Origin: Chondrosia reniformis
Taxonomy: Eukaryota > Porifera > Demospongiae > Chondrillida > Chondrillidae
Direction of reading: 5' to 3'
Assembly: GCA_947172415.1 (NCBI GenBank)
Contig: OX359202.1
Span: forward strand, 3,632,001-3,696,000
Length of the DNA: 64,000 bases
Within the stretch, counting starts at the first letter, position 1; every line of letters starts with the position of its first letter. A program made the translations under genes and the position numbers. Positions 1 to 64,000 of this stretch are shown here, one piece after another. Below the pieces are notes generated by a model. It saw only the letters and a program-made list of their open reading frames with translations, had not been told where the DNA came from and searched no databases.

Positions 1-2079
1 TCCGTGTGTACTAATTGTATGCACTAGTTGTATGTACTAGTTGTATGTACTCAATACTATTTGTATGTAATTGTCGAATGTAGTAATTATTTGTACTAGT
101 TGAATGTATAAGTAGTGTGTAATTGTTGTATGTACTAGTTATATGTACTTGTTGTATGTACTATTTGTATGTACTAGTTGTTTGTACTAGATGTTTGAAC
201 TAGTTTTAGGTTCTAGTTCTAGTAAGTTATACTAGGTACTAGGAATGAACTAGTTCTATGAACTACTTGTTTGTTGGTGTGAACTAGTTTTCTGTACTAG
301 TTGTATGTATTATATTTATGTACTAGTTATATGTGTATGTACTAGTCATATGTAATAGTTATATGTACTAGTTGCATGTACTAGTTGTATGTACTAGTAG
401 TATATACTAGTTGTAGGTTCTAGTTCTAATTATACTAGGTAATAGGGAGGTACTAGTTGTATATACTAGACACTAGTTGTTTGTACTAGATATATGTACT
501 AGTTATATGGACTAGTTGTATGTACCAGTTTTGTGTAATTGTTGTATGCACTAGTTGTATGTATTACTTATATGTACTCGTTACATTTGTATATACTGGG
601 GGTATATACAAGTTGTTTGTACTAGATATATATACTAGTTGTATGCACTATTTATATGTACTATATTTTTGTGTATGTACTAGGTATATGTACTACTTGT
701 AGGTATTAGCTGTATTAGCTCGTTGTATGTACTAATTCTATGTACTAGTTATATGTACTAGTTGTATGCGCCAGCTGTATGTACTAGTTGTATGTACTAT
801 TTACATTTACTAGGTATTCGTGTAATGTTCTAGTTATATGTAGTAGGTGAATGTACTAGTTATATGGCCTATTTGTATGTACTAGTTGCATGCACTAGTT
901 GCATGTACTAGTTGTATGTACTAGTGGCATGTACAAATTATACTTATTAGTTACCAATTTTATGAACTAGTTCTACCTACGAATTTTATGTACTACTTGT
1001 ATGTTCTAGTTGTATGTACTAGTTGTATGTATATACCAGTTGTATGCACTATTTAAATGTACTATTTTTAATATATCCTAGTTTTATGTTCTAGTTTCTA
1101 GTTGTATGTACTATGTGTATGTACTATTCATATATGCTAGTTATATGTTTATGTATTAGTTATATGTAACAGGTGTGTGAACTTGTTATACGTACTAGTT
1201 CAAAAGTACTAGTTTTATGTGCTAATTGCATGTACATGTTCGGTGTACTAGTTGTATGTTTGTACAAGTTGTATGTACTAGATACTAGTTGCATGTACTA
1301 TTTGCGTGTACTAGTTGTACGCACTAGTTTTATGTTCTAGTTGTATTTACTATTTGTATGTAATAGATATATGTGTGTGTACAAGTTATATGTTCTAGTT
1401 GTATGCACTAGCTGTATGTACTAGTTGTATGAACTATTTTTATTTTCTAGGTATATGTGTATGTACTCGTTATGCACTAGTTGAATGTATAAGTAGTGGG
1501 TAATTGTGGTATGTACTACTTATTTGTACTAGTTGTGTGTACTATATTTATGTACTAGTTATATGTACTAGTTGTATGTTATAGTTGTATGTACTACTTA
1601 TATGTACTCGTTACATTTGTATGTACGGAGTGTATATATGTTCATTCCTAGTACTAGGTACTAGGTACTAGGAATGAACTAGTTCTATGTACTACTTGTT
1701 TGTTTGTGTGAACTAGTTTTCTGCACTAGTTGCATGTACTATCTTTATGTACTAGTTATATGTGCTAGTTGTATGTACTATTTGTATGTACTACTTATAT
1801 GTACTCGTTACATTTGTATGTACAGGGTGTATGCACTAGTTGTATGTACTATTTACATTTACTAGGTATACATGTGTTGTACTAGTTATATGTAGTAGGT
1901 GTATGTACTATTTACATGGCCTAGTTGTATGTACTAGTTGCATGCACTAGTTGTATGGACTAGTTGTATATACTAGTCGCATGTACTAAATATATATACT
2001 AGTTACTAATTTTATGAACTACTTGTACCTACTAATTTTATGAACTACTTGTAACTACGAATTTTATGTACTACTTGTA
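1..2079 (+). repeat. 13-bp satellite, T-sense
   Basis: Degenerate tandem copies of ACTAGTTGTATGT, so that CTAG and GTAC alternate every few bases. Units vary by substitutions and by deletions of a few bases. From about 1,480 to the end the order of variants matches 13,620-14,025 closely, including a GTAATTGTGGTATGTACTA phrase and a run ending in TACTCGTTACATTTGTATG. No gene is visible; short open frames here are poor in stop codons only because of the repeat. Confidence 0.95.
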
Positions 2080-2465
2080 AACCTTATATTGTTTTCATTT
2101 GCCAATTACGTTGTACGGCTTCATGTTACGGAAAGAGTATATATGTATATCTATATATATAATACGGGTTAATACGCAACTATTCTAACAATTATTTTAT
2201 ACGTCGATATTTGTATAACACTAGTTCATACACAACTATTGTAACACTTAATTTATACGTCAATACATCGTTTTTGTATATGGCGGCGTTCAGGAAGCTT
2301 TAGTTTACGAAGCTTTTCCATCGTTATTTATAAAGTTCAGGACACTAAATCGTCCTCAATCGTTAGTATTACGAATATATATATTAAATCCCAACGATGT
2401 GGCCAAGTAGTTCCAGTTCATGCGGGGGGCGGTAGCCCCACGAGTTTTTAAACTCGAAATACTTG
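2080..2465 (+). mobile_element. Non-autonomous Helentron relative (N1), copy 1
   Basis: A 0.39-kb non-satellite insert. Its 5' part (CTTCATGTTACGG, then two similar blocks containing ACGTCGATA and ACGTCAATACATCGTTTTT) matches the 5' end region of the large Helentron at 38,065-38,227 in reverse complement. Its 3' end has CCAAGTAGTT, a GGGGC-GGTA-GCCCC hairpin, then AAACTCGAAATACTTG, which matches the Helentron 3' terminus at 18,488-18,548. It has no coding capacity and is read as an internally deleted derivative mobilised in trans. The exact 5' border is uncertain by a few bases because the GC-rich 5' hairpin of the large element is missing. Confidence 0.8.
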
Positions 2466-3382
2466 TTTGTACTAGTTGTATGTATATACTAGTTGTAGAC
2501 TAGTTAAATGTACTAGTTATATATATATGCTAGATGTATATTCTAGTTTCTAGTTGTAGTATCTAGTACAAACAACTAGATCCTCCCTAGTATAAGTAGT
2601 ACAAGAATCAACAACTGGCATATACACATAGTACAAACAACTAGTACTTACAACTAGTACATACAACTAGAAACTAGTAACTAGTGCATACTTAGTATAT
2701 ACAATTAGTACATAGAACTAGTTCAAACAATTAGAACATACAACTAGTACAAAGCTAGTACATACAACTAGTATAAGCATACAACTAGTACGCTGAGCGT
2801 ATACAAACAATTAGCACATACAACTAGTACTTTTAACTAGTACATATAACAAGTTCACACACCTACTACATATAACTAATACATAAACATATAACTAGTA
2901 TATATGAATAGTACATACACATAGTACATACAACTAGAAACTAGTACATACAACTAGTATATATATAAAACTTGGACCTTTAGCTAGTACATACAAGTAT
3001 TATAAATTTCGTAGGTACAACTAGTTCATAAAATTTGTAACTAGTAAATATAATTAGTACATGCGACTAGTATATACAACTAGTCCATACAACTAGTACA
3101 TGTAACTAGTACATACAATTAGGCCATATAACAAGTACATACACCTACTACATATAACTAGTACAAAACACGTATACCTAGTAAATGTAAATAGTACCTA
3201 CAACTAGTACATACAGCTAGCGCATACAACTAGTACATATAACTAGTACACACACATATAAATGGTACATACAAATAGTAGGTACAACTAGTACATACAA
3301 CTAGTACATAGACTTAGTACATACAACCAGCTAATACAGCTAGTACCCACAAGTAGTACATATACCTAGTACATAAACATAT
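2466..3382. repeat. 13-bp satellite with sense switch near 2,560
   Basis: The first 95 bases are T-sense. From about 2,560 the units read ACATACAACTAGT (A-sense). The change occurs inside TAGTTGTAGTATCTAGTAC with no long palindrome at the junction. The same junction recurs at about 15,320, so it predates the duplication of this region. No gene seen. Confidence 0.9.
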
Positions 3383-4136
3383 CAGGGAGTACGGTAGTAC
3401 TCCCTATGTAGGGATGACACGTTTTTTCGCTTTCCCCATACATCGGTATAGGAGCAAAATCCTGAAATAAGCTGAAAATCGACAAAATAAGGCTATGTAT
3501 AGCTAAATATACAATATACATACTTTAAATAGACCTTAAAGGCAAGCGAATATGTCCTGCTGGCAACATAATAAACTTTAAAAATTCCCATTTTTGTCTT
3601 CTTCATATTCTTCTTCTTATTCTTCTTCTTCGTCAGCCATAACTAAAAAACTAAATAAGCTTTTGGACTAATTGTTAAACGAAACTATTGCAAATTTTCA
3701 GAGCTGTATTCTTTTGTAGAAGCGAGAGCGATAACGCTATTATTGAGTATGATGGTTTTCATGGCCCCAGAGTCAAGGCCTCAATAAATTTGCCATTTTA
3801 ATGACGTCATAATCAGTCAAAGATTGCAAAACCAAAATGGTTTTAAATACAATCGAATTCCTAGCTTATGCTCCATAAAAAGTACAGAAACTAGACAAAA
3901 ATAAAAAATTTCTACAAAAAGAGTGAAGATGTAGGGATGGCACAAAAAGCACATAAACAAGAAAGGGATGTTACACAGTGAAGTATTAGCTATGCATGAA
4001 TCCTACAAGCAAGGGTGTTGTATGATTCATGCATATATAGCTAATGCTTCACTGTGTAACATCCCTTTCTTGTTTATGTGCTTTTTGTGCCATCCCTACA
4101 TCTTCACTATTTTTGTAGAAAATTTTTATTTTTCTC
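3383..4136 (+). mobile_element. Fold-back element, copy A
   Basis: A 754-bp insert, present three times in the window. It opens with a perfect short hairpin, AGGGAGTAC-GGTA-GTACTCCCT (3,384-3,405), followed by ATGTAGGGATG. The middle has a TTCTTC-rich tract and a segment containing GAAGCGAGAGCGATAACGC. The right third is a very long inverted repeat: arms at about 3,880-4,001 and 4,023-4,137 with a loop of about 20 bases. The right arm runs to the element end. There is no transposase; the short open frame over the hairpin is not a gene. Class is uncertain: fold-back or MITE-like, or a small rolling-circle derivative given the terminal hairpin. Confidence 0.8.
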
Positions 4137-7100
4137 TAGTATATAGTACATATCAATAGTATGTACAACTAGTATATATAACAAGTACAAACAACTGGTA
4201 CATACACCCAGTACATACAAATGTAACAAGTACATATAAGTAGTACATACAACTAGTACATACAACTAGTACATATAAATAGTACATATAACTAATACAT
4301 ATAACTAGTACATATAACTAATACATACATTTAGTCTAGTATATACAACTAGGACCTCCCTAGTACGTAGTACAATTAGGACAAGAACCTAGAACTAGTA
4401 TATACTACTAGTACATACAACTAGTACATGCAACTAGTACATATAACTAGTCCATATAACTAGTACATATAACTAGTACATACACATATAACTAGTACAT
4501 AAATATAATACATATAACTAGTACATATGACTAGTACATACGCATATAACTAGTACATAAATATAATACATATAACTGGTACAAAAAAATAGTTCACACT
4601 AGTAGTTCATAGAACTAGTTCATTCCTAGTACCTAGTATAACTTGTACTAGAACCTAAAAGTAGTTCAAACATCTAGTCCATACAACTAGTAAATACAAT
4701 TAGGCAATAGTACATACAACTAGTACATACAAATAGTACATACAAAGAGTACATACAACTAGTACATATAAGTAATACATACAACAATTACCCACTACTT
4801 ATACATTCGACTAGTACAAATATATAACTTCGACATTCAGCTAGTACATACAAATAGTACATACAACTAGTGCATATAATTAGTACTTACAACTAGTACA
4901 TACAACTAGAAACTAGTAATTAGTACATACTTAGTACATACAATTAGTACATAGAACTAGTTCAAAAAATAGAACATACAACTACTACATACAACTAGTA
5001 CGTACAAATAGTATTTAAAACTAGTTCATATAACTAGTACATAACTCGTACATTTCTAGAATATACAATTAGTACATAGAACTAGTTCAAACAATTAGAA
5101 CATACAACTACTACATACACCTAGTATATACTATTTGTACATACAATTAGTACATACAAATAGTACATGCAACTAGTACATAAAGCTAGACTATACAACT
5201 AATAACTAGTACATACAACTAGTCAAAGCTACTACTTACAACTGGTATATACATACAACTAGTGCACACAACTAATACAGAAAATTAGTACAAAGAACTA
5301 CTACATTCAACTACTACATACAACCAGAACCTACAACTAGTAAATATAACTAGTACTAGTACATACAACTAATTCGTTATAGTAGTATTTACAATTAGTG
5401 CGTACAACTAATGCCTACTTAGTACCTAATATAACTAGTACTAGAACCTACAACTAGTACACACAGCTAGCGCATACACGTAGTACAGGCAACTTGTACA
5501 TACAACTGTTACATACAACTACTACATATAACCCGTACATACACATGAAACTAGTATATAAAAATAGTACATACACTTAGTACATGCAACAAGTACATAC
5601 AAAACGTACATACAACTAGTACATACAACTAGTACATACAACTAGAAACTAGTACATACACCTAGTTCATAGAACGAGTGCATAATACTAGAACATACAA
5701 CTTGTATATACAACTAGTACACAGCAACTGCATACAACTAGTATATACATTCAACTAATGCATACAACTGGTACATAACTACTACATACAACTTGTAGAT
5801 AACTATTACATACAACTTGTACGTAGTACGAGTACATAAAACTGGCATATACAACTACTACATAAACAACAAACTAGTATATACACACAGCTAGTACATA
5901 GCTAGTATTTACAATTAGTATATACATACAACTAGTACATAAAACTAGTACATACAATTAGTACATACAACTACTACCTCCAACTACTACATACAACCAG
6001 TACCTACATCTAGTAAATATAACTAGAACTAGTACATACAACTAGTATATTCAACTAGTACATTCAACTAGTACGTAAGAGTAGTACTAACAACTAGTAC
6101 ATACAACTAATTCCTACTTAATACCTACCACAACTAGTATTAGAACCTACAATTAGGACATACAGCTAGCACATAAAACAAGTACAGGAAACTAGCACAA
6201 ACAAGTGGTACATACAACTACTACATATAACCAATACATACACATATAACTAGTATATAAATATTGTACATACACCTAGTACATAAACCTAATACATACA
6301 AAAAGTACATACAACTAGTATATATAACTAGAAACTAGTACATACAACTAATTCATAGAACGAGTACATAATACTTGAACATAAAACTAGTACATTCAAT
6401 TCGTACATACAACTAGCACAAACAACTGGGTCATATAACTAATACATACACCTTTTACATATAACGAGTACATACACATATTCCTAGAAAATATAAATAG
6501 TTCATACAACTAGTACATATAACCAGTACATACACATATAACTAGTATATAAAAATAGTACATACACCTAGTACATAAACCTAATACATACAAAAAGGAC
6601 ATACAACTAGTATATATAACTAGAAACTAGTACATACAACTAATTCATAGAAAGAGTACATAATACTTGAACATACAACTAGTACATTCAATTCGTACAT
6701 ACAACTAGCACAAACAACTGGGTCATATAACTAATACATACACCTATTACATATAACTACTACATTCGATTAGTACATACAACTAGTACATACAACTAGT
6801 GCATACATTTAGTACACACAAATAGTACATAATGCTAGTAATTATAACTAGTACACACTACTAGTACATATAACTGGTACATATAAACAGTACATAAAAC
6901 TAGTTCATAAAACTAGCTCATACAACTAGTACATTCAACAATTATCTAGTACATACAACTACAACCTACCTAGTACATAGTATAACTAATACAGGAATCA
7001 ACAACTGGTACATACACATAGTACATACAACTAGTACTTACAACTAGTACATACAACTAGAAACTAGTAACTAGTATATACTTAGTACATACAATTAGTA

Positions 7101-7770
7101 CATAGAACTAGTTCCAACAATTAGAACATACAACTACAACATACACCTAGTAAATACAGCTAGTACATTACACTAGTACATACAATTAGAAAATAGAACA
7201 TACAACTAGTACATACAATTAGTACATACAAAGAGTACACACAACTAGTACATATAACTAGTACATACAAACATTATCCACTACTTATGCATTCAACTAG
7301 TATAAATAGAACATACAAATAGTAAATTCAACTATTACATACAACTAGTACATAGAATTAGTACATGCAACCATACAGCTAGTACCTTCAAGTAGTACAT
7401 ATACCTAGCACATACACATATATATAGTACATATAAATAGTACGTACAACTAGTATATATAACTAGGACAAACAACTAGTACATACACCCAGTACATACA
7501 AATGTAACGAGTACATATAAGTAGTACATACCACTAGTACATATAACTAATACACATAACTAATACATATAACTAGTACACATAACTAATACATATGACT
7601 AGTAAATAAATATAGTACATACAACTAGTACAGAAAACTAGTTCAAACAAACCAACAAGTAGTTCATTGAACTGGTTAATTCCTAGTACCTAGGATAACT
7701 TGTACTAGAACCCAAAACTAGTTCAAACATCTAGTAAATACAACTAGTACATACAAATAGTATATAAAAG
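4137..7770 (-). repeat. 13-bp satellite, A-sense
   Basis: Degenerate ACATACAACTAGT units. Recurrent variant phrases show higher-order order: CCTAGTATAACTTGTACTAG, AACTACTACATACAACCAG and AATCAACAACTGGTACATAC each recur elsewhere in A-sense arrays. Two near-identical phrases at about 6,240-6,430 and 6,540-6,720 form a local duplication of about 300 bp. The second contains the uninterrupted site that the 19.7-kb block splits at 18,487/38,228. No gene seen. Confidence 0.93.
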
Positions 7771-8360
7771 AGTTCTAGTTGTATTTACTATTTGTATATA
7801 CTATTTGTATGTTTGTGTACTGGTTATATGTACTAGTTGTATGCGCAAGCTGTATGTACTAGTTGTATGTATTATTTATATTTTCTAGATATATGTGTAT
7901 GTGCTCGTTATATGTAGTAGGTGTATGTACTAGTTATATGTCCTAGTTGTTTGTGCTAGTTGTACATACGAGTTGAATGTACTAGTTGTATGTTCAAGTA
8001 TTTTGTACGCGTTCTATGAATTAGTTGTATATACTAGTTTCTAGTTGTATATACTAGTTGTATGTACTTTTTGTAAGTACTTGTTGTATGCACTAGGTGT
8101 ATGTACTATTTTTATATAGTAGTCATATGTGTATGTACTGGTTATATGTAGTAGTTGTATGTTACAGTTGGATGTACAAGTTGCCCGTAGTACGTGTATG
8201 TGCTAGCTGTATGTATTAGTTGTAGGAGCTAGTACTAGTTTTATTAGGTACTGAGTAGGAATTAGTTGTTTGTACTAGTTGTTAGGACTACTTTAAAGTA
8301 TTAGTTGTATATACTGGTTCTATGTACCAATACTAGTAAATATTTACTAGTTGTAAGTAC
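7771..8360 (+). repeat. 13-bp satellite, T-sense
   Basis: The sense changes back to ACTAGTTGTATGT near 7,770, within TATATAAAAGAGTTCTAG. It ends at the LINE fragment, with TTGTAAGTACTG at 8,351-8,362. No gene seen. Confidence 0.9.
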
Positions 8361-8911
8361 TGAGTGCAGATGGGACATTTGAAGAGGAAATTGAACACAG
8401 AGTGGGTGCAGCGGCCAGAGTGATACGAGCGATGAGGAAGGAGGTGCTAGAAAGAAGGGAGTTGAAGAAAGCCACGAAGATGAGGGTGTATAATACAATG
8501 GTGATACCAACTATGCTGTATGGCAATGAAACATGGACAATGATGAAGAGGTACGAGAGCAGACAGAAATGGCTTATCTGAGAAGAGTAGAAGGAGTGTC
8601 AAGGATTGACAGAGTAAGGAATGCAGATGTGAGGGAGGTAGTGAGGCAAGAGGACGTGATGGAGAAGGTGAAAAGGAAACAAAGAACATGGAAGGAGAAT
8701 TTGGAGAAGATGGAAGATGACAGACTAGTGAAGAAGGTGTACACTGAGGAAATAGTAGGGAAAAGGCCAAGGGGAAGACCGAGAAAGAAATGGATAGACA
8801 ATTTCTAGCTATAGTATAAACTCAATTGTAGTATTAATTATTGTATGTATATAGCAGCGACCTCCTGCATAGGAGATAAGCTATGGTGCAGATTGATTGA
8901 TTGATTGATTG
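8361..8911 (+). mobile_element. LINE 3' fragment with (ATTG)n tail
   Basis: A 5'-truncated non-LTR retrotransposon of about 550 bp. Translation gives the region after the reverse transcriptase palm: a VYNTMVIPTMLYGNETW-like stretch, then LRRVEGVSRIDRVRN, then KRPRGRPRKKWIDNF and a stop (8,533-8,808). This order is typical of the C-terminal region of many animal LINE ORF2 proteins. One frameshift near 8,560 separates the first part from the second. The 3' end is GATTGATTGATTGATTG, a simple tail. TTGTAAGTACTG occurs on both sides (8,351-8,362 and 8,909-8,920) and may be a target duplication, although the satellite itself supplies similar words. The clade cannot be fixed from this piece. Confidence 0.85.
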
Positions 8912-11900
8912 TAAGTACTGGTTGTAAGTAGTAGTTGGTTTAGTGGTTGTATGTACTAATTGTATGTGTTAGTTGTATGTACTATTTGTATGTATATACT
9001 AGTTGTATGTAGAAGCTATGTACTAGTTGTATGTACTAGTTTCCTTTTTATGTAGTGGTTTTATATACTAGTTGAATGTACTAGCTGTATATACTACTTG
9101 TATGTACTCAATACTATTTGTATGTACCAATCAAATGTAATAGTTATATGTACTAGTTGTATGTATTAGTTGTATGTACTAGTTACTAATTGTGTGTACT
9201 AGTTGCATGTACCAGTTGTGTGTAATTGTACTAGTTGTATGTACTATTTATATGTACCATTCATATGTTTATGTACTATGTATATTTAGTACTTGTATGT
9301 ACTAGCTGTATGTGCTGGTTGTATGTACTAATTGTATGTACATGTTGTATGTACTAATACTAGTTATATTTCCTAGTTGTAGGTGCTAGTTGTATGTACT
9401 AGTTGTATGTTATAGTTGCATGTACTAGTTAGATGTACTAGTTACTAGTTGTGTGAACTAGTTGTACCTACTAATTTTATGTACTAATTGTATGTACTCT
9501 TTTTATGTATATATTAGTTTTACGTACTAGCTTTATGTACTAGTTAAATGTACTAGTGTTTATATATATACTAGTTGTATATACCAGTTTCTAGTTGAAT
9601 ATACTAGATTTATGTACTATTTGTAATTACTAGGTATATGTGTATGTACTAGTTGTATGTAGTAGGTGTATATACTAGTTATATGTCCTAGTTGTTTGTC
9701 CTAGTTATATGGACTAGTTGTATGAACCAGTTGTATGTGCTACGTGTGTGTACTATTTGGTATGTACTAGTTGTATGTACTATTTGTATGTACTAGTTAT
9801 GTACCAGTTGTACTTAATAGTTGTATGTACATACTAGTTGTTAATATTAGCTATGTACTAGATGTATATTCAAGTTGTATGTTCTATATAGTATTATGTA
9901 CTCGTTCTATGAACTAGTTGCATTTACTAGTTTCTAGTTGTATGTACTAGTTATAAGTACTAGTTGTATGTACTATGTGTTTGTACCAGTTGTTGATTCT
10001 CTTACTAGTTATACTATGTACTAGGTAGGTTCTATTTGTATGTACTAGATACTTGTTTCATGTAATAGTTGTTTGAACTAGTTTTATGTACAACTTGAAT
10101 GGACTAGCTGTATGTACTCTTTGTATGTATTAGTTGTATGTACTTGTTGTATGTACTAGGTGAATGTTGTAGTTGTACGTTCTAATTGTTTGAACTAGTT
10201 CTATGTACTAATTGTATGTACTAGGTATGTACTAGTCGCTAGTTTCTAGTTGTATGTACTAGTTGTATTTACTAGTTGTTAGCACCCAATACTATTTGTG
10301 TGTACTAGTCGAATGTATAAGTAATGTGTAATTGTTGTATGTACTAGTTATATGTACCATTTGTATGTAATAGTTGTATGTACTAGATGTTTGAACTAAT
10401 TTTAGGTTCTAGTGCAAGTTATACTAAGTACTAGGAATGAACTAGTTCTATGAACTACTTGTTTGTTGGTGTGAACTAGTTTTCTGTACTACTTGTATGT
10501 ACTATATTTATGTGCTAATTATATATGTATGTATTAGTCATATGTAATACTTATATGTACTAGTTATTTGTACTAGTTGCATAGTTGCATGTACTAGTAG
10601 TATATACTAGTTGATGGTTCTAGTCCTAATTATGCTAGGTACTAGGGAGGAACTAGTTGTATATACTAGACACTAGTTGTATGTACTAGTTATATGTACT
10701 AGTTATACGTACTAGTTGTATTTACAACTTATATGTCTAGTTGTATGTACTAGTTGTATGTACTACTTATATGAACTGGTTTCATATGTATGTACTGGTT
10801 ATATGTACTAGTTAATAGTTCTGTGAACTAGTTGGATGACCTAATTGTAAATACTAGTTGTATGAACTAGTTGTTTGTATATAATAGTTGTATGAATTAG
10901 TTAAATGTACTAGTTTTATGTATATATTAGTTTTATGTACTAGTTTCTAGTTGCATGTACTAGTTTTATGTACTAGTTATATATACTATATGGATGCACT
11001 TTTCACATGTACTAGTTATATATTTATGTACTCATTATATGTAGAAGGTGTGTACTAATTATAGATCCTAGTTTTATGTACTCGTTCTATGTAAAAGTAG
11101 TTGTATGGACTTCTTGTATGTAGTATGTTTATGTACTATTTATATGTACTAGTTATATTTTTATGTAATAGTTATATGTGGTAGATGTGTGTACTAGTTG
11201 TATGGACTAGTACTAGTTATATTTACTAGTAGTAGGTACTAGTTGTATGTACTAGTTGTATGTTTATACTAGTTGTATGTACTAGCTATGTACTGGTTTT
11301 ATGTTCTAGTTATATGTACTAGTTGTATGTACAAGCGGTAGGTTCTTGTATTAGTTATACTAAGTGCTAGGAAGGTATTAGTTGTATGTAGTATATACTA
11401 ATTGGACGTAATTGTTGTATGTACTAGTTGTATGTACTATTTATAATTATTAGGTAAAAGTGTAAGTACTAGTTATATGTAGTAGGTGTATGTACTATTT
11501 ATATGTCCTAGTTGTTTTTCCTAGTTGTGTGTAGTGGTTATGTACTAGTTGAATATACAAGTTGTACGTTCTAGAATTATGTACTCATTCTGTGAGCTAG
11601 TTGTATATACTAGTTTCTAGTTGTATGTACTAGTTGTAAGGACTAGTTTTATGTACTGGTTGTATGTACTAGTTGTGTATACTATTTATAATTACAAGGT
11701 ATGTGTATTTACTAGCTATATGTACTAGTTATATGTCCTAGCTGTTTGTCGTAGATGTATGGACTAGTTGAATGTACAAATTGTATATTCTAGGTGTATG
11801 TAGTGGTTGTATGTTCTAATTGTTTTAACTCAGTTCTATTACTAATTGTAGGTACTAGTTATGTACTAGTTGTATGAACCAGTTTTAAGTGCTATATAGT

Positions 11901-14025
11901 TCTGGGTACTAGTTGTAAGTACTAGTTGTATGTACTTTGTGTATGTACCAGTTGTTGATTCTTGTACTACTTATACTATGTACAAGGTAGGTTGTAGTTG
12001 TATATACTAGATACTTGTTGCATGTACTAGTTGTATGAACTAGTTTTATGAACTAGTTTTATGAACTAGTTGTATGTACTCAATACTATTTGTATGTACA
12101 AGTCGAATGTAGGAGTTATTTGTACTAGTTGAATGTATAAGCATTGGGTAATTGTTGTATGTACTAGTTATATGTACTAGTTGTGTGTACTCTTTTTAGG
12201 TTCTATTTGTATGTACTAGTTGTATGTACTAGATGTTTGAAATAGTTTTAGTTTCTAGTACAAGTTATACTAGGTACTAGGAATTAACCAGTTCTATGAA
12301 CTACTTGTTTGTTTGTTTGAACTAGTTTTCTATACTAGTTGTATGTACTATATTTATGTACTAGTTTATGTGTATGTACCAGTCATATGTATTAGTTATG
12401 TGTACTAGTTATATGTACTAGTTGTGTGTACTACTTATATGTACTCGTTACATTTGTATGTATGGGTGTATGTACTAGTTGTTTGTCCTAGTTATATATA
12501 CTAGTTGTACGTACTATTTATATATACTCTATATATGTGTATGTGCTAGGTATATGTACTACTTGTTAGTACTAGCTGTATTAGCTGGTTGTATGTACTA
12601 ATTCTATGTACTAGTTGTATGTAATAGTTGAATTTACTATTTGTATGTTCTATTTATATATGTGTGTACTAGTAATTGTATGTACTAGGTGAGTTCTAAT
12701 TACTAGTTTCTAGTTGTATGTACTAGTTGTACGTACTAGTTGTATGAACTATGTGTATGTACTAGTTGTTGATTCTTGTACTACTAACACTATGTACTAG
12801 GTAGGTTCTAGCTGTATGTACTAGATACTTGTTGCATGTACTAGTTGTATGAACTAGTTTTATGAACTAGTTGTGTGTACTGTTTATATCTACTAGTTAT
12901 ATATACCAGTTATATGTACTCTATAGTTTTATGTACTAGTAGTGTGTACTAGTTATATTTACTAGCTGTATGTACTATCCGTGTGTTCTAATTGTATGCA
13001 CTAGTTGTATGTACTAGTTGTATGTACTCAATACTATTTGTATGTACTAGTCGAATGTAGTAGTTTTTTCTACTAGCTGAATGTATAAGTAGTGGGTAAT
13101 GTTTGTATGTACTAGTTATATGTACTAGTTGTGTGTACTCTTTGTATGTACTAGTTGTATGTACTAGTTGTATGTTCTATTGTCTAATTGTATGTACTAG
13201 TGTTATGTACTAGCTGTATTTACTAGGTGTATGTTGAAGTTGTATGTTCTAATTGTTGGAACTAATTCTATGTACTAATTGTATGTACTAAGTATATACT
13301 AGTTACTAGTTTCTAGTTGTATGTACTAGTTGTAAGTACTAGTTGTATGTACTATGTGTATGTACCAGTTGTTGATTCCTGTATTAGTTATACTATGTAC
13401 TAGGTAGGTTGTAGTTGTATGTACTAGATACTTGTTGAATGTACTAGTTGTATGAGCTAGTTTTATGAACTAATTGTATGTACTATTTATATGTACTAGT
13501 TATATGTACCAGTTATATGTACTAGTTTCATGTACTAGCTGTATGTACTATTTGTGTGTACTAGTTGTATGTATTCAATACTATTTGTATGTACTAGTCG
13601 AATGTAGTAGTTATTTGCACTAGTTGAATGTATTAGTAGTGGGTAATTGTGGTATGTACTAGTTATTTGTACTAGTTGGATGTACTATATTTATGTACTA
13701 GGTATATGTACTAGTTGTATGTTATAGTTGTATGTACTACTTATATATACTCATTACATTTGTATGTACTAGGTGTATGTACTAGTTGTATGTACTATTT
13801 ACATTTACTAGGTATACGTGTATTGTACTAGTTATATGTAGTAGGTGTATGTACTATTTATATGGCCTAGTTGTATGTACTAGTTGCATGCACTAGTTGT
13901 ATGGACTAGTTGTATATACTACTCGCATGTACTAATTATATTTACTAGTTACTAATTTTATGAACTACTTGTACCTACTAATTTTATGAACAACTGGTAA
14001 CTACGAATTTTATGTACTACTTGTA
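8912..14025 (+). repeat. 13-bp satellite, T-sense, 5.1 kb
   Basis: Longest uninterrupted T-sense array. Phrases such as GTACCAGTTGTTGATTC, TGTATGTACTCAATACTATT and GAACTACTTGTTTGTT recur; they are reverse complements of phrases in the A-sense arrays, so both senses descend from the same higher-order unit. No gene seen. Confidence 0.93.
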
Positions 14026-15212
14026 TACCTTATATTGTTTTCATTTGCCGAATACGTTGTACGGCTTCATGTTACAGAAAAGTATATATATCAGAGAGTA
14101 CTACCGTACTCTCTATGTAGGGATGGTACGGGTTGTTTCGTTTTCCCCATACATTGGTATAGGAGCAAAATTCCGAATTAGGCTGAAAATCGCCAAAACG
14201 AGACTATGTAGAGTTAAATATAGAACAAACATGCTATAAATTGGCCTTGAAGGTAAGCGACTGTGTATCGTTGGCAAATGAACGAACTTTGAAATCTCCC
14301 ATTTTCGTTTTCTTCTTCGTCATCTTCTTCTTCTTCATCTTCTTCGCCCGCTGTAACTATAAAACGAAATAAGGCTTCGGACTACTTCTTAATCGAAATT
14401 ACTCTAAATTTTCCGAGCTGTATTCTTTTGTAGAAGTGAGAGCGATAACGCTATTATTGAGTATGACAGTTTTCATGGCTCAAGAGTCAAGACCTCAATA
14501 AATTCGCCATTTTAATGACGTCATAATCAGTCGAAGATTGCAAAACCAAAGTGGTTTAAAATACAACGAATTCCTAGCTTATGCTCCATAAAAAGTACAG
14601 AAACTAGAGAACAATAAAAATTTTCTACAAAAATAGTGAAGATGTAGGGATGGCACAAAAAGCATAGAAACAAGAAAGGGATGTTACACAGTGAAGCATT
14701 AGCTATGCATGAATCCTACAAGCAAGGGTGTTGTATGATTCGTGCATAGCTAATGCTTCACTGTGTAACATCCCTTTCTTGTTTCTATGCTTTTTGTGCC
14801 ATCCCTACATCTTCACTATTTTTGTAGAAAATTTTTATTGTTCTCTATATATCTAGAAATATAATAAGGGTTACTACGCAACTATTATAACACTTATTTT
14901 ATACGTCGATATTTGTATAATACAAGTTCATACACAACTATTGTAACACTTAATTTATACATCAATACATCGTTTTTGCAAATGGCGGCATGCAGGAAGC
15001 TTTAGTTTACGAAGCTTCTCCATCGTTATTTATAAAGTTCAGGACACTAAATCGTCCTCAATCGTTAGTATTACGAATATATATATTAAATCCCAACGAT
15101 ATGGCCAAGTAGTTCCAGTTAATGCGGGGGGCGGTAGCCCCACGAGTTTTTAAACTACTAGTATATATATAAAACTAGTACCTTTTGCTAGTTTTTAAAC
15201 TCGAAATACTTG
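14026..15212 (+). mobile_element. N1 Helentron relative, copy 2, with a nested insertion
   Basis: Same sequence as 2,080-2,465, but split at about 14,091/14,847 by fold-back copy B. Its 3' terminus is also interrupted: after TTTTTAAACT there are about 47 bases of satellite-like sequence before GTTTTTAAACTCGAAATACTTG resumes. Same position and sense relative to the satellite as copy 1, so the pair arose by duplication of the locus, with the nested insertion afterwards. Confidence 0.8.
14092..14846 (+). mobile_element. Fold-back element, copy B, nested in N1
   Basis: A 755-bp copy with the same layout as 3,383-4,136: terminal hairpin AGAGAGTAC-TACC-GTACTCTCT, TTCTTC tract, GAAGTGAGAGCGATAACGC segment, and a terminal long inverted repeat (arms about 14,610-14,718 and 14,735-14,846). 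The terminal loop reads TACC where copies A and C read GGTA, the reverse complement, so this hairpin is inverted or was converted in one lineage. The flanks are AT-rich (ATATAT on both sides), consistent with insertion into the TATATA run present in N1 copy 1. Confidence 0.82.
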
Positions 15213-16177
15213 TTTGTACTAGTTGTATGTACTAGTTGGATGTTTATACTAGTTGTAGACTAGTTAAATGTACTAGTTTTATATATATACTAGATGTATA
15301 TTCTAGTTTCTAGTTGTAGCATCTAGTACATACAACTAGAGCCTCCTTAGTACATAGTATAAGTAGTACAAGAATCAACAACTGGTACATACACATAGTA
15401 CAAACAACTAGTACTTACAACTAGTACATACAACCAGAAGCTAGTAACTAGTGCATACCTAGTACATACAATTAGTATATAGGACTAGTTCCAACCATTA
15501 GAACATACAACTAGTACAAAGCCAGTATATACAACTAGTATAAACATACAAGTAGTACACCAAACGTATACAAACCATTAGCACATACAACTAGTACTTT
15601 TACTAGTACATATAACAAGTTCACACACCTACTACCTATAACTAATACATAAACATATAACTAGTATATATGAACAGTACATACACATAGTACATACAAC
15701 TAGAAACTAGTACATACAACTAGTATATATATAAAACTAGTACCTTTAGCTAGTACATACAACTGGTATATACACACAATTGGTGCATACAATTATTACA
15801 TAAATTTCGTAGGTACAACTAGTTCATAAAATTAGTAACTAGTAAATGTAATTAGTACATGCGACTAGTATATACAACTAGTCCATAAAACTAGTACATG
15901 CAACTAGTACATACAATTAGGCCATATAACAAGTACATACACCTACTACATATAACTAGTACAATACACGTATACCTAGTAAATGTAAATAGTACCTACA
16001 ACTAGTACACACAGGTAACGCATACAACTAGTACATATAACTAGTACACACACGTGTAAATAGTACATACAAATGGTAAATACAACTAGTACATGCAACT
16101 AGTACATAGAATTAGTACATACAACCAGCTAATACAGCTACCCACAAGTAGTACATATACTTAGTACATAAACATAT
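15213..16177. repeat. 13-bp satellite with sense switch near 15,320
   Basis: Short T-sense stretch, then A-sense from about 15,320. It matches 2,466-3,382 unit for unit with small differences, including the switch junction. No gene seen. Confidence 0.9.
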
Positions 16178-16692
16178 CAGGGAGTACGGTAGTACTCCCT
16201 ATGTAGGGATGACACTGTTTTTCGTTTTCCCCATACATCGGTATAGAAACAAAATAAGGCTATGTATAGCTAAATATACAATATACATACTCTAAGCTCT
16301 AAGTAGACCTTAAAGGCAAGCGAATATGTCCCGCTGGCAAAATAATAAACTTTTAAAATTCCTCTTCATATTCTTCTTCTTATTCTTCTTCTTCGTCAGC
16401 CATAACTAAAAAACTAAATAAGCTTTTGGACTAATTGTTAAACGAAACTATTGCAAATTTTCCGAGCTGTATTCTTTTGTAGAAGCGAGAGCGATAACAC
16501 TATTATTGAGTATGATGGTTTTCATGGCCCCAGAGTCAAGGCCTCTATGCATGAATCCTACAAGCAAGGGTGCTGTATGATTCATGCATATATAGCTAAT
16601 GCTTCACTGTGTAACATCCATTTCTTGTTTATGTGCTTTTTGTGCCATCCCTACATCTTCACTATTTTTGTAGAAAATTTCTATTTTTCTCT
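16178..16692 (+). mobile_element. Fold-back element, copy C, internally deleted
   Basis: A 515-bp copy matching copy A: same terminal hairpin with GGTA loop and the same flanking phrase ACATAAACATAT. It lacks about 240 bp, including the left arm of the long hairpin: sequence jumps from CAAGGCCTC to TATGCATGAATCC. With the hairpin gone, an open frame of 87 codons appears by chance. It sits at the same place relative to N1 and the switch junction as copy A, so A and C are duplicates of one insertion. Confidence 0.85.
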
Positions 16693-18487
16693 AGTATATA
16701 GTACATATAGATAGTATGTACAACTAGTATATATAACTAGTACAAACAACTGGTACATACACCCAGTACATACAAATGTAACAAGTACATATAAGTAGTT
16801 CATACAACTAGTACATACAACTAGTACATATAAATAGTACATATAACTAATACATATAACTAGTACATATAACTAATACATACATCTAGTCTAGTGTATA
16901 CAACTAGGACCTCCCTAGTATATAGTACAATTAGGACTAGAACCTACAACTAGTATATACTACTAGTACATACAACTAGTACATGCAACTAGTACATATA
17001 ACTACTACATATAAGTTCAAACATCTAGTACATACAACTAGTAAATACAATTAGGCAATAGTACATAAAAAGAGTACATACAACTAGTACATATAAGTAG
17101 TATATACATACAACAATTACCCATTACTTATACATTCAACTAGTACAAATAACTACTACATTAGGCTAGTACATACAAATAGTATTGAGTACATACAAAT
17201 AGTACATACAACTAGTGCATACAATTAGTACAAACAAATAGTACATACAACTAGTACTTACAACTAGTACATACAACCAGAAACTAGGATTTAGTACATA
17301 CAATTAGTACGTAGAACTAGTTCAAACAATTAGAACATACAACTACTACATACACCTAATATATACTATTTGTACAAACAATTAGTACATACAAATAGTA
17401 CATGCAACTAGTACATAAAGCTAGACTATACAACTAATAACTAGTACATACAACTAGAACGTAGCTACTACTTACAACTAGTATATACATACAACTAGTG
17501 CGTACAACTAATACAGACAATTAGTACATACACCTACTACATTCAACTACTACATACAACCAGAACCTTCAACTAGTAAATTTAACTAGTACTAGTACAT
17601 AGAACTAGTACATACAACTAATTCGTTATAGTAGTACTTACAATTAGTGCGTACAACTAATGCCTACTTAGTACCTAATATAACTAGTACTAGAACCTAC
17701 AACTAGTACATACAGCTAGCGCATACACATAGTACAGGCAACTTGTACATACAACTGTTACATACAACTACTACATATAACCCGTACACACACATAAAAC
17801 TAGTATATATATAAAAATAGTACATACATTTAGTACATGCAACAAGTACATACAAAACGTACATACAACTAGTACATACAACTAGAAACTAGTACATACA
17901 CCTAGTTCATAGAACGATTGCATAATACTAGAACATACAACTTTTATATACAACTAGTACATAGCAACTACATACAACTAGTATATACATACAACTAGTG
18001 CGTACAACTGGTACATAACTACTACATACAACTTGTACATAATTAGTACATACAACTTGTACGTAGTACGAGTACATAAAACTGGCATATACAAATACTA
18101 CATAAACAACAAACTAGTATATACACACAACTAGTACATAGCTAGTAAATACAATTAGTATATACATACAACTGGTACATAAAACTAGTACAAACAATTA
18201 ATACATACAACTACTACATCCAACTACTACATACAACCAGTACCTACATCTAGTGAATATAACTAGAACTAGTACATAGAACTAGTACATTCAACTAGTA
18301 CGTAAATGTAGTACTAACAACTAGTACATACAACTAATTCCTATTTAATACCTACTATAACTAGTACTAGAACTTACAAGTAGTACATACAGCTAGCACA
18401 TACACGTAGTATAGGCAACTTGTACATACAACTGTTACATACAACTACTACATATAACCAGTACATACACATATAACTAGTATATAA
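16693..18487 (-). repeat. 13-bp satellite, A-sense, ends at the giant insertion
   Basis: Matches parts of 4,137-6,260. It stops at ATAACTAGTATATAA (18,473-18,487), where the Helentron 3' terminus begins. The continuation expected from the paralogous copy is found at 38,228. No gene seen. Confidence 0.9.
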
Positions 18488-18548
18488 CAAGTAGTTTGAG
18501 TTAAAAAACTTGTGGGCTGCCGCCCCCCGAATGAACTCGAACTACTTG
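18488..18548 (-). repeat. Helentron 3' terminal hairpin and subterminal inverted motif
   Basis: On the minus strand CAAGTAGTTCGAGTT pairs with AACTCAAACTACTTG at the very end, with one mismatch. The loop holds CGGGGGGCGGCAGCCC, whose GGCAGCCC is the inverse of the GGGCTGCC at the 5' end (38,217-38,227). The N1 elements end in the same structure. The copy at 37,862-37,895 has the stem but not the GC-rich loop. Confidence 0.85.
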
Positions 18549-19581
18549 GCTCCCTTCAGTCGCTGTGGCCTTATTATTACCAACCATGTTCATCCTCCTG
18601 GTTTAATCTATTAAACACTTCTATGATCAATTATCAATTAATAAGTACATTAGAAACAGAAAAAAGAGTTTAAGGAAAGAGTATTAGCTCTTGGTACAAT
18701 GAAGCCTGTGTTTTGCAGGAACACTGAAGTATGCACTAAAATGACTTGTAAGTTAATAGTGCAATAAATGAGATATGATAGATATGGTATGGGTATGATT
18801 TCTTTCTTTGGTTCCAAACATGTTTATCCAGTGCTTCTCAGAAATGCATTAATTTGTTGGAAAGAATATGTGGATACCTGAAGGAAAATAGTACACTTAC
18901 AAAGTAACAGTACTTCGCAGTAATGTGCATTTAGCAATCATATTATATATACACTTACTTGTTAGACTTGCTAATGAAATGCTTGCTCACTCCTCATGTC
19001 TCCCCAATGCAGGTCTAAGTTATGCGTTTATAGTAATTCAAAACATGTATCTTCTTCTATATTATTTTCCCTCTAGTTGTGAAGGTAAGGAGTGACCTGC
19101 AATGATGTGAGAACAATTTGAAATTTGTAATGAAGTTTGTAAGTGAAAGCCAAATGAGGTATACAATTCAAGAAATTGGAACTGTTGACTTACCATAAAA
19201 AGTTTAAATTGACTGCTCCATGCATCCTTGCTTCTTAGTAAAGCACAAAAAGGACACTAACTGTGACACTGCCAACCACACATCAGAGAAAACATTCAAA
19301 ATTACAAAACACATATGAACTCATACTAACACCCTGTATTGCTGTAGAGTGTGACTTATTGTCAAAATACATTGTTGATATAGGAATTTTACAAACACTT
19401 AGAAAATATATTATATGTAAAGTACAAATATACTTCAGTGTATAGAAAGTAGCCTCCAATACTAAATTCTATATAACTGGATATCACCACGTCAGCCTTC
19501 TCAGTCACCACATTCTACCATTCACTTGCCTTGATACACAAACGCTGCAACCGATGATGGTAGTTGGCACATTTGTGTATA
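18549..19581 (-). other. Helentron 3' non-coding region
   Basis: About 1 kb between the OTU-like stop and the terminal hairpin. The inverted second copy has the same region at 36,824-37,861 with high identity, which ties the coding region to the terminus in two copies. No open frame of note in either copy. Confidence 0.75.
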
Positions 19582-20600
19582 TCACTCTTCAGGAGCCCAC
19601 TGTGACATGAAGGTGGTAAATGGAGCAAACCCTAAGGAACATTTTGCAGACACCATTGGAAGAATGGCAGTGAAATGAGAGGTATCCAAAAATCCTAAAA
19701 GTGGAACATGCTCTTCAGGGACTGCATCAGAGCGATAGCAAATACTGTTTTTCAACCGCTTGTCTCTCATTTCAAACAGATCTTGCATTCAGTAGGTGTG
19801 ACATCCTGCTTAATTGGTTGGAGCTGCTTTCCTTCATCTTGAAGACATCTGCTGTGCATTACACCATACAACCAAATGGACCTCCCCAAAATCATTGCCA
19901 GTGCATGCAGATGAAATTGGTTTCCCCATGACTTGTCAGTGATCGAACTGCGAAGTAGTTCCAGCCACTGTACTTCTGCTGCTTTAGCAACTGAAGCGGC
20001 ATCTCGTTTCTGCAATGGTAGAAGTATCCTAGCAGTTGGCTGAATGAGTTTTAGCATATGTTGTTGATGCACAATGAGGCTATAAGCGGTCACCAATCTC
20101 AAGTGGCACATGTACTGCTCTGTTCCACAAAGCGCCAAAGATAGAATATGATACATACAATTTCCACCTCCTTTAGTGCTAACTGGCATGTACTGTGACG
20201 TAAAGGCTGGAAAGACATTGTCTTTTACTGCAACATCCACTTGATGATGCATATTACTGAAAGTTGCCTGGGAAGGACGATTGACCACTTTAAGAATAGT
20301 CTGTAATTCACTGTGATGACACTTTGACCACCTTACTATAGACTCACTATTCAAAGTGTTACTAGTCACTATAGCTTCAAGAATTGTTTTCAGTGACAAC
20401 ACCAGTGTGTCAACATAGGTAATTGGGATGTCTGAATGCACAGACTGACTGCCATCCACTAATGGTTCCGATGTATGCTCCTTGCCATGTGTCCCTTTAT
20501 CCCCAATCTTAACATACCATTGTGACATGCACTTGCCATTGTGTACCAAAGCACTACTACCCTTTACTGCAGCACTTGATTTCTCCTCATTTTGACTACA
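19582..20600 (-). pseudogene. OTU-like cysteine protease domain of Helentron protein
   Basis: C-terminal part of the Rep/helicase protein. The frame 19,767-21,557 contains STKGGGNCMYHILSLAL, the Cys box of OTU-family proteases (normally G-D-G/N-C-L/M-F/Y), and further on HLHALAMILGRSIWLYG. The overlapping frame 19,582-19,788 continues to FLDTSHFTAILPM, which carries the expected late His. OTU domains are known in Helentrons; their role is unproven, with processing of the long polyprotein or countering host ubiquitin signalling as suggestions. One frameshift near 19,770 divides the domain. The same domain, also broken once, lies at about 36,200-36,823 in the second copy. Confidence 0.75.
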
Positions 20601-22336
20601 ATTTTGGACAAAATGACTTGATATTAGCTCCTCTTTTTCTGATTCCTCACCACTATGAGCAGATTCTTGTCGTAGCCTTGCCATTTCCTCAAGGACTCTC
20701 TTGTTTGCTGTCATCTGCTTTGGCTGAAAGTTCAGCAGGGCCACTCCATTCAGTGTGCGCACACGACTAAGAGCTACATAGGCCATTCCAGGTTCAAATA
20801 TATCTTTCCCTAAATCCATGACTGCTGCATCAAGAGACAATCCTTGCACCTTGTGAATAGTTGCTGCCCAGCACAGAATCAAGGGAATCTGTGTTCTCTG
20901 CAGGAGTGTACCTTCCTTTCCGCAGAAATGTGCAGAAATAGGCTGAATTGGTACAACATCCTGTTGCTCCGAGACAACTGGTACCTTTGACAATTTCCCC
21001 ACATTGGGATCTAAGAATCTCACATATACCTCTGTGGGTAATTCACCAGGCATATTCTGATGCCTTGTATTTCTCGGCCACTTGAAGCCTACAATTGTTC
21101 CTCTGGCACCATTCACCAAGCCATCACCACAGTTAATGTTTCTTTGCAACATTACTCTAGCACCAACTGCCAGCTTCAGTATACGGGGCAGTGCAGCACA
21201 GTCTTTATCATCTTTTGGAATGAGATGTTTGGGAACCTCATTGTATTCAATATTGGCATAAATTTGCCCTCGACTCTCTAATATTGCATGCTCTGCATCA
21301 ATACTATAGATTTGACTGCTCTTTGCCAGACTTTTTATCTGCATTTCATGGTGCCCATCAACATCTACTGTACGAGGATACAATGTCAGAGCTGTATCAA
21401 ATGGGGAAGCAAGCAAATCCACAGTCCCACCCGAAACCAAACGTGTTTGCAGAACTTTCACATCTTCATTGGTGTGCACGCCCGTCCTGATCCGATTAAG
21501 TATCTCTGAGAAGGAAGAATCATTCTGCTGACGCAAGTTCACTTCCAGTTCAATCACCTAGAAGAAATCTCTCCAAAGGTGTGAAGCCAGTCGTCCCGAT
21601 GAGCGTCCAGGTTTTTGACTGAATATTAAACTACCGTACACTGGACATAGCTGGTACAAGACACCCACTGCAATGACATTCAAGCCACCAAAAATCTCAT
21701 CATTGCCATAAATCTCACACAGTCGACTGTGAACTGACTTCAGTATCTGGTAAGACACCATACTGATTTCATCAATGATGATGGTGTGCACTCCTTGCCA
21801 CAGATTCCTCAAGTCATGCAGGGCTAGGGCATTCAGCTGCAATTGATGAGCAGTTCTGCCATGCTCCACTTGAAGCTGCAATGCTCCACCTGAAGCTGCA
21901 ATGCTCTATGGATTGTGATGCCTCCAATGCTGAAGGCTGCAACCCCGGTGGGTGCCATCAATATACAGGCATGCATCTCTTGACTCCCTGACATAAAACC
22001 TTCCATATGCTCTTTAATAGCCCTAATTACATGTGATTTTCCAGTGCCTTCTCCACCTGTCACAAACAGATGAAATGGTTCTGGAGGTTCGTGGCGTATT
22101 TTCATTCTGTGTTTGTGCAACTCACGAGTGTAGTGCACAACAATGTCAAATGGAATACGCTGCTTTGTATTCAAACTTGCAATGAGTTGCCTAAATTCTC
22201 TATCAGTAAGGGAGTGTCTACTCATGGCTCCAATGTCGTCATCATTGTCATTTAGTAGCATATGTTCTGCATCTATTGCAATCAGATTGTTATCATCAAG
22301 GCGTGCTGGCTCCATGAAATGCTCTGGGTTCATCAA
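20601..22336 (-). pseudogene. Pif1-family helicase region of Helentron protein
   Basis: Superfamily 1 helicase fused after the Rep domain. Motifs in order on the minus strand: LNTKQRIPFDIVVHY (Q-like), Walker A GGEGTGKSH, motif Ia LMAPTGVAAFSIGG, Walker B IIIDEISMV, a degraded motif III (VGVLYQLCPVYG), GDGLVNGARGTIVGF, and HKVQGLSLDAAVMDLG with YVALSRVRTL (motifs V and VI). Frames are 21,833-22,336, 21,558-21,881 and the start of 19,767-21,557, so at least two interruptions. A tandem repeat of CAATGCTCCACCTGAAGCTG near 21,875-21,905 accounts for one of them. In Helitrons this helicase is thought to unwind the displaced strand during rolling-circle transfer. Confidence 0.85.
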
Positions 22337-22947
22337 ACCTCTTTCAGCTTCAATAAAGGGTTGTGCAGCATCCTCCCTTTGAGCCTGCTGTGCATTGGGG
22401 CAATGACATCTTGGTAGGCATCATCTTCAAAGGCTTGTAATTGCACAACAGCCTTCTGCACTTCATCTGCAAAGGCATGATTGTGAGCATTCAAAACAAC
22501 CATTTCTCCTTCTCGTACAATGAAAGCCTCCATTGCAGAAGAGTGACCTTTCAACAGATCCTCAGGTTCCTTCCTCCAAGGATGTATAGTAGCAGCAAAC
22601 TGTAGTAATAGTCATCACCATGACTTTCTATTGTCTGTATTGGGATTCGAAGACAGGCTTGCTTCCTTCTCAGACGGACCCATCCCATGTCATTCTGCAA
22701 CTGGTTACGAGGTTGTGCTGGTCCATTTCCAACTTTCCCAACACCTTGTGTATCTACATCATAGCACACTGCAAAATGAGCCAAGGTCATGCTTGCAAAT
22801 TCTGGTGTGTCAGGTCTAGAAGCATATCTATCAAAGATACCAGGGGCAAAAATATCAGAGGAATCATCCTCCAATTCAAGCAATTTAGCAATTTAGTAAC
22901 CTCGTTCTCTTCTCTGGTCTGGCAGTGTTAAGGAATACAACTTTTCT
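22337..22947 (-). pseudogene. Region joining Rep and helicase
   Basis: Frames 22,333-22,554 and 22,551-22,883. The motifs DDSSDIFAPGIFDRYASRPD, followed by FASMTLAHFAVCYD and DDYYYSLLLLYILGG, match the conserved stretch that follows the Rep nuclease in Helitron proteins (usually S-x-D-I/V-F...RY..RP...LA.F and YY.SLLLL). Breaks lie near 22,553, 22,890 and 22,335. The second copy carries the same block at 34,454-34,990 in one frame. Confidence 0.75.
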
Positions 22948-24054
22948 TTAATTTTCTTTCAAAGGCAAGTGACACAATCGATATGCTGCCTCCTGGGCAC
23001 TCAACTCACGATGGGTCAGCATTGTGTTGCCAATCTTTGACAGACACTTTCTTGTTGAAGCCTGAGGGGGCAAGCTTTCCAATGCATCTCGAATAGCTTT
23101 CCTGACTTCTTCACTTTCTGATTTACACATGTAGGAACACACATATGCAGCTGTGCCATATACTGATCCAATCTATTGTAAATCCATATTAGCTTTCCAT
23201 GCCTTCAGAAGGTGTGTATTGTATGGATTGCAGTTTTCTTCCCCTTCTGATCTCTTCAAGACGTAGAACCTGGACTTGTTTCCAGGATCATCATGGCTTT
23301 TCAGCCGTGTATCTTCTGACAAAGGTTGAGGAAAATCAAATCGGCAGTGTGCCACATTTTTCCCCCTTCATGTTGCTTTCCTGCAAGTTGATGTATGATG
23401 GTGCTGCTGCACTCTCAACACCAAAGAACGAAGTTCTTCATCTTCGCAACCATGTGTTGGAATATTTACGGAAATGTACCTATCAATATACTGTGGAGCA
23501 ATCTGCCTTCCAGCTGTAGTATCTAGGTTTGGAGCATCCCTTATCCACCACATGGAATGGACATGAGGAGATCCCCTCAACTGGAATTCAATTCTCCAAA
23601 AGTAGTCAACTACCTCACCAATAGGTTGCCCAGATCCTTTAATCACTTCCCTGAGGAAGCACTGAAAGCGATGTGCAAAATGTCTAGCTGTAACCACTGG
23701 ATTTGTCCTCATTAGTTCTCTCCTCTCACTGGATGATTAATTAGCGGCCTGTTCCTCTGACAGATTCTGACCCATACACTTGCTGAGGACTATCATCAAG
23801 TCTACCCAATTATTATCGTCAGCACTCAGTGTGACAAAGAATGTGGGAGGACCTAGGGTGCGAAACATGGCAAATAGCTGTATCTTTACTGAGTTCCAAT
23901 AAGCCTGTATGCCACGAATATCTCTCATGAAGCTCTAACAATTTTCACGCAAGTGAGGGTTATTTTCCAGGCGTCCTTGCAACAAACCAGCTGTGAGTAG
24001 CTCCTTCTCGTTGGTTTCCTTGTTAGAGTTCTCACAGGGGCCTATTCTGAATGA
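22948..24054 (-). pseudogene. Helitron HUH Rep nuclease domain
   Basis: Rolling-circle nuclease region. Frame 23,737-23,928 has VKIQLFAMFRTLGPPTFFVTLS (shown in part: FRTLGPPTFFVTLSADD), the usual start of the Helitron_like_N domain. Frame 23,368-23,712 contains IEFQLRGSPHVHSMWW, where HVH is the metal-binding HUH motif. Frames 23,173-23,355 and 22,948-23,142 follow, the latter covering the two-tyrosine motif Y-V-C-S-Y-M-C-K, in which the tyrosines that cut and join DNA are four residues apart. The catalytic residues are all visible, but four or so frame breaks split the domain. Confidence 0.85.
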
Positions 24055-25268
24055 TCACATCCTCATAGCAATAGAAATGCTGCTCTGCAACTTCAAGGCT
24101 TCTACAATGTTACAGGCCCAAAAGATATAAGCAGGATGACATGCCCATCTTGAGTCAGCACTAAGCATTCTTGTTTGGAAATATTGTAGAGGTGTAACTT
24201 TGACTTCTCTGATGGTGCCAAAACCATTTTCACCATAGTGGTAAAGGGTCGGAAAAGCCAATACTTCTAAATCATTTTGATTCTCAAATATACTTAGCGG
24301 TGTGGTTGTTACTCTCTGCAACTTATGTATCTCTTGTTCTATTGGTATACTACCTTGTATCAAGTCAACAGCCTCTACAACGGGGTGGAGAGCATCCAAC
24401 CTAACAATTCCTGTTTCATCCATTTCTAAAATATCTTCATTCACATTTTCACTGTCAGTGACTTTTTCTTCTTTATGGTTGAACATGTCTTCTGACATCT
24501 TAGGGATGGTGATGTCACCATACAAGGGGTTATGTTGCTTTAACCATTTCAGAGCTTGCATCACATTGGAGTATCGACAGGTATGGTAAATTGTATCAGG
24601 GACAGAGTCATTTGGTTTACTTCCAATAGAGTCTGGCTGCTGAATGTACAGAATATCTTCACCACTGGGTAAACGAGGGAGCTCTGAAATGACACAGTCA
24701 ACATTAGAGGGAAAGTTGATTACCTGGCCTCTAACAGCCCTTTGTCCACCCCTTGGCAAAATAACCATTTTCATGAAAACAGTAGCCTTTGAAATCAAAC
24801 GCTGCTCTAATGTGTTTAGTCCAATGAACACTGAAGGGACCTCTGGTACTTTCATTTTATTAAACTGTGATCCTGCTGGAATTTTCTTTCTTTCCATAGC
24901 ACTCTTGCATTTGTTACACAACCACACACTTTCTATACTTTCTTGACTGATTCATTCACCACAGCAAGTAGATCATTTGCCACATCGCAGCTGTACAAGG
25001 CACCCAACTGCTCACAGCACAACCTTTCACATGAAAAACACTTATGGGTCAGCCCTTTAAGAATTGCTTTTTCAAATTTATGTAAGTTATTTTTCAACTT
25101 TAAACCTTGTTTGGATGGTATTGAAATCTCAAGTCTTGGTACTTGCACAGCAGATGCAGTAACAACACCAGACTCAATTACACTTCCACCCACTTCCATG
25201 TCCACCTCTTCAGACTTTTGGCTGATAAGATTTTTCCTTAGCAGTATCATCCATGACTGAATCATCAC
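24055..25268 (-). pseudogene. Cys-rich and DUF6570-like region of Helentron protein
   Basis: Frame 24,933-25,268 ends with HKCFSCERLCCEQLGALYSC and frame 24,055-24,927 opens with WLCNKCKSAMERKKIPAGS, then LNTLEQRLISKATVFMKMV and RAVRGQVINFPSNVD. This Cys pairing followed by a G-x-V-x-N-x-P segment resembles DUF6570 regions seen just ahead of the Helitron Rep domain. The Cys pairs suggest zinc binding. The frame overlaps the end of the repeat ORF (25,210-26,745), so a frameshift near 25,230 probably separates what was one protein. A stop lies near 24,930. Confidence 0.65.
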
Positions 25269-26745
25269 TTTGGGTTGATTCTCTTTGAACTTCCTTCACA
25301 CTGTCACTCTCCAACCCATCAGTGGATTTGTAAATTGAACTAATGCGGGTCACATTTACCTTGGTATTTGAAACAATGCTAGTACATGGCATACTACTGG
25401 TTATTTCTCCTTCTGAGTTACACTTTACTTGCAGAAGTCGTTTTTGCCTCCTCCATGCTTGCATTCTTAATCTTGCTTGCTCTTTTTCTCTCTCCAGTCT
25501 TAGAGTACTTTTTTGTTTAGATTCATTAATCAATCTTGTTTTCTTCCATTTGTTACTGCTGCTCAGTCTTGACTCCCGTTTTTTAGTCAATTCAGACTGC
25601 AACCTCTTCCTCTGATTTTTAGAGAGGGTGGCAAGTCTTGCAGCACGATCTTCATTGCTTTCTGTCTGCAACCTCTTACTCTGATTTTCACAGAGGGTGG
25701 CAAGTCTGGCAGCATGAGCTTCATTGCTTTCTGACTGCAACCTGTTACTCTGATTTTGAGAGAGGTTGGCAAGTCTGGCAGCACGATCTTCATTGCTTTC
25801 TGACTGCAACCTCTTACTCTGATTTTCACAGAGGGTGGCAAGTCTTTCAGCACGATCTTCATCAATTTCTGACTGCAGCCTCTTACTCTGATTTTCAGAG
25901 AGGGTGGCAAGTCTTGCAGCACGATCTTCATCAATTTCTGACTGCAGCCTCTTACTCTGATTTTCAGAGAGGGTGGCAAGTCTTGCAGCACGATCTTCAT
26001 TGCTTTCTGACTGCAACCTCTTACTCTGATTTTCAGAGAGGGTGCCAAGTCTTGTTGCACGATCTTCCTTGGTTTCTGAGTACAGCCGTTTCCTGTTATT
26101 TTCAGTGAGTGTAGCAAGCCTCACAGCACGTTGCTTCTCAGTCTCATATTGCAGCCGCAGTCTCTGGTTCTCAGACATTTTTAATAACCTTATACGGTGC
26201 TCTTCAACTGTTTCAGCATCTAGCCGCTTTCTCTGACATGCTGACAGCATGGCCAGTGTAGAACATTTCTTTGTTGCACTGTTCATGTATTCTTGACCTT
26301 CAATTCCAGTTTGATTCATAACTGGATTAACAGCTGATGTAGGCATTGTCGGTTCATCATGTATCTCACTCTGACGTGGGCCTGGGTTCAGTTCAACATC
26401 TCCACCCAGCAATAGCAGTATACTTAATGCACGAGCTAAGCGAAAGTTGCCCTTACAGTAGCGCCTTCTGCGTAGCAGGTGATGCAATGTACACCTGAAC
26501 CATTGCCTTCGTTGATGGATGCACATATTCTTGTGCAATACAAAAACCAAATGAAAATGCTTCATTGGAATGTCATGGTACTCCAAGCAATTAGTTGTTA
26601 AATGACCATGGCGAGGCTCATATGTTACTGACATAAGAATTGTGAAACCATCAAGGTTCATTTCGTTCAGGTCAGTGTACATTTTTATTTCATGGATCAT
26701 ACTGTAAGTAGAAGTACATATTTCAGATTGCCAAACACAAGACAA
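25210..26745 (-). CDS. Helentron N-terminal ORF with 2A motif and STPR-type repeats
   Basis: Open for 511 codons. The first codon of the frame here is TTG; the first ATG is residue 16, so the true start is uncertain and may lie further upstream or in another exon. Residues about 1-114 are basic and hydrophobic by turns and end ARALSILLLLGGDVELNPGP, with a 2A-like ribosome-skipping motif at 115-123. Residues about 160-420 hold ten or eleven tandem 23-residue units of the form RLATL-ENQSKRLQSE-EDRAA, matching the length and Arg-rich pattern of STPR repeats, which bind DNA in silk-gland factor FMBP-1. A basic tail RLRMQAWRRQKRLLQ follows. It sits directly upstream of the Cys-rich/DUF6570 region and very likely formed the N-terminus of the Rep-helicase protein. 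Confidence 0.7.
   Translation of the reverse strand: MSCVWQSEICTSTYSMIHEIKMYTDLNEMNLDGFTILMSVTYEPRHGHLTTNCLEYHDIPMKHFHLVFVLHKNMCIHQRRQWFRCTLHHLLRRRRYCKGNFRLARALSILLLLGGDVELNPGPRQSEIHDEPTMPTSAVNPVMNQTGIEGQEYMNSATKKCSTLAMLSACQRKRLDAETVEEHRIRLLKMSENQRLRLQYETEKQRAVRLATLTENNRKRLYSETKEDRATRLGTLSENQSKRLQSESNEDRAARLATLSENQSKRLQSEIDEDRAARLATLSENQSKRLQSEIDEDRAERLATLCENQSKRLQSESNEDRAARLANLSQNQSNRLQSESNEAHAARLATLCENQSKRLQTESNEDRAARLATLSKNQRKRLQSELTKKRESRLSSSNKWKKTRLINESKQKSTLRLEREKEQARLRMQAWRRQKRLLQVKCNSEGEITSSMPCTSIVSNTKVNVTRISSIYKSTDGLESDSVKEVQRESTQSDDSVMDDTAKEKSYQPKV
25480..26265 (-). repeat. 69-bp tandem repeat encoding 23-residue units
   Basis: About ten units of 69 bp, strongest at 25,600-26,110, so near-identical that all three minus frames and one plus frame stay open across it. 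Third-position changes and SN/ID swaps distinguish units; two central units are nearly identical, a sign of recent unit exchange. Confidence 0.85.
26377..26403 (-). other. 2A-like ribosome-skipping motif
   Basis: Encodes GDVELNPGP, an exact match to the D-V/I-E-x-N-P-G-P consensus, preceded by ILLLL. Known 2A peptides stop bond formation between the last G and P. If active here, about 122 residues would be released from the STPR-Rep part. The hydrophobic lead resembles 2A sequences in animal non-LTR elements and sponge/echinoderm proteins. Confidence 0.75.
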
Positions 26746-26769
26746 TCCATTCCAGATACAGTGTGAGTG

Positions 26770-27045
26770 ACCCCAGTATGAGGGTGCAGGACCCCGGCAG
26801 CAGGGTCCAGGACCCCAGTCACAGGGTGAGTAACCCCAGCCACAGGGTAATTAACCCCAGCCACAGGGTAAGCAACCCCAGCCACAGTGTTATTGACCCC
26901 AGCCACACGGCAATTGACCCCAGCCACAGGGTGAGCAACCCCAGCCACAGGGTAATTGACCCCAGCCACAGGGTAATTGACCCCAGCCACAGGGTGAGCA
27001 ACCCCAGCCACAGGGTAATCGACCCCAGCCACAGGGTGATTTACT
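26770..27045. repeat. 21-bp minisatellite
   Basis: About 13 units built on GACCCCAGCCACAGGGTAA. Being a multiple of three and stop-free it stays open in several frames: a seven-residue VAGVNYP repeat on the minus strand (26,697-27,032) and others. It lies just upstream of the repeat ORF in a different frame, so it is more likely a leader repeat than coding. Confidence 0.8.
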
Positions 27046-28239
27046 TTGACTCCAGAAACAGAGCCAAGAAATGACAGAATGAGTGTAATTATGTTTGTAG
27101 ATAGTGCCTATCATGACAGTCTGTTCATGTGAGATGTATGGAAATGGAGTGGTGTCAGAGTGCATACATACCATGTGTTGTTCATATTTCAGACATCTAT
27201 AGCCTGGAATAAAGAATAGAAAGGCAACTAATATATATACAAAAGAAAACCCAGTCACACAGCATAGAACAACTTACCGTAAAGATACAGTTGTATGCAT
27301 GTGAAAAAATTATTGAGATTTTTAAAAATTTGGCCTCTAATCACATTAGCCCTTTTTATATGCATTCGATCTTGTCTATCAAGATTAGTGCCACCCCTTC
27401 AGCAGCTAGCTGCCCCACCCACCACCTCTAGACAACTGCCCCACCCACAGTCTTCTAGAATCACATGAAGGCACAATTCTGAACTAATATTAACTATTAT
27501 ATAGTAAACAGAAGTGATGATTTTGACATACTCAAAATTGGCCACTTCAACATTATTGCCGCTGTCGCTGATTTTTCCACAAACACTTTCAGTATCAACG
27601 CTTGAAGAAGTAATTTGTTGCTTGAAGTTAGTGTTGTCGATTTTTATAAATACAGCAATTAAATAGTGCGATAGAACTTCGTGCGCCCAGTTATTGCCTC
27701 GCATAATTATAGATAAAACTCACACATACAATATTGTCACTTTACAGTATCAATGAAGGCTAAGTTGGCTTGTGTTCTGTGCAGTATTTCTTACGGTTTT
27801 TTCCATATTCACTGTTCTGGGATGATTCCTTCTGCATAGGGTAAAAAGGATGTAGTATTAATGTTGGAAAGGTATATATATATAGTGAAATAAAGAATGT
27901 CATTAACTACATTCCAATTGCTAAATATGGGAGGTGTCCGTAAGTTTTCCAAAGGCAATTAAGTATTGCATAATAAAGACACTCAAAGTTTGCTGGACAA
28001 TTTACCCATCTGAAGCGTTTTTCTTTACTGTATTAAAAGAATAGCCTATTTTACTTCTCTTCTATTAAGTAGTGGAGTCAGTTTAGTACATGACAATGTT
28101 ATTAGGGATATGCTGTATTCATTAAAGAACTTAGCGGTGCTACTACTACAGATACATAAACGATTTACGCAATTCTTTGTATATAATGGCAAGTTCCTGT
28201 CTTTTCTCCATTCTATACCTATATTACCTAACAAGGTAG
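27046..28239. other. Helentron 5' flank and cargo, no identified gene
   Basis: Non-repetitive sequence upstream of the minisatellite. A minus-strand frame of 101 codons (27,399-27,704) begins MRGNNWAHEVLSHYLIAVF; I do not recognise it. It could be a 5' exon of the transposon gene. GCCCCACCCACCACCTCTAGACAACTGCCCCACCC contains a short local duplication near 27,405-27,440. Nothing else is supported. Confidence 0.4.
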
Positions 28240-28341
28240 CCTTTCGATCGACAGCTTGAGAAGCTTGGCGTCATTGCTGATGCTATAGAGCTTATTCTAT
28301 ACAACCGGAAGCGTTACCACCTCGATCGCTCTATATCATAG
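28240..28341 (+). pseudogene. Exon-like fragment, unidentified protein
   Basis: After AACAAGGTAG (an AG acceptor) there is an open, protein-like reading PFDRQLEKLGVIADAIELIL then YNRKRYHLDRS, ending at a stop created by the CATAGATTATC repeat that begins at 28,337. I do not recognise the family. Its amphipathic, Leu/Ile-rich pattern differs from random AT-rich reading. Read as a captured host exon fragment inside the Helentron; chance is possible at this length. Confidence 0.35.
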
Positions 28342-28818
28342 ATTATCTATAGGAATTGGACTTGAATCTGCTCCCCTTATCGTACCATGACCTTAATACT
28401 TGGGCTAATTGCCGAACGAATTGGTAACGTTCAAAGTGATATACGAGAATCATATGAAATCCTTTATTGTATCCCTCTTCAAAGGCTATTCGACGTATCA
28501 AGTCATTTATAAAAACGTTTTATCTCATCATACATCCCGGAAACACTGTACCCAAAAACGGAATTTCAACAAACATGGTGACAGCCGTGCGTAGGCGGAT
28601 ACCAATCCAAAGTCTTTGTTCTTTTCCTAAGTAGAAGTCGTCCTAAGTAGAAGTCGGATTTAAGTATTAATTTAAGATGAATCTTAGCAGTTTAAGAAAG
28701 TAGGAGGAAAAGGAAGGGAATCTGTATGAAGAAATACAACTCTTTCAAATGGATAGATGTGCAGCTGAAACTTGGTGTCAGCATTCACAGACCGACAGCT
28801 AAGTGTACATTTCTGTAG

Positions 28819-28907
28819 GTTCAGATGATGGTACTGTAAGGTTGTGGGAGGTGGACACTGGTTATTGTTCATCCCTAAATCCTATCCAAAGAGTTTCACA
28901 CAAAGGG
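28819..28907 (+). pseudogene. Captured WD40-repeat exon fragment
   Basis: Preceded by GTACATTTCTGTAG (pyrimidine tract and AG acceptor) and followed by GTAAGATTTT (consensus-like donor), the 89-base segment reads GSDDGTVRLWEVDTGYCSSL and on to a Gly at the donor. G-S-D-D-G-T-V-R-L-W-E-V is the core of a WD40 blade (strands b-c with the WD-type dipeptide as WE). Flanking sequence has no further blades, so this is a single exon cut from a beta-propeller gene. It lies on the strand opposite the Rep/helicase gene. Parent gene not identifiable; ribosome-biogenesis and many other WD proteins share this core. Confidence 0.65.
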
Positions 28908-29007
28908 GTAAGATTTTCTTTTCATTCACGTAGCTATAAAACTTTGGTCCCAGCCGTCTTTAGCATAGCAAGGGAACGTCACCAAAGGAATTATGCCTAT
29001 ATTAAAC

Positions 29008-29055
29008 CATAGATTATCTATACTACGTAACGCTACGTAGTATACATAATCTATG
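29008..29055. repeat. 22-bp inverted repeat hairpin
   Basis: Arms 29,008-29,029 and 29,034-29,055, 21 of 22 bases paired, loop ACGC. The arm CATAGATTAT...ACTACGTA also occurs partly at 28,337. It may be an element end pair or a solo remnant. Confidence 0.75.
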
Positions 29056-29478
29056 ATTAAATGTCACTGTCTCATCCTTACAGTACCATCATCTTTATCA
29101 AAATCATTGTAATATTTGCCCTTGTTTATTGATAACATAATTTGAAAAAGTATATTAAACGTTATAGTAAAGGTATTACTACGCCTAGATGTAATTTGTC
29201 TTAAACAAAGACAAAATGATTACGTACGGTGCCGGACATAATTATGGATATCATATAATATGGCTAAAAATCAAAAGAAGGCCTTTAGAGCGCAAAAGAC
29301 TAATGTATTCATTTGGCAGGCGCCGTTGGTGTCTTTGCCGTACGCTTCTTATTACTGATTAGCATGATTATTAATAGATGGTACAAACATTACAGTGTTT
29401 ATTATAAACAGTTTATAAACAAATACTGTCATGTTTGTAAACACGGGAATCTAATTTAAGTTAGAAGTAAACTTACAG
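29056..29478. other. Cargo, no identified feature
   Basis: AT-rich non-repetitive sequence inside the Helentron. Only a 19-base inverted copy of the WD40 codons at 29,076-29,094 stands out. No gene seen. Confidence 0.5.
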
Positions 29479-30003
29479 CCTAAATGTACTGTAAGACTTT
29501 AGTAGAGGGAAGTCATGAGCTGTAAGACTATAAGACTCACAGAAAAGTGTATATTTGGAGGCACCGTAACTTTAGACCAATGTAGAATGCCTCTGCTAAG
29601 CTACACTCGTACAACTTTAGACACACTTAGAACCCCTCTGCTAAGCTACACTCTGACAACTTTAGACAGACTTAGAACGCCTCTGTCAAGTTACACTCGA
29701 ACAATTTCAGACACGCTTAGAACCCCTCTGCTAAGCCATACACTCGAACAACCGTTTAGATAGACTTAGAATGCCTCTGTCAAGTTACACTCGAACAACT
29801 TTAGACAAATGTAGAACCCCTCTGCTAAGCTACACACGAACAACTTTAGACAGACTTAGAACGCCTCTGCTAAGCTACACTCGAACAACTTTAGACAAAT
29901 GTAGAACCCCTCTGCCTAAATGTACTGTAAGACTTTAGTAGAGGGAAGTCATGAGCCGTAAGACTATCGGACTAAAAGAAAAGTCTGTATTTGGAGGCAC
30001 CGT
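29479..30003 (+). repeat. 45-bp repeat array 1 bracketed by 89-bp direct repeats
   Basis: Array of seven to eight 45-bp units at 29,568-29,914, each containing AGAACSCCTCTGCTAAGCTA and AACTTTAGACA. It is bracketed by 89-bp direct repeats at 29,479-29,567 and 29,915-30,003 that begin CCTAAATGTACTGTAAG and end GGAGGCACCGT, the same length with a handful of mismatches. The unit length keeps a 15-codon frame open, so an 82-codon frame (29,515-29,763) is a by-product. The bracket suggests duplication of one boundary segment with the array between. Confidence 0.8.
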
Positions 30004-30136
30004 GAAATCCCTTTGCTATATTTCAAATAAAATTTTGATATGGCTTCCATCTTCGAATACTTGTAAACGAAATGCCCAACGCTTAGGCCAACTTTGGCAT
30101 ACTATTCTAAGCTTTAATTAGCTTTCTCTTCACTAG

Positions 30137-30302
30137 CGTCACTGATGAAAATGGCACTGATGAAAACCAAAGTAAAGCCTGCGTACAAGGTTTTAAAGTC
30201 TTATGGACTTCAAACGACGAATTGGAACCGGTGAAACGTACGCTTAATGCCTTAAAACTGAAATATGAGCAAGTAGCTCGAGTATGGGGCTGCCTCCTAT
30301 AA
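30137..30302 (+). pseudogene. Exon-like fragment, possible terminal exon
   Basis: Follows TTAATTAGCTTTCTCTTCACTAG, a strong pyrimidine tract with AG acceptor. The frame then runs 54 codons to TAA: DENGTDENQSKACVQGFKVL, then WTSNDELEPVKRTLNALKLK and YEQVARVWGCLL. The composition is protein-like with an acidic start and amphipathic end; family not recognised. There is no ATG near its start, as expected of a downstream exon. Probably host sequence captured by the Helentron, or a decayed gene piece. Confidence 0.4.
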
Positions 30303-30551
30303 CTTGATTTGATAATGTGTTTCCCTCACTCTACAGTTTAGCACCCTACGTCTTTGTGTTCACCGATTCTTGACAAGGAGTAGTGTAAATATTAATCTTT
30401 ATATGGATTGTACACTACTGTTTGTTTAGAGATGGCGATCGTCTTTACATAATTATAAGTTAATGTATAAGCAGCGCGTATATAATATAGGAGGTCTACT
30501 ACTTATACATAAAAGCGTTATTGCTTAGTAAAAGATAATCAATATACTCAC

Positions 30552-30644
30552 TAGAGATGATGTTTGGCGTTCACGAAGGGAGTCATAGATAGCTGTAGCA
30601 TTGAAAAACGCTGTTATAAGCAAAAGCCACTTTTCCAAGTTCAT
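30552..30644 (-). pseudogene. Possible signal-peptide first exon
   Basis: From an ATG at 30,644 the minus strand reads MNLEKWLLLITAFFNATAIY then DSLRERQTSSL and meets GTGAGTATATT, a consensus splice donor, in phase 0. The N-terminus has the charge-then-hydrophobic pattern of a signal peptide. Function unknown; 31 codons is short and chance cannot be excluded. Confidence 0.3.
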
Positions 30645-31374
30645 CGTTGTAGCGTAGGTTGTTATAGCGATATCGATAATATTGTTACCGCCAAATGCTC
30701 GCTTCAAACGCCAAATTTCAGCCGTTATAGCGAACTTGGGCTGTTGGACAAGATTCCAGCTGTGCGATAAAAATTTCAGACGCTTGCGAACACGAGCATG
30801 GATACGATGGAAGTAATGAGTTTCATTTCTTGCATGATATACCAGACGATATACCTCTAAATAAAGAATGGCGGACTCACTCCGCCCTGTTTTAGCGACA
30901 CGTAAACCATACCACCAGTAGGCGTACGTAAACTAAACAAAATAAACTTGATAACAATGCAAGTGATTATCAAGTTTATTTTATTAATTGGTAAGAATTT
31001 TAACGAAAGGAAGTGTATAACATGTGCATACGAATTTATTGAAGAATACAGTGTAACCCCTTATACGGGACCCTCTGAAATGCGGACATTGCGATTATGC
31101 GGACACAAATATAAGGTCCCGATTGTTGCCCGTAGACGTACGTATTTAACTAACGTCTGATTTATAGACACCTCAATATTCCATAATACGGACATATATT
31201 CTTGAACCGCGTATATCATTGCAATAGGAATTTGTCCATATACCCTAGCTGTAGGTAAGCCTGTAACCAGTTGAGAGATACTGTAGTTTCTATAGTATTG
31301 GTATACTGTTATGGTTATGTAAATATCGTTTAGATCCCATTTTCTATTTAAATATATTATAGTACGATGCACTC
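30645..31374. other. Cargo with a single pogo-like terminus
   Basis: At 31,051, after TA, CAGTGTAACCCCTTATACGG begins, followed by TGCGGACATTGCGATTATGCGGACAC. CAGTG-A-CCCC with TTATA-CGG is the pattern of Tigger/pogo terminal repeats. I do not find the matching inverted end, so this may be a one-ended remnant. The rest is AT-rich with no supported gene. Confidence 0.4.
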
Positions 31375-31797
31375 TTGCTTGAAGAACACATAAACCCACC
31401 CCCCAACCAAACATTAACCCCACCACCCCCACCACTTCACTACCCCCACCCAACCCTTCTCCCATCCCACCCAACAATCCTCCACCTCCACCCAACATTA
31501 CTCCCACTAACTTGCCCCCACCCCTTCCAAGCACTACACCCACTACCTCCACCATCCCACCCTCTCAGCCAGTTCCCCGCCCTCAAACACAAAAGAAGGC
31601 AGGCAAGAAAGGGTGGACATGTAACACATAAGATGTGTCTTAACCAGTTTTTTGGATATGTTATTATAATCTCTTTTCCATGTGTAGATGCAGGTTCTAC
31701 AACTTTGGCTTCAGGGGAGGTGCAAAAGATGCAACTCCCCCAAAAGCAATGTGGGTAGACCGGGGAAGGGTTCAATGGTAAACAACATGCCCTTGAA
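31375..31797 (+). other. C-rich tract with Pro-rich frame
   Basis: About 200 bases of CCACCCCC/ACCC-rich sequence (31,388-31,570), G-rich on the other strand and able in principle to form quadruplexes. The plus frame 31,375-31,758 is Pro/Leu/Thr-rich then basic (KHKRRQARKGG). A 68-base GT...AG interval (31,621-31,688) could be a small intron leading to a frame with RCKRCNSPKSNVGRPGKG. Weak evidence; low complexity alone can explain the open frame. Confidence 0.3.
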
Positions 31798-31861
31798 TGT
31801 ATAATATATATAATATATTGGCATATATCTACACCTCAATGTATGTACATGCATGGGCACT

Positions 31862-31862
<1 letters not shown>

Positions 31863-31930
<68 letters not shown>
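31863..31930 (+). repeat. (TAA)n microsatellite
   Basis: About 22 uninterrupted TAA units. The open frame of Asn on one strand and Leu on the other is an artefact. Confidence 0.97.
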
Positions 31931-32264
31931 TATGCAAAATAAAAACATTAATGATTTTTTCTTTTTTTCCTTTAGACGTTCCATTCAATAAATGTTTCTG
32001 GGAACATTTTCTTTCAGTAGGACTATAAACACATATATGCACTCTTTATGTTATTTATTATTCATTAATTAACCTGATTCGGGAAAATAAAAGATAATTA
32101 ATTTAATTAATTAAGACGATTAACCAATATTAATTTTAAGGTTGTTTAATGTCTAATCAACTCTCTTTCACGAGCATGAGATCAAATCCATTGCAGGACT
32201 TTTTATGTCACACGCAATTAAAAAAGGGTTGAGTAAAGACGATGATCAAGTACAAGTTACAGTT
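31931..32264. other. Cargo, no identified feature
   Basis: AT-rich sequence between the microsatellite and the second 45-bp array, including a TTAATTAATTTAATTAATTAA run at about 32,094-32,118. No gene seen. Confidence 0.5.
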
Positions 32265-33560
32265 GTAGTGCTAAAATTACAGACAACATTAGACACAGGT
32301 AGAACGCCTCTGCTTAGCTACACTTGTACAACCTTAGACACACATAGAACACTTCTGTCAAGCTACACTCATACAACTTAGATAGAATTAAAACTCCTCA
32401 GGAAAGTTAGCTACACTCACAACCTTTAGACACACTTAGAACTCCTCTGCTAAGCTACACTAGAACAACTTTAGACAGACTTAGAACGCCTCTGTCAAAT
32501 TACACTCGAACAACTTTAGACAGACTTAGAATGCCTCTGCTAAGATACACTCGAACAACTTTAGACAGACTTAGAACGCCTCTGTCAAGTCACACTCGAA
32601 CAACTTCAGACACACGTAGAACCCCTCTGCTAAGCTACACTCGTACCACTTTAGACACGCTTAGAAGCCCTCTGATAAGCTATACACTCGAACAACTTTA
32701 GACAGACTTAGAACGCCTCTGCTAAGCTACATTTGTACAAATTAAGACATGCGTATGTAGAACGCCTCTGCTAAGCTACATTTGTACAACTTTAGACACG
32801 TAGAACCCCTCTGCTAAGCTACACTCGTACCACTTTAGACACGCTTAGAACCCCTCTGCTAAGCTATACACTCGAACAACTTTAGACAGACTTAGAACGC
32901 CTCTGCTAAGCTACATTTGAACAAACTAAGACATACGTACGTAGAACGCCTCTGTCAAGTTACACTCGAACAACTTTAGACACACGTAGAACCCCTCTGC
33001 TAAGCCATACACTCGAACAACCGTTCAGATAGACTTGAACGCCTCTGCTAAGCTACACTCGAACAACTTCAGACACGCTTAGAACCCCTCTGCTAAGCCA
33101 TACACTCGAACAACCGTTTAGATAGACTTGAACGCCTCTGCTAAGCTACACTCGAACAACTTTAGACACACTTAGAACCCCTCTGCTAAGCTATACACTC
33201 GAACAACTTCATAGATACACTAAGAACGCCTCTTTCAAGCTACACGTATACAACTCTAGACACACGTACGTAGAACGCCTCTGCTAAGTACAACTTTAGA
33301 CACACGTAGAACGCCTCTGCTAAGCTACACTTGTATAAACTTAGACACACGAAGAACACTTCTGTCAAACTACACCCATACAACTTTAGATACACTTAGA
33401 ACGCCTCTGTCAGGCTTTACTAAGCTATACTAGTACAACTGTAAACACATGTAGAACGCCTGTGCTAAGCTACACTCGTACAACTTTCAGACATACGTGG
33501 AATAGCTCTACCAAGCTGTATTCAATCAAATTTAGACACACATAGAACGTCTTTCTTCAA
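32265..33560 (+). repeat. 45-bp repeat array 2
   Basis: About 28 units of the same 45-bp repeat as at 29,568-29,914 (AGAACGCCTCTGCTAAGCTA, ACTCGAACAACTTTAGACA). Units fall into sub-types that alternate (CGCCTCTG versus CCCCTCTG; GCTACACT versus GCCATACACT), which gives local higher-order pairs near 32,640-33,180. Units at both edges are more diverged, as expected of an array evolving by unequal exchange. No CRISPR: there are no unique spacers and the repeat is contiguous. Confidence 0.88.
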
Positions 33561-33742
33561 AATGTTTACAAAATCAGTCCTACGGGCTGTACAGGTAGAA
33601 TTACAATAACAACTTAGCACTGACAGAGGTTACACAGATCGTAGACATTAGAACGTCTTTTTAGACAGACATAGGCCTAGTATTACAGTATTTACTTAAA
33701 TCAAAAAACGATTCATAGATTTTGACCAAACTTACTTGTCTT
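33561..33742. other. Cargo between array 2 and the internal direct repeat
   Basis: Unique AT-rich sequence ending CTTACTTGTCTT, whose ACTTG matches the last bases of the Helentron terminus at 37,891-37,895. No gene seen. Confidence 0.5.
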
Positions 33743-33912
33743 TTTTTCATTACGCTTCTAATTGAAAGTACTTGGAGACTTGGTTGGACTTCAATATGGC
33801 TATCTACTGGTATTCCAAACGATTTTGGAAGCTTAAGTGTCCTGAACATGATAGAAAAGCTTCAGCTTCATGAAGGCCACCATTTGCGAAAACGATGTAT
33901 TGACGTATAAAT
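33743..33912. repeat. 170-bp direct repeat, left copy
   Basis: Begins TTTTTCATTACGCTTC and ends GACGTATAAAT. The partner at 37,896-38,065 has the same length with only about two mismatches. It is part of the Helentron 5' region (shared with N1 elements in reverse complement). The pair exactly brackets the internal inverted Helentron copy. Confidence 0.88.
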
Positions 33913-36823
33913 AATTGGTGAGGTAGTTGACTACTTTTGGAGAATTGAATTCCAGTTGAGGGGATCTCCACATGTCCATTCCATGTGGTGGATATGGGAT
34001 GCTCCTAACTTAGATACTACAGCTGGAAGGCAGATTGCTCAACAGTACATTGATAGATACATTTCTGTAAATATTCCAACACATGGTTGCAAAGATGAAG
34101 AACTTCGTTCTTTGGTGTTGAGAGTGCAGCAGCACCATCATACATCTACCTGAAGGAAAGCAACACGAAGGGGGACAAATGTGGCAGACTGCCGATTTGA
34201 TTTTCCTCAACCTTTGTCAGAAGATACACGGCTGAAAAGCCATGATGATCCTGGAAACAAGTCCAGGTTCTACGTCTTGAAGAGATCAGAAGGGGAAGAA
34301 AACTGCAATCCATACAATACACACCTTCTGAAGGCATGGAAAGCTAATGTGGATTTACAATTGATTGGATCAGTATATGGCACAGCTGCATATGTGTGTT
34401 CCTACATGTGTAAATCAGAAAGTGAAGAAGTCAGGAAAGCTATTTGAGATGCATTGGAAAGCTTGCCCCCTCAGGCTTCAACAAGAAAGTGTCTGTCAAA
34501 GATTGGCAACACAATGCTGACCCATCGTGAGTTGAGTGCCCAGGAGGCAGCATATCGATTGTGTCACTTGCCTTTGAAAGAAAATTCAAGAAAAGTTGTA
34601 TTCCTTAACACTGCCAGACCAGAGAAGAGAACGAGGTTACTCAAGAGTAGGTCTGAATTGCTTGAATTGGAGGATGATTCCTCTGATATTTTTGCCCCTG
34701 GTATCTTTGATAGATATGCTTCTAGACCTGACACACCAGAATTTGCAAGCATGACCTTGGCTCATTTTGCAGTGTGCTATGATGTAGATACACGAGGTGT
34801 TGGGGAAGCTGGAAATGGACCAGCACAGCCTCGTAACCAGTTGCAGAATGACATGGGATGGGTCTGTCTGAGAAGGAAGCAAGCCTGTCTTCGAATCCCA
34901 GTACAGACAGTAGAAAGTCATGGTGATGACTATTACTACAGTTTGCTGCTACTAAACATCCTTGGAGGAAGGAACCTGAGGATCTGTTGAAAGGTCACTC
35001 TTCTGCAATGGAGGCTTTCATTGTACGAGAAGGAGAAATGGTTGTTTTGAATGCTCACAATCATGCCTTTGCAGATGAAGTGTAAAAGGCTGCTGTGCAA
35101 TTACAGGCCTTGGAAGATGATGCCTACCAAGATGTCATTGCCCCAATGCACAGCAGGCTCAAAGGGAGGATGCTGCACAACCCTTTATTGAAGCTGAAAG
35201 AGGGTTGATGAACCCAGAGCATTTCATGGAGCCAGCACGCCTTGATGATGACAATCTGATTGCAATAGATGCAGAACATATGCTACTAAATGACAATGAT
35301 GACGACATTGGAGCCATGAGTAGACACTCCCTTACTGATAGAGAAATACAAGGCATCAGAGTATGCCTGGTGAATTACCCACAGAGGTATATGTGAGATT
35401 CTTAGATCCCAATGTGGGGAAATTGTCAAAGGTACCAGTTGTCTCGGAGCAACAGGATGTTGTACCAATTCAGCCTTTTTCTGCACATTTCTACGGAAAG
35501 GAAGGTACACTCCTGCAGAGAACACAGATTCCCTTGATTCTGTGCCGGGCAGCAACTATTCACAAGGTGCAAGGATTGTCTCTTGATGCAGCAGTCATGG
35601 ATTTAGGGAAGGATATATTTGAACCTGGAATGGCCTATGTAGCTCTTAGTCGTGTGCGCACACTGAATGGAGTGGCCCTGCTGAACTTTCAGCCAAAGCA
35701 GATGACAGCAAACAAGAGAGTCCATGAGGAAATGGCAAGGCTACGACAAGAATCTGCTCATAGTGGTGAGGAATCAGAAAAGAGGAGCTAATATCAGGTC
35801 ATTTTGTCCAAAATTGTAGTCAAAATGAGGAGAAATCAAGTGCTGCAGTAAAGGGTAGTAGTGCTTTGGTACACAATGGCAAGTGCATGTCACAATGGTA
35901 TGTTAAGATTGGGGATAAAGGGACACATGGCAAGGAGCATACATCGGAACCATTAGTGGATGGCAGTCAGTCTGTGCATTCAGACATCCCAATTACCTAT
36001 GTTGACACACTGGTGTTGTCACTGAAAACAATTCTTGAAGCTATAGTGACTAGTAACACTTTGAATAGTGAGTCTATAGTAAGGTGGTCCAAGTGTCATC
36101 ACAGTGAATTACAGACTATTCTTAAAGTGGTCAATCGTCCTTCCCAGGCAACTTTCAGTAATATGCATCATCAAGTGGATGTTGCAGTAAAAGACAAAGT
36201 CTTTCCAGCCTTTACGTCACAGTACATGCCAGTTAGCACTAAAGGAGGTGGAAATTGTATGTATCATATTCTATCTTTGGCGCTTTGTGGAACAGAGCAG
36301 TACATGTGCCACTTGAGATTGGTGACCGCTTATAGCCTCATTGTGCATCAACAACATATGCTAAAAGTCATTCAGCCAACTGCTAGGATTGCAGAAACGA
36401 GATGCCACTTCAGTTGCTAAAGCAGCAGAAGTACAGTGGCAGGAACTACTTCACAGTTCAATCACTGACAAGTCATGGGGAAACCAATTTCATCTGCATG
36501 CACTGGCAATAATTTTGGAGAGGTCCATTTGGTTGTATGGTGTAATGCACAGCAGATGTCTTCAAGATGAAGGAAAGCAGCTCCAACCAATTAAGCAGGA
36601 TGTCACACCTACTGAATTGCAAAATCTGTTTGAAATGAGAGACAAGCGGTTGAACAACAGTATTTGCTATCGCTCTTATGTAGTCCCAGAAGAGCATGTT
36701 CCACTTTTAGGATTTTTGGATTCCTCTCATTTCACTGCCATTCTTCCAATGGTGTCTGCAAAATGTTCCTTAGGGTTTGCTCCATTTACCACCTTCATGT
36801 CACAGTGGGCTCCTGAAGAGTGA
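33913..36823 (+). pseudogene. Partial Rep, linker, helicase end and OTU of internal copy
   Basis: Frame 33,956-34,153 holds the HUH motif (RGSPHVHSMWW); 34,181-34,447 holds the two-tyrosine motif Y-V-C-S-Y-M-C-K; 34,454-34,990 the linker; 35,205-35,396 the pre-helicase part; 35,363-35,791 the helicase end with HKVQGLSLDAAVMDLG; 35,866-36,420 and 36,389-36,823 the OTU-like part, with GGGNCMYHILSLAL and SSHFTAILPM. About six frame breaks plus the deletion. Several breaks differ from the larger copy, for example the Tyr and linker frames are longer here, so the two decayed independently. Confidence 0.85.
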
Positions 36824-37861
36824 TATACACAAATGTGCCAACTACCATCATCGGTTGCAGTGTTTGTGTATCAAGGCAAGTGAATGGTAGAATGTGGTGA
36901 CTGAGAAGGCTGACATGGTGATGTCCTATTATATAGAATTCAGTATTGGAGGCTACTTTCTACACACTGAAGTATATTTGTACTTTGCATATAATATATT
37001 TTCTAAGTGTTTGTAAAATTCCTACATCAACAATGTGTTTTGACAATAAGTCACACTCTACAGCCATACAGGGTGTTAGTATGAGTTCATAGGTGCTTTG
37101 TAATTTTGAATGTTTTCTCTGATGTGTGGTTGGCAGTGTCACAGTTAGTGTCCTTTTTGTGCTTTACTAAGAAGCAAGGATGCATGGAGCAGTCAATTTA
37201 AAAGCTTTCTGGTAAGTCAACAGTTTCAATTTCTTGAATTGTATACCTCATTTGGCTTTCACTTACAAACTTCATTACAAATTTCAAATTGTTCTCACAT
37301 CATTGCAGGTCACTCCTTACCTTCACAACTAGAGGGAAAATAATATAGAAGAAGATACATGTTTTGATTACTATAAACGCATAACTTAGACCTGCATTGG
37401 GGAGACATGAGGAGTGAGCAAGCATTTCATTAGCAAGTCTAACAAGCAAGTGTATATATAATATGATTGCTAATTAACTCATGCACATTACTGCGAAGTA
37501 CTGTTACTTTGTAAGTGTACTATTTTTCTTCAGGTATCCACATATTCTTTCCAACAAATTAATGCATTTCTGAGAAGCACTGGATAAACATGTTTGGAAT
37601 CAAAGAAAGAAACCATACCTATACCATATTTATCATATCTCAGTTATTGCACTATTAACTTACAAGTCATTTTAGTGCATACTTCAGTGTTCCTGCAAAA
37701 CACAGGCTTCATTGTACCAAGAGCTAATACTCTTCCCTCAAACTCTTTTTTCTGTTTCTAATGTACTTATTAGATGATGATTGATCATAGAAGTGTTTAT
37801 TACAGTATACCAGTAGCATGAACATGATTGGTAATTAAAGGACACAGTGACCGAAGGGAGC

Positions 37862-37895
37862 CAAGTAGTTCGAGTTTTTTAACTCGAACTACTTG
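37862..37895 (+). repeat. Helentron 3' terminal hairpin, internal copy
   Basis: CAAGTAGTTCGAGTT, TTTT, AACTCGAACTACTTG: a perfect 15-bp stem. It lacks the GC-rich loop of the outer terminus, and the next bases are TTTTT, matching the T-T insertion preference of Helentrons. Confidence 0.9.
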
Positions 37896-38227
37896 TTTTT
37901 CATTACGCTTCTAATTGAAAGTACTTGGAGACTTGGTTGGACTTCAATATGGCTATCTACTGGTATTCCAAACGATTTTGGAAGCTTAAGTGTCCTGAAC
38001 ATGATAGAAAAGATTCAGCTTCATGAAGGCCACCATTTGCAAAAACGATGTATTGACGTATAAATTAAGTGTTACAATAGTTTCGTTTGAACTTGTATTA
38101 TACATATAGCGACGTATAAAATAAGTGTTATATTAGTTGCGTATTATATATATATTCATCCGTAACATGAAGCCATACATAAATCGCGTTATGAAAACAA
38201 TAGAGGAGGCTGCCTATGGCAGCCCCT
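37896..38227 (-). repeat. Helentron 5' terminal region with 170-bp direct repeat
   Basis: Holds the right copy of the 170-bp repeat (37,896-38,065), then the 5' region shared with N1 (ACGTATAAATTAAGTGTTAC, CGTAACATGAAGCC). It ends with GGCTGCC-TAT-GGCAGCC at 38,208-38,225, a perfect 7-bp hairpin forming the 5' terminus of the giant element on the minus strand. Confidence 0.8.
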
Positions 38228-39132
38228 AAAAATAGTACATACACCTAGTACATACACCTAATACATACAAAAAGTACATACAACTAGTATATACAACTAG
38301 AAACTAGTACATACAACTATATAATTCATAGAAAGAGTACATAATACTTGAACATACAACTAGTACATTCAATTCGTACATACAACTAGCACAAACAACT
38401 AGGACATATAATTAGTACACACAACTATTACATATAACAAGTACATACACATATATCTAGAAAATATAAATAGTACACACAGCTAGTGCATACAACTAGT
38501 ACATACAACTAGTACACACACATATAACTAACACATACAAATAGTAAATACAACTAGAATATAAAACTAGTACGTACAACTAGTACATGTGACTAGTACA
38601 TACAACTAGTGCATACAAATAGTACATACAACTAGGCCATATAACTAGTACATACACCTACTATATATAACTGGTACATATAACTAGTACATACAACTAG
38701 TGTATAGTATATACAACTAGTACCTCCCTAGTACCTAGTATAGTTAGGACTAGAAACTACAACTAGTATATACTACTAGTACATACAACTAGTACATATT
38801 ACTAGTACATACAACAACTAGTTCATAAAGCTAGTTCAAACAACTAGTACATGCAACAAGTATCTAGTACATACAAATAGAACCTACCTAGTACATAGTA
38901 TAACTAGTACAAGAATCAACAACTGGTACATACACATAGTACATATAACTAGAACTTACAACTAGTATATACAACTAGAAACTAGTAAATACTACTAGTT
39001 CATAGAACGAGTACATAAAACTATATATAACATACAACTTGAATAGATATCTAGTACATAGCAAATATTAACAACTAGTATATACATACAATTTTACGTA
39101 CAACTGGTTCATATCTAGTACATACAACTAGT
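38228..39132 (-). repeat. 13-bp satellite, A-sense
   Basis: Resumes the array broken at 18,487. From about 38,270 it matches 39,955 onward (displacement about 1.69 kb) including CATTCAATTCGTAC and ATATATCTAGAAAATATAAA phrases. No gene seen. Confidence 0.9.
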
Positions 39133-39430
39133 ACATAACACCTTATTTAACTTTTGGTGCCAAAATAGTGTATATAAGGCCCATAGAGAGCCAAGGATTC
39201 ACAGTAGAACAAGATAAAGAAAAAGACAAAGACTCCCAGGATCACTGATGAAGGGTGGAATTCCCAGAAACGGCTGTCTGACCCAGTGGAGAAGAAGATG
39301 AAAGAAGGGAAAAGAAGGAAGAAAAGACTACTGTATCTTCATCTAAAGCTCTTTTTAGGTTTAGTTCCCCTATAGGCTCTTTTTACAGAAGAGGCATATA
39401 GCATGTAGGAAAATGGTATCTTAGATTTTT
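39133..39430 (+). mobile_element. 0.3-kb insert with TATA-like box and hammerhead-like core
   Basis: A non-satellite segment containing GTGTATATAAGGCCC (TATA-like), a purine-rich run (AAGATAAAGAAAAAGACAAAG) and CTGATGA-AGGG...TCCCA-GAAAC. The last pattern has the order of a hammerhead ribozyme core (CTGANGA, short stem II, GAAA), but the pair next to the core would be A-A and stems I/III are not obvious. Such cores are known in Penelope-like elements and retrozymes. Probably a fragment of a retroelement terminal region; borders approximate. Confidence 0.4.
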
Positions 39431-42400
39431 CATACAATTAATACATACAAATAGTACATATATATACTACATTTGATTGGTACATACAAATAGTATCGAG
39501 TACATACAACTAGTATATACAGCTAGTACATTCAACTAGTACATACAACCACTACATAAACAGGAAACTTGTACATAAAACTAGTACATAGCTACTACAT
39601 ACAACTAGTATATACATACAACTAGTGCATACAACTAATACATACAATTAGTACATACAACTAGTACATCCAACTACTGCATACAACCAGTACCTATATC
39701 TAGTAAATATAACTAGTACTAGTACATACAACTAGTACATACAACTAGTACGTTAAAGTAGTACTAACAACTAGTACATACAACTAATTCCTACTCAGTA
39801 CCTACTATAACTAGTACTAGAACCTACAATGAGTACATACAGCTAGCACATACAACAAGTACAGGAAACTAATGCATACAACTGGTACATACAACTACTA
39901 CATATAACCAGTACATACACATATAACTAGTATATAAAACTAGTACATACAAAAAGTACATACAACTAGTATATACAACTAGAAACTAGTACATACAACT
40001 AAATCATAGAAAGAGTACATAAAACTTGAACATACAACTAGTACATTCAATTCGTACTTACAACTAGCACAAACAACTAGGACATATAATTAGTACATAC
40101 ACCTATTACATATAACGAGTACATACACATATATCTAGAAAATATAAATAGTACACACAGCTAGTGCATACAACTAGTACATATAACTAGTACATATAAC
40201 TAGTACACACACATATAACTAACACATACCAATAGTAAATACAACTAGAATATAAAACTAGTACGTACAACTAGTACATGTGACTAGTACATACAACTGA
40301 TGCATACAAATAGTACATACAACTAGGCCATATAACTAGTACATACACCTACTATATATAACTGGTACATATAACTAGTACATACAACTAGTGTATAGTA
40401 TATACAACTAGTACCTCCCTAGTACCTAGTATAGTTAGGACTAGAAACTACAACTAGTATATACTACTAGTACATACAACTAGTACATATTACTAGTACA
40501 TACAACAATTACACACTACTTATACATTCAACTAGTACAAATAACTACTACAATCGACTAGTACATACAAATAGTATTGAGTACATACAACTAGTACATA
40601 CAACTAGTGCATACAATTAGTACACACAAAGAGTACATACAGCTAGTAAATATAACTAGTACATACTACTAGTACATAAAACTAGTACATATAACTGGTA
40701 CATATAACTAGTACATATAAACAGTACATACAACTAGTTCATAAAGCTAGTTCAAACAACTAGTACATTCAACAAATATCTAGTACATACAACTACAACC
40801 TACCTAGAACATAGTATAACTAGTACAGGAATTAACAACTGGTATATACACATAGTACATACAACTAGTACTTACAACTAGTACATACAACTAGAAACTA
40901 GTAACTAGTACAAATCTAGTACAGCCAATTGGTACATAGAACTAGTAAACCTTTTGATATAACTAGTACATAAGTAGTACATACAATTAGTACATAGAAC
41001 TAGTTAAAACAATTAGAAAATACAACTACTACATACACCTAGTATATACAATTTGTACATGCAATTTGTACAATTACACACAACTGGTACATACAACTAG
41101 TATATACACCTAGTATCTAGTACATACAAATAGAACCTAACTAGTACATAGTATAACTAGTAAATACAACTAGGATATAAAACTAGTATCTACAACTAGA
41201 ACTTGCAACTAGTACTTATAACTAGTACCTACAACTAGTAAATATACCTAGAAGTAGTCCATACAACTAGTACATACATCTATTACTTGCAACTAGTATA
41301 TATACCTAGCATACACATCTACCACATATAACTAAAACATGAAAATATAACTAGAACATCAAAATAGTACATAAACATACTACATACAAGAAGTCCATAC
41401 AACTACTAGTACATAGAACGAGTACATAAAACTAAGACCTATAACTAGTACACACCTACTACATATAATTAGTACATTAATATATAACTAGTTCTTATGA
41501 ATAGGGCATCCATATGGTATATATAACTAGTACATAAAACTAGTTCATGGAACTAGAAACTAGTACATACAACTAATATATACATAAAACTAGTACATTT
41601 AACTAATTCATACAACTAGGTTTTACAATTAGGTCGTTCAACTACTTCAAACAACTATAAACTAGTACATATAACAAGTACATGCAACTAGTACATGCAA
41701 CTAGTACATACAACTAGTTTATAAAACTAGTACATACAACTAGTTCATACAACTAGTATTTACAATTAGTACGTACCACTAGTTCATACAACTAGTAACA
41801 AGTACATATAACTAGTACATTCAACTAGTACATACAACTTTTAAAAACAACTGGGATATATATCTAGTACATACACCTACTACATACAACTAGTACATAC
41901 ACATATACCTGGTAATTATAAATAGTACATACAACTAGTACATAGAACTGTTACATAAAACTAGTACATACAACTAGAAACTAGTCCATACAACTAGTAT
42001 ATATTTAACACTACTACATTTAACTAGTACATAAAACTAGTATATACATACAAAGAGTACATACAACTAGTTCATAAAATTAGTAGGTACAACTAGTTCA
42101 CACAACTAGTAACTAGTACATTTAACTAGTACATTCGACTATGACATACAACTAGTATATACAACTAGTACATACAACTACTTCATAAAACTAGTATATA
42201 GCTAGTACAAAGAACTAGTGCATACATCTTGATCATATAACTGGTTCATATCTAGTACATCCAACTAGGACATACAACTAGTACATCCAATTAGTACAAA
42301 AAAATTGGTTCAAACAAACAAACAAGTAGTATATAGAACGAATTCCTTCCTAGTTCCTAGCATAACTTGTACCAGAACCTACCACTAGTTAAAAAAGCTA

Positions 42401-43973
42401 GTAGATACAACTAGTACCAAATACTAGTACAAAGCTAGTACATACAACTAGTATAAAAATACTATTAGTACACAGAACATGTACATACACTTAGAACATA
42501 CAACTAGTACTTTCAACTAGTATATATAACAAGTACACACATCTACTACATATAACTAATATATTAACATATAACTAGTATATATGGATAGTACATACAC
42601 ATAGTACATACAACTAGAAACTAGTACATACAAATAGTACCTACAACTAGTACAAAGCTAGTACATACAACTAGTATAAACATACAACTAGTACAGGGAA
42701 CATGTACATACAATTAGCACATACAACTAGTACTTTCAACTAGTACTTAAAACAAGTACAAACACCTACTACAAATAACTAATACATAAACATATAACCA
42801 GTATATATGAATAGTACAAACACATAGTATATACAACTAAATACTAGTACATACAACTAGTATATATATAAAACTACTAGTACATATAAACAGTACATAC
42901 AACTAGTTCATAAAACTAGTTCAAACAACTAGTACATGCAACAAGTATCTAGTACACACAAATAGAACCTACCTAGTACATGGTATAACTAGTACAAGAA
43001 TCAACAACTGGTACATACACATAGTACATATAACTAGAACTTACAACTAGTACATATAACTAGAAACTAGTAAATACTTCCAGTTCATATAACAAGTATA
43101 TAATACTATATATAACATACAACTTGAATATACATCTAGTACATAGCTTATATTATATACATAAAACTATTAAGTACAACTGGTACATAACTAGTATATC
43201 CAATTAGTACATACAACTAATACATTCAACTAGTCCATACAACTAGGAAGAACAACTAGGACATACAACTAGTTCATACATCTACTACATATAACTAGTA
43301 AATACACATATACCTAGTAATTATGAATAGTACATACAACTAGGTACATACAACTAGTGCATACATTTAGTACATACAACTAGTACATACAACTATAAAC
43401 TAGTACATATAACTGGTTCATAGAACGAGTACATAATATTAGAACGTACTACTTGTATATACAACTAGTGCATAGCTATTATTTATGACCAGTATATACA
43501 TACAACTAGTACATACAACTGGTACATAACTAGTACCTGCAACTAGTACATACAAATAAACCAAACAATTAGTACATACAACTATTACATACAACTTTTA
43601 CATAAAGCTAGTACCTACAACTAGTAAATATAACTAGTACTAGTCCATACAACTAGGACATATAACTAGTATGTCCAACTAGTACGTACAACTAGTACAT
43701 ACAACTAGTACCTACAACTAGTAAATATAACTAGTACTAGTCCATACAACTAGTACATACAACTAGTATCTAGTACATACAACTAGAACCTAAAACTTGT
43801 ACATAGCTTGTATATACGAGCAGTATATACATACAATTAATACACAGAACTTGTACATACATTTAGCACATGCAACTACTACACACCACTAATTCATACA
43901 ACTAGGACCTAAAACGAGTAAATATAGCTAGTTCTAGGACATACAACAAGTACATACAACTAGTACAGAGAAT
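39431..43973 (-). repeat. 13-bp satellite, A-sense
   Basis: Contains the phrase TCCAACTACTGCATACAACC (39,668), which recurs at about 5,985, 18,225, 50,180 and 50,826, and a stretch (40,530-40,720) nearly identical to 47,300-47,480. The 41-43 kb part is more diverged. No gene seen. Confidence 0.92.
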
Positions 43974-44321
43974 TACCGTAGTTCGGAAAATTTTCGTGGG
44001 AACCATTTTCGTGTTAAATTTTTTTGTTTGGGGGCTAGATTGAAAATATATTACCACAAAAATTTATAGACGTTACGTAATTACGGTTGTTGCTGCTGGT
44101 ACTTCGGACGAAAGTGAGCCCTTTGGATCCAGTAAGAGTCCTTGCACTGCAGGTATCGCAGTAGAGCCATTTTGGCTGTCCTCGGCTATGTTGCATTTAC
44201 ATATACGTAGGTGGTACAACGTGTTATTATTCGTTGTTAAAAATATTTTGTGTGATACATTTTTGTGGTTTGAGCCAACAACGAAAATATTTTAACAACG
44301 AAAATTTCCCGAATTACGGTA
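43974..44321. mobile_element. 348-bp MITE with TA flanks
   Basis: Ends TACCGTAGTTCGGAAAATTT and, at the right, its inverse with about two mismatches in 24 bases. Counting TA as the target duplication, the repeats start CCGTA. Central sequence has no frame of note. TA duplication fits Tc1/mariner-like or similar families; no transposase to decide. Confidence 0.8.
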
Positions 44322-44458
44322 GTACATACAACAAGCTAATATAGCTAGTAAATACAAGTAGTACATATGCCTAGTACATACACATATATATAGTATATAT
44401 AAATAGTACATACAACTAGTATATATAACTAGTACAAACAACTAGTACATCCACCCAG
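44322..44458 (-). repeat. 13-bp satellite, A-sense
   Basis: Short piece between MITE and LINE; ends CATCCACCCAG, the left target duplication of the LINE. Confidence 0.85.
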
Positions 44459-46758
44459 AAACAAAAGCCTTAACGGAGAACCTTGTTACTTCTTGCCTTA
44501 GTTTACTAAGGCAAAGAGTATCTTGCTTGGACAACCCTCAGTCAGTTATGTTTTCCCTTCTTGGGTTTTTAGCCAGAAGCCTCGGCTTTGCCTCTTCCGG
44601 CAGGTGCGCATCGGGCAAATTTTGACGGTCATAATAGGAAGGAGTACCTCCATACACAAATTCACCACTGCTTTCCAGAGGTCGACAGGCAAGGACCGGG
44701 ACAGGACTACTTATCATCCAGGCTCCAAACCCTCAACAGATAGATGTCGCCTCAATATCCTCACAGCCGAACAGAGAACAGTTCTCTGAATGGCTCTCAT
44801 AACTTCTACAGCACTTTTTGACAGCTTTGGAATTCCCCTAAGGTCTTCAAGGAGCATCTCCACTGTCCCCAAAGCACCAATTATCATCAGGACTACCTTA
44901 ATTCGGTAACCCCTAAATTGTTTCCTCATATCAGCCACCAGCTTTTGGTACTTTTTGGAACTTCTCTTGCCATCTTCCATTAATATTGCTGTCAGTAGGA
45001 ACTGACATCTCAATAATGTAGATGGACTTACATAGCCGATCCTCAACCACTAAGTCTGGCCTTCTTTCTGTCATTTCTTCATCTGTAGGGATGCTAGGAT
45101 CCCACAAGATTTTGACAGACCTATTCTCATAGACTGGTTTTGCTTCTAGTTTGTACCAGGGCTCTTCCTGCTTGAATCCATATTCTTTCAACAATCTCCA
45201 CAACACTATCAGTATTGCCCGGTCATGTCTCTCTTTGTAGAGAGAAAATCCCTTGGGCCGACATATGTTTAGTATGTGTTTGACCGTTTCCATAGCCTTG
45301 CCACATTCTCTGCACATTAGGAGGCTAGAATTCCTCAGAATCCTATTTTGGTACCACCTAGTGTGCAGCACATCATCTTGGGCTGCGAGAATCAGAGCCT
45401 CAGTTTGAGATCTGAGTCTCCCCTCAGAAAGCCACACATAAGACTCCCTATTTGTGACTTGTCTGTGGTATGAGCCCTGGTGAGACTTTTCGGCTAGGTT
45501 ACTTTTTAACCTTTCAGTGTGAGCCTCCTGGAGCTCATGTGCCACTCTCCTTCATTCTCCTACACTATTTTGTGAGGGATCTGTCTTCAGCCACATTTCC
45601 GGTTCTAGTTCTATTCCGTGGCTTTTCAGTATCAATCTGGCTTCTTTCAAGACAGTCCTCCTCTGCTTTGAGCACTCCATACACTTTTGGTGTTTAACCA
45701 CAACAGCTATGAGTGGATCATTGGCAGTATGGAGGTATCTTGCCAGATTCACAACAGCCCTTTCGTGATCCAAAGGAAAACTAAAGAGCCCTCTACCACC
45801 TTGAGAGCGAGGCAAGTTCACTCTTTCAATGGTAGAGTTTTAGTGATGACACTGGTACTTTCTCATGATCTTTCTCACCATTCGGTCCAGTTTTGGAAGC
45901 TCACTTTGAGTCCCCTTCAAAACTGGGTAAGAGTATCTCAATAGAGACGCACACAGCATGTTAGAGGCTTCTGCAGCATTCTTACCTTTGATGTGAGAGC
46001 CCCACATTTTGTGGAGTCTCCTCCTCAATTCGTTGATCAAGCAAGCTTTGACCTGGCTGTCATTTACCTCAAACAGTTGTTCTAGCCCTAGGTACTCATA
46101 GGGAGTACCTTTTTCAAGGCTCCTTATGGATTCTTCACTGCGTTCAGGGTTGTCTGAGCCAGCCAGAACTTTCCCTTTTGCATGTGAGCTGTTCCACACT
46201 TTCTCACTCCAAACCTCATACCAATGGCATTTGAGGTTTTCTCCACACATTACATGGCTTCCCTGAGTTTATCAGGACCTCCAGCATATATCTTAAGGTC
46301 ATCCATGTACAACAAGTGTGACATGGTGTTCCTTTACCCATTATGCCAGAGGGTATATCCTTTGGTTCTGTTAGGAACTTGGGATTTGGGAGCTATGGCC
46401 AGACAAAAGAGGAGTGGCGATAAGGAGTCTCCTTGGAAGAGTCCCCTGTTATATTTAACAGGGGTGCTCCTAACCACCTTCCCCGCAGTCCTCAACTCAA
46501 GCACAGTAGCCCAGTATTTGGAGAAGAGCTCTATAGATCTCCGGATCCAACCTGGGCACTTGATTGTTTTAAGAACCTTCATCACCCAATTGTTAGGGAC
46601 CATGTCATATGCCTTCTCATAATCGATCCATGCCACACTAAGTGGCTTGCCCATAATTTTGGCATCTAGACAGATTGATTGATCCAGCAGTAGACAGTCC
46701 ACACAGCCCCACCTCCCTTTTCTCATGGCCCTTTGGGCCATAGGTAGAAGATCATTAG
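44459..46758 (-). mobile_element. LINE with restriction-like endonuclease, 5'-truncated copy
   Basis: Minus-strand copy lacking the first 2 kb of the element at 53,696-58,047. It starts inside the reverse transcriptase (LLPMAQRAMRKGRWGC). Frames: 46,334-46,816 with WIDYEKAYDMVPNNWV and RGLFQGDSLSPLLFCLAIAP; 45,840-46,250 thumb; 45,552-45,821; 44,931-45,545 with the CCHC-like MCRECGKAMETVKHILNIC and endonuclease ERRPDLVVED, then IYIIEMSVPTD; and 44,714-45,046 the C-terminus VVLMIIGALGTVEMLLEDL. Target duplication CATMCACCCAG (44,448-44,458 and 46,759-46,769, 10 of 11). 5' truncation is the usual outcome of target-primed reverse transcription. At least four breaks. Confidence 0.9.
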
Positions 46759-47738
46759 CATACACCCAGTACATACAAATGTAACGAGTATATACTAGTG
46801 GTACTAGTATATACAACTAGTACATATAAGTAGTACATACAACTAGTACTTATAACTAGTACAAACAACTAGTGTCTAGTATATACAACTAGAACCTCCC
46901 TTGTACCTTATATAAATAGGACTAGAAACTACAACTAATATATACTACTAGTACATACAACTAGTACATGCAATTAGTACATATAACTAGTACATATAAC
47001 TATTACATATGACTAGTACATACACATATAACTAGTACATAAATACAGTACCTACAACTAGTACAGAAATCTAGTTCACACAAACAAACAAGTAGTTCAT
47101 AGAACTAGTTCATTCCTATCACCTAGTATAACTTGTACTAAAACTTAAAACTAGTTCAAACATCTAGTATATACAACTAGTACATGCAATTAGGCAATAA
47201 TACATACAACTAGTACATACATCTAGTACATACAAATAGTACATACAACTAGTATATTTAACTAGTACATACAACAATTACACACTACTCATGCATTCAA
47301 CTAGTATAAATAACTACTACATTCGACTAGTACATACAAATAGTATTGAGTACATACAACTAGTACATACAACTAGTGCATACAATTAGTACACACAAAG
47401 AGTACATACAGCTAGTAAATATAACTAGTACATACTACTAGTACATAAAACTAGTACATATAACTGGTTCAAATAACTAGTACATATAAACAGTACATAC
47501 AACTAGTTCATAAAACTAGTTCATACAACTAGAACATAAAACAAGTATTTGGTGCATACAACTAGAACCTACCTAGTATATAGTATAAGTTGTACAAAAA
47601 TCAACAACTGGTACATACACAAAGTTCATACAACTAGTACTTACAACTAGTACATGCAACTAGAAACTAGTTACTAGTCGATATGTAGTACATACAATTA
47701 GTACATAGAACTAGTTCAAACAATTAGAACATACAACT
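46759..47738 (-). repeat. 13-bp satellite, A-sense
   Basis: Begins at the LINE target duplication. 47,300-47,480 matches 40,530-40,720 almost exactly. No gene seen. Confidence 0.9.
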
Positions 47739-48980
47739 CGCTAGTGGAACATGTCCATACTTCTGGAAATTTTCAAAAAAGGTCGTTAACTAACACTCTT
47801 TTTAATCTACTGTATTTTACTTTAGAAACATCGTATCACTAAACCAATTATATAGATTTGAAGCGCTATTCTTTCTTAATAATTTGGCTACAAGAGCGTC
47901 ATGATTGCAGGCTTAAAGGAGAAGGTAAGCGGCCGTAAGTGAGAGGTGCCAAATCGCCAAAAATGTTTTATTAGACAGTGGAAAATACGAATATAGAATA
48001 AATGGTAACACCAATCTATGAAGGATAATGATATCTAACGATGGTATGTATACTCCTTTTAAATTCCCTTTACTTTTTGAATTATAATCGAAAACGTATT
48101 TTTGTACCTTTATCGTGCGCCTCTAGTACTTCATATCTCAGTTAAACAAGGGAATATTCCAGGAGTATACATACAACTTTTAGTCTGTTACTTACTGAAG
48201 AGATTGATGTCAAAAAATGGTTAGATATACAATTCTCCACTGTCTAATAATCGGTTCGTTTACCATTTGTCTCTTCTCCTTCGAGTAATGGTATTGTCAC
48301 GTGATTATCAGCCGAAATGAGTGGTATAGCTTAGCCATCATAAAATGACGTTATATGACGTTGCATATGCACCCAAATATTTGGTAACACGTTATACAAA
48401 CATTAGACTTCCGAAGTTGATATGTCAAGTAAGGCTTCTCGGTAGCGATACAGTTTCCTTGATCGAAGTTTTTTGTTGTTGCAAGAGGTTAGTGGAAACT
48501 GTAAGCATATTGCATGTCTACCAATATCTACGTAATTATCAATGGCGAAAATGTATAAGCAATTAGCGAAGTACAATCAAAAGAAAATAGAACGTTTCGG
48601 TCATGTAAGCCTTAATTCCTTAGCTATTATAATATGTTAATAATAGCTGAGGAATTAAGGCTTACGTGACCGAAACGTTCTATTCTTTTTTTGATTATTA
48701 ACGTAGTATAATCAAAAGAAAAATAGAACGTTTCGGTCACGTAGGCCTTTATTGGCTTTCCTCCGTCGTTGGCCTTCCTCCGCAATTGCTCATAAGTTTT
48801 CACAATTGATAATTTAACATCGATAACGACTAGTGATGACTCGTGACGTTTCAGTGGCTGGTGCTCTGCTTCATGCGCAGTTCACATGCTAGAGACACTT
48901 CCGCCAGGAATGTGACACCTCTGAATGCGCTAATAGACGATTTACAAAAATCGGAAATTCGTAGACATGTTACACATGCG
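47739..48980. mobile_element. 1.24-kb non-autonomous element with internal long hairpin
   Basis: Non-satellite insert with imperfect ends: CGCTAGTGGAACATGTCC at the left and the inverse of CGCATGTGTAACATGTCT at the right (13 of 18 bases). No recognisable transposase; the 73-codon frame at 48,345-48,566 matches nothing I know. A long hairpin and a third partial copy of its arm lie at 48,572-48,750. Family undetermined. Confidence 0.6.
48572..48750. repeat. Long hairpin with a third arm copy
   Basis: Arms of about 57 bases (about 48,578-48,633 and 48,638-48,696) pair around a TATGT loop: AGAACGTTTCGGTCATGTAA and its inverse with few mismatches. AATCAAAAGAAAAATAGAAC and GTTTCGGTCACGTAGGCC repeat once more at about 48,709-48,750 in the left-arm sense. 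Probably a small nested fold-back element; transcribed, it would form a long near-perfect dsRNA. Confidence 0.85.
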
Positions 48981-51900
48981 CTACTACATACACCTAGTAC
49001 ATACAGCTACTACATACTACAACTAGTACAAACAACTAGGACATATAACTAGTACATACACCTACTATATACAACTAGTACATACACATATACCTAGTAA
49101 TTATAAATAGTACATACAACTAGTACATTGAATAGGTACATAAAACTAGTACATACAGGTAGAAACTAGTCCATACAACTAGTATATATATAACACTAGT
49201 ACTTTTGACAAGTACATAAAACTAGTATATAGATACAAAGAGTACATACAACTAGTACATAAAATTAGTAGGTATAACTAGTTCACACAACTAGTAACTA
49301 GTAAATATAACTAAAACATGCGACTATGACATACAACTAGTACATACAACTAGTACATACAACTACTTCATAAAACTAGTATATAGCTAGTACAAACAAC
49401 TGGTGAATACATCTTGTACATGCAACTGGTTCATATCTAGTCCTTACAACTAGTACATAGATTTAGTACATACAACTATCACATACAACTTGTAGATACA
49501 ACTATCACCTACAACTAGTAAATATAACTAGTATTAGTACATACAACAAGTACATACAATTAGTACATACAACCAGCACATACGGTTAGCATATACAAGT
49601 AGTACATATACCTAGTACATAAACATATAAATATATAGTACATATAAATAGTACTTACAACTAGTACAATTACACACAACTGGTACATACAACTAGTACA
49701 TACCATTTATATCTAGCACATACAACTAGCACCTCCCTAGTACCTAATATAACTAGGACTTGAACCTACAACTAGTACATACAACTAGGACATACAATTA
49801 GTACATAAACTAGTTTAAACAAACAAACAAGTAATAAATAGAACGAGTTCCTTCCTAGTTCCTAGTATACCTTGTACTAGAACCTACAACTAGTTCAAAA
49901 AACCAGTACATACAACTAGTACATACAATTAGTGTCTAGTACATACAACTAATACATACAACTACTACATATAACTACTACATTTGATTGCTACATTCAA
50001 ATAGTATTGAGTACATTCAACTAGTATATGCAGCTAGTACATTCAACTAGTATATACAACCACTACATAAACAGGAAACTTGTACATACAACTAGTACAT
50101 AGCTACTACATACACTTAGTATATACATACAACTAGTGCATACAACTAATACATACAATTAGTACATACAACTACTACATCCAACTACTACATACAACCA
50201 GTACCTACAACTAGTAAATATAACTAGTACTAGTACATAGAACTAATACATACAACTAATACGTTAAAATAGTACTAACAACTAGTACATACAAGTAATA
50301 CCTACTTAGTACCTAATATAACTAGTACTTGAACCTACAACTAGCACATACATCTAGGGCATACACGTAGAACACGCAACTTGTACATACAACTGTTACA
50401 TATAACTACTACAAAAACCAGTACATACACATATAACTAGTATATAAAAATAGTACATACACCTAGTTCATACAACAAGTACATACAAAACGTACATACA
50501 ACTAGTACACACAACTAGAAACTAGTACATACACCTAGTTCATAAAACGACTGCATAATGCAAGAACATACAACTTGTATATACAACTACTATATAGCAA
50601 CCACATACAACTAGTATATACATACAACCAGTACGTACAACTGGTACATAACTAGTTCATACAACTTGTACATAGTACGAGTACATAAAACTGGCATATA
50701 CAACTACTACATAAACAACAAACTAGTATATACATACAACAAGTACATAGCTAGTACTTACAATTAGTATATATATACAACTAGTACATACAACTAGTAC
50801 AAACAATTAGTACATACAACTAGTACATCCAACTACTACATACAACCAGTACCTACATCTAGTAAATATAACTAGAACTAGTACATACAACTAGTACATA
50901 CAACTAGTACGTTAAAGTAGTACTAACAACTAGTACATACAACTAATTCCTCCTTAGTACCTACTATAACTAGTACTAGGACCTACAATTAGTACATACA
51001 GCTAGCACACACAACAAGTACAGGAAACTAATACATACACCTGGTATATACAACTACTACATATAACCAGTTCATACAGAAATAACTAGTATATAAATAT
51101 AGTACATACACCTAGTACATAAAGCTTGTACATACAAAAAGTACATACAACTAGTATATACAACAAGAAACTAGTACATACAACTAATTCATAGAACGAG
51201 TACATAATACTTGAACATACAACTAGTACATTCAATTCGTACGTACAACTAGCGCAAACAACTAGGATATATAACTAGTACATACACCAACTTCATATAA
51301 CTAGTAAATACATGTATACCTTGTAATTTTAAATAGTATATAAAAATAGTACATACAGCTAGTGCATACAACTAGTACATATAACTAGTACACAAACATA
51401 TAACTAGTACATAAAATAGTAAATACAACTAGAACATACTTCTAGTACGTACAACTAGTACATGCAAATAGTACATGCAACTAGTATCTAGTACATACAA
51501 TTTGAACATATCAATAGTACAAAGCTAGTACATACAACTAGTACACAAAACTTGTACATACAATTAGCATATACAACTAGTACTTTCAACTAGTACATAT
51601 AACAAGTACACAAACCTACTATGTACAACTAATACATAAACATATAACTAGTATATATGTATATTATATACATATAGTACATACAACTAGAAACTTGTAC
51701 ATACAACTAGTATATATATAAAACTAATACATTTAACTAGTACATACCACTGGTATATACATACAACTAGTACATACAACTAGTACATACAATTAGTACA
51801 AACAAATAGTTCATAAAACTAGTATAATAAATACAAAGAACTAGTACATACATCTTGTACATATAACTGGTTCATATCTAGTATATACAACTTATCCATA

Positions 51901-53695
51901 CAACTAGTACATAGAATTAGTACATACAACCAGCTAATACAGCTAGTACATAAAAGTAGTACATATACCTAGTACATACAAATATATATAGTATATATAA
52001 ATAGTACGTCCAACTAGTATATATAACTAGTACCTCCCTAGTACCTAGTATAATTAGGACTAGAACCTACAACTAGTATATAATACAATATAATACTTAC
52101 AGCTAGTACTTACAAGTTGTATATAAAACTAGTATAAACTACTACTACCCAGAACTAGTACTTAAAACTATTTCATATAACTAGTACATAACTAGTACAT
52201 ACAATTAGTACATAGAACTAGTTCAAAAATTAGACCATTCAACTACTACCTACACTTAGTATATACAATTTCTATACAGAATTAGCACATACAAATAGTA
52301 CATACAACTAGTACATGCAAATAGGACATACGAATCGTACTTGCAACTAATAAATACAACTAGTACCTACAACAAGTACATATAACTGGAACAAGTACAT
52401 AAAGCTAGTATATACAACTACTGCTAACAACTAGTAACGAGTACATACAACTTATACATTAAACTACTACACACAACTTGTACATAAAACTAGTAAATTG
52501 GACAATCAGCTAGGACCTACAACTGGTACATACAACTAGGACATACAACTGGTATATAAAACTAGGTCATATAACTACTTTATAAAACAAGTACATACAA
52601 GTAGTTTCTAGTACATATAACAATATATAGTACTTTCCTAGTACCTATACTAGAACCTACAACTAGTACATACAACTAGTGCATACAATTATTACACACA
52701 AATAGTACATATAACTAGTAAATATAACTAGTACATACTACTAGTACATAAAACTAGTATATATAACTGGTACATATAACTTGTACATATAAACAGTACA
52801 TACAACTAGTTCATACAACTAGTACTTACAACTAGTTCATAAAACTAGTTCATACAACTAGTGCATGCAACAAGTATCTAGTACATACAAATAGAACTTA
52901 ACTAGTACATAATATAAGTAGTACCGGAATCACCAACTGGTACATACACATAGTACATACAACTAGTACTAACAACTAGCACATACAACTAGAAACTAGT
53001 AAATACTACTAGTTCATAGAACGAGTACATAATACTATATAGAACATACAACTTGAATATACTTCTAGTACATAACTAATATTAACCATTAGTATATACA
53101 TACAACTATAACATACAACTTGTACAAAACTAGTACATACAAATAGTATATACAACTAGTACATACCAAATAGTACACACACCTAGCACATACAATTAGT
53201 ACATACAACTGGTACACTCAACTAGGACAAAAAACTAGTACATTCATCTACTACATATAACTAGTAAATACACATATACCTAGTAATTATGAATAGTACA
53301 TACACATAGTACATACAATTAGTACATGCAAGTAGTACATACAATTAGTTCATCGAACTAGTACCTACAACAAGTAAATATAACTAGTACTGGTCCATAC
53401 AAATAAAACTAGTACATAAAATTAGTAGGAACAAGTAGTTCACACAACTAGTAACTGGTACATATAACTAGTACATGCGACTATGACATACAGCTAGTAC
53501 ATACAACTAGTACATACAACGACTTCATAAAACTAGTATATAGCTTTTACAAACAACTAGTGCATACATCTTATACATACAACTGGTTCATATCTAGTAG
53601 ATACAACTAGCACATACAACTAGTATATCCAACTAGTACATACAATTAGTACATACGACTACCACACACAACTGGTACATACAACTAGCACTTAC
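48981..53695 (-). repeat. 13-bp satellite, A-sense, 4.7 kb
   Basis: Contains two copies of the TCCAACTACTACATACAACC phrase about 650 bases apart (50,180 and 50,826), each followed by the same order of variants, so a higher-order unit of that size is duplicated here. It ends with ACAACTAGCACTTAC, the left target duplication of the full LINE. No gene seen. Confidence 0.92.
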
Positions 53696-53857
53696 TTGAA
53701 AAACAAAAGCCTTAACGGAGAACCTTGTTACTTCTTGCCTTAGTGTACTAAGGCAAGGAGTATCAGGCTTGGACAACCCTCAGTCAGTTATGTTTTCCTT
53801 TCTTTGGGTTTTTAGCCAGAAGCCTCGGCTTTTCCTCCTTCTGACAGCAGCAGACGG

Positions 53858-54279
53858 GTGCACGTCGGGCCAAAGTTGACCATCATAATAGGAGGGAGTA
53901 CCTCCATACACCAATCCACCACTGCTTTCCAGAGGCCGACAGGCAAGGACTGGGACAGGATTACTTATCGTCCAGGCCCCAATCCCTCAACAGATAGATG
54001 TCGCCTCAATATCCTCACAGCCGAACAGAGAACAGTTCTCTGCATGGCTCTCATCACTTCTACTGCACTTTTTGACAGCTTTGGAATTCCCCTAAGGTCT
54101 TCCAGGAGCGTGTCCACTGTCCCCAAAGCACCAATTATCATCGGGACTACCTTAATCCGGTAGCCCCTAAATGTTTCCTCATATCAGCTGCTAGCTTCTG
54201 GTACTTTTGGAACTTCTCTTGCCATCTTCCATTAATATTGCTGTCAGTAGGAACTGACATCTCAATAATGAAGATGGAC
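53858..54279 (-). pseudogene. LINE C-terminal endonuclease end
   Basis: Continuation of the endonuclease after a TATGTATG-type four-base duplication near 54,280 that shifts the frame; the other copy reads through here (IYIIEMSVPTDSNINGRW). Downstream residues correspond to the VVxMIIGALGTVEMLLED block seen at 44,714-45,046. Confidence 0.7.
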
Positions 54280-55581
54280 TTACATACATAGCCGATCCTC
54301 AACCACTAAGTCTGGCCTTCTTTCTGTCATTTCATCATCTGTAGGGATACTAGGATCCCACAAGATTTTGACAGCCCTATTCTCATAGACTGGTTTTGCT
54401 TCTAGTTTGTACCAGGGCTCTTCCTGCTTGAATCCATATTCTTTCAACAGTCTCCACAACACTATCAGTATTGCCCGGTCATGTCCCTCTTTGTAGAGAG
54501 AAAATCCCTTGGGCTCACACATGTTTAGTATGTGTTTGACCATTTCCATAGCCTTGCCACATTCTCTGCACATTAGGAGGCTAGATATCTTCAGAATCCT
54601 ATTTTGGTACCACCTAGTGTGCAGCACATCATCTTGGGCTACAAGAATCAGAGCCTCAGTTTGAGGTCTGAGTCTCCCCTCAGAAAGCCACACATAAGAC
54701 TCCCTATTTGTGACTTGTCTGTTGTATGAGCCCTGGTGAGACTTTTCGGCTAGGTTACTTTTTAACCTTTCAGTGTGAGCCTCCCGGAGCTCACGCGCCA
54801 CTGTCCTCCATTCTCTTACACTATTTTGTGAGGGATCTGTCTTCAGCCACATTTCCGGTTCTAGTTCTATTCCGTGGCTTCTCAGTATCAATCTGGCTTC
54901 TTTCAAGACAGTCCTCCTCTGCTTTGAGCACTCCGGCCACTTTTGGTGTTTAACCACAACAGCTATGAGTGGATCATTGGCAGTATGGAGGTATCTTGCC
55001 AGATTCACAACAGCCCTGTCGTGATCCAAAGGAAAACTACAGAGCCCTCTACCACCTTGAGAACGAGGCAAGTTCACTCTTTCAATGGCAGAGTTATAGT
55101 GATGACACTGGTACTTTCTCATGATCTTTCTCACCATTCGGTCCAGTTTTGGAAGCTCACTTTGAGTCCACTTCAAAACTGGGTAAGAGTATCTCAATAG
55201 AGAGGCACACAGCATGTTAGAGGCTTCTGCAGCATTCTTATCATTGAGGTGAGAGCCCCACACTTTGTGGAGTCTCCTCCTCAATTCATTGATCAAGCAA
55301 GCTTTGACCTTCCTGTCATCTACCTCAAACAGTTGTTCTAGCCCTAGGTACTTATAGGTAGTACCTTTTTCAAGGCTCCTTATGGATTCTTCACTGTGTT
55401 CAGGGTTGTCTGGGCCAGCCAGAACTTTCCCTTTTTGCATGTGAGCTGTTCCACACTTTCTCACTCCAAACCTCATGCCAATGGCATTTGAGGTTTTCTC
55501 CACACATTCCATGGCTTCCCTGAGTTTATCAGGACCTCCAGCATATATCTTAAGGTCATCCATGTACAGCAAGTGTGACAT
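54280..55581 (-). pseudogene. LINE reverse transcriptase palm/thumb, zinc knuckle, endonuclease
   Basis: Open 433 codons. It starts at SHLLYMDDLKIYAGG, where YMDD is the catalytic box of the RT, and continues through the thumb (RRLHKVWGSHL, RMVRKIMRKYQCHH) to YVWLSEGRLRPQTEALIL and MCRECGKAMEMVKHILNMC, a C-x2-C-x7-H-x4-C knuckle. Then KILWDPSIPTDDEMTERRPD with LVVED: R-P-D...V/E are endonuclease residues of the PD-(D/E)XK fold. The frame ends four residues later by frameshift. Confidence 0.88.
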
Positions 55582-56870
55582 GGTGTTCCTTTCCCCATTA
55601 TGCCAGAGGGTATATCCCTTGGTTCTGTTAAGAACTTGGGATATGGGAGCTGTGGCCAGACAAAAGAGGAGTGGCGATAGGGAGTCTCCTTGGAAGAGTC
55701 CCCTGTTATATTTAACAGGGTACTCCTAACCACCTTCCCCGCGGTCCTAAACTCAAGCACAGTAGCCCAGTATTTGGAGAAGAGCTCTATAGACCTCTGG
55801 ATCCAACCTGGGCACTTGATGGTTTTTAGCACCTTCATCACCCACTTGTGAGGGACTCTGTCCTATGCCTTCTCATAATCGATCCATGCCACACTAAGTG
55901 GCTTGCCCATAATTTTGGCATCTAGACCGATTGATTGATCCAGCAGTAGACAGTCCACACAGCCCCACCTCCCTTTTCTCATGGCTCGTTGAGCCATAGG
56001 TAAAAGATCATTAGCGTAGGTGTAAGTGAGTAATTCTGATGCAATGTATGCTGTGACAGCCTTGTACATTGTGTTGAGACACGCAATAGGTCGGTAGTTG
56101 GCCGCACTTTTCGGGTCACCCTTTTTGGGGATGAGCAGAGTGCGACCCCTTGTAAGCCAGTCTGGGACTGACAAATCTCCGCTCACCACCCTCCGTAGTA
56201 CATCTGCCAAGGCAGACTGTGCAGAAGGGAGTGCTTTCCACCAAAAAGTGTGGATGCCATCCGGCCCAGGGGCTGACCAGCTTTTTGCCTTTTTCAAGGC
56301 TTTCCTCAGTTTGGTCTCATCAATGCTATCGGGACCTTCAGAGGAGGTTCTACCCACCCTCTTTTTGGTTTCCTTTAGCCATTCTTTCACCCCTGGGTCG
56401 TCTTTGTTGACCTTACCAACAGTACCTACAATCTTTGTCCAAAAGTCTCTTACTACCTCAATTGAGGGAGCTTCATTGGAGGTTGGAACATTGCCATTCA
56501 TCCGGAACTTCCAAAGGTGGTTTTGTTCCTGGAATTTCCTGCGTTCAGCTGATCTTCGCTCTTGTAGGGTCCAGACCCTGAGTTTCCCCAGTGTCTGTTC
56601 CCGAGCTCTGATCAGCACATTCAGGTTTAATGAATGGAATTCCCTCCTAAGCTTTCTTCGGAGTACTTTCTGGCATTTGGTCATAGGATTATTATTCTGT
56701 TGACGCGCTATTTCTACATCCAACCAGGCAAGCAGTCTTCTAAACCTAAGGCCTTTGGCCTTCCTGTCACTTATGTGACCTTCCTGTCTCTTACTTCCCT
56801 TCTGATTATCTGATTTCCTTCCCTGGTTGCATGGCTGCAATTCGTAGGTTGTTTTTACCCTCACAGCCAT
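55582..56870 (-). pseudogene. LINE reverse transcriptase N-terminal part
   Basis: Frame 55,863-56,870 (335 codons): a basic start (RRLLAWLDVEIARQQNNNP), then SAPGPDGIHTFWWKALPSA, GRTLLIPKKGDPKSAANYRP and GRWGCVDCLLLDQSI with LSVAWIDYEKA, the RT fingers motifs. A TAG replaces the Tyr codon of the usual DYEKAYD box, and a one-base loss near 55,720 separates the GLFQGDSLSP box, which the truncated copy at 46,334 keeps in frame. Confidence 0.85.
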
Positions 56871-56888
56871 AGCAACAGAGTAGACCAG

Positions 56889-57780
56889 TCAGTTCAGGTG
56901 CCAGGCCGACCTAGGGCCTTCCTGCCACTCTTTCTCCACCCAATCATTGGCCTCCTGAAGCAGTGCCGTATCAACATGGTTGAACCGCACCGCCCCACAG
57001 GGTTTTCTACCAGAGAAATCTCCAGGTTTCTTTCGGAGACAGGCATCTTTTGCTTTGCCTAAAAGTTGCATCAGATTATCATTGCCACTTGTCCTGGGTC
57101 TGGGATGATCATGTGCAGGAATTTGCAACAGGGACTGCAGGCTGCTCACCATTGTGTTCAGTCCCAGCCTGAACTTGGTGAAGCTCCTCCTGTCCCTGGG
57201 CTCCCACACCTTCCTCCACAGTCCCAGTTAGGGTGGCTACACCACAAGAGTCAGGTTCCACAAGGTTTAGTCTCGAGAGACCTTGACTTCTGCGGATTTT
57301 ACTAAATCTTGTAGTTAGCGCTACCTTTGTGGTTTTATGGTCTGGCATTGCAGCATTCCAAGCCTGGTACAACCGCTCGGCATACCCCTTTTCCATGGGC
57401 TTACTTTCTCGGTAGAGCTCCATGAGGATATTATCCCTCTGAAGGTTCCAGATCCCCGCTTGGATCCTTCTCCTTCTAGAGGCACCTTGCGGTGCATCAT
57501 TAACCAAATCTAAATCTCGGCTACCCGTTACTTGCAGTACTCCGTCTCCTACCAAGATCCTTTTGGCTTTGAAGGCAAGGGTTCGACCGGTCTGAGGCAA
57601 ATGTGGGTATTTTCTCAGCCATTCCCGCTCTAAACGCTTCTGATAGCCACCTCTTTTGGGTTCAGATCACTCAAAGCAATCAATTAGTGCCCTAACCATT
57701 TCCTCGGTCCATAGGGCTGGTTGGCCCGTCACGGGGACCGAAGAAGGGTTATTACATTCAGGTACATCTACCTGTGAGGC
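56889..57780 (-). pseudogene. LINE N-terminal region with two Myb-like repeats
   Basis: Two similar helix-turn-helix-like units on the minus strand: first about 57,545-57,700 (LWTEEMVRALIDCFE, a TGA, then GGYQKRLEREWLRKYP and GRTLAFKAKRIL); second about 57,300-57,455 (IWNLQRDNILMELYRESKPM, KGYAERLYQAW, VALTTRFSKIRR). The spacing W...L..(Y/F)..S.P...GY..RL...W is shared, so they are tandem repeats. In R2-type elements such Myb-like and zinc-finger parts bind the target DNA. Frame 57,109-57,600 shifts into 56,889-57,209. Confidence 0.7.
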
Positions 57781-58047
57781 ACCAGTGGAATCGCCTATTC
57801 TGGTTGACCCAGGGTTTTCTTCACCACTGGTGCACCTAGGCCACAGCCTGTCTTGAAAATTGTTATTCTCATGACGTAACGTAACCCAGTGTAGCTCCCA
57901 GATGGGGGGTTAGCCCATCCTGACAGGGAGGCTGATTTAGCCACAGGATGCCACATGAGGGGCTAAGCACCCTGCTCCGTCGGGGGTTGAACTGGACAAT
58001 ACCCATCCTCTTGTCAGCTCGGAACCACAGCCTCCGATTCCCACGAC
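57781..58047 (-). other. LINE 5' leader
   Basis: GC-richer than the surroundings. It begins GTCGTGGGAATCGGAGGC directly after the target duplication. No initiator ATG can be assigned with confidence; the next in-frame part lacks upstream ATGs near it. Confidence 0.55.
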
Positions 58048-59419
58048 ACAACTAGCACCTACAACTAGTAAATATAACTAGTATTAGTACATACAACAAG
58101 TACATACAATTAGTACATACAACCAGCACATACATCTAGTACATACAAGTAGTAGATATACCTAGTACATAAACATATAAATAGTAGATATAAATAGTAC
58201 ATTCAACTAGTACAATTACACACAACTAGTACATACAACTAGTACATACAATTAGTATCTAGTACATACAACTAGCACCTCCCTAGTACCTAATATAACT
58301 AGGCCTTGAACCTACAACTAGTAAATACAACTAGAACATAAAATTTGTACATAAAACTAGTTCAAACAAACAAACAAGTAGTATATAGAATGACTTCCTT
58401 CCTAGTTCCTAATATAACTTGTACCAGAACCTACAACTATTTAAAAATCTAGTACATACAACTAGTACATACTACTAGTACAAAGCTAGTACATACAACT
58501 AGTATAAAAATACTATTAATACACAGAACTTGTACACACAATTAGAACTTACAACTAGTTCTTTCAACTTGTACATATAACAAGTACACACACTTACTAC
58601 ATCTAACTAATACATTAACATATAACTAGAATATATGGATAGTCCTATATCCTACATACACATAGTACATACAACTAGAAACTAGTACATACAACTAGAA
58701 ACGAATACACACAACCAGTATATATATAAAACTAGTACATTTAACTAGTACATTTAACTAATACATACAACTGGTATATATATACAACTAGTATATACAA
58801 CTAGTACACACAAGTAGTACATAAAATTCGTAAGTTCATCAAGTTGATAAATTAGTAACTAGTAAATATAATTAGTACATGCGACTAGTACATACAACTA
58901 GTACATACAACTAGGACATACAACTACTACGTACAAATAGTACATACAATTAGTATCTAGTACATACAACTATTACATACAACTAGTACATAGCTGGTAC
59001 ATGCAACTAGTATATACATACAACTAGTACACTAAATTTGTACATACAATTAGCACATGCAACTACTACAAAGAACTAGTATTTATAACTAGTACTTCAT
59101 CTAGTACATAAAACTAGTAAATAAACCAGAAACTAGTACATACAACTAGTATATATATAAAATTAGTACATATAACTAGTACATACAACTGGTATATACA
59201 TACAACTAGAACATACAACTAGTACATAAAATTAATATTTAAAACTAGTTCATACAACTAGTAACTAGTACATATAACTAGTACATGCGACTAGTACATA
59301 CAATTAGTACATTCAACTAGTACATACAACTAGTTCATAAAACTAGTATATAGCTAGTATAAAGAACAAGTGCATACATCTTGTACATACAATTGGTTCA
59401 TATTTAGTACATACAACTA
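58048..59419 (-). repeat. 13-bp satellite, A-sense
   Basis: Opens with the right LINE target duplication. The last 100 bases (ATAGCTAGTATAAAGAAC to ACAATTGGTTCATATTTAG) match 63,730-63,831. No gene seen. Confidence 0.9.
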
Positions 59420-60816
59420 CAGTGTAGTCCACTTAATTCGAATTCGTTTTCGACGAAATTTCGCCTATTTTGAATGGAACTCCGGTCACTGGTACCTTAT
59501 GGCTGTTACCGAGGGATAGGTTGCATTATAGCGATCGTCACATAGCAATCGCTAATTAGTAAGGAATGTTCGTTTTTTAATCGTTAGAGTGAATGCGTTA
59601 TTTAGGGTTATCGGTTACAAACCGGGAGAAATCAATACGTTAACCAAGCGTTACGAATTGCTTTGGCTTTTCTTGGCATTTCTTTGAACGATTTTAGGCC
59701 ATTTTCACTTGAGAAATAAACTTTAGCCAAAGCTGTAAATATATGTATACGTACGCCCAGCCAATGATCGCCAACTATTGCACTTCCGAAAGTACCGTAC
59801 TGTATTTGCGTTAGACGAAACACGATAGGTGTTAAATGACAATGAATTTATTTAACTGTATTTATGACTATCGTTACAACTGCCGAAAATGTCGGCGAAG
59901 TGTTGTTGTGAAGAAAATCGTTTTGTGCTTAGTCTAGAAGAACAGTTGGACAATGCCGATAGTTTCATAGTGATCAGTAAGTGTTGCTTTACAAAACTGT
60001 CGGCCTCGGTATCGATTCCTTCTTCATTAGTCAAGTTACGGCCAAATTTGTGCTTGTTAATTACACTTAATAGTGACATTTTCTTTATTATCTCGAGAAA
60101 GGAAAGCTGTATTAAAACCGAGGCCGACAGATTTTTAGTTTAACCTATAAGAATTCGAATGATGTACAGAAATTGGCTGTAGCTCTTCCAAAAACTAAGC
60201 ACAAACCATATGAGTGTTGTAAACGGGTGCTAATTCGGTGGAGAATTTTGAAGAAAATGTTTATTCGATTCCCTTCAATATTTGTAAGACTATATTCTAA
60301 CCATAAAGACTTTAAATATGAATTTTAAAAGGCATTAGTTATTCCTATGCTGAGAAATTAACTTGTAAAAATGTTAACGGTTTAACGCAATTTAACGCGG
60401 AACAGCCATACGGTGCCTGTGGTTCCCTGTATAGTCCCAGTACAATAATTTCGTAGAGAATACGGAAGTAGTTCAACACAAATAAGCGAGCTAGGAGGCA
60501 ATCGTATTTAGCTAAATCGTAAATAATCATTCTCATTACCGTGTTATTCTCCAGCTATGCAACGTTCACATTACCAATCACTTATTCTGGAACGAAAACT
60601 AAAGATTATCCATCTCGTGGACATCTGGAAAGAAGAAAAAGGACATTGCTACTGCTACTTGGCTGCGTAATTTTCTCTTTTTCATTATATTTCAAATGTA
60701 TATTTGGTGTTTAGACATCACTTGGCTATTTTGAACATATTCCTGTTAATTCAAAATTCCTATTATTTCAAACGTTTTTTGAATCTCTGGAGATTTGAAT
60801 TAGGTGGACTGCACTG
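59420..60816. mobile_element. Pogo/Tigger-like non-autonomous element, 1.4 kb
   Basis: TA on both sides; ends CAGTGTAGTCCACTTAATTC and the inverse CAGTGCAGTCCACCTAATTC. CAGT ends with TA duplication are typical of pogo-like members of the Tc1/mariner superfamily. No transposase frame survives; the 84-codon plus frame 59,889-60,143 has FVLSLEEQLDN, weakly like the start of a CENP-B/pogo HTH, which I would not rely on. A 14-base inverted pair CTGTCGGCCTCGGT/ACCGAGGCCGACAG lies at about 59,997-60,130. Confidence 0.75.
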
Positions 60817-63800
60817 TAGAACATACAACTAGTACATAGAATTAGTAAATACAACCAGCTAATACAGCTCTGTACATACAAGTAGTTCATAAACCTAGTA
60901 CATACACATATATATACTACATATAAATAGTGCATACAACTAGTATATATAACTAGTACAAACAACTAGTACATACACCCAGTACATAAAAATGTAATGA
61001 GTACATATAAGTATTGCATACAACTAGTACATACAACCATTACATATAACTAGTAAATACAACTAGTACATATAACTAGTACATACAACTAGTGTCTAGT
61101 ATATACAACTAGTACATCCCTAGTACCTAGTATAATTAGGACTAGAATCTACCACTAGTATATACTACTAGTACATACAACTAGTATATGCAACTAGTAC
61201 ATATAACTAGTACATATAACTATTACATATGTCTAGTACCTACACATATAACTAGTACATAAATATGGTTCATACAACTAGTACACAACACTAGTTCGCA
61301 CAAACAAACACACAGTTAATAGAACTAGTTCATTCCTAGTTCCTAGTATAACTTCTACTAGAACCTAAAACTAGTTCAAACATCTAGTACATACAACTAG
61401 TATATATAAAGAGTACACAACTAGTTCATAAAACTAGTTCATACAACTAGTACATACAACTAGTACATACAACTAGTACTTAAAACTAGTTCATATAACT
61501 AGTACATAACTATTACATACAATTAGTGCATAGAACTAGTTCAAACAATTAGAACATACAACTACTACATTCACCTAGTATATACAATTTGTACATACAA
61601 TTAGTTCATACAAATACTACGTGCAACTAGTACATACAACTAGACTATACAACTATTAATTAGTACATTCAAAGAGGACATACGAATCGTAATTGCAACT
61701 AATAAATACAACTAGTACCTACAACTAGTACATATAACTGGAACAAGTACATAAAACTAGTACATACAACTACTACTATCAACTAATAACGAGTACATAC
61801 AACTAGTACATTAAACTAGTACGCACAACATGTACATGCCACTAGTATATGCAACTTGTACATACAATTAGTAAATAGTACAATCAGCTAGGACATTCAA
61901 CTGGTACATACAACTAGGATATACAACTGGTATATACAACTAGGTCATATAACTACTTTATATAACAAGTACATACAAGTAGTTTCTAGTATATAACTAT
62001 ATTGTACCTACCTAGTATATAATATAACTAGTACTAGAACCTACAAATATTACATACAATTATTGCATACAATTTGTACACACAAATAGTACATACAGCT
62101 AGTAAATATAACTAGTACATACTATGAGTACATAAAACTAGTATATATGACTGGTACATATAACTAGTACATATAAACAGTACATACAACTAGTTCATAC
62201 AACTAGTACATGCAACAAGTATCTAGTACATACAAATACAACCTACCTGGTACATAGTATAACTATATAGTACAAGATCACCAACTGGTACATACACATA
62301 GTACATACAACTAGTACATAAATTAATAGGTACAACTAGTTCACACAACTAGTAACTAGTACATATAACTATTACATGCGACTATGACATACAACTAGTA
62401 CATACAACTAGTACATACAACTACTTCATAAAACTAGTATATAGCTAGTACAAACGACTAGTGCATACATCTTGTACATGCAACTGGTTCATATCTAGTA
62501 CATACAACTAGTACATACAACTAGTATATACAATAAGTACATACAACCAGCACATACAGCTAGTGCATACAAGTGGAACATATACCTAGTACATAAACAT
62601 ATAAATAGTACATATAAATAGTACATACAACTAGTACATAAAATTAGTATCTATTACATACAACTAGCACCTCCCTAGTACCTAATATAACTAGGCCTTG
62701 AACCTACAACTAGTACATACAACTAGTACATACAACTAGTACATACAACTAGTACATACAACTACTTCATAAAACTAGTATATAGCTAGTACAAACAACT
62801 AGTACATACATCTTGTACATAAAACTGGTTCATATCTAGTACATACAACTGGTTCATATCTAGTACATACAACTAGTACATACAACTAGTATATACAATA
62901 AGTACATACAACCAGCACATACAGCTAGTACATACAAGTGATACATATACCTAGTACATAAACATATAAATAGTACATATAAATAGTACATATAACTAGT
63001 ACACACAATTAGTATCTAGTACATACAACTAGCACCTCCCTAGTACCTAATATAACTAGGCCTTGAACCTACAACTAGTACATACAATTAGTACATAAAA
63101 CAAACAAGTAGTATATAGAACACCTTCCTTCCTAGTTCCTAGTATTACTTGTACCAGAACCTACAACTAGTTAAAAAATCTAGTACATACAACTAGTACA
63201 TACAACTAGACTATACAACTATTAATTAGTACATTCAAAGAGGACATACGAATCGTAATTGCAACTAATAAATACAACTAGTACCTACAACTAGTACATA
63301 TAACTGGAACAAGTACATAAAACTAGTACATATAGCTACTACTATCAACTAATAACGAGTACATACAACTAGTACATTGAACTAGTACGCACAACATGTA
63401 CATGCAACTAATACATACAACTTGTGCACACAACTAGTGCATGCAACTAGTACACACACCTAGGACATATAACAAGTACATTAAGCTACTACAAATAACT
63501 ACTACATACACATATACCTAGTAAATATAAATAGTACATACAACTAGTACATTTAACTAGTACACACACATATAAATAGTACATACAAATAGTAAATATA
63601 ACTAGTACATACAACTAGTACATATTTACAACTAGTACATAAAATTAATATATAAAACTAGTTCATACAACTAGTAACTAGTACATATAACAGTACATGC
63701 GACTAGTACATGCAACTAGTACATACAACTAGTACATACAACTAGTTCATAAAACTAGTAAATAGCTAGTACAAAGAACTAGTGCATACATCTTGTACAT

Positions 63801-63831
63801 ACAATTGGTTCATATCTATTACATACAACTA
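60817..63831 (-). repeat. 13-bp satellite, A-sense, with 342-bp tandem duplication
   Basis: Segments starting CTTCATAAAACTAGTATATA at about 62,423 and 62,765 are near-identical for about 300 bases, including CAATAAGTACATACAACCAG and ACCTCCCTAGTACCTAATAT. 61,670-61,830 also recurs at 63,230-63,400 (GAGGACATACGAATCGTAAT). No gene seen. Confidence 0.92.
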
Positions 63832-64000
63832 CAGTGCAGTCCACTCAATTCGAATACGTTTTCGACGAAATTTTGCCTATTTCATATAGAACTCCGGTTC
63901 CCTGTATAGTCCCAGTACATCAATTTCGTTCGGAAATTTCGTTTATTTCGTAGAGAATACAGAAGTATTTCAACACAAATAAGCGAGCTCAAAGTCATTT
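63832..64000 (+). mobile_element. Pogo-like element, deleted second copy, runs off window
   Basis: Begins CAGTGCAGTCCACTCAATTC after TA. It follows 59,420 for about 60 bases, then jumps near ACTCCGGT to sequence equivalent to 60,419 onward, a deletion of about 0.94 kb. It also has about 24 extra bases (TTCGGAAATTTCGTTTATTT). The satellite before it is the same as before the first copy, so it is a duplicate of that locus, not a new insertion. Confidence 0.78.

Follow-up and report, generated by a model that had tools for sequence, protein, structure and literature searches.

A probable single 19.7-kb insertion with Helitron2/Helentron-type ends in a satellite of Chondrosia reniformis, with paralogous empty sites nearby

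The stretch of Chondrosia reniformis DNA analysed here (64,000 nucleotides of contig OX359202.1, hereafter the window) contains a block of 19,742 bp that is flanked on both sides by satellite built on a 13-bp unit and lying in the same orientation (Table 1). The block is oriented with its 5' end at 38,227 and its 3' end at 18,486 and consists, in that direction, of a 5' module, an inverted copy of part of a RepHel gene (copy B) bounded by a direct repeat, a middle region (about 26,850-33,742) of some 7 kb of poorly coding DNA, a second and longer copy of the RepHel gene (copy A) and a 3' module; without the nested copy B and its 170-bp duplication its length is 15,589 bp. Its borders, its end structures, the order of these parts and the broken state of the RepHel gene are read directly from the letters. 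Two small elements, N1a and N1b, lie outside the block in the left part of the window.

Table 1. Coordinates of the features in and around the block (positions in the window; a dot marks features given no strand)
Feature	Position	Strand	Remarks
N1 element a	2,087-2,467	+	HINE-like; both modules, without the 5' terminus
Join-spanning site	5,500-5,619		score 195
Join-spanning site	6,201-6,318		score 206
Join-spanning site	6,491-6,610	+	score 203; uninterrupted paralogous site, contains the phrase at 6,541-6,570
Join-spanning site	8,173-8,054	-	score 195
N1 element b	14,028-15,212	+	split by a 765-bp insert (14,088-14,852) and a short satellite-like insert in the 3' hairpin
Join-spanning site	17,749-17,872		score 179
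Whole insertion	18,486-38,227	-	compared with eight paralogous sites without the block and 300 control joins
3' module	18,486-18,550	-	arm, subTIR GGCGGCAGCCC, terminal hairpin arm, CTACTTGTT
Copy A, RepHel gene in pieces	19,585-26,850	-	STPR repeats, DUF6570, Helitron_like_N (Rep), PIF1, Pif1_2B, OTU (Pfam)
21-bp tandem repeat	26,769-27,041		
WD40-like coding scrap	28,803-29,009	+	about 30 codons, VYISVGSDDGTVRLWEVDTGYC...
45-bp minisatellite, first array	29,568-29,915	.	
Possible relic Helentron-like 3' end	30,270-30,297	-	GGCAGCCCC and ACTCGAGCTACTTG; same orientation as the element
45-bp minisatellite, second array	32,283-33,549	.	
170-bp direct repeat, left copy	33,743-33,912	.	partial 5' module
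Copy B	33,914-37,895	+	inverted, 5'-truncated second copy; ends in a 3' hairpin without subTIR
170-bp direct repeat, right copy	37,896-38,065	.	part of the 5' module
5' module (332 bp)	37,896-38,227	-	homology to N1 begins near nt 20 and stops at the first arm of the 3' hairpin of N1
5' terminus	38,195-38,227	-	begins AGGGGCTGCCATAGGCAGCC; palindromic 5' subTIR at the extreme end
Join-spanning site	39,876-40,001		score 178
Join-spanning site	50,387-50,505		score 198
Join-spanning site	51,035-51,154		score 185

When the two flanks were joined at 18,485|38,228, the resulting satellite phrase was found at eight further sites in the window (Table 1), at seven of which the alignment is gap-free within 11 bases of the join. 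The site at 17,749-17,872 has a four-base difference in a TA run immediately left of the join, and in another alignment of the site at 39,876-40,001 28 bp are absent, with two gaps right of the join. The sites starting at 6,201 and 6,491 are parts of a single 292-bp tandem repeat, so the eight are not all independent. Because the satellite is periodic, random joins also align across such sites and a control was therefore required: among 300 random joins made from the same flanks with the same tiling as the true join, none scored 178 or more (best 176, median 143), against up to 206 for the true join. With a coarser tiling, 3 of the 300 random joins had one match of at least 170 whereas the true join had seven, and an earlier set of 12 control joins scored 123-165. 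The joined flanks as a single stretch also aligned with 4,409-7,239 (81.4% over 2,871 columns, with 214 gap positions).

These results support the reading of the block as a single insertion and confirm that the window holds uninterrupted satellite sites, since the same satellite unit occurs elsewhere in the window without the block; the sites are paralogous satellite units and not an allelic empty site. The original prediction of one 19.7-kb insertion with an empty site in the same window was thus borne out, and the phrase it had named as uninterrupted falls within one of the join-spanning alignments. Of the borders it had placed at 18,488 and 38,227, the right one stands and the left one moves outward by two bases, to 18,486, with a two-base (TT) ambiguity at the limits. 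The filled site minus the empty site leaves AA, which is TT on the element strand, and the target is accordingly a T-T step with no long target duplication, as in the Helentron/Helitron2 superfamily. Here a rolling-circle insertion of close to 20 kb could be tested against paralogous empty sites with controls.

Both ends of the block carry structures of the same superfamily. GGGCTGCC at the 5' end reads GGCAGCCC when reverse-complemented, and this sequence recurs at the 3' end, so that subTIRs are present near both ends, and a 3' palindrome or hairpin was seen in single folds made without a shuffled control. At the 3' end GGCAGCCC lies within the hairpin, 28 nt from the last base (TT counted), and the element's last bases are CTACTTGTT; this distance is shorter than the 38-60 nt given for the subTIR of mite HINEs (PMC4067079). 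The layout of the ends is that described for Helentrons, HINEs and Helitron2 in PMC4067079 and PMC5148889. Between the ends no second 5' module was found except the partial copy in the 170-bp duplication. A candidate 5' end at 27,490-27,769 on the minus strand matched the N1 5' module with a score of 70, above 150 local shuffles (68); however, 29 of 60 whole-region shuffles also reached 70 and the match was rejected as noise.

The two N1 elements combine the same 5' and 3' modules as the large element, which supports the reading of the block as one insertion. Against the 3' module of the large element, N1a showed 86.7% identity over 83 bp, 17 bp of which are flank, and N1b 89.2% over 37 bp. 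The inner part of the 5' module aligned with N1 with a score of 53, equalled in none of 2000 single-base shuffles; N1a and N1b share this module from about nt 20 inward, and the terminal ~20 nt including the subTIR are absent from both. The earlier statement that the ends match the two ends of the N1 elements consequently holds for the 3' end and, at the 5' end, only for the part inward of about nt 20. These shared termini tie small HINE-like elements to a RepHel-bearing partner at one locus. The 765-bp insert of N1b has an 87% identical counterpart at 3,379-4,144, and a long near-perfect inverted repeat was noticed by eye within it at about 14,640-14,820.

Copy A was recognised in pieces by Pfam, with matches to STPR repeats (E=1.2e-43), DUF6570 (1.4e-22), Helitron_like_N (PF14214, 9e-15 and 8.4e-8), PIF1 (PF05970, 2.1e-6 and 3.1e-10), Pif1_2B (PF21530, 8.7e-10) and OTU (5.7e-5). 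The Rep and PIF1-like helicase of strict Helentrons are therefore both represented, in a gene whose reading frame is broken by several in-frame stops and frame changes. An AP endonuclease was not found in the 24 pieces compared with Pfam, out of 44 stop-to-stop pieces of at least 35 aa at 18,451-26,850; the set covered 11 of the 12 pieces at 18,451-19,788, and the other pieces overlap members of the set in other frames, one over the border excepted. The domain may have been lost through decay. Comparison of one Rep piece with PDB lent Rep no support, since two Cas7/Csa2 sequences (E=0.21-0.22) ranked above the Helraiser structure 7lcc (E=0.56). Two further observations concern the 5' part of the gene: a 2A-like motif, DVELNPGP, lies behind a run of hydrophobic residues early in the RepHel reading frame (26,850-25,213, minus strand), for which a literature search found no paper linking 2A with Helitron, and a 69-bp coding minisatellite of 7.8 copies (25,591-26,130) lies inside the STPR repeats.

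Copy B is 97.3 and 97.5% identical to copy A over 1,427 and 2,528 aligned bases (97.0 and 96.7% by BLAST) and lacks 1.12 kb of it (21,076-22,195). It is cut inside Rep at its 5' end, and its 3' terminus, which abuts a T run, has lost the subTIR and forms a perfect hairpin with a 15-bp stem (37,853-37,895). The direct repeats on either side of it are identical at 168 of 170 positions. Most simply, copy B would be a truncated member of the same lineage that inserted into the 5' module and duplicated 170 nt of its target. Divergence between A and B (101/3955) does not differ significantly from that between the direct repeats (2/170; p=0.44); B may thus have originated from this very locus, and it cannot count as wholly independent support for A's 3' end. 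Both copies are broken; they share two frame changes, judged from the frames with no intact reference protein and seen base for base in one of the two cases (a motif sought for the first of them did not appear, so the frames carry it), and each has private lesions too. Because these changes are shared, the common ancestor of A and B was probably already broken, as far as the frames tell, and movement in trans is likely. As a truncated self-insertion accompanied by a 170-bp duplication, the copy would be a natural case open to testing.

The original prediction had also counted about 11 kb of cargo in front of the genes. Of this, about 4.15 kb proved to be the inverted, 5'-truncated copy with its 170-bp duplication, and what stays is the poorly coding middle, in which the minisatellites lie together with a weak WD40-coding scrap and what may be a relic 3' end. 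The WD40 scrap matched PF25174 (E=0.00057) and PF00400 (E=0.0093), neither reaching the curated cut-offs, and in PDB many WD40 chains, the best at 13 bits per single repeat. Apart from it, Pfam gave matches only at E 0.03 or worse for 30 of the 39 stop-to-stop pieces of at least 50 aa at 27,050-33,800; of the nine pieces outside this set, seven lie mostly in minisatellites or a TAA run and two over the TAA run (31,714-31,947 and 31,839-32,045). The possible relic 3' end is a two-block motif matching at 23 of 26 positions, whereas none of 200 simulated regions exceeded 20, in a test devised after the motif had been noticed; a plain single-block alignment was not significant, and the region folds at -8.0 kcal/mol, with no comparable hairpin, while A, N1 and B reach -22.5 to -25.1 kcal/mol. 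Rfam at gathering scores gave no match over 18,300-38,400, and no tRNA was found in the window. Inspection by eye showed direct repeats of some 85 bp on either side of the first 45-bp array (29,480-29,568 and 29,914-30,003).

The finding and the domains of the protein suggest an animal origin, and the element may resemble those of bivalves. As to its name, the ends and the Rep, PIF1 and OTU domains accord with the Helentron identity first proposed, but the AP endonuclease that defines strict Helentrons was not found in the pieces compared, and Helitron2/proto-Helentron-like is therefore the safer name. According to PMC4067079, Helentrons and HINEs share with this element the subTIRs, the 3' palindrome, T-T insertion, Rep/helicase and OTU, as well as small non-autonomous relatives and paralogous empty sites; unlike them, the present element has no endonuclease domain that we could find, reaches 19.7 kb and contains a nested copy of itself and, possibly, an inner relic 3' end. 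Helitron2 and FoHeli (PMC5148889) likewise have asymmetric terminal inverted repeats, hairpins, Rep-Hel without endonuclease and a T-rich target, whereas STPR, DUF6570 and OTU domains and a length of 19.7 kb distinguish the element described here. Cg_HINE of the Pacific oyster resembles it in having two modules with tandem repeats between them and oligo-T insertion; PMC7492417 states that Cg_HINEs could not be related to autonomous partners, whereas here a RepHel-bearing element shares modules with small ones.

The element looks unusually large for its known kind. Large Helitrons that have captured DNA are known, up to 39 kb in maize and 14 kb in fungi (PMC6431247), and composite transposition has been discussed for Helentrons (PMC4067079); the element is a large, apparently dead newcomer among them. 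Viral and prokaryotic contig collections scanned with the RepHel pieces, the 45-bp minisatellite, the satellite and the 5' and 3' module patterns yielded no relative, and the lack of a second whole-element copy is expected from the nature of these collections.

With good confidence, we regard 18,486-38,227 as one Helitron2/Helentron-type rolling-circle insertion on the minus strand, at a T-T step of the satellite; the single insertion, its size, its type of ends and the lack of another inner 5' end all agree with the original prediction, which fell short on the strict sense of Helentron, the full 11 kb of cargo and the N1 5' terminus. We infer that it transposed in a rolling-circle manner. The RepHel of an intact relative, acting in trans, would have nicked the 5' end, one strand would have been peeled off up to the 3' hairpin terminator, and integration of this strand at T-T would have produced no long target duplication. 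A 5'-truncated copy of its own lineage, copy B, would have landed in inverted orientation at the T run in the 5' module and left the 170-bp repeat; a possible cause of the repeat is that repair synthesis ran through 170 nt of target and then switched to the incoming strand. Since RepHel no longer has an intact reading frame and shares two frame changes with the nested copy, the element probably belongs to a dead lineage mobilised in trans.

How the large element came by its middle region can be read in two ways that refine this explanation, and the breaking-off of the 5' module at the N1 hairpin arm, judged from the alignment, would fit either. The first, a tentative reading with somewhat less than an even chance, is a natural composite: a non-autonomous N1-like element without its former 3' terminator would have been copied through some 12 kb or more, past host DNA and a weak old 3' end at 30,270. 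Copying would have halted where a downstream RepHel copy has its 3' end, taking that whole neighbouring copy along, and the 15.6-kb product, a HINE head joined to an autonomous tail, would have moved in trans as a single unit. The 5' module indeed follows N1 as far as the first arm of the 3' hairpin, where the likeness ends, no 5' module was found immediately upstream of the RepHel copy, and the element encloses both the possible relic and the WD40 scrap. However, the same junction would be expected if N1 had arisen by deletion between similar CCAAGTA arms, the relic has the post hoc test and lacks the hairpin and the single-block alignment described above, and the WD40 match lies under the curated cut-offs. 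Terminator bypass and composite transposition have both been described (PMC4778049 and PMC4067079): in Helraiser, read-through and the transduction of flanking DNA become more frequent once the 3' hairpin is lost, although Helraiser is a canonical Helitron scored with a 1.6-kb cassette, whereas here a natural event over several kb would be involved. If true, the locus would be a testable natural case of terminator bypass.

The second reading, which we hold no more firmly than as a possibility a little short of evens, is that of a native long family. In it the autonomous element would always have had several kb of poorly coding, minisatellite-bearing DNA between its 5' module and RepHel, followed by the 3' module, and N1 would have arisen from it by internal deletion between similar arms. 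In its favour, both modules are paired in N1, the break lies at the repeated arm, and non-autonomous Helentrons with central tandem repeats are described from the Pacific oyster (PMC7492417); taken alone, however, this reading leaves the possible relic 3' end and the WD40 scrap unexplained. Two or more separate insertions, in which a small N1-like element was later interrupted by a RepHel element, are improbable: the 5' and 3' modules together do look like one N1 split open, but an inner RepHel element would need its own 3' end within 18,560-19,600, where no match exceeded 20 of 26 (the simulated maximum), and copy B has the same 3' terminus right after the RepHel gene, although B may derive from this locus. 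That the right border is a false join in the repetitive satellite is very improbable, for although satellite arrays are difficult to assemble, the join coincides with a proper 5' terminus and subTIR, and the satellite register is restored beyond it.

Elsewhere in the window, a reverse-transcriptase element is present in two copies that are 93% identical (44,323-46,762 and 53,574-56,018, minus strand), with PF00078 in the region of the second copy.
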